Assembly (NCBI GenBank): GCA_028554645.1 | Contig: JAQOOI010000021.1 | Location: 372,001-436,000, forward strand | Source of the DNA: Omphalotus guepiniiformis | Taxonomy: Eukaryota > Basidiomycota > Agaricomycetes > Agaricales > Omphalotaceae | DNA length: 64,000 bases | Direction: 5' to 3' | Part shown: in pieces, positions 1 to 64,000 of the stretch | How the letters are laid out: each line of letters opens with the position of its first letter | Numbering within the stretch: position 1 is the stretch's first letter | Notes under the pieces: model-generated | Seen by the model: only the letters and a program-made list of their open reading frames with translations | Databases searched by the model: none | Told to the model about the DNA's origin: nothing | Made by a program: the position numbers and the translations under genes

Positions 1-990
1 GCTCAAGCATTGAGCAGAGCAGGACACGTCGTCTACGGTCAAACTCGTTCAGATGAAAAAGCCAAACAGCTAGCTGCGAACGAAAGTGAGTTGCCTCGAT
101 AATACCTGGCATAACCGCTGAGGTCCCCCTGGTCTACTCACCTCCAACCCCCTACACACAGTAATCCCAATCGTATGCACCACCGAATCAACAACCTGGC
201 ACTCCCTCATCCCAACCCTCGACGTCATAATCGAAGCCATCGGCGGAACACCCAACATAGCCATAATCCAACCCTCCATCCTCAAATCAACCATAACAGC
301 CATATCAACCCTCCGTCCCCAAGACGCACCTAAACTCACATACATATACACGTCAGGTACCTGGGTTCACGGTGAAAATCGCACCGACATCGTTACCGAT
401 ACAACACCCATAACAAACCCAGCCCAACTCGTTTCTTGGCGGCCCGCATTCGAGCAGGACGTCGTGCGGAGTGAGATTGTGAATGGGATTGTTATTAGGC
501 CTGCGTTGGTTTATGGGAGGTCGGGGTCTTTGTTGAGTATTCTGTTTGGGAAGATTAAGAGTGAGGGAAAGGTTTCTTGGCCTGGTACACCCGGTGCTAG
601 ATTCGCACTTGTACATCAAGATGATTTGGCGGAGCTTTATCTTCTGGCGGCGGAGAAGGCGGGGATTGTAGGGGGTAAGATATTCGATGCGGCGAATGAT
701 GTTACGGAGAGTGTTGATGCGGTTTTGGAGAGGCTGGTGGAGGTTTCGGGTGTAAAAGGTCCTTATGAGTTGACGAAACCTACGAATTGTGAGTTTACCT
801 CTGACTTTTATGCGATTCCTTATGAATCTGATGGTGATGGATGGGATGTATAGTGTTTGAGACCGCGATGAGTACGACTAGTATCGTGCGACCATACCTC
901 GCTCGTGCGTTGTTGGGTTGGCAACCTAGGAAAACCGGGCTTTTGGATGGTCTGCAGGTTTATTACGATGCGTTCCTTGCGTCTATTTGA
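1..990 (+). CDS. NAD(P)-dependent epimerase/dehydratase-like protein (5' truncated by window)
   Basis: Extended short-chain dehydrogenase/epimerase-like protein; substrate unknown. The reading frame is open from base 1, so the start codon and the N-terminal glycine-rich nucleotide loop lie upstream. Three exons are visible: 1-85, 162-788 and 854-990, joined across two GT-AG introns and giving about 282 residues before TGA. Visible marks are the strand-2 arginine (YGQTR), the YTSG segment after a beta strand, IRPALVYGRSGS after a conserved strand, and a C-terminal half with WPGTPGARFALVHQDDLAELY, typical of NAD-dependent epimerases. A classical YxxxK catalytic pair is not evident; tyrosine usage is atypical, as in many fungal NmrA/epimerase-like proteins. 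The 789 splice restores the ending LLGWQPR that is usual in the family. Confidence 0.85.
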
Positions 991-1348
991 ATAGGACTCG
1001 GCTTGTGTTGATTGCGCTCGTTCAGATACTTGTAAAATATCCAATGTATTATGTAGACAGTAACGCGTAACGGGTCAGTAGGATACTTACTAGTATTCGC
1101 AAGACAAGTGACACCACCGTCCGAGTCGTATAACTTAGGCGTAGCTGCGTATGCGAGGGCGGTTGGGCCTAATGTTCCCCGAACGATTCAACCACGCGAC
1201 AGAAATTGGCACTGGCAGAAGCGAAGGTAAGTAGTTCATTTACGGTAAGACATATTGAATGGCGCGGAAGTTCAACAATGACCAATACTCAACATGGTAA
1301 GTACATCAACATCTAGCCTTTAACCTACAAATCCACCATCCAAACGGC

Positions 1349-2688
1349 TCAAACAAAATACGACATATCAACCCAAGACGTATAATCACTCCCTACAGCA
1401 CTAGATATATCATAACTCCCAGCTTCACTCGCAGTAAGTTGTGTACCAAAGCTTGCGCGAACAATCCCTGACGCACCACTTCCTGTCGTGTTATAATCCG
1501 CGAAGAGAACGTGGTCTACGCTGTCTGTTTCACCGTCCCAGAGTGACCAGAGAGCTGATTCTGGAGGGATGGTTAGAGTTGTTGATTTGAATATTACTCT
1601 GAGGATCGTTAAATTTTGGGTTTGGGGTTAGTTTCATGTTTCTTTTTGTGAAGTGAAGAAGAATGAGACGAACTTGGCGTAATCTATGAAGCAGAGAGAT
1701 TTTGTTAGACCAGAAGGGATAGATAGAAGTTGATAAACTTACCTCCCCATGGTCTACCGAAGTAGAATGCTCCTGAAGTACCTGATTGTGCGTCTGATGC
1801 AAGTACGACTGTGTTTTTATTGAATACATCTATTTCCTCGTTAAAAACTAGCATGTTACAAGAGACAGGAAGAAAATTCAAGGCTCACAGCTTCCACTAT
1901 CATCTGACTCGCGTCCACTCGCGGTTATACACCCAGAAGCTTTAACAGCAATAGTATTTCCACCAAAGTACGCCAGTCCACCACGTCCGAATATGAAGTC
2001 AACGGCACCCTGTTGAGAGACTATTGGCATTCCATTACATGTAGATACCACGAGAAAAACTACTCACCTCAATGTATCCTTTAAGATAAACCTGTGTCCC
2101 CGCATTCGCATACAACGTATCCTGATACCCAATAAACGAGCACGCATATAACCCTACTTTACTTCCATACTGACTAATAGCAATAGCCTGAGATCCTACT
2201 CCGAATGTGTTCTCTACAATCACATTATACATGCTGAAATTGTTCTTGTGAATACGTAGAGTTCCACTTGCGTCGTCTGAAGATGAAGTGCTTAGTGAGA
2301 GGTTGTAAGAGATGGTTACTTGATTTTGAGTGTATGTCGTTGTGTCGGTGGTGTATCCGTAGATCTATCAAATAAATGGGAATGGGAGGCAACGGTTTAC
2401 TTAGTCGTTGGAAATAGTGGAAATGAAATGAAACTTGAAACGTACGGTAAGTGGTCCCGAGCGCGTAATATCGACTTGTTCGACGTAGGTCCCTGGATAG
2501 ATGAAGATAGACTGTGTTGAGGCATCATCCAGAGATTTAAGAGCAGCGTTGATCGTGCTGAACTCTCCAGAGTTGGTACTACCAGAACGAACTACGATAG
2601 CTCCAGAAGGAGGTGAAGTTCGCGAGGCGGCGAGTACAGTTAGGGAGAAAGTTAGACAGAGAGCCAGGACTCGGAGTGTGGCGGCCAT
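1349..2688 (-). CDS. Pectin methylesterase (carbohydrate esterase family 8), secreted
   Basis: Removes methyl esters from homogalacturonan outside the cell. Six exons by hand (2688-2446, 2364-2068, 2009-1889, 1829-1743, 1683-1674, 1598-1349) give 335 residues, a normal CE8 length. ATG at 2688 is chosen over the upstream GTG because it begins a clear signal peptide (MAATLRVLALCLTFSLTVLA). Family marks in order: GEFSTINAAL near residue 45, a YPGTY strand, the SQAIA loop, GYQDTLYA with the first catalytic Asp, GAVDFIFG with the second Asp, then FGRPWGDYAKVIF carrying the conserved Arg and Trp. The PWGDYAKV segment is only restored by a 10-nt exon at 1674-1683, with donor GTTCGT after it. The gene looks intact. 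It stands alone, divergent from nothing obvious, with about 2.4 kb of poorly resolved sequence upstream. Confidence 0.92.
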
Positions 2689-3507
2689 GGTCACCTTGGT
2701 TGGGTTTCAAGGGGGTAAAGACGGAACGCGATCTCGAAGCACTTTATGTTGTATCCTCCCGGAGTAATAAGGGATGAGCGCTTGAGCCGTCATATGGTTT
2801 CGTGACACTTGAGTTCGTTCACCTGAGAGTTCTATGCCAGCATGATTCCGTACCGACGGGCCGCCAGAAGTTTAAACGTCTCAACGTCTATGGCAACCAC
2901 CACATATGCCGAGTTTTCTCCAAATCCCTATATTGTTGCGACAAGATTGTAGGTGTGGGGAGGCTTGTGAGATGAAGCTGCTTGACGGTTTTACACCAGA
3001 AGAAGGACGTAGAAGAACCAGGAGAACGTGTAGCCCAATGGTTTGAAAGTTACGAGTAACTTGAGTATAAATGGATCATTTCAAGTTCATCTAGAAATGA
3101 ATTCGCCGAAGTTTTAGCTACGCTGCATAATGGAATCGAGATATGTCGAATTGGGCTTAAACCGAACCTTTCCTCCTTTCTCGTGAACTTCAAAGGCAAT
3201 TTGTTTTCTGCACGCTGCACGCCGTTTGGAATGAGTGAAAGTCTTCGCAATCTAGAATTAGAACGTCCTGGAAGAGTCTCTTATTTTATCAAAATAGCTT
3301 GAGTAGGTAATTGAGATGGTATTTCGCTGATAGATGAGATGGAAGAAAATGAGAGACTCAGGTGAGAGCATCTTGACGGCCGGCACGAGCGGCCGATCAA
3401 ATATAAAACTCAGAACCTCTTAGGAGTCAGCGGTGGCTGAAATACGCATCCACTCTGCATCACTAAAAAGGATCCATTGCCCTACTTTCCCTGTCCCCAA
3501 AGCTCTC

Positions 3508-4483
3508 TCAAACCGTACAAATGGATGCGTTATGGCGACCGGTGTCATCGTCGATGTCGGTGCACGAGACAAATTCTCAACTCAGCGTAAACCCTCGTAA
3601 ACCCAGCGTTTCTGGAGAGAATGAACTTAAGGGACCTTACCCTCTGGTTCTGGACCTGTCGATTTGTATATCGCAGACGCGAAGACGATATTCATCTGGC
3701 AGGCACGAGTCTGTCTCTTCCAGCTTCACAACCGCGCGTTGGGACAATTTCCGAAATCAAGGGACAGGGGTAGCTGTGTAGAAGGTGCCTTACCACTGGC
3801 ATTTGGGGTGATTCGGTACGAGAGTTTCGTAAAGTTTCATATTGCAGTTTGATTCTCGCTCACGAACATATGTGGCAGTAGTGATTTATCCCTGATCACT
3901 GAAGGATGGAGTCGAGGAGGTGATGTTATAGAAGGATTTTGACGATGTTCGTAATGGCGTGTACCTTTTGGTATACATTTGGCGTTTCTAAGGGTATGTC
4001 TTATTTTTTTTTTCTGCATTCCGCCTTGAGCATCGCCATACGAACTCTAGATACCAATTTTGCGATGAAGTTATCTCCTGCGCAACTCGCGATGAGACAA
4101 GATTTATAGCCCATTTCTTTCATTGTAGTCTCATGCCAGTATAACTCCATGTTCCTCAAGATCTTGCTTATTGGCCGCTTGTATATGCACAGGCTGTCCC
4201 CGATCAATTTGGGACGATGGACATGGACACCTTTTACAACTGGCAAGATATTTTCTATGGTGACCTCGGGGGGTTCGAGGCGAGCGGGCGAAGACTCGAG
4301 TGGAACGGGCACTATTACGCCGTGGTGCTTGGTATGCATGCTATCACATTGGGCCCTTTTATGTTCATACCACCAGAGGAACTGAAGGTCTTGGTACAAC
4401 GATGTCGAAAGGAACATGAAGCGACGAAGCGCAAAAAACTTGATTCTAAGATTCAAGAGTGGAGAGGCGGAATTGGTTCGTAG
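3508..4483 (+). other. Unresolved coding-like stretch, hypothetical protein or remnant
   Basis: I do not recognise a family with confidence. The plus strand carries a run of short open frames; the most protein-like is 4217-4483, which ends in a charged, helix-prone tail (EELKVLVQRCRKEHEATKRKK) after an aromatic-rich segment (YNWQDIFYG, WNGHYY). A segment near 3941-3965 reads DFDDVRNGVYLL, reminiscent of the DVRNG stretch of HNH-domain proteins common in Agaricomycetes, but I cannot join it to the later frame by convincing splice sites. Stops interrupt every frame, so this may be a decayed gene. A minus-strand open frame at 4001-4456 overlaps it and looks like a shadow. Nothing recognisable lies in 2700-3500 or 4484-5121. 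Confidence 0.25.
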
Positions 4484-5121
4484 GTTATCAGCATTCCACT
4501 TATCTTTATTGTTCTTTATCTATCCTGTACCTGTTGGTTATTACCCTCATGACACCGCCAAAGATTTGTGTAATGCGTTACCAGAGGTTACCAGTCTTGC
4601 TGAGTATAGCGCTCGAGGCTCGCGCGCCAATCAAAAGAACCACCTTCTTTTGTATGTACCTATTTTGCGAACCCATCTCGGCCTGCTCGGCCTGAACGTT
4701 TTTTGAACTTCCTCTGCTTCTCTTGTCGTCCACTCCTAGCTCGCCCTAACGCCGAACAACAAACATTCTTGACATTGTCTGTTTCTTACTAGACAATCTT
4801 GAACGGCCGCCCCCTGCAAATCCAGCAGTCCCGACGTCGGTTCATGTCTATTACGATGATCATTGTGGTGACGGATTTTCAAGCGATTGCTTCCTGGTTG
4901 CTTCTAGTGTCACCGCACAATTACTTTCATTGTCAGGAGCCCAACCTTCATCCGCAAACCCAAGGGGAAACTATTTGGTATTTGACTTATTCCAGGTTAC
5001 AGGGTTCCAACAGTTTTTCTGATCTTGATACTAAATTCGAGAATCATGTCTAGGTCACACGCTTATGCAGTACTTAAGACATGGTAAATCCTTCTGAACG
5101 ATAGCGCCTATACTATCCTCA

Positions 5122-6393
5122 ATGTCTTCTCAACCTAAAATATGGTTTAGTGCGTCCTTCTACTCAATGCTATCTTTGATGAATCCCTAATGATTGTTGG
5201 GGCTTCGTCCAAACGATCGTAGTTACCGGTGCCAGTCTTGGATTTGGTCGAGCGATGACCGAAGTTGTTCTTAAAGCAGGGGATATCGCCGTTGCAACTG
5301 TTCGTCGACCTGGCTCTCTTGCTGACCTTGAAGCGCTCTATCCTTCGGATAAATTCCTCGTCGTTCAATTAGATGTCACTAAAGAAGATGAAATCAAATC
5401 TGCGTTAGCGAAGGTTAAGGAAGTTTTTGGAAGGATAGATGTTGTTTATAATAATGCTGGGTATGCTATGGTTGGAGAGTTTGAAGCTGTTCCGATTGAA
5501 GCTGGGAGGGATTTGTTCGAGGTACGGTTGGCGGTTCCCCCTGTTGTGTGCGAACGAAGTTAGCTGACTTGAAGGATATTTGGGAAGACGAACTTTTGGG
5601 GCGCTTTGAATGTTACTCGTGCTGCGCTCGCGTTCATGCGAGAAACGAATCGACCTATGGGTGGAAGGATATTGCAAGCTAGTTCGATGTATGGTGTAGT
5701 TGTGAGTTCTTCTCTGTGAATACCTTTGGGATATGATAATAATAAGTTCAGGCTGACGGTGCGGTTGGATACTATGCGGCGAGGTAAGTTTAGATTTGCT
5801 TGAAGTTTATCGTCAGCGGTTGACTAGTTGGCTTCTTGACTGCTACAGTAAATTTGGTATGTAACCTATGTCCTCCGATTAGTTTTGTGCGTGTCTTACG
5901 GCCCCGCGGCCCGTACTTTTCCAGCACTTGAGGGTTTGACAGAAGCACTGGCGAAGGAGCTCGACCCTTCATGGAACATCAAGGCGCGTTATACACTATA
6001 AACGTCAAAGTTTCTTACACTGATACTCTCGTACCTGTTATCTACCCGCAGGTGACCTTGATCGAACCTGGTTTCTTCCTCACCGACGCTATAAGAAAGA
6101 AACGCTATGAAGTCTACGCTCATCCCGCATATACGAATCCCGCCGTTGAAGGTATTGCCGCTCGTCAGATATTCTCCAGGGACGAACCTCCTCCGGTGAC
6201 TCCTGGTGACCCAGAGAAATTGTGTAAAGCGATGTATAGGGTGGCGAATATGGAGGATCCGCCGTTGAGATTGCTTATTGGTCAGGATGCGTTAAAGAAA
6301 GCGAAGGTGAAGTTGGAGCATTTGATTAAGGAGAAGGAGAAGTATGAGTCGTGGTCTGATGATATGGAGGTGGATGTCACGGTGCAGAAATAG
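5122..6393 (+). CDS. Short-chain dehydrogenase/reductase (classical SDR)
   Basis: NAD(P)(H)-dependent oxidoreductase of unknown substrate, probably cytosolic. Seven exons by hand: 5122-5149, 5223-5521, 5588-5701, 5752-5783, 5849-5856, 5925-5983 and 6052-6393, giving 293 residues. The splice at 5149/5223 creates the Rossmann motif TGASLGFG near residue 11. Later come NNAGYA, NFWG, the catalytic Ser in ILQASSMYG, and YYAASKFALEG with the active-site Tyr and Lys. The YYAASKF motif is spread over three exons, the middle one only 8 nt long (5849-5856). The intron 5984-6051 begins with GC rather than GT; without it the frame to VTLIEPG is lost. The tail ends in a charged helix. Start ATG 5122 is the first in frame. 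Confidence 0.9.
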
Positions 6394-7952
6394 AATATGT
6401 ATCTTGTAAGTATGTATCATATGTGGTTGAAGCTCGAAGAAGGCGGGTTTTGTTTGTCGGCGGCTCATATCATGACTAGGATTCTCAATAATGCAGTATT
6501 TATTCACATCCCACGATCTCGCTGTCATTATTTCTCTCCTCAGAAAAGTATTGCTCAATACATCTGAGTACCCAAGTTGATACTACACCGCCAGCATCTC
6601 ATGCCACCAGTGCTATCTTGCATAATGATGGGGGTTATAATAGGTGTGATTCTATCCAGGCGGTACTCTAGCAAAGACTGCACAGTAAAATGGCAGTGTT
6701 CGTATCTTCCATTTAGCGTGATTAATGTCCTGAGTACTCAAATGTGATTTATCCTTAAACATAAGCTATGTCGGAATACTTATTCTGCGGCCATACCGCA
6801 ACCAGCAACTTGAATTCACACCTATCTAGCCTTAGATGTGAATGCTTCTGAGTTCTTGAACTTCTTGTGAATGAAGGAGATTAAAATTAGAACTTTTACT
6901 TACCGGGATATCGAATCCGCCGTTGATTAATTGTGGTCTGAATCATTTAGAGTCTTGGAGTGTGAGGAGTTTGTATGACTGTGAGCGGGAACTCTTCATC
7001 AGCGATGCACGAAAGAGAAACAAAGTATGTATAGATAGCATCACTGATAATGATGATCGGGATTAGGATGGCATTCTGTACAGTATAGGTACCTGGTACA
7101 TACGTATGTAGTAAGTATTTGTAGGTGAAGTGAAAGGCCCGGGCAGAATGACGATTCGAGGGACATTAAACTCTATGTCGAAACGAATAACAGACTCTTT
7201 TGCCTCCGACTCGGAGCCTGAGAGAAGTCAAGACTCATGATGATACCTGCATATGTATTGGAGGCTAACATCATATATGAAATCGAGCATAGAGAGTTAC
7301 CTGTATTGTGCTTCCGTTTGTACTATGAATCCCTGAAGGTCAGAAGAAATACCACTCGTACCTCTCTTGCGTGCCACATTCAGTCTCCAGCGGTGCTTGT
7401 ACATCGTTTGTTCAAGGAATCGTATTGGACGGCGTCATTTGGTAAAGTTGATATCGATTGGTTCTCAGAAATAAGTGTCTGAAATCTAAGGTGAACTGGT
7501 GATATATCCACGGAAAAGCCTGTTGATCTTGCAAGTTTCTGTTGACTCTTGAAAAAAAAACCTGGAAGGAAGGGACGAAGTTTGAACGCCGCAAATACCG
7601 TTCCGTGTCATATTGCCGAATGTCTCGTGGCATGACACTGACTCTTCTTCCTTCACCATCACCATCACCATCTTTCTGTCCGTCCACAGCGCTCAGACTA
7701 TGTTAAAAATACGAAGATTTTCACACAAAATTTCAGGTGATTACTTTGTATGTACCGCGTCCGAATATACTGGTCGGACAAGAATTTGAGCGTGGAATCA
7801 GGGACTTCTCTCTCGGTGAGCTCGGTTTTCCGAAGCTCACCGTGTAATAAACTCATTTTCGGGCAAAGCACCACAGATTCTTGAATCTTTTGTCTTATAC
7901 ACCTCGCGGCTTGGCTTTTGAATCCAATCAAAACTCGTAGCTCGCACATAGC
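6394..7952. other. Intergenic sequence left of the mobile element
   Basis: Open frames here are short, overlap on both strands and show no family motif. I see no gene. The stretch runs up to the AACGGT flank of the mobile element. Confidence 0.5.
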
Positions 7953-7958
7953 AACGGT
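7953..7958. repeat. Left copy of putative 6-bp target-site duplication (AACGGT)
   Basis: AACGGT lies exactly six bases outside the TGTCC core of the left terminal repeat. The same hexamer lies exactly six bases outside the core of the right repeat at 26681-26686. The symmetric placement argues for a real duplication. Confidence 0.7.
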
Positions 7959-7989
7959 TATGGGTGTCCTTATTGGACAAAAATAAATC
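7959..7989 (+). repeat. Left terminal inverted repeat of the mobile element
   Basis: Begins TATGGG then the core at 7965-7981, which matches the reverse complement of the right end at 16 of 17 positions. The core is itself an inverted repeat (TGTCC...GGACA) and could bind a transposase dimer. Confidence 0.8.
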
Positions 7990-8026
7990 GTGGTTTTCGT
8001 GTGTGACAGCAGTTGATATCGTACAA

Positions 8027-8407
8027 TGATCACACAGGATCACACTCGCCGGTCGCGTTCGATCCGTGATCACATGTGATCATACTATGAAATTGGTTTT
8101 GTGTAATGCCGAGCACTGACTTTGCAACTGTGATCACTCCTATCGAAACCAATACAGACAGTCGTTGAAACCTCTACAATTCCTTCACTCACAATGATGA
8201 TCACATTCAAGCTGCTGTTTTTGTGATAGATTCTTTATGTATGTCAATGACTTTGCTGCCACTGATTTTGTAAACTGAAAAATACTCATAGAATCATCAG
8301 TTGTGATCATGTATCTTAGTTGTATTTTGCTGTCCTACAGGTTATACAAATTTCGTCGATCGTGATCATGCACCCTATTTGTCTCACTGGCCTCTGATTG
8401 TGATCAC
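8027..8407. repeat. Left subterminal array of TGTGATCACA palindromes
   Basis: Full or near-full copies of the palindrome TGTGATCACA occur at about 8027, 8037, 8066, 8075, 8130, 8198, 8302, 8362 and 8399, irregularly spaced and in non-coding sequence just before the first element gene. The same motif recurs at the other end. Known parallel: subterminal transposase-binding repeats of many DNA transposons. The array could also act as promoter elements for the gene starting at 8567. Confidence 0.8.
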
Positions 8408-8566
8408 TTTGCCCAATGACCATGACAGCTTTCACGACTTACAAGTTCAATTTTCTTTCCTTCAAGTTCTTCATTCCTCGTCTTCTTTGTCACTCATAGC
8501 AGCTATAGAAGCTATTGTTCTCTTTTCCACAGTCTTTAAATCATTCACTATCCTTCATCCATAAAC

Positions 8567-11500
8567 ATGCCTTGTACTGACTGCCCAGAGCCAGAATCTG
8601 CATGCGAGGAGGCTTTATTGCTGCCAGGTGGTTCAGTAGGGATATCCACTTGATGATTCTTTTCTCAATGACTGACTATTTACTCTTTTGTTGTTAGGCT
8701 GACAAGTGTGGCCTATGTTCACATGATGTTGCGAAACATATTTCTCAGCCTGCTCCAGTTTTGCTGCCTCCAAAAGGTGGATGCTCTCGTACAGGCTGTA
8801 TTCGCTATTTGGCACCAGTATGTGATTATTCTTTACTCAGAGCATTTAGTAAATAACTTTGAGCCCATATCCACTAGGCTGGAATTTCTGTCGCTCCTCT
8901 TACTCGCTGTATTCAGTCTCTCGTTCAAACTGCTTCTGATCCACCGAGCTCTTCTCTCTGTGGTGCACCTTATCAAGCACATAGTAATTTGCCCTTAACA
9001 CAAATGTTCGTTTCATGTTTAATGTCCAAATACTTTCTCGCTTATCTCTATACAGTTCTCTTCCTGCTCCTTCATTGATTTCGTCTCAGCGAAATTCAGA
9101 TCGAGCTGTTGCCTGGAGCAATCCTATAGAAGTAAGTTATTGTGTTATTGTCAATATTGTACAGTGCTTAACTAAGCTATCAAGGCTACTCGTGAGAAGG
9201 CTTCAATGTCCACTAATGATCGACGAGTTCAATCGTATCAGAGCCATGCTACACCCAGTGCTTGGAGCAAGAAAGGAGCTACAGCAGTACGAGTTCCTCG
9301 ACACTCCTTTCCTGTCAAGAGCGAAAAGGCAATGCTCAAGGCTGCTGCAAAATCTCAAACTGTGACAATTGATCTGATGTTTTTGCCTGAGGCAGTCTCA
9401 GTGGTTCGTTGCCTTGTACTCATGAGAAGAAATATTCAGTCTAACTCTAAGCTGCTTAGTGCTTGCCTGATGCTGTATCAGACTATCGACCCCCAGCTCA
9501 TGGCCTTCAGATTAGCGATGATGATCTCTTGACGCTTGGCACTCGTTTAGAGACTGTCGGGCTCCGCTGGGCATTTGACTTACCAGACAAGAGCACTTCA
9601 GCACTGGACTTTTTGCAGCTGATCTCCTCGTCTATTACATCTCATCTTGCAGCCCTTGGGGTCAAACTGCTGACTAATCCCAATGTTGTTACCCAGGTCC
9701 GCGGTTGGACTCTTGTTTGGGGTGAAAAACCTCGTCGTAGTAAGGATGGTGTTCCTTTGAAGCGCACATACTCTCCGCATCGCCCTTCAGTTGCCAATAG
9801 CTGGTGGGAACTTCCCAAAGTATCAGCCTTAATTAAAAGTGTTCGTGATCTCGGTTTCGAGAAAGGTACACTCATTTTCGGTGAATTTTTTTTTTGTTTG
9901 TTTTTGTCACCATTTTATTAACAATCCTTATTACCTGCGATAGCCGCAACAACTGGTCCACTTTCGTTTGCTGGTCATTACTGCTGTGGTCCCAAGCTCA
10001 TGATAGGCTTTATTCAAGAGCGCAAAGTACTTGCGGGAGACGAGCCTGTTATCGACCCACCTTCTTTTCTTGATTGCTTTCACGAATGTTCAGTTATCAA
10101 AGATCCTGCACAGCCTCTTCATTTTCGTTATCCCGTTCTTGATGTTACCGTCAGTTCCTTTTCTGACGCTGCTGCACGGAGCTTTGAGCTGGCAGGTCTT
10201 TCTGATGACGAAGACCGCGAGATTGAGGCTGGTATAATTCCTGCTTCTCATGGTGTTAGTGGTGATTGCAATGACAATGCACTCACTGCTGCTATACGCG
10301 ATTCACTTATCACCCATGAGGTATATATCTCTTCATGTCTTTTGATGTCTTTTGGCTTTCGGTTTGACATCTATTAAATAGCGTGAAGAACAGGCCCGCC
10401 TTGGCCTTGCCACTGCTGGTGCCAGCTCGTCGACTACACAGGCTTCAGCTCCACCTGCCATTAATCATCAGACACGGCCAACAACTGGTGTGCGCAGACC
10501 ACGTTCTCCACAGGTGAAAGCTTGGTTGGTACACTCAACATGAGCAGTTGTTAACACACTTTGTTTCTTAGAGCCTGATCACAACAGTGGACCATCCTGC
10601 TTCCCGTCGCCGCACTGACACTGAGGCCCAGACCTCGAGTGAAGTCATCGATCTCACACTTGCCAATCCAATTCTGTTTTCACCTCGGAATACTCAAGAG
10701 CTAGCTCGTATCATCACCTCATTCTGCAAACAGACTGCTGGGTTTTCTGTCAAAACCCAGCAGTCTGCCGAGGTTGCTGTTGCAGCATTTCTTACTGCAC
10801 TAAAGCGTCGTTATAATGCACCCACTTCGGCATTGGAATCTTTCTCGAATGTTAAAGTCAATATACCTTCGGAAGATATCCTTTTGCTTCATAGGCCTAT
10901 GATCCAAATGTAAGATCAAACTAATATTTTGCTGCAGATGTTCTGACTTGCTTTTTATGGCAGTGGTCCGGGACGTGGTGCCTCGCTTATCAAGGTCTTG
11001 CTCTCGTCTGCAATCGAAACAATGCTTATAGATACCACTTCTTGGCTTCCAATTGATGACAATCTTTTCGTGCTTCGCGCACATCATTATCCAAGCCGGC
11101 TCGGAGAAGCCACATTCAAGGCTTATGGGACTCTTTGTGCACTCTCGCTTGTTCATCTCAGGAGTCTTCCACGCACTATCTCGCCAGCTTTGTTTGAGGC
11201 CCTTATTCATGGTCACCATGCTGTAGATGATGTTAAGTGGTTGTCGTTTCAACCTGGTGCTGTCGCACCTCTTTCTGCTTGGCCAACAGATGGAACAATC
11301 GCCATTCCTGACAACGATCATACTCGTGTTGTTGCTGCCTACTTTGACCGCCAGGTTAGTGCTATTGTTACTGCTATTTCGTATATTTAGCTAAGCACGA
11401 TTCTAGCCTGCTGATTTCAATTCTGCTGGAAACGATGCTGACTTTCGATGCAATATCCGACAACAAGTTGTTGATCATGTTGTTCTTGGCATTCCCATTG

Positions 11501-12285
11501 GTCCTATGTCTTTCGATAAGATCCCTGCAGTCTGTGCCTTCAAGGAAGGGTTTGATCTTCACCTTAATGATTCAGTGTCGCTTCTTCAGGTAAGCTTAAA
11601 TTGATAACATAGTTCATTATCTAATCTGTTCTGAACTATTGTAAGCTTTTCGGACCACATTCAAAAAGTCTTTTATTGTCACTTATTGGTCGTTTTCCTC
11701 AAAATGGAACAGCAATTTCTGCTTGTATAGAATGGGTTCCCTCTGGTGCTTCAGATCTAGTTGTATATGAGGAACAATGGAAAGAGGGTCTTCTTCGCTA
11801 TCTCAATGGTGTAGGACATGTTCAGCATCCTAACCTGGAGGCTATGATCCCTGCCCATGCTATCGCTCAGTATGCTAGTGATACTGGTCTTAGAGCTCGT
11901 CATTTTCTTCGCTATCTCACTGGTGAAGACACTATTCCAAAACCTGGTAGCATTAAGGTATGCAATTTTACAGTAACTTTAAGGCTGGGTCAGTGAAATA
12001 CATTCTCGTTGTGCTACAGATCACATTCAAGGCTCCAGTTAATGCTCTTTCAGAGGTATGTCCGACTATCAAGCTTTGGGCTATATATAATCAGAAAGTT
12101 CGTAGACACCTCCTCCAATCAATGTTCATGCATGCTTTAATCAAGCGACAATTGAACTGCATCCCAAGATCTGTGAACTTCTTGATCTCTCTCTCTCATG
12201 CTCTTCACAGGACACCACTGCTTTCAGTGTGTATCTGCATGCAATCTTTTGTAGTGCTGGATCTGATGATTTCGAGCAAGTGTAG
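8567..12285 (+). CDS. HECT-like domain protein encoded by the mobile element
   Basis: Fourteen exons (8567-8635, 8698-8817, 8878-9005, 9056-9131, 9185-9403, 9460-9865, 9944-10320, 10382-10513, 10572-10909, 10964-11354, 11407-11589, 11646-11957, 12020-12055, 12211-12285) add up to an uninterrupted 953-residue frame. The N-terminus is cysteine-rich (CTDC, CGLCSHD, CSRTGC) and may bind zinc. The middle is low in motifs, with a polar Ser/Thr/Pro stretch. The C-terminal part resembles a HECT ubiquitin-ligase domain: SPALFEALIHG, AVCAFKEGFD, then FLRYLTGED followed by PKPGSIKITF. The usual active-site Cys in the final strand is not found where expected; the last exon reads DTTAFSVYLHAIF. Family assignment is by pattern only. 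The gene reads inward from the left end, 560 bp inside the terminal repeat. Confidence 0.75.
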
Positions 12286-12459
12286 TGTCTGGAACTTCTA
12301 TAGTGTAGCCTAATAATGTGATGTTCATATATTACAGTTTATCTGGATTTTGAGTGTGAAAGTAGTCGACTAGATGGAACACGATTGCTACTGTTACATT
12401 GTCATTTCTAATATTGCTATACACCTTCTTCGTAACATTGAATTGACCAGCACAATCAC

Positions 12460-13961
12460 ATGTCTTGGTCATATCAGCTTCGAAATCGGTCAATTCCTAC
12501 TCCCTCAGCTAGATCACAAAACAATAGACGACATGCTCAACTTGAAGTAGCTGCAGATGAAACAAATCATTCGCAGGCAACAGGCTCTGTAGACTTAAGC
12601 CTTGAAGCTAGTATGTTTATTCACTGAATGTCTCGCTTCTAGGAGACAACAATTAACTATATTCCCTTTCAAAGATATCCAAACCTTGGAAAGAACTGTC
12701 ATCAATTACAATGATGCTACTGAGTCCAATCAGATAGAAGAAGAGAGTAGTCCATTGAGCAGTGCTCCTGCTTCGCCTTCACCACAGCCTCAGCTTATCG
12801 ATTCTTTGTGTGGCTCTTCAGATGTACTAGCAACTGAACTGTCATCATCTGAAACTGGCAATGCATTGGATATCATAACTTCTGAAGATTTTGAAGAGGA
12901 TCGAGCATCTGATCCTGTGGAACGAGGTAAGTCATAAATCAGCTTATCTCTAAAATGATCTTCTCTCTTACGAATTCTAATTTCTATTGCTGATTTAGAG
13001 CCAGTTTGTTCATCTGAGAATGACACTGGTTGTAATGCTTCTTCAGAGAGTAGAGGAGAGATTATATATTCCGAGTCAAGCAGTCAAAGTATGTCTCCTG
13101 TCTATTTGGCCTTTATCGTGCTAAGACCTAAAATCTTTCTATGTAGATTTGCTGCATGATACACTGAATGAAGCACCAAATACCAATCAGTTGCAGCAGC
13201 AGATAGCAGACAGTTCAGTGGCCGAACCAGTTCAACTGCCTCAATGGCTGAGCGACTTTGTTGCCAGCTGTTCAGTCACAAATCAATCTTCGTTTCCAAG
13301 TCAATTACCTCTCACTATGCCACAGTCACCTGTAGCCTGGTCAGCTTCAGAAATACCATCCAACAACACTCTGCTTCCATCGACATCAGTCTTCACCGAA
13401 CCAGTAACACAACATCCAGTCTCTCAATCACCACAGGCGACAACTTTCTCCTCATCTGCCTCGTATCTGACTTTCTGCTTCCCTGAATACAGCAGAGAAG
13501 TTCAGGCCTTTCGGCTACATGGAGACAGGTCTCTGACAGCTTATCGAAGCTTTCGGGAGTTTGTTGTTTTACAAGCAGTTAGCGAAGCTCTCAACCTCTC
13601 AATTCACACACGACAGATATATACACCAAGTGTCTCACCTGTACCTGGGGTATCTCTCACTCTCTCTGACATCTTTCAGTGGGCTGGTGTCATAGTGGGA
13701 ACTTTTTGGAATAAGAAGACTGAGGTTGGGACAGCAGTGCGACTAGTGAACGATTTAGAGCTTCTTGTCAGGGAGGGTGTGGCAAGCGAGAGTCTTCGGT
13801 TCATGTATACCCATTATTGGCAGCCTTATCTCACTGCATATCATTTCTGGTCTGACAATGCACATATCAGAAGACCAGAGTCGCTGGGCTGGAAGCTAAA
13901 CGAGATGAAGGAACATCTAATAGAGCTTGACAATCTTATTTCTGCTACACAGTTATACTAA
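12460..13961 (+). CDS. Hypothetical protein of the mobile element (435 aa)
   Basis: I do not recognise this protein. Four exons (12460-12610, 12675-12926, 12999-13088, 13147-13961) splice into an unbroken 435-residue frame starting MSWSYQLRNR. The first 270 residues or so are low-complexity, rich in Ser, Gln, Glu and Pro with acidic clusters, suggesting a disordered region. The last 160 residues look folded: an aromatic-rich segment (TAYRSFREF), a predicted helix with IFQWAGVIVGTFWN, and a final region with tryptophans (HYWQPYLTAYHFW). It begins 175 bp after the stop of the HECT-like gene and reads the same way, so it is probably part of the element's own gene set. The first acceptor (12674) was chosen because the nearer AG at 12642 runs into a stop. 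Confidence 0.65.
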
Positions 13962-14108
13962 TAAATAAGTAATGATTTTCATGTTATACTCAGATACTTA
14001 ATAGTGCTAATTGCCTGTATACTCTGCGAATTGTATACTGGCAATGAGAGTAGAGACACTGTCTAAGGCTTATACTCTGTAAAATTTCATGGCAGTAAGG
14101 CATACATT

Positions 14109-14210
14109 TGGCTGAGTAGTTAAAGGCACACCCTCTCTGGTAAAGGTACGGTCTGATCGTTAGCTAATCATCTTATGTAGCAGCATATGAGTTCAAATCC
14201 TAGTGAGTGC
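14109..14210 (+). repeat. tRNA-like (SINE-like) sequence, copy 1
   Basis: Contains an A-box-like stretch TGGCTGAGTAGT at the start and a B-box-like stretch GAGTTCAAATCC at 14189-14200. The 34 bases at 14125-14158 are identical to 22124-22157. Outside this core the two copies differ, including the B box. The layout resembles a tRNA-derived SINE head or a type II tRNA, but I cannot fold a complete cloverleaf. It marks the left edge of the cargo region. Confidence 0.55.
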
Positions 14211-14599
14211 AAGTAGTTATATCTCACCGATGCTACGTGATAGTGCCAGGTGTTTTTTGCACTGTCAAGTTTTTTGGCCTGAATGATTCCAGCAGAGAGT
14301 GAGTGAAGGAACAAGAGCGACAGGGAGAAGAATATATACAATGGAGGTATACAATGGAGGTATACAAATGCTTCAATGTTAATGTGAATGCCGATGAGCT
14401 TGATCCAAGCCCTAATACGAAAGAAAAACTGAATAGAATATGCTTGCAAGGATCCAAATCCAAATCCAAGGAACGACAGCAGACAATGCGAAGAATTATG
14501 TAGCAGAGACATTACCTAGAACCGAAAGGGAAGGAAGAGAAGACAGGGAAACCCTGAAAGAGATATTCCTGAACTTCGAACTTCGAACATATATGAGCC

Positions 14600-15290
14600 A
14601 GAGACCCAATCAGCTAGCTATAACCACAATACTTCCTACTCCAACTCCCCACCTCCTACGCCGTCACTCCACTAATGATCCCCACGAACCACCCAAAGAT
14701 CGCCATCAAGAACCTCGCCAGCGCAATATGAATAGGCGAGGCGAGCAGCGGGTTCTTGGTTGGCGGTTTTGCTTCGCGAGTTCTGTGGCAGAGGGTGAGG
14801 ATGAGAGAGAAGAGGAAGAAGATGAAGGGTTTGCGGAGGATGTAGACTAAGACGATGAAGACGGGCGTCTGATCAACATATGTTCACCTTCTGCCTGTGA
14901 TTGTACAGACGTAGACTCGGCGGCTACATCTGCTAATGGATGTAAATCCACGGGGAAAGCACTGGGAAGCGTCGACATTTTCATAGCGGGTGACCGAACC
15001 ACCGTGACCATCTCCAGTTTCCTGCACCTTCTCTCCTCCCTCTTTGTCCGAAGCCTTGTTCTCCAACTCCTCTCCTACCTTATCTGTTTCCTGCACACCC
15101 ATACTCTGCTTCTTCTCATCCATCTCGTTCACCTCCTTAGTCGCCACGTCCTACCAGCTCATCAGATGCCGAGCTAGCGACAGAACTATCACCCGAACTC
15201 GTGCTAGTCGCAATACCCAAAGACGGCGCGACAGTCGCGCGGACAAACCAAGTCGACACCTTCATTTCGTTCCCACTACCTCGCCTTGGC
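14600..15290 (-). pseudogene. Fragment of an unidentified membrane-protein gene (cargo)
   Basis: On the minus strand 14646-14870 reads as the C-terminus of a membrane protein: a hydrophobic segment (FIVLVYILRKPFIFFLFSLIL), a basic loop, and a second hydrophobic helix (FLMAIFGWFVGIISG) before a stop. Upstream pieces at 14884-15147 are charged and acidic (DEKKQSMGVQETDKVGEELE), and a segment near 15150-15270 begins MKVSTWFVRATVAP. The pieces may be exons of one gene, but I found no continuous spliced frame and I do not recognise the family. It lies between the two tRNA-like copies with other gene fragments, all on the same strand up to 18.9 kb. Confidence 0.35.
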
Positions 15291-16189
15291 TCTCCACATT
15301 CTTCTCCCGTAGATCAGGTATCGGTACTCGAAGCAAACTGAGGGTATGAATGTTTGACTGATCATTTCAAGGATCAGTCTCGGGCTTGTGTTTCGTCAAC
15401 GGTGCTATGTGTCGTGTGGGTGATCGTAGATGTAGCGTAACATTTTCGTTACTCTCGGGTCGGTGTATGCCTCCAAACTAGAATTGACAAACTTGACGGA
15501 GTACATAGTACAGCATGCATACATGATCTAAAGGTGAGAAGAGATATTAGTATGTTGGCATTGAATATTGAGCGAGCATGGGCAAGAGGAATGACGAAGA
15601 TGAAAGAAGCAACACGTCAAAAACACTAACCTTGTCCAAAGACTGAAGCTCCCGACTTGCCCTCTATTCCTCCCGTTTCACCGTTTCATTCGTTCCTACT
15701 CGTACGCTCCCCTACCCACCCAGCTTCATATCACCCGTACCTTGGGTTCGTCGTCGATTTGAGGTGGCTTTGCAATATCTTTCCAAAGACTATCGGCTTC
15801 AATATTCGCCTCGAAATCATTACGTCGAGAAGGCTGATAGTGTTAATATATAGCAGTGGGCAAAGAAATGTACTCGAGTTACTGGTTTGTCCTGAGGCTG
15901 ACAGAACAATTAAAGAGATGTTATAACATGACCCAGTGAACCAGACTCACGAGCGACATTTTTGCGGTCCGCTTCCTTACTTTGACGTGGCTATATAATT
16001 GAATGAGTACATACATGTTGGCAAATGGATGAGCAGACATACACTCGTATTCTTCAAAGACTCCTGAGCCCACTGCGACTCCATACCTGTTGCTTTTTTG
16101 TGTATAATGTTCAGCAACTTGCGAACCTCTTGAATTATTTCCGAATCAGCCCTTCATCCACCTTATTTTCGTCCATGACAAGCTTTCCT

Positions 16190-16420
16190 TCCTTCGAAGT
16201 GACGGCAAGGAAGAAGACGATAACCCATCCGAACTTCAGCCCACATCTTCAAGTCGACAGGCCCAATTCTCGGGTTCAACGAAGCACCCATGAAGACATC
16301 GTAGACGAAATTACCCGACATTCTGATCTGTATGGTGGCGACGGCGAAGAAGTACACGCCGAACGAGACACCGAAGCCGGCATAGAACGAGCGAGTGAGG
16401 ACAAAGGGTCGTTTGGGAAG
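16190..16420 (-). pseudogene. Fragment of a C-24(28) sterol reductase gene (ERG4 type)
   Basis: ERG4-type enzymes carry out the last step of ergosterol synthesis in the ER membrane. The minus strand here reads a hydrophobic helix, then RMSGNFVYDVFMGASLNPRI and VDLKMWAEVR, the signature of this family (a GN-YDFFMG-LNPRIG-DLKMW-E-R pattern). The next family residues (WVIVFFLAVTS) follow in another frame: a few bases are missing between the Arg codon and the Trp codon, so the frame is broken at about 16232. No full-length gene surrounds it; I could not find the C-terminal RHPHY-like region. It is therefore a broken fragment carried as cargo in the element. Confidence 0.7.
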
Positions 16421-17659
16421 GGTTTGATTGCGCTCGGACAGCTTGCGAGGTCATACTGTGCTGCACGTTGATGGTATCGTGAGTTTTGGGTACGAAATGT
16501 CAGGCAGAGAACATACGAAGAGCATTCCGTTGATATTATGCACGTCACAATGCTCCCATCCACCGTATTGAATGTCATCCCTTGGCATACTGATCTCCGG
16601 TCCATTGAAGACAGAGGGCTAAAATGATGTGTTAATTATTGATATCCTCATAGTCTGACTCCATCGTTAACGGTGCCAATGAGCTTGTGTTGGTCGTTGA
16701 AGACCGCGCGACCGACTAAGAGGCACTCAGACGTGCTCAGACACTAGAAGAGTGATGTAGACTCACTTGATAAATACCACACGCTTGAGTGCGTGTCACT
16801 CCATAGTCTCTGCAGCCACTGACAGGAAGAGGAGGACTAGACAGTGCCGGCATTCCAAGAAGGTTGATGTACACAAATGAACACGAGGTCGTATTTCAAC
16901 CTTAGTCTCTAGTAGGCGTAGACAACTATCATAATTGTAAACATTGTAAACACTGTTCAATGGGTGAGTTTCATGTAACTTCCTTTTTGAGCAGCCATCT
17001 CGGGCCATCCTGTATTTAGGTCCCACAATGTATTGTGTACACTGTATGCTGTGTCCATTCCCGACCTCTCATCTTCGAGCTTCAACACTTGTAGCTAACA
17101 GTCCCATCCCCAAGCTTGATACAATTCTTGAACATAATAGTGTCATTGTTAATATCAGTGCAGAATGCCAGTATCTTGTATTTTCGCACACTTCAGGTAT
17201 AACTTATACTATTCACTATATACGAGACAAAGAACATAAAGAGTGCAAGCGATGAGCAATGCAAGCTCCGTACTCATCACCCTGAAGAGGAATAAAAAGA
17301 CGTTGGTGCAGTCGTTGTTGGTGTGGTGGTAGTGGACGGGGGGAAGGACGAAGAGAAAAGACTTGACGACGACAGTGAAGATGAAGGCGACTGTGAGAAC
17401 GTCGATCTGAGATAGAATGTGTTTAGATAGGAAATGAAGAGAAATGAAGAACTACTCACGACAAAGAGGAGGTTGATGAAAAAGCAGCAGACGAAGACGA
17501 ATGAGAAACAGACGAAGAGGTACTAGAGACGCTTGAAATCGAGCCAAAACTAATAGCGGTAGCTACAGTCGAAATTGTCTCCTAGCGAGAACGATGAGGC
17601 CCAGAGACCAGAGATGGTGGTGGCGGTGGCGGCAGCGGAAGAGGATAGTGATACGCAGT

Positions 17660-17795
17660 AGCAGTTGCCACTCCTCTTTGGTTCCTGCGAGCACCACGAC
17701 GATGAATCTGGTGTACATCTCTCGAAATCTTGAGCCCAATTTTGTAGAGTGGACTTGGGTACGGCGACAAGGTGCGGTCCGTGAGTATCAGGCCA
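17660..17795 (-). pseudogene. Fragment of an ISWI-type SNF2 chromatin-remodelling ATPase
   Basis: The minus strand reads GPHLVAVPKSTLQNWAQDF followed by ERCTPD, a close match to the segment after the Walker A region of ISWI-family SNF2 helicases (normally GPHLVVVPKSTL-NW--EF-RWTP). The continuation (IVVVLAGTKEEW) is present in a shifted frame, so there is a small indel at about 17693. The GKT Walker A and DEAH box are not found nearby, so only a small piece is present. It lies among the other cargo fragments. Confidence 0.7.
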
Positions 17796-18084
17796 TACCA
17801 GCACGACGTGGTCGATGTTCAAACGTTCACCGAGTAGGTCACCGAATCTACTACAAATGGTCGGGTTATTGCCTAAAGTACATATATGCATTGACTCACC
17901 GAAAACTCGTAGCTACTCCCAACGCAAACGGGCTTGAATTGTCGTAGAATAAGAAACTAGCGATACCGTTTGAGATGCGAGAGTCGTTGGCACAAGTCCT
18001 TGTTATCCGCAGCAAGAGTTCAGAGTGCTTATACCACCTCGTCTCCCAAGGCACCTGTCTTCGTTGTTCTTCCTGTTCATCTCG

Positions 18085-18900
18085 CCGATGCAAGAAATCG
18101 TGTGAAGTCAAAAGCTACGGGGATCGGAGTATCCTCCCTGAGCTCCATTTCGAAAGAAGTCCATCTCGACGGTTCGTGAGTTTCGGGCGGCTTTCCTCTA
18201 CGGGCGAATAACTGATCCTTTTTCCAATGGAATCCCATCCATTGACCTGTTGAGTTGGGTCAGGCAACACAGGCCAACTCAAGACACTGTAACGAATTAC
18301 CTGCAGAAGTCACGAAAGGTTCCTCTGTGACCGAGAATAAACTGTAGAACCCTAAAGAGATGTGAGTTGCGCACGGAGGCTACAAGTACCGAGCTACTCG
18401 CCTACACCAAAAGCTGGAGAGAAACACGGTGATCAGATCACCTCGAAAACATGCACTGGTTGATGACACACCTCCTAGCTTCTCTTCGTCTGGATTTCCT
18501 TCGGCTAAGCAGAGTATCAGCTTGGACTGTCAAGAACAAAGAGTAGATATTTTAAGGGACTAACCAATCTTCTTCAGCCGGTTCCAGTCTTCGTCCCTGA
18601 ATGCAATGCCATCGTTTTTGGAAGTCCACTGGTGCACCTAAACCAATTTTCATTGTCATACAATACGAGAATCGTGTGTCTCAACGTACGAGTGCGGTCT
18701 TCAAGTTGGGCAGACTCGTCGACGTCGGACTGCCTTGACCAACAGAACCCTCCAGGATTGCATCGTCCGAATTCGCTTTTCTGTCCAAGTAGGCTTTGGT
18801 CTCAAATCGGATCTCAACCGCATTCGATTGTGCGTCGTCGGAGTTCTGCAGCAATTCGAGGTCTCGGACCCTTGGCCACGTACAAATAGCCAAATCATAC
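18085..18900 (-). pseudogene. Fragment of a DUF3684 (sacsin-like, HSP90-type ATPase) gene
   Basis: Several exon-sized pieces in order on the minus strand match the N-terminal GHKL ATPase region of fungal DUF3684 proteins: ELLQNSDDAQSNAVEIRFET (about 18860-18800), FRDEDWNRLKKI (near 18570-18610), EGNPDEEKLG (near 18490), FYSLFSVTEEPFVTS (near 18320-18360), then QWMGFHWKKDQLFARRG and SFEMELREDTPIP down to FTRFLAS (18250-18085), where the frame stops. The pieces are separated by intron-like gaps, which shows that genomic DNA rather than a cDNA was copied. Only the first few hundred residues of a protein normally well over 1,000 residues long are present. The AFGVG glycine loop between the pieces is damaged. 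Confidence 0.75.
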
Positions 18901-19839
18901 TATCAAATGCCGCTTCGGTGTCTTTATCATGAACATGTTTCAACTAAATATGTCGAGCACTGATAAGTCCGTACTCACTGCCTTATTTCCAGTGAAGCTT
19001 CGATTTCGGGTGGTGGGCGGGTCCATGGCGTGTTGAGTCTGCGTAGGATGTGCGACTGCAATCCTGTTCGCGCGCGCGCGAAGCATTGGGAGTCTGCAGA
19101 GAAGATGTTCATTCCAACAGCCGCACATTTCGAAATTCAAAACGAGTAACTCACAGACAGGAGCGCAGTCAAGATCGTGCTTGCCATCCCCAGATAACGA
19201 GCCAACGTGAATGACACGGAACTGATAGAGACGTGTCTTGGCCACCACACATAACGAGTGTGATGAACGAAGATCGCGGGAGAGCAAAAGTCAAGCTAAA
19301 GGAGGAAGGGCGAGGCAGAAGAAGCCACACCTCGTCGGAAACGGTCAAAGCATAGTCAAATAGCTAGATAGCGTAAACCAAATCCAACCGTCGGCGTGAG
19401 TTTAGTTACGAAAGGGTTCAATTGGAACACGTATGAACAACGCTGAATGGGTCTGAATATCAGCAGTGGCTCCAGACACTACGAAAAACGAAACACATAC
19501 AAACTATACTCTACCCAACAATCCATAGAACCAACTACACATTGAAAACCTAACAGAATACCCACATTTCCCATACGTGCATGCTCCACGCACTCATACT
19601 TGTTGGATGCAGGGAAGGAAGATGAAAGCAGAAGTATTCACGATGTCACGGCGAAGATTCAGACGGCGCTAACCCCACGTGCCACTGACAATCACCCACA
19701 CGGACCCACAACCTCCCACAACTCACTCAACAGCACTCAACCGCGTTCTTCGACATACGAACATGTCTTCAGAAATCGAAACAATACGTGACAGACGAGC
19801 TACGTGAGACTCCTCGTAGCTTCGCTAGTGCGGGGACAC

Positions 19840-21445
19840 CAAGCACGAATACAACGGTGAATCTTCGAGTTGCTCTTACATCGAAGGATACTGCTGGATT
19901 GGAGAAAGCTCTATACTGGTAGCGCTCTATACGGCCAGCATCTTAGCCTCGACCAAGTGAGTAAAGCTTATCATATCTAGTGACATGGCTGATGAAACGT
20001 GGTATCATCTAGGTCAAGGCATATGTCGCTCCAACACCAGACTCAGTTTCAGCTGTCACACAATGGTTCAATGAGAACGGTATTCCCAACGTGACCACCA
20101 GTGGGGCCTTGTGCACCCGACTACCTCATTTGCTCAACCTCGCAGGAACAAACCGGTGGTCTCGATTCCGGCATCTGGATCGTCAAACATCACCGCAAGG
20201 GCGAATACTGCGCCTTCTTCTTGTGACAAAACCGTCACTCCTACTTGTCTGCCAGACCTGTATGGTATTCCGAGTACCGCTGCGACAGAATCTTCAAATA
20301 CCCTTGGAGTCTCTGGTTTCATTGATCAGTTCGCTCAAGTACGTATAAAGCCCGTAACGGCCATAGTTCTATGAACAAGAGAACAATCATCTGACTTTGC
20401 ATATTCAGAAATCCGACTTGAAGAGCTTTTTATCGCAGTTCAGATCTGACGTCTCCTCGTCAACTACATTCGCTCTGTCTGGTAGCCGTGGACGATGGTG
20501 CAGACCCGCAAGGTGCTCGAGATGCTGGTATCGAAGCGGTAAGAGAATTTTTGAGTTTCGAGAGCATGATTCTGACAAGCTGCGACGTAGAATTTGGATA
20601 TACAATACACTGTTGGTGTTGCGACGGGTGTCCCTGTTACATTCGTTTCTGTTGGTGACGATAACACCGATGGAGAAGGTGGCTTCCTCGACATCATCAA
20701 CTTTTTGAATGGTCAACAATCACCGCCTCAGGTTTCTATGTCGATCCTTTCTTATGAGCTGTTCCGCTGATAGACGACATTGGTCCAGGTTTTGACAACC
20801 AGCTATGGTGCTGATGAAACTGGTATTAGCTTTTCTATGGCGAAGTAAGTCGCGGCTTCGGTTGTCCTTCAGCGTTATTACTGATGAGTACATGGCTACA
20901 GTAAACTCTGCAATGCCTATATGGCCTTAGGCGCACGAGGCGTGTCGATTCGTTTTTCTTCTGGTTCGTGATCTAGTACGACCGTGGTTTCGTCAATCTG
21001 ACTTGCAAACTTGCCCTATAGCTGACGGAGGCGTATCCGGAAGTCAAAGCCAAACTTGTTCAATATTCATTGCTACCTTCCCTAGTGGATGCCCTTATCT
21101 TACTTCCATCGGTGCTACACAAGGTGTAGATGAAACTGCTGCTGACTTCAGTAGCGGTGGTTTCTCCAACGTTTTCTCTGCACCTTCCTATCAATCTTCA
21201 GCGGTGGCTGGCTACTTGAAGACTCTCGGTAAAACGAACTCGGGCCTGTTCAACTCTTCGGGCAGAGGTTCCCTGATGTAGCGGCTCAAGGTGTCAGTGT
21301 CGACATTGTTAGCGGCGGAAGTACTCAGACTGTCGATGGAACTTCGTGCTCGAGTCCTATCTTCGCAAGTGTTGTATCTCTGATTAACGACCGTCTCATC
21401 GCCGCGGGAAAACCTGCTCTTGGATTCTTGAACCCTTTGTACGTT
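19840..21445 (+). pseudogene. Broken S53 (sedolisin/tripeptidyl-peptidase) gene fragment
   Basis: Sedolisins are secreted acid serine-carboxyl peptidases. In order on the plus strand: the prodomain pieces TTVNLRVALTSKDTAGLEK and SALYGQHLSLDQ, then VKAYVAPTPDSVSAV; a gap; ASGSSNITAR and LYGIPSTAAT; GVSGFIDQFAQ; NLDIQYTVGVATG, which carries the catalytic Asp; VSVGDDN; VLTTSYG; ADGGVSGSQSQTC; and DGTSCSSPIFASV with the catalytic Ser. Breaks: a deletion with frameshift near 19920, a loss of about 40 residues with frameshift near 20110, and a frameshift near 21270. Introns are kept (for example 20341-20407). The signal peptide and the extreme C-terminus are missing. It is clearly a decayed genomic copy carried as cargo. 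Confidence 0.85.
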
Positions 21446-21479
21446 TAGTGTTTTTCGTTAATTGATACCACTTGCTCAA

Positions 21480-21850
21480 GATGTCTTCAATAGCCTGGAC
21501 AGAACCTTACCGGAAAGGTCGTTATTGTACGGTACAGCGGAAGCTACCGTGGTCTCAAGGTATGCCTTTTGCACCCTCTCTTCTCGCCCCATTCATTTTA
21601 CACAACTGACATCGTTTTTCCGTTCAGATCCAACGTGCGGAAGAACTCGGCGCAGGCGCGATCTTCATCGACTCTGACCCCTGAGACAATGGCTACGTTA
21701 CCGTATCAAACGGTTGCACTCCCTACCCCAAAGGTCCCGCTCGAAACCTCACCTCAGTACAGCACGGGAGCACAATGTACCTATCTCTTTAACCCGGAGA
21801 CCCAACTACAACACGCTTGCAAGCATGCCAAACGGGAAAACTGCTGAACG
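21480..21850 (+). pseudogene. Fragment of an M28 NAALADase-like (glutamate carboxypeptidase II) gene
   Basis: Plus strand reads DLTGKVVIVRYSGSYRGLK (about 21500-21559), an intron (21560-21627), then IQRAEELGAGAIFIDSDP and YVTVSNGCTPYPKGPARN, the protease-associated domain region of M28B peptidases. An in-frame TGA stands where the family has Arg (21682), consistent with CGA to TGA, and another stop follows before PGDPTT. The metal-binding peptidase domain is absent. It follows the S53 fragment within about 40 bp although the two families are unrelated, so the join is not a natural gene order. Confidence 0.8.
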
Positions 21851-22106
21851 TCGAAGTACCGAAACACGACGGAGTGGTGTCGAACGTTAGTCTGTTGCGG
21901 GAATTTAATACGACTGTACCTAGTGCGGACCAAGGCAAGACACGAAGGCAGATGTGAAGTGTAGATGCACAGCATTTAGGTTTGATTGCGCAACTATGAT
22001 GGCCATCGTGGTGGTCGCAGTAGTTGTTATGATGACTATGTATGTACTGACCTACATGTATTTTGAATATATAAGTTCATTATTATGATTACTGTAGACA
22101 CTTCAG

Positions 22107-22210
22107 GTAGCTGAGTAGGCAATGGCACACCCTCTCTGGTAAAGGTACGGTCTGATCATTGCATAAGCAGGCTATATAAGAAGCTTTCGGTTCGAACCTG
22201 TATCGAGTCA
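22107..22210 (+). repeat. tRNA-like (SINE-like) sequence, copy 2
   Basis: A-box-like stretch TAGCTGAGTAGG at 22108-22119 and a B box GGTTCGAACC at 22189-22198. The 34 bases at 22124-22157 are identical to copy 1 at 14125-14158. It lies at the right edge of the cargo region, 106 bp before the oxygenase gene. Confidence 0.55.
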
Positions 22211-22315
22211 GAACTAATTGCCACAGGTGCAGGCGCGAGGATCGCGATGCGAAGCGAAATGCGAGGATTTATATATATACCTGGATCTATTGTTGTCGTT
22301 AACTATCCTTCAACC

Positions 22316-24054
22316 ATGTCGGCTCCCAAGACCCTTCTACAATTTCAATGTCAGTATTTTTTTTCACTTTGTTTCAGAAACTAATTCACCTACTTTATAG
22401 ATAAAGAGTTTTTCGCTGAAAATTCAGTGAAGTTACTTGATTCACTGACTGTAGACAATATATCCATGCAGCTTGGCCACGAAGCATTGCAGAATATACA
22501 GAACTATATTCCAGTCAAAGATGTAAGCTGTCTGTATCAATTGCACCTAATGTACTCTCTGATTGCATGAACTAGTTTCAGGAATTTGTAGCGAAGGGAT
22601 TGAGATATTATCCCTCACGTTGTGCACAAAATCGCTCACTGAAGCATGTGCAGTCTGTTCTAAGACAGTCCAAGAGGAACCAGCAAAATTCTGCAGGTCT
22701 GGCATCACATCGTCAAAGACGAGCATTTGTATGTTAACATATATATATTGATGCTTAATGAGGAAAGTCTGCTTACTACTGTTTAGATCAACTCGGTCAC
22801 CAATAAGCCGTTCTCTGTTCAAATGCTGCTTGACTTGGCACCAGAGGAACGACCAGTGAAGATCATCTGGCGTGAACGAGAGAAGACTTCACCGATTGCC
22901 CGTTACACATACATGGCTGAAGACAAGAGTCTTCTTCGCAATCCGAAGCAAAACCACACTGTCATAGACAAAAGTTTCTATGTCGTGAGACCCGAGGAGT
23001 CTGTCATATTCCTTTCTGGAACTCGCAAAGGTATTTGACTGCTTTTGTAATAAGATGATCCTTTTTTCAACTTTTTCACAGACTTTGAAATAGAGCTGGT
23101 TGTGATTCGAGGTGTAGCCTTGGGTCAAGCTTACACTGACTCTCTATATAAGTGGATCAATTCCACTATTGACTTGGCTACGGCAAATCGACGAGATGTT
23201 CGGGTGAGTCCATGTGATACGCATAGATAATCGTGCATTCACTAATCACTTTGTATAATTATTAGCCAAATCATGTAGGGAAAATGGCACAGCTTGGACT
23301 GAACGTTGGTCCTCGTCATGCTCGTGTACTAGGGTGGGCCAAATCCTTCACGCGAAACCTGACAGAGACCGAAATGGTCATTCAAGACACAGACTGTGTT
23401 GGAGTTCTCTCTCTTTTTTGGAGTTTGATCCAGGCGAAAATGCCTTTGGAAGTGATTACGGACACTCTCAAACATATAGACGAAGGTGAGCTGCCATCAA
23501 TGGCAACTCGCAATGTTAGTGAAGGTATGTTGTACTTCTTTCAGATCTGTTGAGTGTTAATCATTCAATACATAAGGTTTTGGCTATACTGTTGAGCTCA
23601 ATGGAGTCAAATACAAATTTACATCTGCAAATCGTGCACCTCCTGAGGGATATATGACAAAGGGGTATGAGTCGTAAGTTTTCAATTGACATCATACAGA
23701 GCCTCTCTTATGAACTGACACACATCCATTAGATGGACTCATACTGACCAATCTAATTTTCCCTGGACCTTTGCCTGGAACACAGGCAGAGAATCTAATG
23801 GTTCCAATCCAAAACCCAACCTGGGCAGTAATTTTGTGGATAGCCAGCTAAAGGTTATTGTTCAGATGGTTCCTGGTACAATGTTTTCTTTTCATTCACA
23901 GTTCATGCATGGGACCACACAAGGTCCCTCCATCCTTAGCCGAGGTGTAGCTATCACATTCTCTAAACGTGTTACAGATGCAGTAAAGGAACTCACTAAA
24001 AGCATGAGTGAGGTGGTCATTGAAGCTAGTAATGGTTCTATGCTTGCAGAGTAA
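22316..24054 (+). CDS. Putative 2OG-Fe(II) oxygenase encoded by the mobile element
   Basis: Eight exons (22316-22349, 22401-22522, 22582-22728, 22787-23030, 23082-23203, 23266-23524, 23577-23673, 23733-24054) give an unbroken 448-residue frame starting MSAPKTLLQF. The C-terminal third shows what looks like a double-stranded beta-helix: a His-x-Asp pair in WTHTDQSNF (exon 8), then PGTMFSFHSQFMHGTT with a distal His, and SRGVAITFSKR with a candidate 2-oxoglutarate-binding Arg. The order and spacing fit 2OG-Fe(II) dioxygenases. I do not recognise the N-terminal 250 residues. TET/JBP-type oxygenases are known passengers of other basidiomycete transposons (KDZ), but I cannot say this protein belongs to them. 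DNA, RNA or protein could be the substrate. Convergent with the integrase gene. Confidence 0.65.
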
Positions 24055-24333
24055 TATATTTAGACTTTTATCTCTTGGTATTATAATTATTAAAAGGCCA
24101 ACTAAATATATGCTTCAAGTTTCTACAGAATGACATTATCTTTTTATAGAACATAAGTTTTTAGACCCTTGAGCCAATTGCTTTTCTTCAAGTAGTCACA
24201 GCTCAAGAGCTGTGGGCTAAGCTGTGTGCATGCTCACCAGCACTGATTAAGGTCTGGTCTATTGCAAAAGCATATAAGGTAGTTCACAAGAATCAAGTAG
24301 ATTTGTATCACATATATATAATACATAAGAAAA

Positions 24334-26245
24334 CTATGAGATGTTGAGTAGATTATAGAGCAAAGCAAGGGCTTGTCTCCACAATGACTTTCTATCCTCC
24401 ATATCACGGGAATAGTATTCAGGGATAAGTGCCAGTGCATCATTGAATATGTCAGCTTGCTCCTGCTCTGCAAATGGACACTGGAACTCGGGTATCTCAA
24501 CAAGAGAGAGATGTGGTGGTCGATGGGTATTATGTTGTTCAAGGTTCTCTAGTTCAGAAGGGTTGTGTTGATTATGATGAGTAAGGAGTATATGATCAGT
24601 CAAATCATGCCAATCAACACCATAGATAGAGATGTCCTCGATACGGTCCTCGGATTGTGTGCTCTCGTCAGGTGTACTGGGTGGACCATGTAGCCCCTCC
24701 TGAATAGCACCAAAAAAAAACATATCACGGGGAGAGCGCTCTCGTGAATCCTCCTGTCGTAAGTTGTGTGAGTTCCAGGCACCTGCCCAGTCCTGAGCAT
24801 CCTGATCAATGGAGGGAAGAAACAGATAATGAAGAAGCCAAATGTGTGAATCTGTGTCAGGAAGCAGGCCACAGTCCAGTTCGAGAGCATAGAAGAAGTT
24901 GTACCATTTTAGCCCAAATCCTTGAGTCACATCACGCCACAACCGTTCTATCCGAATGTTGTGCACACTCCTGTAATCACAATGAACAATGTAAACCATA
25001 ATGCAAAAGTGCAGTGTAACATACCTTCCCCAGATATATGATCCTCGCTCCACTCCATATGTTTCCTCCATGTATCTAGCTACACCGAGATTTTCAACAC
25101 CGTGATCACCCCGCACTCGGCTGGGCGTGCCATGTTCCTCAATTGCATCAAGATACAAACACAGAACTGTATCTGCCCTGTTGTTGTCATTAGCCTGTAT
25201 AGCTGTCACCATGCGTGAAAAACCATCAACAAATGCATGAATAACAACACGCCAGCGGATAAGACCTGGAAACGAATATTATACACACTCAATAATTTAA
25301 CAGTAATGAAATGGCTCACCATGCTGACCATCGTGGTGCCATAGAGCATTAGGACCAGGAACATAATATCTTCGACGCTCCACTGGCCTCGAAGTCAAAT
25401 GAGCAGGAGCCCCAGTTACACGCTCGTACGATGCACGCAAACGTTCTCGAGGTACATGGTGACCAAGGTGTCGAAGATGACCAGTGATCATTTGCCGACC
25501 AAAAGCAGGAAAAATTTGCAGTATGTGGCCAACAACAGTGTCAAGTTCGTCATCAGAGAGTGCTGACATAGGGGCTGTCGAAGACTTGTAAAAGCGAAGA
25601 AGCTCTCCAGTCTCTGGGTCCTCGTACACCACATAAACAGGGGGACAAGGCTCTACTAGCCCATACTCAAGAGCCCGACGACGAACAGTGCGTGCAGAAC
25701 ACTCAAATACAGGAGCAATGTGAGTGACACCCCGATACTGAAGGCTAGTCTGCAGCAGATGCCTGTCAATTTCTTTTCTAGGTCGCCCTCGCTGGCCTGT
25801 ACGAAGTATTTGAACAGGTGAAGGAGGAGGGTCTTCAACTGTGTCTTCAGAGAAGGCAATAGCATCATCAAGAGCGATGATCATTTCTTGAACCCCGGTC
25901 TGAACGATGTTGAATTCTTCAGTATCAAAAACCTGTCCATGCTACAAAACAATATGCTAAGCACTTGCTCGGATATACTATACAAATAAAATAGACACTG
26001 CATACCTGTTCCACAGATGAAAGAAACTGACTCGCTGAGGTGTGTTGTCGCTGAAGAAGAGGTATGTCACCAACTTGCAGCTGCAGTGCATGGGTCACCC
26101 GAGTTCCTAACTCGCGATAAGCAGCTCGAAGTGTATGGAGTTGAAGATGAAGATCTTGAGCTGCTGGATTAGGCTGGCCTCTAGCAAGGAGAATGACGAA
26201 AAGAACCACAAATGGTATTCGAAGAAAGTAAGAATACATCATCAT
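24334..26245 (-). CDS. DDE integrase/transposase of the mobile element (retroviral-type integrase core)
   Basis: Four exons (26245-26006, 25932-25320, 25265-25025, 24970-24334) give 576 residues. After a short N-terminal part comes a GRPRK motif and a helix-turn-helix-like region (ITH IAPVF...ARTVRRRALEYGL, about residues 120-160). The catalytic core has the three acids of an rve-type integrase: Asp in WHHDGQHG, Asp in RVRGDHGVEN and Glu in NIRIERLWRDV, with 56 residues between the Asps and 34 between the second Asp and the Glu. NIRIERLW is characteristic of the eukaryotic integrase-core family related to bacterial IS3. The first 25 residues are unusually hydrophobic (FLRIPFVVLFVILLA). The frame is intact with all three acids, so the protein may be active. 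The start lies 435 bp from the right end of the element. Confidence 0.9.
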
Positions 26246-26337
26246 GTCAGAGTTATAGCCTATGTGTGTAGGTTCGAAAAGTGGTGTGACTCAGACAGTG
26301 ACCCATTCTAGTCCCAACAGAAACAATCCAATATCAT

Positions 26338-26430
26338 TACGAAAACGAGCTGCAGTCCTGCCCTAACGAAAACGGAGATAAGTGCTGAACGAAAACGAAA
26401 ACTGTTGCTGAACGAAAACGATAATGAATA
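26338..26430. repeat. AACGAAAACG short repeats near the right end
   Basis: The sequence ACGAAAACG recurs four to five times (about 26339, 26365, 26391 and 26411) in 90 bp between the integrase start and the GTGATCAC array. It is asymmetric and absent from the left end, so it may be promoter or binding sequence for the integrase gene. Confidence 0.55.
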
Positions 26431-26436
26431 TCATTC

Positions 26437-26555
26437 ATGATCGTGACACGAAATGGTACTGTGATCATACCCTGAAAGCGATAGCCAGCTGTGATCACTA
26501 ACCGAAACCTGAGTGTGATCACATTTGAGACTACAGTGCTCACGAATGTGATCAC
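26437..26555. repeat. Right subterminal array of TGTGATCACA palindromes
   Basis: Copies at about 26460, 26491, 26514 and 26547, plus a degenerate one at 26437. The motif is the same as at 8027-8407, and the array lies 120-240 bp inside the right end. Confidence 0.8.
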
Positions 26556-26651
26556 GAAGCTTTTGCGAGGCTTGTTGTTGAATTGGACATTGGTCTTCGG
26601 TTTGTGTGAGCATAATTCGAAAACAAGTCGTGACCAGCACTAAAGCGATGC

Positions 26652-26680
26652 ATTTTATTTGTCCAACAAGGACAACAAAA
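26652..26680 (-). repeat. Right terminal inverted repeat of the mobile element
   Basis: Reverse complement reads TTTTGT then TGTCCTTGTTGGACAAA, matching the left end core at 16 of 17 positions. Confidence 0.8.
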
Positions 26681-26686
26681 AACGGT
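26681..26686. repeat. Right copy of putative 6-bp target-site duplication (AACGGT)
   Basis: Same hexamer as 7953-7958, at the same distance from the terminal core. Confidence 0.7.
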
Positions 26687-27554
26687 GGCTTTCGTATGTT
26701 TTAAAACATACATACATCCCTTTAGAGATCGTTAGCTCGGTAACCCCTGGGGGATGATCAGTTCGGGTCCCGGGATAGGTTGATTGGAAACAAGTCTGTG
26801 TGGGGCAAACTGATTTTAGAAAGAGATGCAGGTCCGTTGGCATCTGGGACCATCTGGATTCTGCCACGATGAAGGAGCGGTGGATAAATGCACACTCCGA
26901 GATACGTTAGGGTACGTTATGTACGTGTATGTGACGAATGCTGAGGTACCTTTGAGTTGCTATTCAGCGTCTCGGGATTACCCAGCGGGTATTGATATGT
27001 TTTTCTCTCTCTCTAGAGTCTACAGTACGAGTCTGCCCTCGTAAGGCCCTCTACCAATCGACAATCAACGTCTATGCTCACGATATGGTCAATGTTGAGG
27101 CGTACAATTTGAATCAGTGCTAGTGATCATTTCGCAGCCGATTTCGGACTAGTGATGCAATTTGAGATGAAGTCTCTTCTTATCAACTCAAGTGATCCAC
27201 GTCCTGGGCTGTACTAAGGCGATTCATGGATTCGCCGCCTCTTCGCATCTCAGTACTGCCGCTTCATCACTGTATCAAAAAGGCGCTCGGGCATATGTTA
27301 CTCGAAGAGTCACAAAAAATCAATTAAAAAGTGACAAATCCTGTTGCACCGACGTTCTATTTTGCCTTCTATATTTGATTGATAGCACGCGGCGCTGAGG
27401 CAGCTGAGGCAGGGTCACTATGGGTCACATATTCTTCCATTCTGATTCAGGGGTTGCGTGGCTTGGTGGTTTTTTGTTTAAAGAATGTTCGGAGTTTTGT
27501 GTGTTGCTTGCCAATCTCTCCTCCGCATCTTTGTCCCTCCTCCATCGTTTGGTC
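26687..27554. other. Intergenic sequence right of the mobile element
   Basis: No convincing coding frame; only short overlapping frames on both strands. Probably holds the promoter of the gene starting at 27555. Confidence 0.5.
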
Positions 27555-29498
27555 ATGTCGGTCATATCGACTTCGATGGCGACCGTGTCCGACACTGTTA
27601 CTATCGATAACACGCTGGGAGCCGTACTCGTAGGGTTTGCGCTAGCCTGCTGTATTTATGGCATTCTCGTAACCCAAATCTGGTCGTACTTCGCGAACTA
27701 TCCTTCTGACCGTCCGGTGTATAAGTTTCTCGTTGCGTGGTTTTTTTGGCTTCTTCATTCTGTCTGTCGATTACTTACCGGCATTCTAGGTCATTTTGAT
27801 ACTGTACGCACTCCTTACAGTCGTGTCTTGAGGTTGTTTTGACGCGTCTTTTAAGTATATTAGAGACTGCGGACCAAATCTTCATCGGACATATCATGTA
27901 TTACTATGGGATCACCAATTTCGCAAATTCTCTGGCTCTTATTAGAGGGACTGTCACCTGGTACGCAAACGAACCATACTAAGTTGCTTACAACTCTGAC
28001 CGTAGTACCTTACGCAGGTCATTCATTGTGAGTTCTCAACGCGCGTTTACTGCTCGGAGTTTGACTGAGGATGATACGTGGATGAACAGTTGCAACAAAC
28101 GGTTGGGGTACGTGGGATAACATCACTAGTCGTATGAACTCGTTCTCAGTTTCCCTTCTTTCTAGGCTGTGGTAGGCTCGATTGTGAAGATGTGAGTACC
28201 CCGACATTTCGCTCTTCCAATACTGACTGATGTAATCCTCTTCAGTTCCTTTGCTCTGCGAGTATGGAGATGTGAATACCAACCCACCTGCTCTCTCTCT
28301 GTGGTACTAATATCAATCCACAGTCAGTGAACGAAACTATTTCGTTACGGGAATCATTGTGAGTGCCAACCTCTCACCTCCGGGGCCCGCGGGTCGAATT
28401 TAAAATTTGCATCTAGTTAATTCTGGCGCTTGGCGGTCTGGGTATGTCAAATTCCCCTTACACTTCGGAAGTAAGTTGAACATAAATCTATCTCCATGTG
28501 TAGGGCTATCATGTGGTTCGTCTGTTTGCATTGTCAAAGTTTGACGCGTCTTTGACACAACTCTCGTCCTTCATTATAGCATTTACGATCAAAGCGTGAG
28601 CATCTGAAGGACTGTTCTGTGTTTCATACGCCGAAGACAAAGTGTTTACATAGTTTCGAGCTTCCGGGAGTTTTTGCGGTAGTCAAGCTACGGGTAACGT
28701 TTCAGAATGTTTTCGCTCGGGACCGAAGTTCTAACTCGTGTTCAAAAACGCAGACCCTGGGATCCACGTCGTTAGGTGTCGGGGTCCTTACGGATATCGT
28801 AACATCTGCTGCGCTTTGTTACTTCCTGAATAAGTTGCGCACTGGTCACCGACAATCAGACTTTGCTTGGTGTATGGATGTACATTGGATTAATCTGTTG
28901 TGGATAGATCAGACTCGTTGGTTACTAGTCTTGTCAGATATGCCATTAATACTGGTGCATTAACCAGGTATGTTTTCGCCCTATACATTGCACTGTCGTG
29001 TATGCTGATCCTATCTTGTATAGTGTTGTTAGTGTCACTACATTAATTCTGGTGCGCACGGCAGTCCGTCGTGTTGTCTCATGATCATCCTAATGAACCC
29101 CCAAAATCACAGTACAACATCATGCCCACCAATCTGATATTCATTGCGGTATTTTTTATATTAAGTAAACGTACGCCGAACCTATACTTTCACATCCTAG
29201 TATATTGACATTCTTTTGGTTTAGTCTACGCGATCTCGTTCATGGCTACGTAAGTATTTTATATCCCTTAAGGTCCATTTGTCTATACTAACGAGTCTTT
29301 TCATGTAGCTTGAATACTCGCCGTATTGTGCGTGGTAGAGGAACCGATAGACAAGGGGCTACCAGTGGTAATAATACGAACATGTTCCATCTGGGCACCC
29401 GAGTGCCAAGTATGGGACCGATGGACGGATGGGAGACTGCATATACACCATCCTCCGCGCATCTAACATCAGATGGAGGAAACTCGGCAAGTCATTGA
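27555..29498 (+). CDS. DUF6534-type 7-TM protein, possibly frame-disrupted
   Basis: Integral membrane protein of a family abundant in Agaricomycetes; function unknown. Exons traced: 27555-27731, 27790-27803 (14 nt), 27856-27960, 28018-28027 (10 nt), 28090-28107, 28166-28191, 28246-28271, 28324-28358, 28417-28441, then pieces near 28504-28598, 28752-28870, 28911-28968, 29024-29051, about 29112-29170, 29225-29251 and 29310-29498. Family marks: IDNTLGAVLVG at the N-terminus, QIFIGHIMYYYGITNFAN, FALRVWR, SLGVGVLTDIVTSAALCYFL, YAINTGALTS, MPTNLIFIAVFF and FMATLNTRR. At the joins 28441/28504 and 28598/28752 the frames do not agree with any canonical splice I could find, so the gene is either decayed or spliced unusually. 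The hydrophilic tail after TLNTRR is normal for the family. Confidence 0.65.
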
Positions 29499-31234
29499 TT
29501 TTCTTATTTCAGTAACACTCTCTTACCAACGGCATTCCAGAAGGAAGTCTTCCCACTGAGCACCCTCAAGCCGGGAACCGGAAAGTAGGTGCACAAGGCA
29601 TGACTTCATCCGATGAAACTCAATGGACTTCTTTTCATTTAGACCCTACTACATGGGCGAAGCCGTTTGAGACTGCGGTCCCCGCGTATCCGCGCAAAGA
29701 AAAACGTTCCTCGTGCTTTTCTGTTATCCCCGCCAATATCGATGGGTATTGATTCTGGTGGTCACCCTTGATCACCTTTTGCTTGATCATGGGTTCCCTC
29801 CTCTGGCCTGTGATCCGGGATTCTTAGTATATGGATAGATGCTGCTGCATGCTTTCGCCCCACCACCATTTGTACATATCTCAGGTGGTGCATGTACTCC
29901 TACTGCTGGCAAGGAGAGGCGTTGGGTCAAATCTATGCAGGTAGATGCGATCTGATTAAATGTGTATGATTAGCTTTCAAAATGTTGTGTATTCTGTGTT
30001 TTAGAGTAAGGTAGAGTGCATACAAACTCCACCAACCTCACGTGAGACAAGTCACATTTGCGTCACACATCCCAGTATGTCGAAAACATTCAAGAAATGC
30101 TCGTAGATATTCAACTAGTAAAGCTCTATCTTATCTGTGCCATGAATATGTCCAAATAATTATGTATTACTGTTTGACAAAAAATTGAGGTAGGGAATTA
30201 AGATTTGTATGTACAGTTATCAAAAAACTATAGTAAATCAGTGTTACATCAAAGAATGAGCGTGGCGCATATGTGCTCGCCTTATGTGGCTACTTTGGTG
30301 AGAACTTCCCTCTATTCTTTTTCTGTGAGATTCTCCACTCGTCTCTGGTGCCATTTCTTGCTGGGGGCATGACCAGATGTAGTGCAATGGAAATACTTAC
30401 TGAGATTAGCGTGCACGAAGGGTTTTTCTGGAACTGCACTTCCGTATCTGATGGTTATGAGAAGATGTTGCGTCAGCACACTCGAATCTACATTTAGAAC
30501 AACTTCATGGCACAAAATTCCGACACGCGTCCTAATTAATTTTATACACGGTTTTCTTTACAATATTGGCCCAATTAAGGCCGTCACGCTTGAGCCACGT
30601 GACGTTGGTGGAGTTTGTATGCACTCTACCTTATGTACAACCCTTGTAATTAAGTCAGCTTTGGCAGTTAGCTGCACTCCCAAGATTTGTATATTCGTCT
30701 GACGACCTAAGCTTAGAGCTTAGAGACAATGCTCCTGAATAGATGCCTGAGTCTATTTCAGATAAATGTCATACTGCGTATGCACTGCGCCCAAAATGCA
30801 CCCAAGGACAGTCTAGTACAACGGCATCTGGGATGTACAAGTGGTCGGATTCACCAAGAAACCGAACTCCCTGACATTGTGGCGTCGTCGAACAGAAAAT
30901 CCAGCAGATGCATCACCGCCACCAGTCCTTTACTCCATGCAGGCTCATGATGCTCAGCGTCCAATGTCGGTGCCACTGCGTGGGCAATATCGTCACACTA
31001 GACCTTCAGAGGCGACGTATCAGCGCATGAGGTAACATCAGTGCATCTCCCACGAAGCAGAGATGCGGTGAAATGGGCTCCCGGGGCAGCGCGGAAACTT
31101 CAAGGGGCCATGGTCGATGACCTGTCCTTCCTAAACCCACGAGCGGGGGACGATAGAAACCCTTTGAACAATGGTCTAATAATACAAACTTTGCATGCGA
31201 TACTTGTTCAATACATTTGCACCCATTTGCTAAT
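29499..31234. other. Mostly non-coding stretch
   Basis: A plus-strand frame 29522-29752 (polar, no motif) could be a 3' exon of the preceding gene if the stop at 29498 is spliced out. Beyond that only short overlapping frames are seen; I recognise nothing. Confidence 0.35.
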
Positions 31235-32938
31235 TTACGCATATGCTTTCTCCTGGAACCCAGGAAGAATAGTCGCATTAGCATGCTTGGAATCATCGAG
31301 GTATCCTCTCGTTCGCTGCCATTTCTGTTTGGCGAAGGTCCATTCTACGGAAGGCGTGAATGGTCAGCTCCTACACCTCGCTTGGGAACACGGAAACCAA
31401 CCTTCCATGGTAGGCACAGGATTACCACTCGCTTCGTATTCATTCTGGGTGTAACCGGCCTGCTTCAAGACAGGGGAATCTTGAATAGTAGCCAAACGGA
31501 CATCGTTGTGAGGACTATATGAAACCCGAGGATGAGGATGAAAGGAGATTCGTCCGAGATAACGAGGCAAGCTTACCGAGAGAAGTATAGAAGTCCCAAA
31601 CGATCTACGTGTTGCTGATCGGCGGGTGGGACAGTAACTCTACATACCAGGAACCCAACATAACATCAGACACCACATTCCATTCAGACCGAACAGGTCG
31701 ACGCACCGGTGGATAGTACTCTTCACGTATCCTCCAGTTAAAAACTGGAGAGCGTCGCAAGCGTTCACCGTCAAGGTCGCATCCTGTGGTTTCACCCACT
31801 TCCACTCGTTCGTGGAGTGGTACCTAATTTGGAGCGCAGCGACCGGCTGGCGGAATAGAAGGGTGAAACTTCCAAGATCTGGAAAAGGAAGGCTTTAGTC
31901 GGCGTGGTAAAGAAAGAGCGTGTCCTCGAACCTGTGTGTCCCTGGGACCAATTAGTGAGTTTCTTGTTCTCTTCTGGCGTGTATTTCGTGTATTTCATGT
32001 ATCTGAGGTGATCCTACCACAACAATGGCAGAACCCAGATGGCCAATCAGTCTCAGAAAACTGGAAAAGACGTGAAACGGGCATACCTCGCTCTTCACTG
32101 GGTACTGGTGAATCTTGGTGAAGTAATCCTCAGGCAGCTCGAGCGCAATGGCGAGAAGTACAAAGAGGGGATCCAAAACCTCCGAGTGCAGCGACTGATC
32201 CAGATATTAGCACCAATACCAACGCGCACGATTGCATACACCCACCCGGGCAAACTGCTCGATCTCCGGAAGGTTCTCTTGTACTATTGCTGGGTGGTTG
32301 TGGACAAAGTCTCCATTGAATTCTGTGAGGCAAAAGACATACTCGTCACTAAGTGGGTTAGGACTGACGTAACAAACTAACGCACTGGGGATGTTATATA
32401 TTTCCGTCCTGTCTTTTATGCCTGTTTCTCGGTCGATTCTAAGCATATTCATGAGCTCGACAACACGCCGCGACATAGCGCGTAGAGCTTACACTCGTCG
32501 ACCGGCGGGTACATAACCATTGAATTGACCCTGATCTATGAGCGGGCTTATCAGCAACCTCCACAATCCAAAGCTAACGAACGCAGAAACGTACCCAATC
32601 CCGCTGGAGTATATTTCAGCTTCTCCTCGAGCGGTAGCTCGTAAAGTTCCTTCCCGATAGCAAACTGCCTGTTTACTTTCTCCTGCGGGATGTTGAAGTT
32701 CTTCACGTAGAAGAATCCTTTCTCGCGCACAGCTGATATGAGCGTGTCTGCGAGCTGTTTCTTGCCTTCGGGCGTGTTATATAAACTGAGGTCGACGGTG
32801 ACGAGGTCTGCCCAGTCAAGGTTTTCCTGCCGAATATCATGAGTACATCGTATAGAGACGATTCGAAATCAGCAGTGCACACACCTTCGTTTCAGGAACG
32901 AATTTGTAGGATCCCAATTCAGGTGCAGGTACAGGCAT
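31235..32938 (-). CDS. 2OG-Fe(II) oxygenase, isopenicillin-N-synthase-like
   Basis: Non-haem iron oxygenase of the plant/fungal DIOX-N plus 2OG-FeII_Oxy type; substrate unknown. Eleven exons (32938-32885, 32826-32595, 32535-32493, 32438-32386, 32322-32246, 32194-32087, 32013-31932, 31878-31707, 31639-31577, 31514-31402, 31344-31235) add to an exact 368-residue frame. The N-terminal DIOX domain includes VREKGFFYVKNFNIP and LPLEEKLKY. The iron site is visible: GHTDLGSFTLL gives His and Asp (formed across the 31932/31878 splice) and KSTIHR gives the distal His; the 2-oxoglutarate Arg is in the YFSR segment, formed across the 31577/31514 splice. All ligands are present, so the enzyme should be active. 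It ends with KQKWQRTRGYL and a short tail. No biosynthetic cluster genes are recognisable next to it. Confidence 0.92.
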
Positions 32939-33415
32939 TTCGAATGGTTTTTAGGTGAAGTCGAGAATGGATTTCAAGTCAAACTACCGCACAGAAGAAC
33001 GGTGAAAATGGCGTTTCAAGTGCCACAACGTTTCTATTTAAGAAGAGTTAAGATGGGATTGTTAAGACGAGTATTATTGTCAACTGCTCACTGCGATTTC
33101 TCGGTCTCAGGAGATTGTCACCTCATCCCAAGCGCCAATTGCGCCATTACCCTACTCTTGAGCTCCTAAAAGACGTAAGAACATATGGCGTGCAGAGCCA
33201 CGAGTATGACGAAATAGATAAGTGACGGTCTCAGAACGGTAGAGGAGCTCCTTGTATAGCTGCAGAACATCAATCAGCAAGTTGTGCCAGTCAGGTGCTA
33301 ATATACATACCATTCGTTGGGCAGATGAGGTGCTGGAGAAGCTACTCAATACCCTTCTTCGAAATGTTCGCCGCGGGCAGCGTCTGCAGATGAAAAGCTT
33401 GGAATCGTGATACTG

Positions 33416-34517
33416 TCAACGCATTGCCTGCAACCCAGCGAGTTCTCGCAGCAACCGTGCGCGTTCCTTCAAAAGTTCCACAGTCTTCAATTGCGGGTCC
33501 TCGTTAATAAAGTTGGAATATGCAGACAGATCTGATAACTATGAGGCACAATTAGGCGCGTTCTAATAGCAAATTGAAAAGTGAACGTACCTGTCCAGCC
33601 CCGTCTGCACGCACACTGGCTCTGGAGTTGCTACCGTGACTGCTCTCAGTCATACTACTTCTGTTGCTCTCGAAAGACTGTATCTCGAGGTCTTCGTTCA
33701 CAGGCGCTATGTAGCCACTGTAACGGACCGAGGGCGATTCCGAATTGAAGGCAACTTCAGCATCCCAAGTTTGAGCCGAGGAAATGCGTTCATTTTGTAG
33801 AATTGCACCGAATGAGTCCGGCGAGTGAACTTCGTGTATACACATGGGCCTCGAAAGACCTAGAGGTGAAAGAAAGGAAGTTGGAGGAGGGTCGAGTGAG
33901 GCCAAGTGGCTCAAATTGTGCAGGCTATTGCTGGTGTCTGCAGTGGCACGCGATGAGGGAGAGAAATTACTCTTCCTCGTCGTCGGTGTCGTCGTAACCG
34001 TCGACGGGCTTCGTGCTTTCGGCTGAAACTGAAAGATTTGCACATTCGGCTGTTGGTTGTCGTCGGCAAAAGTGTCGAGTAGTCGAAGTTTTCTGCCCAT
34101 CCAACATAACAGCTCTGCAACAAAAACCACCTCGTTCCACTCTCCAACTGCCAATTTTCTGGGATCAACCTTGCTCAATCCTACGTCCGTTTTCAAAACA
34201 TCTGTTTCAAGGACTCCCAGAAAGATTTTCATGCACTGGATTTTCGCGTTTTTTCCATCTTTGGACTTGGGCGACGAAGCTGACTTTCGCAGTTCGGTCG
34301 ATAATGGAAGGCGTGTAGAAAGAAGAGACTCGAGGATAGCAAGGAGAAGAGAAGGTGTGAGCTCAACTGGAGACTGAAGAGTGATTGGGATTCTCAAAGC
34401 TTGCAAAAGCTGATTGAGTTCGTTGACCAGGTCTACGACTGTGATCATTGACATCAATGTTGAATTAAAAAGAACGCGAGACCAAATTGTCAACAAAGCG
34501 CCCGCGTTCCCCTCCAT
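33416..34517 (-). CDS. Hypothetical protein, possible N-terminal calponin-homology-like (DUF5745-type) domain
   Basis: Two exons (34517-33591, 33538-33416) give 349 residues. The first 130 residues are helix-rich (LVNELNQLLQALRIPITLQ, then SPVELTPSLLLAILESLL) and resemble the DUF5745 calponin-homology-like domain of fungal proteins; I hold this loosely. A long Ser/Thr/Pro-rich middle (about 165-290) is probably disordered. The second exon adds a short coiled-coil-like helix (LKTVELLKERARLLRELAGL) at the C-terminus. A minus-strand segment at 33155-33270 (LQLYKELLYRSETVTYLFR) may be a further exon of a longer isoform or a separate small gene. The start lies about 70 bp from the stop of the transporter gene, in the same direction. 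Confidence 0.6.
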
Positions 34518-34586
34518 TTCACGCTCGTGTGTAGGTACAATGCCACTCCGTACATACTTCTTTCTACATTAAACTCGGTAGATACA

Positions 34587-37311
34587 CTAATGCAAACGCA
34601 GGTCAGGCACTACCTTATGGTCAGGATCCACTTCCTGCTCTACGATGATGACTGACTTCATTGATGAAGAGTCCTCGCCAAGTGGATTGTCAAGTTCGGA
34701 TCTCTTCTTCAGCCTCTCATCTCGCCGTTGTAGGTAGAGCGTAAGCATGGCGAAACACACTATAGAATGAGGAATCAGGGTGTTTGAAATTAGGTAAACT
34801 GAAGAGCCTCACTCATTGCGAAATTAATTCCTGCTGTGGTAACATTTCCCTTGAAGACGCTGAAACACAGGTAAATTCGTCAATTGAATGTAGCACAACA
34901 AGACATCAAGATACACATACCGAGGTTGCTCCACCTGAGGGAATATGACGCTGGTGGAATTACGGGCGAATTAACAGTTGTTCAACGTTCAACTCGATTG
35001 TATTGACGGCTTACATCGGGAGCCAAGCTTGAAAGACGTATGCGAACATATTGCAGGACGCGACGATAAACGAACGTTCTAAGATTTCAATCGCGGGGAC
35101 CATGAGAATCCCTTACGGTCATGATTTTGAAGAATACTCACTTTCGCTGTCATTCCCCGTCAGTTCATTAGCCCAAGCTAAAATGAGTCCTGATAGGCCA
35201 CCAGATACAGATGTCTGGAATGAAGAACAAATGTCGTTGGAAGGGTCACCGAAAAAAACTCGGCGAAATGCATTACCATGTAATACAGAGCCCATCGTCT
35301 AGCGATGTGCGTATACAAGGGTGTTGCAGCGAGTAAGATGGTGACTATCATAGTCCAGGTCTATATAACAATGAGAAGGTGTGATCACAGAAGAAGAATC
35401 AGCGCAGGCTCACCCCAGCAAAAAGCATCGGGGGCCAACGTAGGCCAATTGCATCCGACCACCACGCGTATGACAGAGCTGAGCAACAATTCAGTGGAAA
35501 AGCTCAATTTGAGCAAGACTTCTCGCAGGGGAAATTGTTACTGACTTGTGATAATCTGCACGACGTTCTGCCCCAGGGGGTACACATTAATCTGCCCGAC
35601 GGTATATTTTTGATGCCCAGGGGTGTTAAAGCTCTTGAGCCAGAAAATCATTGATGATGAAGGTCCTCCCCCGTTGTTGAACTGTGAAGGATGAAGAGTA
35701 ATTAGCACGGAGCAAATGAGAGAAAAGCTTGTCTTACCAGCACATAAACTTCAAGTAATGGTTGTAAGTTCAGGATTGAAGAAAGGCAGGTTTGCAGACT
35801 CACGAGGAACCAGAGTATAAAAATGCCATGTCTTGAAGAATCCAAGAACCTGGCCGCAGTAGTTAGTGTCCATCCTTTGATCATCCGTGAACGGTGAATC
35901 CAGCTGACCTTTTGTTTCGTAAATTTCGCGGGAGGCTTTCTCCCCACTTCCTCCATCCGTTTCCGTGCTAGCTCTAACTGACTCTCAGTATACAAGAATG
36001 ATGGTTTGGTGTTGTGTGGAAGATCGGGCATTATCACGAATCCCAACAGAGCTATGCAAATTGTGATGATTCCATCGATGATGAAAAGCCCTGCAGAAAT
36101 GTCAGTCAGACTTCATTCAACGAGACAGTTTTGTACGACAGACATCTCCACCCCGCGAGTCCATGTACCCCGTTCAGTCCGTTATATGCCCCCTGGAAGT
36201 CAGTCAGTTAACTGAACAGGAATTGGTAATGTCAACTTGACGAACCGTTTGCAAGAACCCGCTGAACATTGGACCAATTGCACTAGCAGTCTAAGAGAAC
36301 ACGATCAACCGACCATCCAACACGAGTCCCCAAAATCATACATGAAAAATACACGCCCGTTTGCCTAATTCCTCGCCTTTATACCAGCTCCCAATGACGT
36401 ACTGAATGGCTGGGTAGAAGGTCGATTCTGCTAGTCCTGTGAACGCAATTTCTAGTTCAAGCTGCACAATGAATGATAATAGAAGAGTTATTTACCAACG
36501 AAAAATCGAATGACAACTAAATGCGTGAAATTCTTTGACGTGCTCAGTAACATCGTCAGCACGCTCCAAAGCAATTCCATCGCAGGTATCTGGATGTAGG
36601 TTTTCTGTTAATCCTCGAGTGCCAAGCTGTGCCACAAGTTTACTTGCCCATATGGACGGCCGCACTCTGGTAATCAGAAGGCTGCACAAGACGAATTCAA
36701 CTCACTACAACCCAAGCATGTGACGAAGTAACTCACTTTGACGGTATCTGTCCCACGACATATCCGCATGTCCAGGCAGTGGTAATGTAATTCAACTGGT
36801 TGCCTCCTCTGCAAAAAGTGTATGGTTTAGATCGGGAGGAGACCCCCAAAGGCAAATCCAACGTACAACTTAAGACTAGAGGTAGATTATGAACTCGTGA
36901 ATAAACGGTTGCAGTGGAAAGATGGAAGGACTCACTCTTCTTGCATTCCCGAGACATAAGCATTCTACCAATGCCCGATATTAGACAAGCCAGGTAACGT
37001 CGATGAGAATCAACGCACCGTAATGTTTTGCTGATCGAGATACGTGGAGAAAGAAAGTGGTATCAGACGCCTTGATCGTTCAAGAGATGAAATAGAACTT
37101 ATTTGCTGAAATACGAAAGAGCAGCATAGGTCAAAAGGCATGAGTCGAGTCTCCCCAAGAATTTGCGCTCTTCTGGGCTTTTGTCCCATGTATCCCTGTA
37201 GCCGTGTAATCAATGACTTGTACAACCAGAACAACAGAGTAGGGGAGAAATAACTGACCAGATATAGCTTCGCAAAGGACGCCGCTTGACCTTTAAATCG
37301 ACCGAAGACAT
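34587..37311 (-). CDS. MFS transporter, DAL5 (allantoate/organic anion permease) type
   Basis: Plasma-membrane transporter of the anion:cation symporter group; substrate not predictable. First exons: 37311-37259, 37195-37103, 37043-37019, then NAYVSGMQEE near 36935-36965. Marks: WDTWDKSPEERKFL before TM1, SKYLDQQNIT, AWTCGYVVGQIPS, RFFVGLAES, YPAIQYVIGSWY, LGFVIMPDLPHNTKPSF with the central loop (LELARKRMEEVGRK), and GGLSGLILAWANELTGND, FQAWLPM and TLYLQRRDERLKKR at the C-terminus. About 12 membrane segments in some 14 exons. The KYLDQQN motif requires an intron at 37102-37044 that starts ATAAGT and ends AC; no GT-AG alternative keeps the frame. ATG 37309-37311 is the start since it leads straight into the usual WDTWDKSPEER. 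A few internal exon borders were not fixed. Confidence 0.85.
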
Positions 37312-38642
37312 CTCTGGTAGGAAGATCGAGCAGGGGCAGAGCAGGGCAGAGATGTCAGTGGATCATATACTCGCAGCTCGGAGCCTGGTAGAATTCAAGA
37401 TGAAGCAATTCAAGTAGCAGAAGACGAATCCCTGTGACACATTCAGCAGTACAGCCCTGATATCCCCGCATGCATTGTCCGCTGCAATCAGGTAAACGTA
37501 CTTGCTTATCTCGAAGGACTTGAGCTGATTCCAAGGATTCGCAGCTAAGCTCAGCACGTCATATCACGCAAATTGGAGTGAATCCATAGGCCAGCATATA
37601 GCGCGATAATGGCGACCAATGAGGTAGTTAGGTAGCTTCGGGCTTGATAGGATGGTGATTTGTCACTTTCAATACCACTTCTGGAGGAACTGTATAAATC
37701 TGGGCCACATGCAAATTGATTCGGGGCGCGACGTACATTGTAACCACCTCTATCAGCCAAGACCTTCCGTGAGTTCGTGGGTCCCAAGCTGTCCCAAGTT
37801 GTACGCACGATGTCCTCACTAAAGGTTTTCAGAGAATTAGAAGTTTATCGAAAATCCAGAGTCGAAACTAAGTGTGCGGTTGAACAGGGTTGAACAGGGT
37901 TGAACGCTCTGCAACTCAGCGCTCAGCCATCGCAGCCCGCCCTGTCACGTGAAACCACTCCCACGCATTAACTCATAAGTGGTAGCTCTGTCACCGAGAT
38001 TTAGTTGCTGAGAACGTACCCGATGCTTTCACCTTCGCATCACAATCACCAATCGGAAGGTCATCTTATTCTACATACACATCACCTCGTCACTCGAACG
38101 CGTTTGTTCGTCTATCGAAACGACTCTATGTCTATGTCAGGGTGTATGTAAAGTATGTCTCGTTTCGTTTTACAGTCTCTGTGCGAAAGGCTCCTGTTTG
38201 TTAACTTAAAGATCTTTTTCCCTCTAGATCTCCGAGTCTGACGCGCTTGGACGTATGCTGACAACGTTGAAGGCCTCGAGCGGCGACTGAGTCAACTGGA
38301 TGTCCCGTTTGACAACAAGCTCTCCTTATCGTGCGTTGCATCGAAGACGGCAGCCCCAGTGGTAGAGGCGTGAACCTGTTAAAGTTTTTGGAACGCTCAC
38401 CATTCTCTCAATTCAATAGTCGCGTGTTCCGAGTCAATTCGACTCAGAACTGGAGTCATTGAAACAGCAATAAACAGTATTTGCCTACAGTTATGTATCG
38501 CAGGCACACTTAGGTTGAAGGGATCATCTTACGGGTCAGAAACTTGCTACACTCGCTCTAGTACGTGCCTAATCTCGTAGAACCTGCTGGTTTCTAACCT
38601 TCATGAAGAGATCATCAAACAAACCAGCCCAAGCCCGTCGAA
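37312..38642. other. Divergent intergenic region
   Basis: No gene seen. Lies between the divergent transporter (-) and the gene at 38643 (+), so it probably contains both promoters. A short tandem GGTTGAACA-type repeat occurs at about 37877-37903. Confidence 0.4.
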
Positions 38643-39113
38643 ATGACTACGAATATCAGATTTGGTGTTGCCCTCTACAATCCCCGTTGGAATCCCGATG
38701 GTGGACGTCATAGCGCGTTAGCTGTCAATACCCTTCAGAACAGACTTTCTGGCAAAGTCTCCATATTTCAGGCCATTAACCGTAATGATACGTGGATGCT
38801 CAATCATCTCTACGGTCATCTCATCAACGATGAGTACTACTATGGAGTGGTAGACTTTGGATGCATCAGAGCTTCTGAAGATATCGTGCTTGATATCTTG
38901 GAACGTCTGAGTCAACACCAGGATGGGTACGATACACACGGACAAGCATGGTCTTGTACATGGTGGGTTATGCGAGCTCTCCGTGCGGTCCAGGCGTCCT
39001 ACCGTAATCTACACCTTCCTCCGGATGACTTGGAACTATATGACTGGATCACTGCAACGAAGGCAGCAGAAATGGCTTTAGCACCGGGTCCTCTGTACCT
39101 AGTCAAGTTCTAG
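38643..39113 (+). CDS. Hypothetical intronless protein (156 aa)
   Basis: Uninterrupted single-exon frame starting MTTNIRFGVALYNPRW, unusual beside its intron-rich neighbours. Composition is that of a small folded globular protein: a beta-strand-rich start (RFGVALYNPRW, HSALAVNT), a tryptophan- and cysteine-containing segment in the middle (GQAWSCTWWVMRALRAV) and a helix near the C-terminus. No signal peptide or membrane helix. It resembles small Agaricomycete proteins of unknown function with an FGVALY-type start and a CxxWVxRVL-type helix, but I cannot name the family. Codons and length make it likely to be real. The tRNA-Phe gene follows 180 bp later. Confidence 0.6.
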   Translation: MTTNIRFGVALYNPRWNPDGGRHSALAVNTLQNRLSGKVSIFQAINRNDTWMLNHLYGHLINDEYYYGVVDFGCIRASEDIVLDILERLSQHQDGYDTHGQAWSCTWWVMRALRAVQASYRNLHLPPDDLELYDWITATKAAEMALAPGPLYLVKF

Positions 39114-39292
39114 TGCACCTGCGTGGAACAGTTGTATGTGTGTTCTTGTTCGAGGTAGGCTTCGTGGCACTTTTTACTATCGTTCACCGCAGTCTCAAAT
39201 ATCATAATTTTAATGTCAGATGTGAAATATGAATTACTGCTCATCCGTACACTTTTAGTCAGTATAGATCTTACTTGAGCAGGATAGGTCAT

Positions 39293-39379
39293 GGGGGTAT
39301 AGCTCAGCTGGGAGAGCAGCAGACTGAAGACTTACCGAGAGCATTCTGAAGGTCCCGCGTTCGATCCGCGGTACCCCCA
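39293..39379 (+). tRNA. tRNA-Phe (GAA) with an intron
   Basis: Acceptor stem GGGGGTA pairs with TACCCCC and A is the discriminator base. The D arm GCTCAGCTGGGAGAGC, the anticodon loop CTGAAG with anticodon GAA, and the T arm CCGCGTTCGATCCGCGG are all regular. About 14 bases (around 39331-39345) interrupt the anticodon loop one base 3' of the anticodon, the usual place for nuclear tRNA introns. The anticodon stem has one mismatch at its outer pair. Confidence 0.95.
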
Positions 39380-39677
39380 ATGTGTAGAAGCATGGATACG
39401 CTTTTATTTTACCTAGTGGCACTCTCAATCAAGTTAGAACCTTGCTGAAGAGAAGCGGAATGAGAAACAAGGCAGCACCAAGCGCAGTACTTCTGAAATA
39501 GGTACGATAGAGTATTGTTCTTTTCCATTATTTGATAATAGAAAGGTTGGGTATGTCGTGATGGGTGTAGGTATATAAAGATCACCGAGTTCATTCCTGA
39601 AACCATACACAAGAAAGGAAAGAGGAAGAGAGAGGACGAGGGTTGCAGTGGGTGTGCACTTCCTCACAAATGTGTAC

Positions 39678-41768
39678 TTAGAGACCTACTATGGCTTCGC
39701 TGTCCCATCCATATTCTCGTGCAACTAAATCCTATCAGAAAACAAACAAGATCGCAGATTGAAGAAAGTACCTCGTAAACAGCAGCAGAGATATACATCC
39801 CGCCAACATCATCTCGCATAGCTCCCGAATATGATGGCGACTCATTGTCAACGCGGACGTTACCGTGGCTCCGAAAATCTGCATCGCTGAAAACACTGAC
39901 GTTTTGCCTCCGGATGTCCCTTCGGGCGTTCAGCCTGTCGGGACAAAAAAGCGTCGTATCGTCGTACTGTGAGCGAGTAGGTGACTTGAAGTGGAAGACA
40001 TGCGACGTACATTGCCACTGTAAAACATTCCGATTACTCACGCGACTAGGCCACGGAATAGAATCTTGGTGCTTACATACTGTTATAACATATAGCCGAG
40101 TGAGAATGAAATGCATTGGAAGCCTGTTCAATGTAAGGTAATTCAGACATTAGCAACAAAAGGTGTCAGTAAAGGACAGTTTAGTGATATCAGGGACACC
40201 TGTTTCTCACCAATCAAGCGTATCGCGCACCATGAACATAACCAAAGTCAAGATCTGAAAAACAGCGAGCAGTGCTCCTCGTGCAACGACAAAATGGAAG
40301 ATCTTTTTTATCACGTTGTCCGTCCTAAGGATTTATGCATTAGCTCCTGCTGTAGGGTAGAGGAAGGGCGTTACGCTTTGAATCCTGTACGAGATACATG
40401 TAAGGAATATGAAAGCGCGATTGTAGAGATTATCTCTGCGCCTGCTGATAAGCCGAGAGAGGTACAAAATTTGGTCTGTCAAATGTTGAGACGCAAATCA
40501 GCGAGTCAATGTATCGAATGGGAAAGGACCAATAAGCATGCTACTTACCCGTAAAGGACCCGTACTTATAATGATCAATGTCTTGTTCTGAAACAGTTCG
40601 ATTGCGACGACTAGGGAAATCTTCAGCTAGTTGATGATGCTTTCGTATGTGATATACTCAACGAAGACCAGAAACTAATTGGTGAGCAGCAGGTATAAGT
40701 TCATGCAGTCGAAGGCGACGAATCCAGAAAACACGCACTCGCTGCTCCTAGGGCAGTGCTTACCTGAATCAGTTTAGCATCCTTAGCACTGCCATGGTGT
40801 ATTCTGAAAAATACAACAGAATACGCACAATCGCAACCACTACCAACCAATGGATCTGTCTCACTAGTGCGAAGGAATGGGTGGAGTCGGGAAACAATGA
40901 GTGGCCAATAACCGATTTACTTCTAGCCAACAAGATCCTTACATAGGTATATCCGGGATGAAAAGAACAAGTTCACACTGTTTGGGAACATCTTGAGCGA
41001 CACCCGAGAGGTAAAGATACTCGCGAGAAAACTCACATGAAGACGACTATGAAGGAGAGCAGAATCTCAACCTTCAATGCTCTACCAGGAAATAAGAGTC
41101 CAATGCCAAGTGTTTGCGGTGAGTGAGTCACATATGACACGGAAGTTCCAGTCCAGAGGGGCACTCACGATGAAAGACTGGAGAGAGTGATGACGTTCCC
41201 GAAGTTGGAAAGCTAATATAAAGATTGTGGGTCATTGATTGTGCTCATGCCAGCGTACCATACTGAAATAGGTAAATCCTCACCAGATAGAACCTGACCA
41301 CTTCGGAATTAAGAAATGTAGTACCGAGGTCGAGAAGCCTGTGGAAAGATATATCTCAATCTCAATCTAAGCATTCACGGATTCTAAACCGCTTACACTA
41401 GTGCAGCAACCTTGAAGGAATTGTAATCACCAATCGACGATTGTCATAAGTCATTTAAAACTTGCAAGCACGCACCAATGACTGAAGTAACCAAGTATCC
41501 TTGTTTGTCTTGGCATATATCCACGCTTGTACAGTAGTCACCCCAAATAGTCTACCTCGCATTCAACATTTTAGCTCAAAATGCCCTGGGTTTCACAACG
41601 CCCCGCCACTGGTGATGGTGAGACCGAGTAGCACGCACACAGTGGAAATCACGACTCCTAAAAGGTTTTTAGCGTTTAGTGCACAATGCACATGACATAC
41701 ATGTCTGTGAAGGCTCACTCACCGTAATACAGCCCATCGAACAGTTGGTCCAGCCTCGGAAGCGACAT
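39678..41768 (-). CDS. DUF6534-type 7-TM protein
   Basis: Second member in this window of the fungal 7-TM family; function unknown. Start ATG 41768: MSLPRLDQLFDGLYY, then GVVISTV, LFGVTTVQAWIYAKTNKDTW, LLDLGTTFLNSEVVRFYL, LSNFGNVITLSS, ALKVEILLSFIVVFM, a region with WLVVVAIVR, and near the C-terminus LNARRDIRR, the family's usual end of TM7. The hydrophilic tail (NVSVFSDADFRSHG...GGMYISAAVYE) is spliced to DLVAREYGWDSEAIVGL before the stop at 39680. About nine to ten short exons with GT-AG introns. I fixed the start, stop and several borders but not every internal exon. It has the same layout as the copy at 27555 but on the opposite strand. Confidence 0.75.
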
Positions 41769-42532
41769 GGCAAGAAAGCTGAGCAGATCAAATTCATTGC
41801 GATTCTGTTCTTATGTATGTAGATGCAACAGTGAAATTGGCAACCATCACCCCGGTAAATGAGTTGTGTATTCTCAACTGAATAGATAAACCTGGTGTGG
41901 TAGGGATCGCGGTGGTAATGTACAGCGCAAGATCATTATCAGCGACCGCGAGGCTATACAGCGCTTGCCAGTGGAGCCTTTTCAATGCAAACCTGGGCGC
42001 TACTGCAAGCTAGTTACCACGACTGTCATCAAAAAGAGAAGGAATCAATAATAAATCAGGTGGGATGCACGTATATCTTCTCAGCAATCATGAGAATCAC
42101 AACATAGCTATTCAGTAGCATTTTCAGTAGCATTGAGTTGTGTATGTAGGTAGTCCATTATATGTGGACAAGACAGATTCTGCAAGGGTGGAGCAATCAA
42201 TTATTCGGAATAGAAACCGTCGCGTCAATCGACCACACGCCTTTGGTTGCTCAGGCTCAGCATTCCTCGATGATCCTCAAGCGAAGGGAGATATCGAGAA
42301 GTGGCAGCCTCAGCCCAACCCCAAACAGGCTCTCATGCTTCGAATTCCAAACAAACGCAACAAAAATAGTATTGTTCCATGCTATAGTGTACAAAGGAGA
42401 TGCAATATTAGTAGGTCCATTACGCAAATGAGTGAGTCTGCATCAAAGTATTAGCCCAGTAAAAGATCAAAAGGCAGCAAAGCATTCTACTCACACCAAA
42501 TAAGCCCATCCTCTATCCTCTAGTCCCATTCT

Positions 42533-44321
42533 CTAGTAGTAGGGAAACAACGGGATACCATAAAGTATCATAATATAACGATGTGCAGCTTGTATGAGGT
42601 AGCGTACGCCGGGTCCCCGTAGTCTAGTGTGACCGTCAGCCTTTGATGTACTGACGGCAATGAGTGGTCTAGTCGGCGAAGGGTGTATGCTGGTGACAGT
42701 CGCCGACCCAGGCTCTAAGAAAATATCCGTCTGCGCGCCTAGAGAAGAGAAAATCACATTTGGTTCGGCCCACAAATCAAGCGAACCCACGAACCATTCT
42801 TAAATCCAAGCTTCGTATTATACGCAGGACTCTTCCAATCACCCGCAAGATCAACACCTTCAACATCAATGTTATTTCCATCCAGCTGATTCCAATAAAT
42901 CATTTGTTTCGGGCCATCCACGCATTTCGACACGTCATCTTCACACCAAACAGCTGGTTTGGCAGGAGCAACCATAGCGTCTCCCGTGCGTCCTACTACT
43001 TTGCATTTGAAGCCTTCCATGTACATATTGGGTTGACCGCATCTAATAGAGGGAAGCTATTCGTCAGTGATGATGGATCGATAAGGCGCAGGGAGGGAAA
43101 GTCAAGACGGTGGTAGTAGAAAACGGAACGACGCGCACCCATTGGGAACCTTTGAGAAAAATTCGCGAAAGATTGATCGTAAGTGATAGTCGAAGCAAGT
43201 AAAGCAACGTTCGTCGTACCCATCCCCACTGTGGCAAGGGGGCAATTAGCAGGAGATAGACACTGAAGAGTAGAATGAAAACAGCACGTACAGCACATGT
43301 ACAACCAGCGGGAGGACACGCGGGAAGATTAGGGACTTTGTATGTAGCAATTCTATGCCACGGTGTACTAATGAACGTCAAAGATTTTATGAATTACGTG
43401 TGTGACAGAGAACCATCAAAACATACGCACTTGTAAAGCACAGTGAATACGACGAGATTCTCCGGTGTCACTTTGTCGAGCGCAGACTAACTGCGTATGA
43501 AAACAATGTTTTTCCTCGGGAGATGGCAAGACGCATTACCTCATAGGAGATAGCGAACGCCGTTCCAGCTGCCATACTCTGGTTTTGGGTATGAACTGCG
43601 AAAGTCAACGTCAGAGCCTACGCAATGAGACCAATTGGAGGAATCGACATACTGTTGATGCCTGTGATACACTTAGGCTCTTTTCCAGGAGGTGTAACAC
43701 CTAGCCCTGGATGATCCTCCCCATCTCCGAACAAATCGACCAATTCGCTATCATACGAAAACGAAGTGAACGCTCGATTGAGCGCAAGCTCCAATGTAAA
43801 TTCGCCATTGGCTGGTCTGCTGTAGAGCTCAGCGAAGCCCCGACACACTTCTAGTAGCCAGCAAAGACGCACAGTTCAAGAAAGTCGCCCTTGTTGGGTG
43901 GAAATTGATCGCACTAAGGGTAGCGGAAAAGACATTCACTGAGGTCAGTTTCGACCAGCGGCAGCGGAACAAATCTCAACAGACGCACGCCATTGACATG
44001 ATGGAACCACCAATCCTTCTTTGTTAGCTGAACGCGATCAACATGAGCTCACGATACGACTGCCGGTCACTCTCTCGAGGGGCTCACATTAAACAGCGGA
44101 TTGACAGCGTCATTCGTATTTGGATCATCCTTTCCACTTGTTCCGTTAAGACAATACATCCCTAGAAAAGAGGCGAAGTTGACAAATTCAGTATTCGTCC
44201 AAAGTGTGACGGAAAACCGTGTTTTTCACTTACCAATGTGCCATGCCGCAAAATGTGCGCGTACTACTTGAGCCGTGAAAAGAAACGCAAGCAAATACAT
44301 CATGAAGTTTGAAAGGAACAT
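42533..44321 (-). CDS. AA14-like copper lytic polysaccharide monooxygenase, secreted
   Basis: AA14 enzymes oxidatively attack xylan on cellulose in wood-rot fungi. Twelve exons (44321-44234, 44161-44088, 44027-43989, 43913-43873, 43819-43653, 43595-43540, 43486-43431, 43367-43292, 43228-43220, 43149-43139, 43042-42795, 42738-42533) give an exact 356-residue frame. A signal peptide (MMYLLAFLFTAQVVRA) is followed at once by His, the N-terminal copper ligand expected after cleavage: HFAAWHIGMYCLNG. Then DWWFHHVNG, CDQFPPNKGDFLEL, HTQNQSMAAGTAFAISYE, NTPWHRIATYKVP, CPPAGCTCAWGWVPNGCGQP and MYMEGFKCKV, in family order. The CAWGWVPNGC region is made by exons of 9 and 11 nt. The C-terminus is a Ser/Thr/Pro stretch and a hydrophobic end, possibly a GPI signal. 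Confidence 0.85.
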
Positions 44322-44912
44322 GAGTACAGCTCTCGTTTGAGGTTAAGAGTATCCAGCATATGAGACGCTCTATACACGCCTGGAAAATTCAGAGTGTAGG
44401 TAGCGGGGCCAGGGGCAGCAGGACTGCGCAAATAGAAAACATGTAGTAATCATGATGCTGTCAGACAATTCTTGTGTTGAGGGCCGGTTTTCACTGGCAC
44501 GGCGCTTCTTCCTGGGCGCTTCAGAGTTGAGAAAAACAACCTACAGTGTCGATTGTGAACATTGTCAGGCGCACATTCCATGTACTCCCAAGTCTACAAA
44601 ACAAATCATTCAAATTATAAATCGCTTCCCTCCAAAAAAAGCACGCGTTGATCGAAGTATATCTATCAATGCTGAATGATACATGTCACTACTCAGGATA
44701 CAATAACTACACGGATGGTACTCGAGAAAGAAGGAGAACCGCCAATCCGTCTATATAGATGGAATCATAAACAGTAATGCAAAGCCAAAACGCTTAAATG
44801 GAATGCAAAGGGAGGTGCAGATATAAGGATGTAGTAGATGTCTCTCACTAAAGAACCCAGGTTTCATATCAACCATTGCTCACTGACCCAACACAAACAC
44901 CAAAACCATTCA
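44322..44912. other. Intergenic sequence
   Basis: Lies between the start of the AA14-like gene and the stop of the antiporter gene. Short frames only; no gene recognised. Confidence 0.45.
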
Positions 44913-47900
44913 TCATCGGCCCTTCCCACTCGGCGATTCAGGAATGTCAAAAGTTACTCTATCTCTTGGCCCCTCTTCTTCACTCTCCGGCGGAGGCGTT
45001 CCAGGCGGCGGTGTTCCAGGTGTAGATTGAGACAACCGAGGGGTAGTGTACCCACTTCTAGGCTGAGCTTCATCGAAGAACCTCACCGACCTCGCAGGCG
45101 ACTGTTCCCTGGACACAGGCGAACGCAGACCCCTTAGACTATCCACCCGATGATGTCGTATCGATCCAGTCGTAGGACTCGCAGGTAGCGGTGAACCAAA
45201 CAGCGAGCGTCCTCTCTCTCTGGCACCTTCGTCAGCCTCCTCACGCGTGGTCTTAATAGGCGGGGGCGGAGGTGCTCGCGTAGTACTCGGGATCGACGAC
45301 GACGCAGAGTTATGCATGACGTGACCCATTAAACCTCTCCTGAACGAATTTCTCCTCTTGCCTTTACGAGGCGGGGGGACAGTGCCAACCCTAGGAACAG
45401 CAGGTTTCGTCTTCGGTGACTTGGATCGTTTACGTGCTGCAAGCTGGGCAGCCAAACCTGATGCGGCCGACCCGCCCTCTTGCATATCGCCACCACCGCT
45501 CCTATCCGACGCCCATCCCTCTTCTTCGTCAGCATCATCATCTTCAATGGCATGCTCGTTGTCAGTATGTTCAGCAGTATGCTCATGAGACCGTCCAGCC
45601 ACATTCTCCGCCACCCCTTCCGCACCAACCGCATCCGCTGCCTCCACGACGGCATCTTTAGCTTTATTTTCCAACTGGTGCACGTCACTCTCCAACCTCT
45701 TCTTCGACCCCGAAACGTCATCTTCTATCGCCTTCTTCAGCTTGGACAGATAGGCATGTACGTGCTCTCGCGTCGAATCTGGCGAGCCGCGGTACAACCA
45801 AGAATGTGCGTCAGGTGCACCATAGTTCTTGATGACTTCGACCTCGACCTCCTCTCCAGGACCCGCACGACGTTCAATGACTCTGTGTGGGCCCTCTTGC
45901 CACTCCGATACGACGTCAGTCCCATCAGGAGGCTCCTCGCCCTCGGGCAGAACTTCGCCATCTTCTGGTGGGTGCCTCTGTGCCTGCGCACTATCTGCTG
46001 CGGACCCTGAAGCTCTCTTCTCCTCCGCCGGCGATGTAGAACTCACACTCCCCTCCACACCACTGGTAGAGTCAACATGACTCAGCTTCTCCTGCGGCGT
46101 AAGCTCGCCTCTCTCTAGTCCGTTCAGAACCGCAGGATCATCCCGGTTAATCACGATGTCTTCTCCGCGCCTGACATGCCTCGCCTGGGTCGTCCAATCT
46201 GGGACAGAAGCGTGACGTGACCATGTACGAGAAACGGAGTGCACGCGACGACCGAGGGAGAAGGATGGGATGGACAGCCCGTGAATTGTAATACTGCAAA
46301 GTACCATGAATGCTACTATTGGCTGGATGGTCTTTGAAAGGAGTATAGTCTGATCACTTGCTCCGTCGAGGGCCTCAGAGAGCACTTGAGCGGCTAACGT
46401 TGAGATGAACACACCGCCTGAATATGTCATAAAGTCAGTGAGTGATCAGCCTGGTACGAGTAAGGAACAGCATTGCATCAACGCACCAATGCCGATCGGT
46501 CCAAAATGTCCACTAAACACTGCCTCTCTGAAGGTCTTGATATCCGGAATCCATTTGTACAACGCACAAACGATGGGTAGTCTTCGAAACAGGAGCACCA
46601 GAATCGCAATTACAATTAGCCTCCATACCGAAAGTGTCAGGGCGGCATCCGAGAAACTGCTGAACGGCATCCACGCGCCTACGAAGACGAACGCAGCGAT
46701 GTTGAACAATAGATCGATCACGGAACTGAATACCGACTCCTCGGTCTGACGATTGAAAAAACCGTCCCAGGCAAAGGCCGTACCGCACGCGAATGTAGAC
46801 AGAAGATCATCTGAGCCAAGTAGACAGGTAACGCCGATGGTGAAAAGTGCCAAGGATACGTATTGAGCGACATATGAATGTCTATCGATAAGGTCCCATT
46901 TTTCACAGTATTTCACGAGATAACGAAAACCGAAGCCCAGACAGGATCCAATGACAACGCCAAGAACTACCTGGTCTGTAAGGGGCGAGTCAGTTGACGG
47001 TCAAAAACTAAAATGAGCCCACGCACAGAGCCAGAGCAAAAGAAACCAGTCTCGAATAGCGTGTCCGGTGTTGTGATCAAGAATGAGATAAAGCGAAATG
47101 TACAGGAACGGGAAAGCGGCCCCGTCATTACAACCACTTTCCGCTGCAAGCAAGTGACGCAAATGAGCTGGAACATGCTTGTCGGCATACTTTCCACCAA
47201 CCACTGCGGCGGCCAAAATAGGATCGGTGGGAGTTAAGCACGCGGCAACAGCCAAGGAAGATAAGAAGTTGAGGCCTGGAACGAGAGCGAAAATAAAGGC
47301 GGCGGAAACGAACCAGCCCTGTAGGAGAATCATCGGGTGCATGAGTAAGGTAATGATCGTCGCAGCAAATAATAGAACGCACGAAGGTCATAACGGGGCC
47401 CAGCAAAAAGAAGAGACTCTTCCAATGTCGCGCCATGTATGCCTTTGGTAACTCCACACCTATCGCGAACACTCCAATAGCAAGCACCACTCTGGAGAAC
47501 TCGAGTGTTATGGTGTTGGTAACATCTTCATCGCCATTTCCCCACCCTCTAGGATTGAAGATATTTGCGCCGTAAGGACCTGAAAGCCAAAGTCAGCATC
47601 TTCTGCCACAATTGGTTAACCAGACTCGCCGATTATGATTCCAAACAGGAAGGCCCAGCATGCTTCTCCAATGTACAACTGTTATGGCATAAGCAACGAC
47701 GTGGTAGGAGAAGTATGTAGAACGCACTCTTTCACGTAAGAACAAAGAGAACATGCCAAACTGAGTGGAAATTAGATATTTCCAAAACGTGAAGAAGTCT
47801 TTGATGTTGCTCACCAGGACAACGAAGCCTCCTAGACAGGCATAAGCGATATGAGGAATAGTAACCTCAAACTAGATGGGATGAACATAATATTCCAAGA

Positions 47901-47939
47901 AGACATACGAAAGGAAAAACGAACGGGATGAAAAGCCAT
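44913..47939 (-). CDS. Na+/H+ antiporter, Nha1 type (CPA1)
   Basis: Plasma-membrane exchanger that exports Na+ or K+ for H+. First exon MAFHP (47939-47925), donor GTTCGT, then FEVTIPHIAYACLGGFVVL. Later pieces: QFGMFSLFL, GEACWAFLFGIIIG, GANIFNPRGWG, TLEFSRVVLAIGVFAIGVELP, LTPTDPILA, the conserved AAESGCNDGAAFPFLYIS with the essential Asn-Asp pair, FGFRYLVKYCEKWDLIDR, SVIDLLFNIAAFVFVGAWMP, and SGHFGPIGIGALM, joining to GGVFISTLAAQVL in the last exon. That exon encodes the final transmembrane helices and a hydrophilic tail of more than 400 residues rich in acidic and Ser/Pro stretches, as in fungal Nha1 proteins. Large frames on the opposite strand at 45329-46080 are shadows of the tail. Not every intron border was fixed. 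Confidence 0.92.
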
Positions 47940-50536
47940 TATCTTTATAAGCGCAGGCTGAACGAGAGATCGCAAATGGCGTAAATCGCGCAGGCAAAAT
48001 CAGACGCCAACGCTAGTAATATCTTGATTTGTTCGCCGTCGTTTGAGTCGTTGAATTCGTCGCTGTCGTCGTCGTCGTCGTGGAGGAAGGGACAAAAGAG
48101 AGTCGGCCGGAGGAAAGGGAGCCTTGGATATTTCCAACCCATGCCGAGCCTTTTATGAGCTCCCACTGATCCATCTCCGGCTCGATCATCACTGGATCTT
48201 GGCTCTCTCTCTTCGGCCTTCAAATTTCTCTGTGTTATTTTCTTTTTCTTTTCTATTATTCCTCAATCGGCCCTTTCAAGTATTCACCCGATGGCAACTT
48301 CTGGTGCCCAATTCTCCTTCACGTGTAGGCTGCAATTCACTTCGTGATACAACGCTTTAGGCGCGAGGCACGGTCATTTCGAGTGAGGGCTCAGATTTTC
48401 GTTCAATGCTCGTTATGGAGTGTTTCATATCTCTTGAACGTTTGACTTGGTTCAGTAAGTACCCCACCGCTATCGATACCATCAGAGCAGTTCTCACTTC
48501 TACGGAGGGCCGGTCCCTCTGCAGATAAACTGGAGAGATATTTACAGCCATGACGCAGAAATGCAAACCTGGGGTTTAAGTTTGGTTATGGCATTCGAAG
48601 GTCACTCAGGTATGATAAATTCAGAGTTGTTCAGCTGACCTTTCTTCAAATCTCGTCTGAATTAGACAGACGCCGATCAAAATGGGTTTCACAGCTTTCT
48701 CTCCTTTTTTTGACAAATAACATTCTTCACATTCGGTTGGGTCCCGCACGGTGAGCGCATAAGTGTTGTACTTTTTGGGTTTCAACTGCGGACTCTCTAG
48801 AATTTGAATTTAGCCGACGCCGCTATCTTATGTATGTATTCCTCAACTTTCAATTCGTTTTGTACCCCAGATTCACGGCATTTGGAGGACAGCGAGAGTA
48901 CTGTGTTAGCCCCGAAACGGCGACTGAGCGGTCACATTATTATTCGTCCGAGGAGTTGAATGGACTCTCTCGATGGACTCTTCAGCGTCCCATAGCCAAC
49001 CAATGGTCAGTGAAAGCTATCGTCATCTACGTTGTAGTGGACTGTGGGACTAATTTCTATCTCTAGTAAGGCTCTAGTACAACAGAGCAACCCAGCTTGG
49101 ATCTCAACGTGTTCACCTCACCTTCAACTCGGCTCTCTTCTGTATTCGCCAACTTGCTGCGGCTGTGATGTTGATTGGCACCGAAACTCAGATAGGTGAT
49201 CTTTGAAGTCTGACCCGAAGCAGCAAACCTCCAGTTCACTAAATACCAGCATCCCTTACCCTCTTCTCTTGCTCTGGTTTTTTTTCCCTTCGTCTTCCTA
49301 ATGTTCTTTTCTATTCCTCCACCTTGTTGTCTTATTCGCCTCGCGGCGTACTACTTTCGCTCCCTCGTGTTCAACCATACAACAGTAACCTAATGACTTT
49401 TATCCGCTGGTCTTACCTCCGCTTACGCCGTACACTGTCTTGGCACATTGCGCATAAACCTTCCACTATTGGTTCGGCACCGACAGTTTACTACACAAGA
49501 GCTCGAGACACTCTCACTATTACATTCCCATTACTTAACGCAAGGTAGAAGAGGATCGCGTACCTGCTACCAAGTATTCCGACCCTGTTTGGACCCCCAC
49601 AAAGATAAGTGTGTGAAGACCCGGATCTTTGAAATTCTCCTGCTGGCAGTCTTCTCGATTCCACAGGATTCCAGGTACGGGGCTACGTCCGCCGACAATT
49701 CGCTCGTAGCGTTTTCAAGTCAAACGTGGCGAATTTCTGACCTCCAGGGCAGTGGTTTCTATGAAAGAGCGATACTACTGGCCAATACGCCGGTACGAAT
49801 ATTTGTGCCCATATGTGTACGGAGTATACGGTTGCTCACTCCGAAAGGACCAATCCACGTCCCAGCCACACACGGTCACCGCTCCAAGTACTGTAGTCAC
49901 CTCGATGAACGGAACTGAACTATATTCTCCACAATATCCACTCACAGAGCTCTAGCACTCGATATCATTAAACCCGCTCCAATCAAAATCTCAGATAAAA
50001 TAACACCCTACTTGCTCCAGGACTAGCACCTCCCTCTCCCATTGGCCCCGCATATCACGGTCAGTATGCACAGGAGTCCTATACATCTATAAATGACCAA
50101 CTTTAAAATATAAATAACTGCACTAATGGTGTGATAGGATTTATGATTTATCTTAGGCTTCATGAACACATCAAGGAAGTTGCATGCGTTTGGCGCGTGC
50201 GCACAGTCGTCGTTTATTAATGAATATCTACGATTAGAAGATCCGTAAGGTCCGAACTTTGGAAGGAGAGTGGCGATGCCTGTCAATATGTATGAGACGA
50301 ACCTATTCAAGCCAGTACAGTCTGGCCTCTTCACGGAGGTGAACTGATCGAAAAAGGAAGCTATATTTCCGGAAATGGTATTCATGGTCTGGCCTCTGGC
50401 AGACCGTATGCAAGACTATCTGTAGAGTGCGACAAACAGGATTCAACAATTTGATAGTATACATGGGGATGTACCAACTACGAAAATCGTTATGCTATTT
50501 TGTACCTCTTTTTCTTAATGTTTTAAAACAGTTGAA
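47940..50536. other. Long stretch without a recognisable gene
   Basis: The first 200 bp upstream of the antiporter contain a GTCGTCGTC-type triplet run (about 48050-48085). Open frames reach 156 codons (49448-49918, +) but carry no motif, have erratic composition and no good splice partners. Expected promoter of the antiporter gene lies at its left edge. Confidence 0.4.
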
Positions 50537-53500
50537 TCAGACCCGTCCCTTCGCGGACCAGCCTGGGTTATTGGTCGTGATATTTGACACGCCTCCCGCA
50601 AATTTGCCATCGATACTCAATTCGAGTTGAGGTGAAATCGTTACATTCGGGGTCATAGCCCACAATGCGACGGCCACGGTACTATAAGTTCCATTTACAT
50701 CAATATCAAACTCTCTGTAGCTCAAAGCATAGAACTCACTTCAAACCGTTGTAATCCAATATACCTTCATGAACCGGGAACTTAGCTTGAGGTCTAACGA
50801 TCACAGCAAAGAATCAGGAACGAAACACAAAAGAAAAGATAAAACTTGTACATACCCAAGGTTCCCGACCCTCTTACCCATCATCCATCCATTCACGAAC
50901 AAATACACTCTATACGGCTGGCCGAAATCTTCTTGGAATGTAAACGATATGGGAACGTCAAACCCTGTAGGTATACTGAGATTGAACGTGGTGACGAAAA
51001 AGCCCACTCCAGCGGCAGAGTCGGATAATCCTTGTGAAAGGTTTCTTGTTTGCCATGACGAAATATCGAAACCAGGAAGATGCCAGCCTTGGCGTTCACC
51101 GAAGAGACCGCCTTCGTTGAACACACCTCGCACTTTGTCGGGGTATCTTAATGAGGAGAGGTTTGAGCCATCGAGGACTTTGAAGAGATGGATATTGAAT
51201 AACGCACCCAGTATATCCCCCTACCTTCCCTTGCACCTTCCACTCTGTGAAGTTGCCCGAGTCTAGTTGGAAGCCTCTGACACCACGAGGACTTTTAGAA
51301 GAATCCGTATTTCCTCCTACACGACAATGAGGTTTGAAAATCAACGAGGCATTCTCAGGCTTAAGGACAATCAGTATCTTACCATTGGTTTCGTTCAAGC
51401 CCATGTTGTCCTGCCAGCATTTTTCGCATCATGGTTGGGCCTGAAAGCGACAAAGGAGCTCACCTGCACGATGGTTATAACGTTATCTTGTCCCACGAGC
51501 AAAGAACCCTCAGGGAACGTGAATTTGTCGTCAGTCTCCTCCAGTGTATGTCTATTGTTCGTCGAGCTACGGAAGACCAGCGATTCATTAATAGACGGAA
51601 ATAATTGTGTTTGCCCTACTTACTTTCCGAAGGACGTATTCAAGAACACATCGTTTAACCAAACGCTGGCGGCAAAGGCTACATGTAGACATGTTAAATC
51701 CTCATATACGATATATGCATTCAAAGACCGACGAACCTTCCCCTCCATTGATCGACAAGTTGACGCTGGTCTCTGAGCCAGTCGCATTGAAATGTCCGCG
51801 CCAAAGGACGATGTTTTCACAGCTAAAAACATGACTGCTTCAGCTAGACGTCTATCTCAACGACCGTATACGCAGAATTGATAATCACAACCATACAGAA
51901 TCCTTCCGTCTCCATAGTACATCGGGAACGGAATGTTGGTCGTCGTATGATTGGCAATAGTCCAACTTGAATCATCAAAGCCGCTCAAGATTTCGGGCAA
52001 ACTATCGTTAAATTTCCAGCCAGATGCACCAAGAACCGGGATTTTGATGTCATCCACGCCTTTGGGCGCAGGAATTGTAACGGTGCGGACGACGCTTGAA
52101 TTCGTTGTGAAAGAAGAAAACTTTATGGTCTCTCCGTTCCACGTCAGGGATTTAACACTAGGTGGTGCTATGACTGTCAACGTCGTATCCGTAGCACCAT
52201 TCGTGACATTCAAATCTCCTCGGAGGGCGAGGACTCCAGAGGATATAGTCGCGGAGCGCACGAGATAAGGACCGCCGACAAGAACAGTTTCGTTGGTACC
52301 TATACCCCAGTAATTCTTCAAAGGGTCGGACCCAGAGGAAATAGCAGGAGCCCAGAACGTTGTCGCAGTGGCAGTGTCAGCAAACAGAATCAGTTGAGTT
52401 TCCGATTCATGAACTGTGAACAGCCCGACTGTATTTTTGGAGAAAGATATGACTGTTTCGTTCCTGGTCAAACCAACTGCAGAGCCAGGAGTCGTGGTGA
52501 ATGAGCTCGAATTCTGAGCATTTTTTGGGGTTCCAGTGAGCTCGAGAGCGAACTCGTGTTCCTGCGTTGAGTCCCCGTACAGGAATAGAACGTCTCTGTC
52601 ATCAATAGAGCCCGAGAAGAACACAGATGCAGTCGAGTATAGGGCCCGCGACGAAGAACCGAAAGCGTAGTCCGTGAGAGCAACTTTTGACTGGCGGCCT
52701 CCAAGGGTGAGAGAAGAAGCCACGAGAGGCAATTGAAGCGAACCGCCGGCAGAGGTTGTGACATTGAGCTTGAAGTCAATTACCGTTCTGTGTACAGCAA
52801 TGTCAGAAAGCCACGCGTACGCATAAGCAGGAGTCTACTTACGTGGAAGTTGAATCGTTCTGTCGTAGAATCCAGAATCCAGCACCCGAGTCCGGGTTTT
52901 GTAGGAGAGTCACATATGCTGCCGAATTAGAAACCGATCCGAGAGTAAGTCCGGTCGCGGAATCCGCGACCCAGTTTGTCTTGTAAAACTCGGGTGAACT
53001 TCGAAGGAAGATGCCTTGAAGTTTTAATTCATCGAACTTTGACCTGAGAGCCCGCGATTCTTCGATCTATTTATGTGAAATGTCAAACAGAGCATATGTA
53101 GAGTTTCAATTTTTCGAGACTTACTGATGACCCATAGTCATAGGATGTGTATACCTAGCAAAAACGAACGTTGAGAACCATGATTTCGCACATTCTTCAC
53201 GAGTACTACTCACTCCACTGTCGAAAACGCATGTCAGAGAAAGGAATGTTAACCATGAGTGTTATGATCGACTTACTGGAAGGGAAGAGCACCCCAAGAT
53301 GTACCGCCATACAACATATAATAGCTAATAAGTTTCGCGTTGCTTGCCCAAAGCTGACGGTTGAAAACCGATTGGAAGTCGGGCCCCGTGAGGACAGAGC
53401 ATGGCTCGTAACCTTAAATCAACCTCAGCATGTCTAGAACACTAGTCTGAACATACAACTAACCCGGTGCCGTAGGCCCCCAAGCATCAAAGGAGCCTCC

Positions 53501-54872
53501 TTGAAACTCTGAGTGCGAACATTAATGCCCACGGACAGCATACACAACACTAGCACGTACCGGGGAAGTACCAAGGCTGTGACGGGTTGACTTGTTCATG
53601 GTATTGGTGGTAATTAGTCGTAACGCCTCTCCAAACCGTTGGATTGGAACAATCGAATCCTTGCGGGTACGAGTCTAGACTGTAAAGGAAGGCGTAAGAG
53701 CGAAAACAGTGACTGGAGCTCGCTTAGACTCGCCCATATAAGTCCACTGCACCCTAAAGGCAGACACAACACATGAAATTAGCGCTACGTGAATGCTTTC
53801 GAATAGGTGTTTTCTCACAGTTCCATTGATGAAATTGCTTCCTTCCCCGGGATCATTATACGTCAGAGGAACAACAACGCTCGAGTTGTGGTATACGGCT
53901 TCAAGTTGTACAAAGTATTCCCCGCCAGCTGCTTGATTGTATTCGTTGTCTATAGAGAGCAAGTAAGCGCATATTTTCCAAGTTATGAAGACTGCAGGTG
54001 ACAAACCAACTTGCACAGCAATGACCGGGCCGCCATCAGTAATCTGATTCCCTTCGACCTGACCGATAATGCCCGTAATATAGTCCTTCCATGCCGCTTG
54101 CCAGTCACTGGCACCGGTACGAAGCGTACCAGCAACTTCTGAGGTAGCCCAGTGCGCGATTCCGCCCGCAGTTGTTTCAGCATTAATGTACTGGGCGGAA
54201 TATCGTCGATGAGAAACTGCGAAGCGAGGAAGATCATAAGACATACCGGACCTGCATACGCGCGCACATTCGTGCATCAGAAGGCTAGAAATAGAACTAT
54301 AGCTCGTCATCCGTACCTGGTCTCAAGACAATCCAAATTCCAGCTTCCCTTGCTGCATCAAATAATGGCTGCAGAGCTCTGTAGTCGTCGAAATCTACTA
54401 CGCCCCTAGAAGGATTGATCAAGCCCATATGCGTGTAGACGCTGACAGTGTTGAGACCGGCTGCCTTGGTTTTCTCGAGAATGTCTAGCCAGAGGGAAGG
54501 AACAGGAAGCCTAAAGGTGTGGAATTCGCCGGAGCTAGCATATATTGTTAGGTAAATTTATTCTCGAATACGAGCTGCTAACACGCACTGTATGAATACA
54601 CGCTGCCCTTTCAAGAAAAGGCTGAAGTTATCGAATTGAACCTCATCGGTAAACCGGGGAAGAAGCGATCTTTGGAAAACCGATGATGCAGGGTTTTCCG
54701 CTTCACCTCTGGTAGAGCGAGTGAGAGGGACCGACTCCGCAGACGCGCCGTATGAGGAGAAAGTGAAGGGATACAGTAGCCCCAGTGCAATGAAAAAGAG
54801 GATCGGGGAGAGCGAAAAGCTCCTGCGCTGCTGGCAATACCGAACACGAGGAAGATTAGAAATGTGATCCAT
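50537..54872 (-). CDS. Beta-galactosidase, glycoside hydrolase family 35
   Basis: Hydrolyses beta-linked galactose from pectic or hemicellulosic side chains outside the cell. ATG 54872 begins MDHISNLPR, with a hydrophobic signal/anchor (ILFFIALGLLYPFTF) near residue 25. Catalytic TIM barrel: SGEFHTFRLPVPSLWLDILE, AGLNTVSVYTHMGLINPSRG, GIWIVLRPGPYINAETTAGG, the acid/base Glu in QIDNEYNQ (at a splice junction), and the nucleophile Glu in EFQGGSFDAWGP near 53500. Downstream exons include the beta-sandwich domains typical of fungal GH35 (for example 52732-51857, with an uninterrupted 291-residue frame) and end with WSAKGRV at 50539. About 15 exons; expected protein about 1,000 residues. Some internal exon borders were not fixed. 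No break was seen. Confidence 0.9.
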
Positions 54873-55740
54873 TGCCTTCAATATGACCTCGAGCAAGGTC
54901 GAACTTTATATGCTTGTAGGATATGAGCACATAATCCAGCATCAATTAGTTGACGTATGAAAGAATGCCTCATGACCATAAACCGCGAGGGGTTCTAATT
55001 TCGAGAACAGCGTACGAGAGGAAGAAAGATGATTATTCCACTGCGAAAGCGGGCCGACCGTCAGCTGATAGGTCGCTTGTCAATGTTCAAAAGTGGCCTT
55101 GCTAGCCCTTGCTGCCCTGGGATCGATTGTCTAAGTCTGTATTCAAATGGTGTAGGTGAAAATGAACAATACAGCTTCCGTACTTCAACTGCTTGACTCA
55201 CCAGCAGGGAACGTCCTAGACTCCATAAACGCGTAAAAGCAGGATAATCTTTCATTCTTCATCGCTTGAAGTGTACTTGTATGATATAGGAAGTATAGGT
55301 GAATGCTCGGAAAATTGAATTATCGAAATTTCCGTGAGAAAAATTCAAGAATTCAATACCTTGTTCTTATTAGAGGGATAGAGACCTGCTTGCTCACCGT
55401 GAGGTATTTTTCTACCATGAGATGTACCACGACACCCAGCGAATATGAATGAGACTTCATGTTACGACCTCAAACGAATCAGGGCCAGTTGAAGTTCCAG
55501 TAAGCGCTTGACGTCTTGACACTAGCGCCCGTTTGTTTATCAAAATCATGAAATCCAAATAAGATTTTATGGTCAGGAAGCTTTTAAGCGGAGCTAGAAG
55601 TCTATCGTGGGATTGAGTTTCCTATTTCACCGAGTGATAGCTTCGTGATAGCTCGCCTCGCCTCCCTCGCGATCGTTGTCGACCATCAACGCGTCAACGG
55701 TTGGTGAAAATGGAAGCTTCTTATTATCTTTCTTCCCTCC
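54873..55740. other. Divergent intergenic region
   Basis: Between the GH35 gene (-) and the FAD-enzyme gene (+). No coding evidence; probably carries both promoters. Confidence 0.45.
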
Positions 55741-57760
55741 ATGAAGGTTGCAGTCGTTGGTTCAGGCGTCTCTGGCCTTGCAGCTACTTGGGTATGTGGT
55801 GGCTTGATCTACGAGCAGCCTGACGATCTCATGTGTATTATCCTAGCTGCTGAACGAACATAGCGACCACGAAGTTCACTTATATGAAGCTGATGGCCGC
55901 TTGGGGGGCCACGCGAATACTGTTCGTTTCATGCCTTCAGAAGGCTCCAAAAATGGGGTTGATGTCGATACGTATGTCCATCCGTTCTTTCCTCAGAATT
56001 TGAACAAATGTGAAAGTTGAATGACAGCGGTTTTGTAGGTTGTATCTATGGATGATGTGTTCCAACTCTCATCTGAGAAATTCTAGATTGTGTTCAACCC
56101 ATGCACATATCCCAATTTTCTTCGATTTCTCAAATTGTATCCGACGATACCCATCGCTCCTACGGAAATGACATTTAGCGTGTCTCGAGACCACGGAAGC
56201 TTTGAATGGGCCGGCGACAATCTTTTCACGATTTTCTGCCAACCAAAACGCTTAGTGGATCCGAATATGTGGAGAATGGTGTATGATGTTCTCCGGTTCA
56301 ACGCGTCTGCCCGACGCTTGATATCACAGTGGAATTCTGGAGTGCTCGGCTTCCAAGAGTTTTCGATTGGAGAATACCTAGAAAGAGGGGGCTACTCAGA
56401 GTCGTTCAGAGATAACTATCTTATTGTAAGCCATTCTCGATTTTCTTTTGTCGTCTATGCTCAAAGAACGTAGCCTATGACTGCGGCAATTTGGAGCACA
56501 CCCCCAGACAAATGTGCCATGGATTTTCCTGCTCGCACGTTAATCCAGTTCATGCATAATCATCATTTACTCCAAATTACTGGAAAGCCCTCGTGGCTAA
56601 CTATCCCTGGCGGAAGGTGCGTTATTACAGTTTTCCAAATGAGTTTTCCGCTGAAATATCTTACAAGTCATCAATATGTGAAGAGCATCGTTTCGTCTCT
56701 CCCACCATCTCAGTTGCATATATCGACTCCCGTCACTGCCGTACGCAATAACGGTTCGTCTGTAGCAGTCACCACATCAACTGGCGAGGAGTTTATATAC
56801 GACCACGTTATCCTTGCCTGTCATTCGAATGCCGCCCTGTCGATGTTACGTGCAGGCGGGGACGTGACAATGGAGGAAGAAAAAATTCTCGGAATGTTTG
56901 AATGGAACAGGAATACCGCTGTACTGCATAACGATCCCAAGTTAATGCCGAAAAATCGAATGGCTTGGTCATGTTGGAATTACTTAACCTTCTCGGAGGT
57001 GGATGAGAAGGGGAAACGGAAAGCAAATTGTGATAGGGTCTCGTTGTGAGTTTATTACTGGTATGATCAGCTTCACGGTTTTATTGAGGCACCGGACTCA
57101 GGACGTGTACGTGTTTTGGAGGTATTAGTTCCCAAGAGCTCACTGTATAGCATTCAGATGGTATGAATGATCTCCAGCACATTTCATTGGATCAACATGG
57201 TCCCGTGCTCGTCACACTCAACCCACCATTTGAACCCGACGCGGAGAAAACATTTGGCAGGTATCAATACGATCACCCGGTACTGGACGAAAAGGTTAGT
57301 CTTTAAGCTCTCCATACACGTCCATACAACTTTACCCTTCTCTCGTGATATCTAGGCTGTCCGAGCCCAAGCTTTGATGCCAAAAATTCAAGGCTTGCGC
57401 TCAATCTCCTACGCTGGCGCTTATCTCAAGTATGGCTTTCACGAGGATGGATTTACCTCTGGACTCCTCGCTGCCACGCGTTACGCTCCGTCGCTAGCAC
57501 CAAACGTGCGGCTGCCATTCGATATAGAGTTTGCAGAGGATAACGCTTTGACAAGAGGGGCTACTAAGGGTCCAGGCTCATGTGGGACGTATCATAGTCG
57601 AGCAAGCGACGGAAAAGTGGATTGGGTCGTGGTGCTGGCGGGGTGCTTCGATGTGTTTGAAAAGACTGGGATGAGGGCGTTCTTGGGATGGAGCTTTGGG
57701 GTCGTTCTGGTGGTGGTTAGGTGGGCATTGGGCATGCTGGGATTCAAAATTGTGCTGTGA
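55741..57760 (+). CDS. FAD-dependent amine-oxidase-like flavoprotein
   Basis: Flavoprotein of the NAD(P)-binding Rossmann/amine oxidase type; substrate unknown. The first codons give MKVAVVGSGVSGLAATW, a classic GxGxxG dinucleotide fold, then VHLYEADGRLGGHANTV with the ribose-binding Glu and the second GG motif. Later: DVDTGFVVFNPCTYPNFLRFL (across an intron near 56040-56090), MTFSVS, GEYLERGGYSESFRDNYLIPMTAAIWSTP, WLTIPGG, YDHVILACHSN, WNYL, QHGPVLVTLNP, then GLRSISYAGAYLKYGFHEDGFTSGL near the C-terminus. This order matches the proteins often found near cyclopropane-fatty-acid-synthase-type genes in fungi and bacteria. The last 40 residues are hydrophobic (FLGWSFGVVLVVVRWALGML), suggesting membrane attachment. 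About seven exons; the frame is intact in the parts I joined. Confidence 0.85.
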
Positions 57761-59258
57761 AGTGTTTCGCTCTTTTTTTGTTCTTGCAAATGTATCCAAT
57801 TTCAAGGTGCATTCAATAAGCGCTGTTTTCAATCTTTTGTCGCTTATGCAAATTGCCTAGTGCTCCAAATGATAAATCAGTGTATATGCATTCCCATTCG
57901 GCCGAAGGCCTTCGGTGTTCTTTGTGAGATTTGAGTAAGGATCACGAATAGGCGACCTACTTGGCTACCCCGCGAGATTTATGTAGATGCACCATCATGC
58001 ACTTGCATTTATCAAGGGTCTGATGGAAGGAGGATTATACGCTAATTGCAGTGCACACATTAAGACTTGAAGTCCTTTCATTTGATCGTTCCGCCTAAGG
58101 AGCGTATTTTGCATAGGCTGCACGGTTGTTCGTTGATTTGAACTATTGTAAGTTACTGCTTTGCGCATTCTAGAGCATTCGATAATTGAGTTGTTTCCAG
58201 GTCCTAGAGCTGTGTCCTTATTGCTGACGTGGTTCAAACAAATGAGAATATTTGGATTCATATGAATGATATGAGTATGTATATGTGTTCGCTTGGGCTG
58301 TAGAAACGTGGCTGACTGTTTCTACATACAGTTAGAACTAGTTAGAAACAGTTGCACGGTCATCTGAGATTATTGCAATCTCGAGATAAACATCCGCGGG
58401 TGGAACAACGGAGATATGTCCATTTCGAGTGGAGGAGGATGAAAACATATGTATCTCCATTTGTATTGTCCTGATGATGGTAAGCACTTACACAGCTCGC
58501 CATAGTGCAGGGACTAATAGTGGACTAATGAAACTAGTCTAGTACATCTTCCACGTGCTGAGGTCTGAAGAATCTCTGTATACTGCAGCCCAGCTGCAGC
58601 CTGCCACCGCGATTTGGAACATTGCAACCCTTTGACAATGTCACTCGAAACTATCAAAACTGTCATGCAACTATGTACTTCGAATTTTGATGTCTAGACG
58701 GTCAGGCCAGGGTACCTGAGTACCTGGACGAGATACCCGCGCTGCCGTGACTATCGTAAAAGCCTGTAGATTGCTACAGAGTGGATGACTATGGATGAGC
58801 CCTTGGCGTTGGGTTACCCGGTATGTGTATCCCGATTTAGTGAAGAGCAGGAATAAGGCTGACACCAGCTCTCACCAGCTGTGCTCGGTAAGCCGTCTAT
58901 CTCCACATTGGGAGTCGTCTACACATGTAAGAGGTGAGCGCAGAGTTCTCACTGCAATGTTCGCATACATACACTGGAACAGTCAGCAACCGTTTCCATC
59001 TCTTCTCCCTAAAACTTTTAGATTCATTTCCACACGATACATATTGACATTGAATACATCGCGAAGTGATATATGTAACGGCATGGAGTTGAACGCGGAT
59101 CTGTGCAGGTGGCAGTCTTCTCTTTGTTCATCAAAGATTAGCATCTGATTCTGATTTTTGTTTGTTTGCCGCCGGATTTCGGACTGGCAGTATATAGGTT
59201 CTTGCTCTATAGGATCTATCTCGATGCTCTCTCTCTGTACCCAACTTCAATAGTAGCT
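57761..59258. other. Intergenic sequence
   Basis: Only short frames. A small inverted repeat (CGGCCGAAGGCCTTCGG-like) sits at about 57899-57915, just after the preceding gene. The frame at 58795-59148 shows no motif. Confidence 0.4.
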
Positions 59259-60607
59259 ATGCCGAGCGGTGACATCGCAGCCGACACCGCAGCTATAATC
59301 TCACTTGCGCTGGAATGGGGTCTCTACGGTATGCTCCAAAAACGTTTAATCATGGCTACATTTATTCATTGCTCGCAGGCATGTCTGTCATCCTCTTCGG
59401 GAGCACGATGATTACATTGCTGTTTGAGCCAGCGACGGTAAATCACAAGATGGTGGCTATAACAATGCTGTTTTTCTTGTTGAGTACAGCGGTTAGTAGT
59501 TGCTTCCCTCTGCGGTACTTAGATTATTGATATGCTTTGGCTGGAATCAGCATGCCATCGTTGACGTCGTTCGAATGAACGCTGGCTTTATCGTAGATAG
59601 AAACACATTCCCTGGCGGGCCAGCCAATTTCTTTGGGGACGCAACGCAGCAATTCTTCCTGATTAGGAGTTCGATCTATGTCGTCCAAACGCTCGTTGCA
59701 GACGGCGTGGTGGTGAGTTCATTTGTTCTGTTTGACGAGAGAACAGAAGGGTGAACGGAAAGCAGATATACAGATGCTATGCCGTCTGGAGAACTTGGAA
59801 GATCATCGTCTTTCCGATAGTGCTTTGGTGTAGCGTACTTGGTGAGTAGGCCTAGTCGTCCGTACGCTACTTCCCCGGCTTCTAACTTCAATATCGTTCA
59901 AAGCATCAGGTGCAGGTGCCTTGAACTCCCTCGCAGCAGCAGGCCGCTCTGGGGGCGGCGCACAGATATTTGTATTTAGTAAATGGATTAATTCGTTCTT
60001 TGGCTCCTCGCTGGGAACAAACTTGATTAGCACAGGTGCGGAAAACTCATTGACCATCGCTTCTCTCTAAAGTCGCTGATTTTACTATATCACTTTGTAG
60101 CTCTTTTAGCGTACCGCATCTGGCATATCAATAAGGGTACTGCGCACCATCGGGTCGACATTGGTGGTGGAAATCCTTTGAGGGCAGTTCTACGGGTTAT
60201 AATTGACGCAGGAATATTGTACTCGGTGACACTTGTGGTTGCTCTCATCACTTTCGTAACGGGCTCAAATTCTCAATATATCGTTCTGGACGTGGTGAGT
60301 CACTGATTCCAGTTGCCACCCGCACACCATATATCTAATTATTTTTCTTGTCCAGCTTATGCCTATCATGTCGATTGCCTTCTACATGATCATCGTTCGT
60401 GTAAGCCGGGCTCGCAAACAGCACTCTGGAGCGACTAGTTCAAGATCAAAGGGTACCGTAAACCACAATCAGACACAAGCCTACCCCCTCCGACCGGTAC
60501 AAATTCGAATAACACAGCTATCTGAACGGGACGCCGATATCGAGAATCAGCTCGGCGGAGGTGTAAACTCCGAGTCGGATGATGATACCAAAAACGCGGC
60601 ACCATGA
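59259..60607 (+). CDS. Fungal 7-TM protein, uncharacterised
   Basis: Integral membrane protein of the kind that is common and uncharacterised in Agaricomycetes. Start ATG 59259: MPSGDIAADTAAIISLALEW, spliced to MSVILFGSTMITLLF. Then MVAITMLFFLLSTA, IVDVVRMNAGFIV, FFGDATQQFFLIRSSIYVVQ with VADGVVIYRCYAVW, the segment IVFPIVLWCSVLASGAGA, GSSLGTNLISTALLAYRIWH, IIDAGILYSVTLVVALITFV and LDVLMPIMSIAFYMIIVRVS, so about seven helices. The tail is hydrophilic with an acidic end. Exons joined by GT-AG introns at about 59336-59390, 59490-59545, 59713-59770, 59839-59905, 60038-60102 and 60295-60358. No enzymatic motif is seen. Confidence 0.75.
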
Positions 60608-61426
60608 GAATTTCTCTTGGGCTTTTTCACCGACCTTCTCTTGATTGATTTATTGTCTTACTTTCTACGTTGTACCTGCGCATCGGGAAAACAAAATGAT
60701 GCATTGTACAGTCTTATTGCTCTACCTAGCACCCCGATACCCACCTGCCCCTGCGACGGCGACCTGTAGACGTGTTGATTTTCTCAATAGCACCCACACT
60801 CGTTTTCGATCTTTCCGGCAACTTCTTTTTGGCGCTAGGTATAATAAGGTATAATACCGTATATCGCAAGAGCGTGCGTGAGCAAATCAGCGGGAGCTGT
60901 TACGACATATCAGATATCAGATAGCGAACTTTCAGAGTGAGAAAGCATCATAAAGAAAGCATATAAAGGGTTAAATATGAGGAAGGAAGGAAGTGTATTA
61001 CGGTACCGGTCCCTAGCCCAAAACACCGCTTCTGGGGCCGGTCGACGCGGCAGACAATTGGGAGCAGATTGGGAACGACTGTAAGTTACAGTGTAAGGGT
61101 AGGTAAGGGCCTGTAAGGAGACCGGCCCATTACGCTATAGGTACAGTCACCGGCCACTGACACAGAATGACACTCGACACATGACATACAAGAAGATGAA
61201 TAGAGTGAGGAACGAAACGTCGTCATGGCCGACCGTAGTACTGTATCAGTTGTAGATGAATGATTGACTGGACAGTATCAACAAGTTCGAACTCTATAAT
61301 AAGTAACTTACATACAACAAAATAATGTACAACGAGTTCCCTGTCCAATGAGCTATGGTCCCGGATATATGAACACGAGATAGTCAAAAATGTGGAAATA
61401 GAGAGGACCGTGCGATGATCCGAATC
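60608..61426. other. Intergenic sequence between convergent genes
   Basis: Between the 7-TM gene (+) and the Aurora kinase gene (-). No coding frame recognised; probably both 3' ends. Confidence 0.45.
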
Positions 61427-62795
61427 TCAATCCTGATCCTTGACACGGTTGTGAACGACCCAAGGATGTACCATGACCTCCGTGAGCGGAAGGCGCTCTT
61501 GAGGTTCTAGCCGCAATAGCTGATACACGAGTGAGTTTGAATGTCGGTTAAAATCATCAAAGAACCACTTACTTTTCCGATGAGATCTTTCGCATCTGCA
61601 GACATGTGTGACGGGAATCGGAGGTCGACACTGGCTATCCGCTTCATGGTATCTTCAAGAAAAGGAAAAGTTCAGAAAGGCAAAAAAGGCCGAGCGTTCG
61701 CTACTCACTGTTCCGACTTTTTAGATCTTCAAAGGGTGGGCTACCATTCAGAAATTCGAACATCAAAACTCCCAGCGCCCAGTAGTCCACCCACTTCCCA
61801 TGCTCCTTCCCATTGACCATCTCCGGCGGGAGGTAGTCAAGCGTCCCACAGAGCGTCTTCCGTCTATTGCTCGGAGCATGAACACTCCATCCGAAATCAG
61901 CAATCTTCAATTCACCCCTAAGCCCTAGAAGCAAGTTTTCGGGCTTGATATCACGGTGGATGACGTGTTTCGAGTGCAGGTACGACAATGCATCCGCCAT
62001 CTGGTATACATAAGAAGCGCTGCGCCTTGCGGAAAAACGGCCTTGTTTAAGCAGCTGACGATACATTTCTCCCTGGCCAGCAAATTCGAGCATGAGGAAT
62101 ACTCGCTGGGAGTCATGGAAATAACCATAGAGGCGCAGGATGTTGGGATGGCGAAGGTTCATTTGAATTTCGATTTCACGGCGCAGTTGACGCTCGCAGC
62201 GTTCCTTGACGAGCTCGGCTTTGTAGAGGGTTTTAAGAGCGAGAATGTACTGCGGTGGCGTATTTGTTCTGACCATGTACACTCGTCCAAATTTGCCCTT
62301 TCCGAGCGGCCGACCAATTGAAAACGAGTGTAACGACCAGTTCGGAGTGGGATTTGAGCTGCTATTGATCAGAAGAGACATATAAATAGAGAGGATATGT
62401 ACTCACAGCTTACTCGAGTCCAGGGCAAGATCCGGGGCCTCTTCAAAAGAAACATGTTCATGGTTATCCGATTCCAGTCCTCCGTCATATTTCCCAATAT
62501 CAACAGTCATTGCCAACTCAGTGGCATCCTTCGGCTTCGGTGCTTTCGTCTTCGGGGTTTTTGAAGCATTCAAGTCAGATTGACTCGATGTTAGAGAGCT
62601 AGAGGCTTTCAAAGAAGAAGAAGAAGAGCTGGCTTTTGAACCAAGTTTCGAAGGTATCGCTGGTTTGCTTTTGTTCAACGGGTTGGGCGCAGCATACTTA
62701 GATAGTAGCTTAGCGACTTCAGCGCTAGGTCCTGGATGCTTTTTCGAGATGTCAAGAGAGGAAAACTTGTGAGTTAGCGTCGAGACGGAGGACAT
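61427..62795 (-). CDS. Aurora kinase (Ipl1/Ark1 type)
   Basis: Serine/threonine kinase of the chromosomal passenger complex acting in mitosis. Exon 1 (62795 to about 62407) is a 130-residue Ser/Lys-rich N-terminus. The kinase domain follows: [16 protein letters not shown] (Gly loop), ALKTLYK (ATP-binding Lys), [32 protein letters not shown] (catalytic loop), [19 protein letters not shown] (DFG plus the Aurora-specific WSVHAPS and the activating Thr), LDYLPPEM and [14 protein letters not shown]. Two further exons (about 61650-61570 and 61528-61427) give [13 protein letters not shown] and [14 protein letters not shown] before VKDQD and the stop. All catalytic residues are present, and the length of about 390 residues is normal for fungal Aurora. 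Confidence 0.95.
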
Positions 62796-63556
62796 GGTTC
62801 AATGTTGAAAGTCGAAGTCGTGCTGACACAATAATCGCGGCAACATTTGGGGCCGCTGAGTCACATGATCGCGTTTTGCTCCATCCGCTACCGGGCGGCC
62901 CGACGGCTTTTCCAGGCCCGCAACTGCTTGCTATTCACACGTATCGAATGTACGCCCGTTCAATATATCAATCTTCCTCAAGTCCAGGCATGATGCTGTC
63001 TTTCGCCCGCCCATGAAGATACATATGTACGTGGAAGATATGTACCAAATCTTATTCTATATATGCCGAAAGTAGTCAACAACGACCCACTTCGTCAGGA
63101 TTCGTGATTTCATTGCCAGAAAAGAAGGGGACTAGTAGTTGTGCACAGCACACAGCATACAATATCGATGTTCTACATGGGCTGTGTCTGCAGCTCGGTA
63201 GTACGGAATGTATGTATTAATATAAATCACAGTTCTCGACTGACGTTAGGAATGATGGAAGGGCGGTTAAAAGCTGTTAAATCGAATGCTGTGGTGCCCC
63301 GTAGTATTTCTGCTCTTTGCAGTGTAGGGCGCATTGTATGAGAATCCTTGGTGCGTCTCTATATCACCTCTTGCAGTTGTCTATCTCCTAACTACTATCA
63401 TAAAGAGCTCAGGCTTTGGTTGGTTTCAAGATCGGTTTGGCGTTTGTTGATTTACTAGGATTTCTAGGTGCGCCATTGTTTCGAGGCCTGGAGACGTACT
63501 CATGATGGCGTAGATCTCGAAGAGTAGCTCAGGAGAAACAAGGAACTGGGGAGGAT

Positions 63557-64000
63557 ATGCCGCTCAATCCTGCTCGTTCGAGCAGTCCCGACGACTCATT
63601 CTCACTTCCTGAAAGCCCTCACTTGCTAAGAAGACCACTATCAAATCTGGACATTTCTTCCATCAATTTCATTCGCGATCAGGCCTTTTTCACTAACCCA
63701 GATATCTTGAAAGAGCTTGATCTGGAAAGCGAAGCCGCTCTCCCCTCTCGTCTTGTCGGCTGTCTAACCGCCGCGCAATACTTTGGGCATCAATACGAAA
63801 CATCTATGGATATACACACCCTGAACAAAGCAATCTGCTGTTATAGGACAGCTGAGGAGGAGAGCAAGGGCGTCGACCCTATTTGCCGCAGGGTTGCTCT
63901 TCAAGGCCTTTCAATCTGCCTTCTTCTTCGATATCAGGCAATGAAGGATCGGTGTGACTTGGATGAAACAATCAACATTTGCTGCGGCAGACCAGGAACA
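63557..64000 (+). CDS. TPR-like hypothetical protein, perhaps CHAT-domain type (3' truncated by window)
   Basis: Open frame from ATG 63557 to the window edge, 148 codons, no intron seen. The start is polar (MPLNPARSSSPDDSFSLPES). After about residue 45 it is helical and repetitive in style (LSRLVGCLTAAQYFGHQYE-like segment, MDIHTLNKAICCYRTAEEES, RRVALQGLSICLLLRYQAM, LDETINICC). Paired helices with this pattern (LDExI...) are typical of the TPR region that precedes CHAT protease-like domains in many basidiomycete proteins. The domain that would confirm this lies outside the window. Confidence 0.5.
   Translation, partial: MPLNPARSSSPDDSFSLPESPHLLRRPLSNLDISSINFIRDQAFFTNPDILKELDLESEAALPSRLVGCLTAAQYFGHQYETSMDIHTLNKAICCYRTAEEESKGVDPICRRVALQGLSICLLLRYQAMKDRCDLDETINICCGRPGT

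Follow-up and report, generated by a model that had tools for sequence, protein, structure and literature searches.

The window analysed here, a 64,000-nucleotide stretch of the Omphalotus guepiniiformis genome (contig JAQOOI010000021.1, positions 372,001 to 436,000), holds an element that we read, with a probability of roughly 80%, as a single IS3EU-like cut-and-paste transposon with a 6-bp duplication and an extreme uptake of host fragments, probably by way of repair. It spans positions 7959-26680 (18,722 bp), a single unit with AACGGT on both flanks, and 7.9 kb of it, lying between two direct repeats (14180-22109, no strand), is a mosaic of at least 22 segments that share 77-98% identity with their donors, at least 19 host loci spread over 12 contigs.

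Results

The left terminus (7959-7981, + strand) reads TATGGG and then a 17-nt inverted repeat, TGTCCTTATTGGACAAA, while the right terminus (26658-26680, - strand) is made up of the inverted repeat TGTCCTTGTTGGACAAA (26658-26674) and six outer bases, TTTTGT when read inwards. The shared repeat, TGTCCTT(A/G)TTGGACAAA, matches at 16 of 17 positions and begins 6 nt inside each AACGGT; both the 16/17 termini and the equidistant AACGGT copies had been reported in a preliminary description of this DNA, and both were confirmed, the latter as a putative 6-bp target-site duplication at 7953-7958 (left) and 26681-26686 (right), neither with a strand. A search of the 42.5-Mb genome with the pattern TGTCCTTNTTGGACAAA returned 38 matches at no more than two mismatches (two with none, one with one and 35 with two), and a control pattern, TGTCCTTNTTGGACAAA read backwards, returned 29 at the same threshold. 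The two exact matches are those at this element alone, and a chance origin of the ends was ruled out by this genome-wide count. AACGGT is common by itself within the window (17 forward and 9 reverse matches), and its evidential weight therefore lies in the equal offset from both repeats and in the adjoining left TATGGG, as published for IS3EU. The outer six bases of the two ends (TATGGG and TTTTGT) agree at three of six positions. Further inside lie subterminal arrays of TGATCA, with eight copies on the left (8027-8406) and four on the right (26462-26554), again without strand, which are likely transposase-binding sites; TGATCA occurs 42 times in the window, with 28.9 occurrences expected. Matching arrays inside both ends had been proposed before, and this holds for the core TGATCA but not for the full palindrome TGTGATCACA, which is found once within the element (26514).

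The transposase gene (24334-26245, - strand, four exons) encodes a 579-aa protein with an rva_4 integrase core. An intact D-x56-D-x34-E integrase had been claimed, and the spliced reading frame is indeed free of stops, with exactly 56 residues from D to D and 34 from D to E. The protein matches PF24764, with rve below the cut-off, and its relatives are mushroom integrases, among them a 70%-identical transposase in Marasmius/Paramarasmius. There is good support for the earlier claim that a DDE transposon is bounded by these ends and encodes its own integrase. No Polinton/Maverick genes, the hallmarks of which are a protein-primed DNA polymerase B, a packaging ATPase and capsid genes, were found among 16 element ORFs in an exon-by-exon, non-exhaustive Pfam scan. 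As for IS3EU, the 6-bp target-site duplication is present, as judged from one copy, and the TAYGG terminus given as characteristic of that group in the sections cited (PMC12730594) fits the left TATGGG. The right end (...ACAAAA) lacks the CCRTA of the TA...TA (TAYGG...CCRTA) termini, and we therefore use the label "IS3EU-like".

Besides the transposase, the native element, of about 10.8 kb, comprises a TET-like dioxygenase, an 852-aa protein and one further ORF. The 852-aa gene model (9206-12285, + strand, 10 exons, no internal stop) bears a weak C-terminal resemblance to HECT, with Pfam E values of 0.036 for the C-terminal part and 0.14 for an 841-aa version; the corresponding 14.1 and 12.2 bits fall below the curated cut-off of 23.9 for a HECT ubiquitin ligase, and the three weak PDB rows for the protein include no HECT chain, so a HECT identity is at most weakly suggested by its sequence. 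No homologs were scored for this protein with the 841-aa version as query and words from its first 500 residues. The 278-aa ORF (13125-13961, + strand) is open and is the probable last exon of an unnamed gene; a genome search with it returned itself alone. The dioxygenase gene model (22316-24054, + strand, 448 aa, eight exons, no internal stop) has the HxD...H metal-binding residues of TET/JBP dioxygenases, with HxD, and likewise HGT, in all 10 alignment rows that have letters there (12 rows in all). The predicted structure of a homolog adopts the TET-type double-stranded beta-helix, folding like TET2, CMD1, NgTET1 and CcTET at moderate model confidence (pLDDT 67); the protein is a putative DNA-demethylating enzyme. 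Searches retrieved neither a TET-type family from Pfam at E <=1 nor a sequence match in the PDB at E <=5, and the dioxygenase is thus far from CcTET in sequence. Three intact genes besides the integrase had been counted previously, and this needs correction: the 852-aa and 448-aa models have no internal stops and the 278-aa ORF is open, but a sedolisin-like stretch is a captured fragment from which 150 bp are missing.

That stretch belongs to the mosaic, in which the first matched base is 14279 and the last 21985. The counts given above are lower bounds, with 40 of 55 candidates scored. The genome search with the mosaic gave 49 rows, namely the query itself, the 22 counted segments and 26 rows left uncounted, which are paralogs or weaker alternatives for covered intervals, the remaining copies of a short repeat, and matches of 71% identity (17045-17239 to contig C19 and 17795-17998 to C76 and C20). 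At 13 of the 21 junctions the neighbouring segments overlap or lie within 8 nt of each other; at the other eight, 26-331 nt have no counted donor (for two of these there are 71% matches alone), and both edges of the mosaic (14180-14278 and 21986-22109) also lack one, all of which we count against our preferred reading. The joins carry 2-4 bp of microhomology or a few untemplated bases, and the flanks of the donor loci are unrelated. Among the pieces are a gene fragment at 17666-17790 (- strand; donor C22:267407-267532), which from its motif GILADEMGLGKT we take to be of an SNF2/ISWI-type helicase; sedolisin (pro-kumamolisin family) pieces at 19795-21504 (+ strand), which are two adjoining segments of C76:845263-847142 without the 150 bp between them; and a fragment at 21495-21837 (+ strand) of C20:2521252-2521603, presumably a PA-domain/M28-peptidase-like gene. 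The captured pieces are probably non-functional passengers. Putatively non-transposon host segments thus lie between TIR ends, with parental copies elsewhere, as in Pack-TYPE/Pack-TIR elements. The pattern is absent from the native modules of the element and from 8.4 kb of flanking DNA, and for these stretches the idea that all DNA of this genome is mosaic was rejected, although a second patchwork exists on C77. The mosaic is the main feature of the element and is absent from the preliminary description.

Substitutions vary among the segments from 1.5 to 15.7% (chi2 131 on 21 df), a misfit with one event unless donor rates differ or the true donor paralogs are unsampled; the donor-side rate is higher for the M28-like piece, not significantly (10/333 vs 25/1,682, p 0.064). 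There was probably more than one round of capture.

The direct repeat bracketing the mosaic has its left copy at 14111-14161 and its right copy at 22110-22160 (both + strand), 92% identical over 51 nt and 83% over 69 nt when extended to 14179. By eye alone it resembles pol III A/B boxes, which we count against our preferred reading. ARAGORN detected no tRNA in 14000-22400, and Rfam detected no RNA family at gathering scores in 7500-27000; at E <=5, Rfam gave nothing for 14000-14350 and, for 22000-22350, three weak matches to snoRNA/miRNA families, all scoring well under the respective cut-offs.

A second copy with the same ends was not found in this 42.5-Mb genome. Multicopy elements, in which cargo moves with the transposon, are one mark of Pack-TIRs, and the present element is single copy in this genome, as are many published Pack-TIRs in the sections cited (PMC8277862). 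Because one copy was found, we infer, rather than observe, that the element is mobile with its present cargo. A diverged right end, 85% identical, lies at C16:151179-151250 within a palindrome and without a usable target-site duplication. A second patchwork of abutting fragments was found at about C77:156142-159092, near an IS3EU-type integrase (C77:166110-167009), and is partly present on C41 in the same order, which suggests stepwise growth. No left end for the C77 element was found within C77:152500-168509. The patchwork may lie outside transposon ends, and so the capture process may not need a transposon, which weighs against our preferred reading.

Discussion

As described in the excerpts cited (PMC10045372, PMC12730594), IS3EU/GingerRoot elements share with the present one the integrase-type DDE transposase, the 6-bp target-site duplication, the TAYGG-type left end, and a TET gene placed between the transposase and another gene opposite in direction to the transposase. 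Here, in contrast, the right end is not CCRTA/TA, the inverted repeat is only 17 nt, no alpha-kinase was found among the element proteins scanned, and a 7.9-kb block of host fragments is present. In the sections cited, PMC12730594 lists IS3EU with TET for rusts and Tuber indicum and not for Agaricomycetes. With the TET/JBP dioxygenases of fungal transposons (PU, AG and PE types), the dioxygenase shares its transposon-borne setting, predicted TET fold and HxD...H motif; it reads HTD where the PE type has its HxE hallmark (Kojima 2025) and is therefore not of the PE type as excerpted there (PMC12730594). Styx of Zymoseptoria is likewise an IS3EU-related fungal transposon with four ORFs, and its four example target-site duplications are 6 bp; it differs in being 7.9 kb long, in its other accessory genes and in that no host-fragment mosaic is described in the excerpt cited (PMC10853768).

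Pack-MULE/Pack-TIR elements, as excerpted (PMC8277862, PMC13317346), also have non-TE host fragments between their ends, parental copies elsewhere and microhomology at the joins, whereas here the carrier is a fungal IS3EU-like element in which the pieces from all these loci are gathered in one copy. Fungal hAT and Tc1/mariner transposons with transduplicated host-type sequences have each captured a single gene or coding sequence (e.g. histone H3), not a mosaic, in the portions cited (PMC3538342, PMC6710886). The Helitrons of Pleurotus ostreatus, also a mushroom, are class II elements that carry additional genes, for which little capture is reported in the cited sections (PMC4289320). Among the matches listed in a search of literature titles and abstract openings, with subscription journals and preprints outside its scope, no host-fragment capture by IS3EU was found.

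Under our preferred reading, the transposase would bind the TGATCA arrays, cut at the TATGGG end and leave 6-bp duplications, and the TET-like enzyme, if the modelled fold is a guide, may oxidise methylcytosine on the element and so help it escape from silencing. A gap within the element, left by a break or by excision, would have been filled by DNA synthesis jumping between unrelated templates, the jumps being joined by the microhomology or untemplated bases seen at the junctions, and the bracketing direct repeat may then mark where tracts copied during repair from the two sides overlapped.

The mosaic could instead be a host DNA-repair accident, with templated insertions at a break inside an immobile and itself passive transposon, an account that overlaps with ours in that our gap is a break or an excision. 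We regard it as a serious minority possibility: one copy was found, the joins show microhomology and short untemplated stretches, the C77 patchwork may lie outside transposon ends, and most single-copy Pack-TIRs are transposition-independent in the sections cited (PMC8277862). Against it, the transposase, TET-like and 852-aa models all read through without an internal stop, which does not give the element the look of one long dead, and the C77 patchwork too lies near an IS3EU-type integrase. That the two inverted repeats and AACGGT come from two separate elements, nested or truncated, which form a unit by coincidence would suit the differing outer six bases and the single copy, but it is very improbable given that no other exact repeat match exists in 42.5 Mb, that TGATCA arrays occur at both ends and that the right end holds the transposase.

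The bracketing repeat might also mark a second, unrelated mobile element with host fragments that inserted into a 10.8-kb IS3EU-like element. This is improbable, for separate searches of the 0.5 kb around each edge of the block gave one 14-nt palindrome alone, the edges are not joined by any of the 25 longest among the 144 inverted pairs in the region, no further transposase was found among the 16 element ORFs scanned, and a duplication of 51-69 nt exceeds in length every target-site duplication known to us. The view of the preliminary description, one large transposon whose 18.7 kb is a native gene set, is right in that termini, duplication and arrays enclose the entire stretch, but the size does not come from native genes: the 7.9-kb middle is captured host DNA, largely fragments of other host loci with unrelated flanks, which contradicts that view for most of 14279-21985 and leaves it scarcely tenable.

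How DNA transposons acquire pieces of host genes is an open question. Here some twenty joins stand within a single element while the genome still holds recognisable donors, and the chemistry of the joins and the order of capture can therefore be read directly. More tentatively, and at somewhat less than an even chance, the IS3EU-like transposons of this fungus may be recurrent shredders and collectors of host genes, in which repair with template switching during transposition adds short host fragments by the dozen, round after round. They would then correspond, among fungi, to the Pack-MULEs of plants, but in a far more fragmented form. With this element, gene capture now includes an IS3EU-like transposon of a mushroom, and a gene with a predicted TET fold that falls outside the published PE hallmark is placed in an IS3EU-like element of an Agaricomycete. 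It is also a warning that a called gene, like the sedolisin here, can be a scrap carried by a transposon.

Ends and superfamily placement of the element

The window is located at C20:372001-436000 of the genome. The preliminary description was mostly right in what it observed. The ends that it claimed are present, with AACGGT copies at 7953-7958 and 26681-26686; six bases lie inward of AACGGT on either side, followed by TGTCCTT(A/G)TTGGACAAA. A genome-wide pattern search (42.5 Mb, 80 contigs) with the 17-mer of the ends, one base left free, retrieved 38 matches at two or fewer mismatches (2 exact, 1 with one and 35 with two), against 29 for a control pattern, and both exact matches are the element's own ends in opposite orientation. 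The arrays reported as TGTGATCACA do lie inside both ends, but that 10-mer occurs only once within the element, and they are therefore arrays of its core TGATCA, with eight copies in 8027-8406 and four in 26462-26554 (42 observed in the whole window, 28.9 expected). A related right terminus on another contig (C16:151179-151250, L077; 85% over 72 nt) is present there as two copies that face each other and form a palindrome.

Complete IS3EU families are described as always having TA..TA ends and usually 6-bp target-site duplications (TSDs) (Kojima 2023, PMC10045372), and rust IS3EU elements with TET as having 6-bp TSDs and TAYGG..CCRTA ends (Kojima 2025, PMC12730594). The element's left end, TATGGG directly adjoining AACGGT, fits the published ends, whereas its right end (..GGACAACAAAA) does not; we therefore name the element IS3EU-like, without claiming formal membership. 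Relatives of its transposase occur in Paramarasmius and in Marasmius, which points to an agaric as the source. The genome holds another integrase family, sharing 44% amino acid identity with the element's integrase, whose copies on contigs C77 and C41 are 96-99% identical to each other over long aligned stretches. One end of this second family (reverse complement GGGTCCTCACCGGACAAAAATATTTGG) is close to the element's left end GGGTGTCCTTATTGGACAAAAATAAATCG; the other was not found in C77:152500-168509, so no TSD could be obtained.

In the rust elements, as described, the TET gene is flanked by the transposase on one side and on the other by an alpha-kinase gene of opposite orientation (PMC12730594). 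The TET-like gene is placed alike here, except that the neighbour with opposite orientation is of a different type. The IS3EU-related Styx is given as 7.9 kb with four ORFs (PMC10853768). Eight loci in the same genome (L064-L071) hold genes distantly related to one TET-like exon (23-31%), and three of these (L067, L068, L070) by eye resemble the published PE type in having HFE at the position of the element's HTD.

A mosaic of host-genome segments

A genome search with 14000-22400, in which 40 of 55 candidates were scored, returned 49 rows, one of them the query itself; the best row per interval was kept (22 rows), the other 26 were dropped, and 20 donor stretches were retrieved. The mosaic thus recovered comprises at least 22 segments along 14279-21985, in both orientations, from at least 19 loci on 12 contigs. 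Segments are 52-1,398 nt long and 77-98% identical to their donors; together they cover 6,641 of 7,930 nt and show 450 substitutions. Three donors supply two segments each, with 107 bp (C63:446.9 kb), 750 bp (C72:598 kb) and 150 bp (C76:845 kb) of donor sequence missing between them. Donor flanks, viewed by eye for 28 nt past each of the 44 segment ends, appear unrelated to the element. One 68-nt segment, 16885-16952, is a short repeat found at 13 genome places at 85-94% among the matches listed, without an Rfam match.

Segments overlap or lie within 8 nt of each other at 13 of the 21 junctions; at the remaining eight, 26-331 nt have no counted donor, and for two of these the matches reach only 71%. 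Clean overlaps share GA, GA and CCTT, and three more are blurred by mismatches. The second sedolisin segment spans 1.4 kb of genomic sequence and more than one reading frame, which suggests that DNA, rather than mRNA, served as its template.

A direct repeat, 92% identical, brackets the mosaic (14111-14161 and 22110-22160). By eye, 14111-14200 and 22110-22205 resemble pol III A and B boxes; a tRNA identity was unsupported by Rfam and ARAGORN.

As controls, the element's own left and right parts were searched in like manner. The left part (6.5 kb) returned one non-self match, the other copy of the direct repeat, and the right part (5.1 kb) three: a 65% integrase match, the related terminus on C16 and the direct repeat. 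In the flank 27200-35600 the matches were to a single paralogous gene on C20 and to three more copies of a repeat of about 628 bp. This repeat (30007-30634; inverted ends of about 38 bp; copies 99-100% identical on C62, C72 and C76) is, judged by its sequence, a recently active MITE-like element. On C77, two stretches close to another IS3EU-type integrase, 7.2 kb and 5 kb long, returned 80 and 25 rows, with repeats accounting for many. Among these rows is a second series of genome fragments that abut one another (about C77:156142-159092; L104, L102), which counts against such patchworks being unique to the element. C41:184822-193670 matches part of this series with order kept, suggesting stepwise gain or loss.

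Timing and mechanism of capture

Substitutions per mosaic segment range from 1.5% to 15.7% (chi2 131, 21 df, p 6e-18). With a paralog as outgroup to split changes between the two sides, the element side changed at 36 of 1,682 sites in the sedolisin pieces versus 30 of 333 in the adjoining M28-like piece (Fisher p 2e-8), and the donor side at 25 of 1,682 versus 10 of 333 (p 0.064). These unequal levels favour capture in more than one round, but the same signal could come from unequal rates or from true donors being paralogs that were not sampled.

Fungal transduplication is known for hAT and Tc1/mariner elements (PMC3538342, PMC6710886), and a term search of a review on plant gene capture from 2026 returned no IS3EU (PMC13317346). 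In animal Pack-TIRs a gap-filling/template-switching signature has been described, with microhomology of 1-36 bp, median 2 (PMC8277862), and the joins of the mosaic resemble it. Repair tracts from both sides that overlapped before joining would leave a bracketing direct repeat, and the repeat fits this.

The interpretation in the preliminary description is half right: the point of interest, instead of a large gene set, is the host-gene mosaic that fills an IS3EU-like, TET-bearing transposon.
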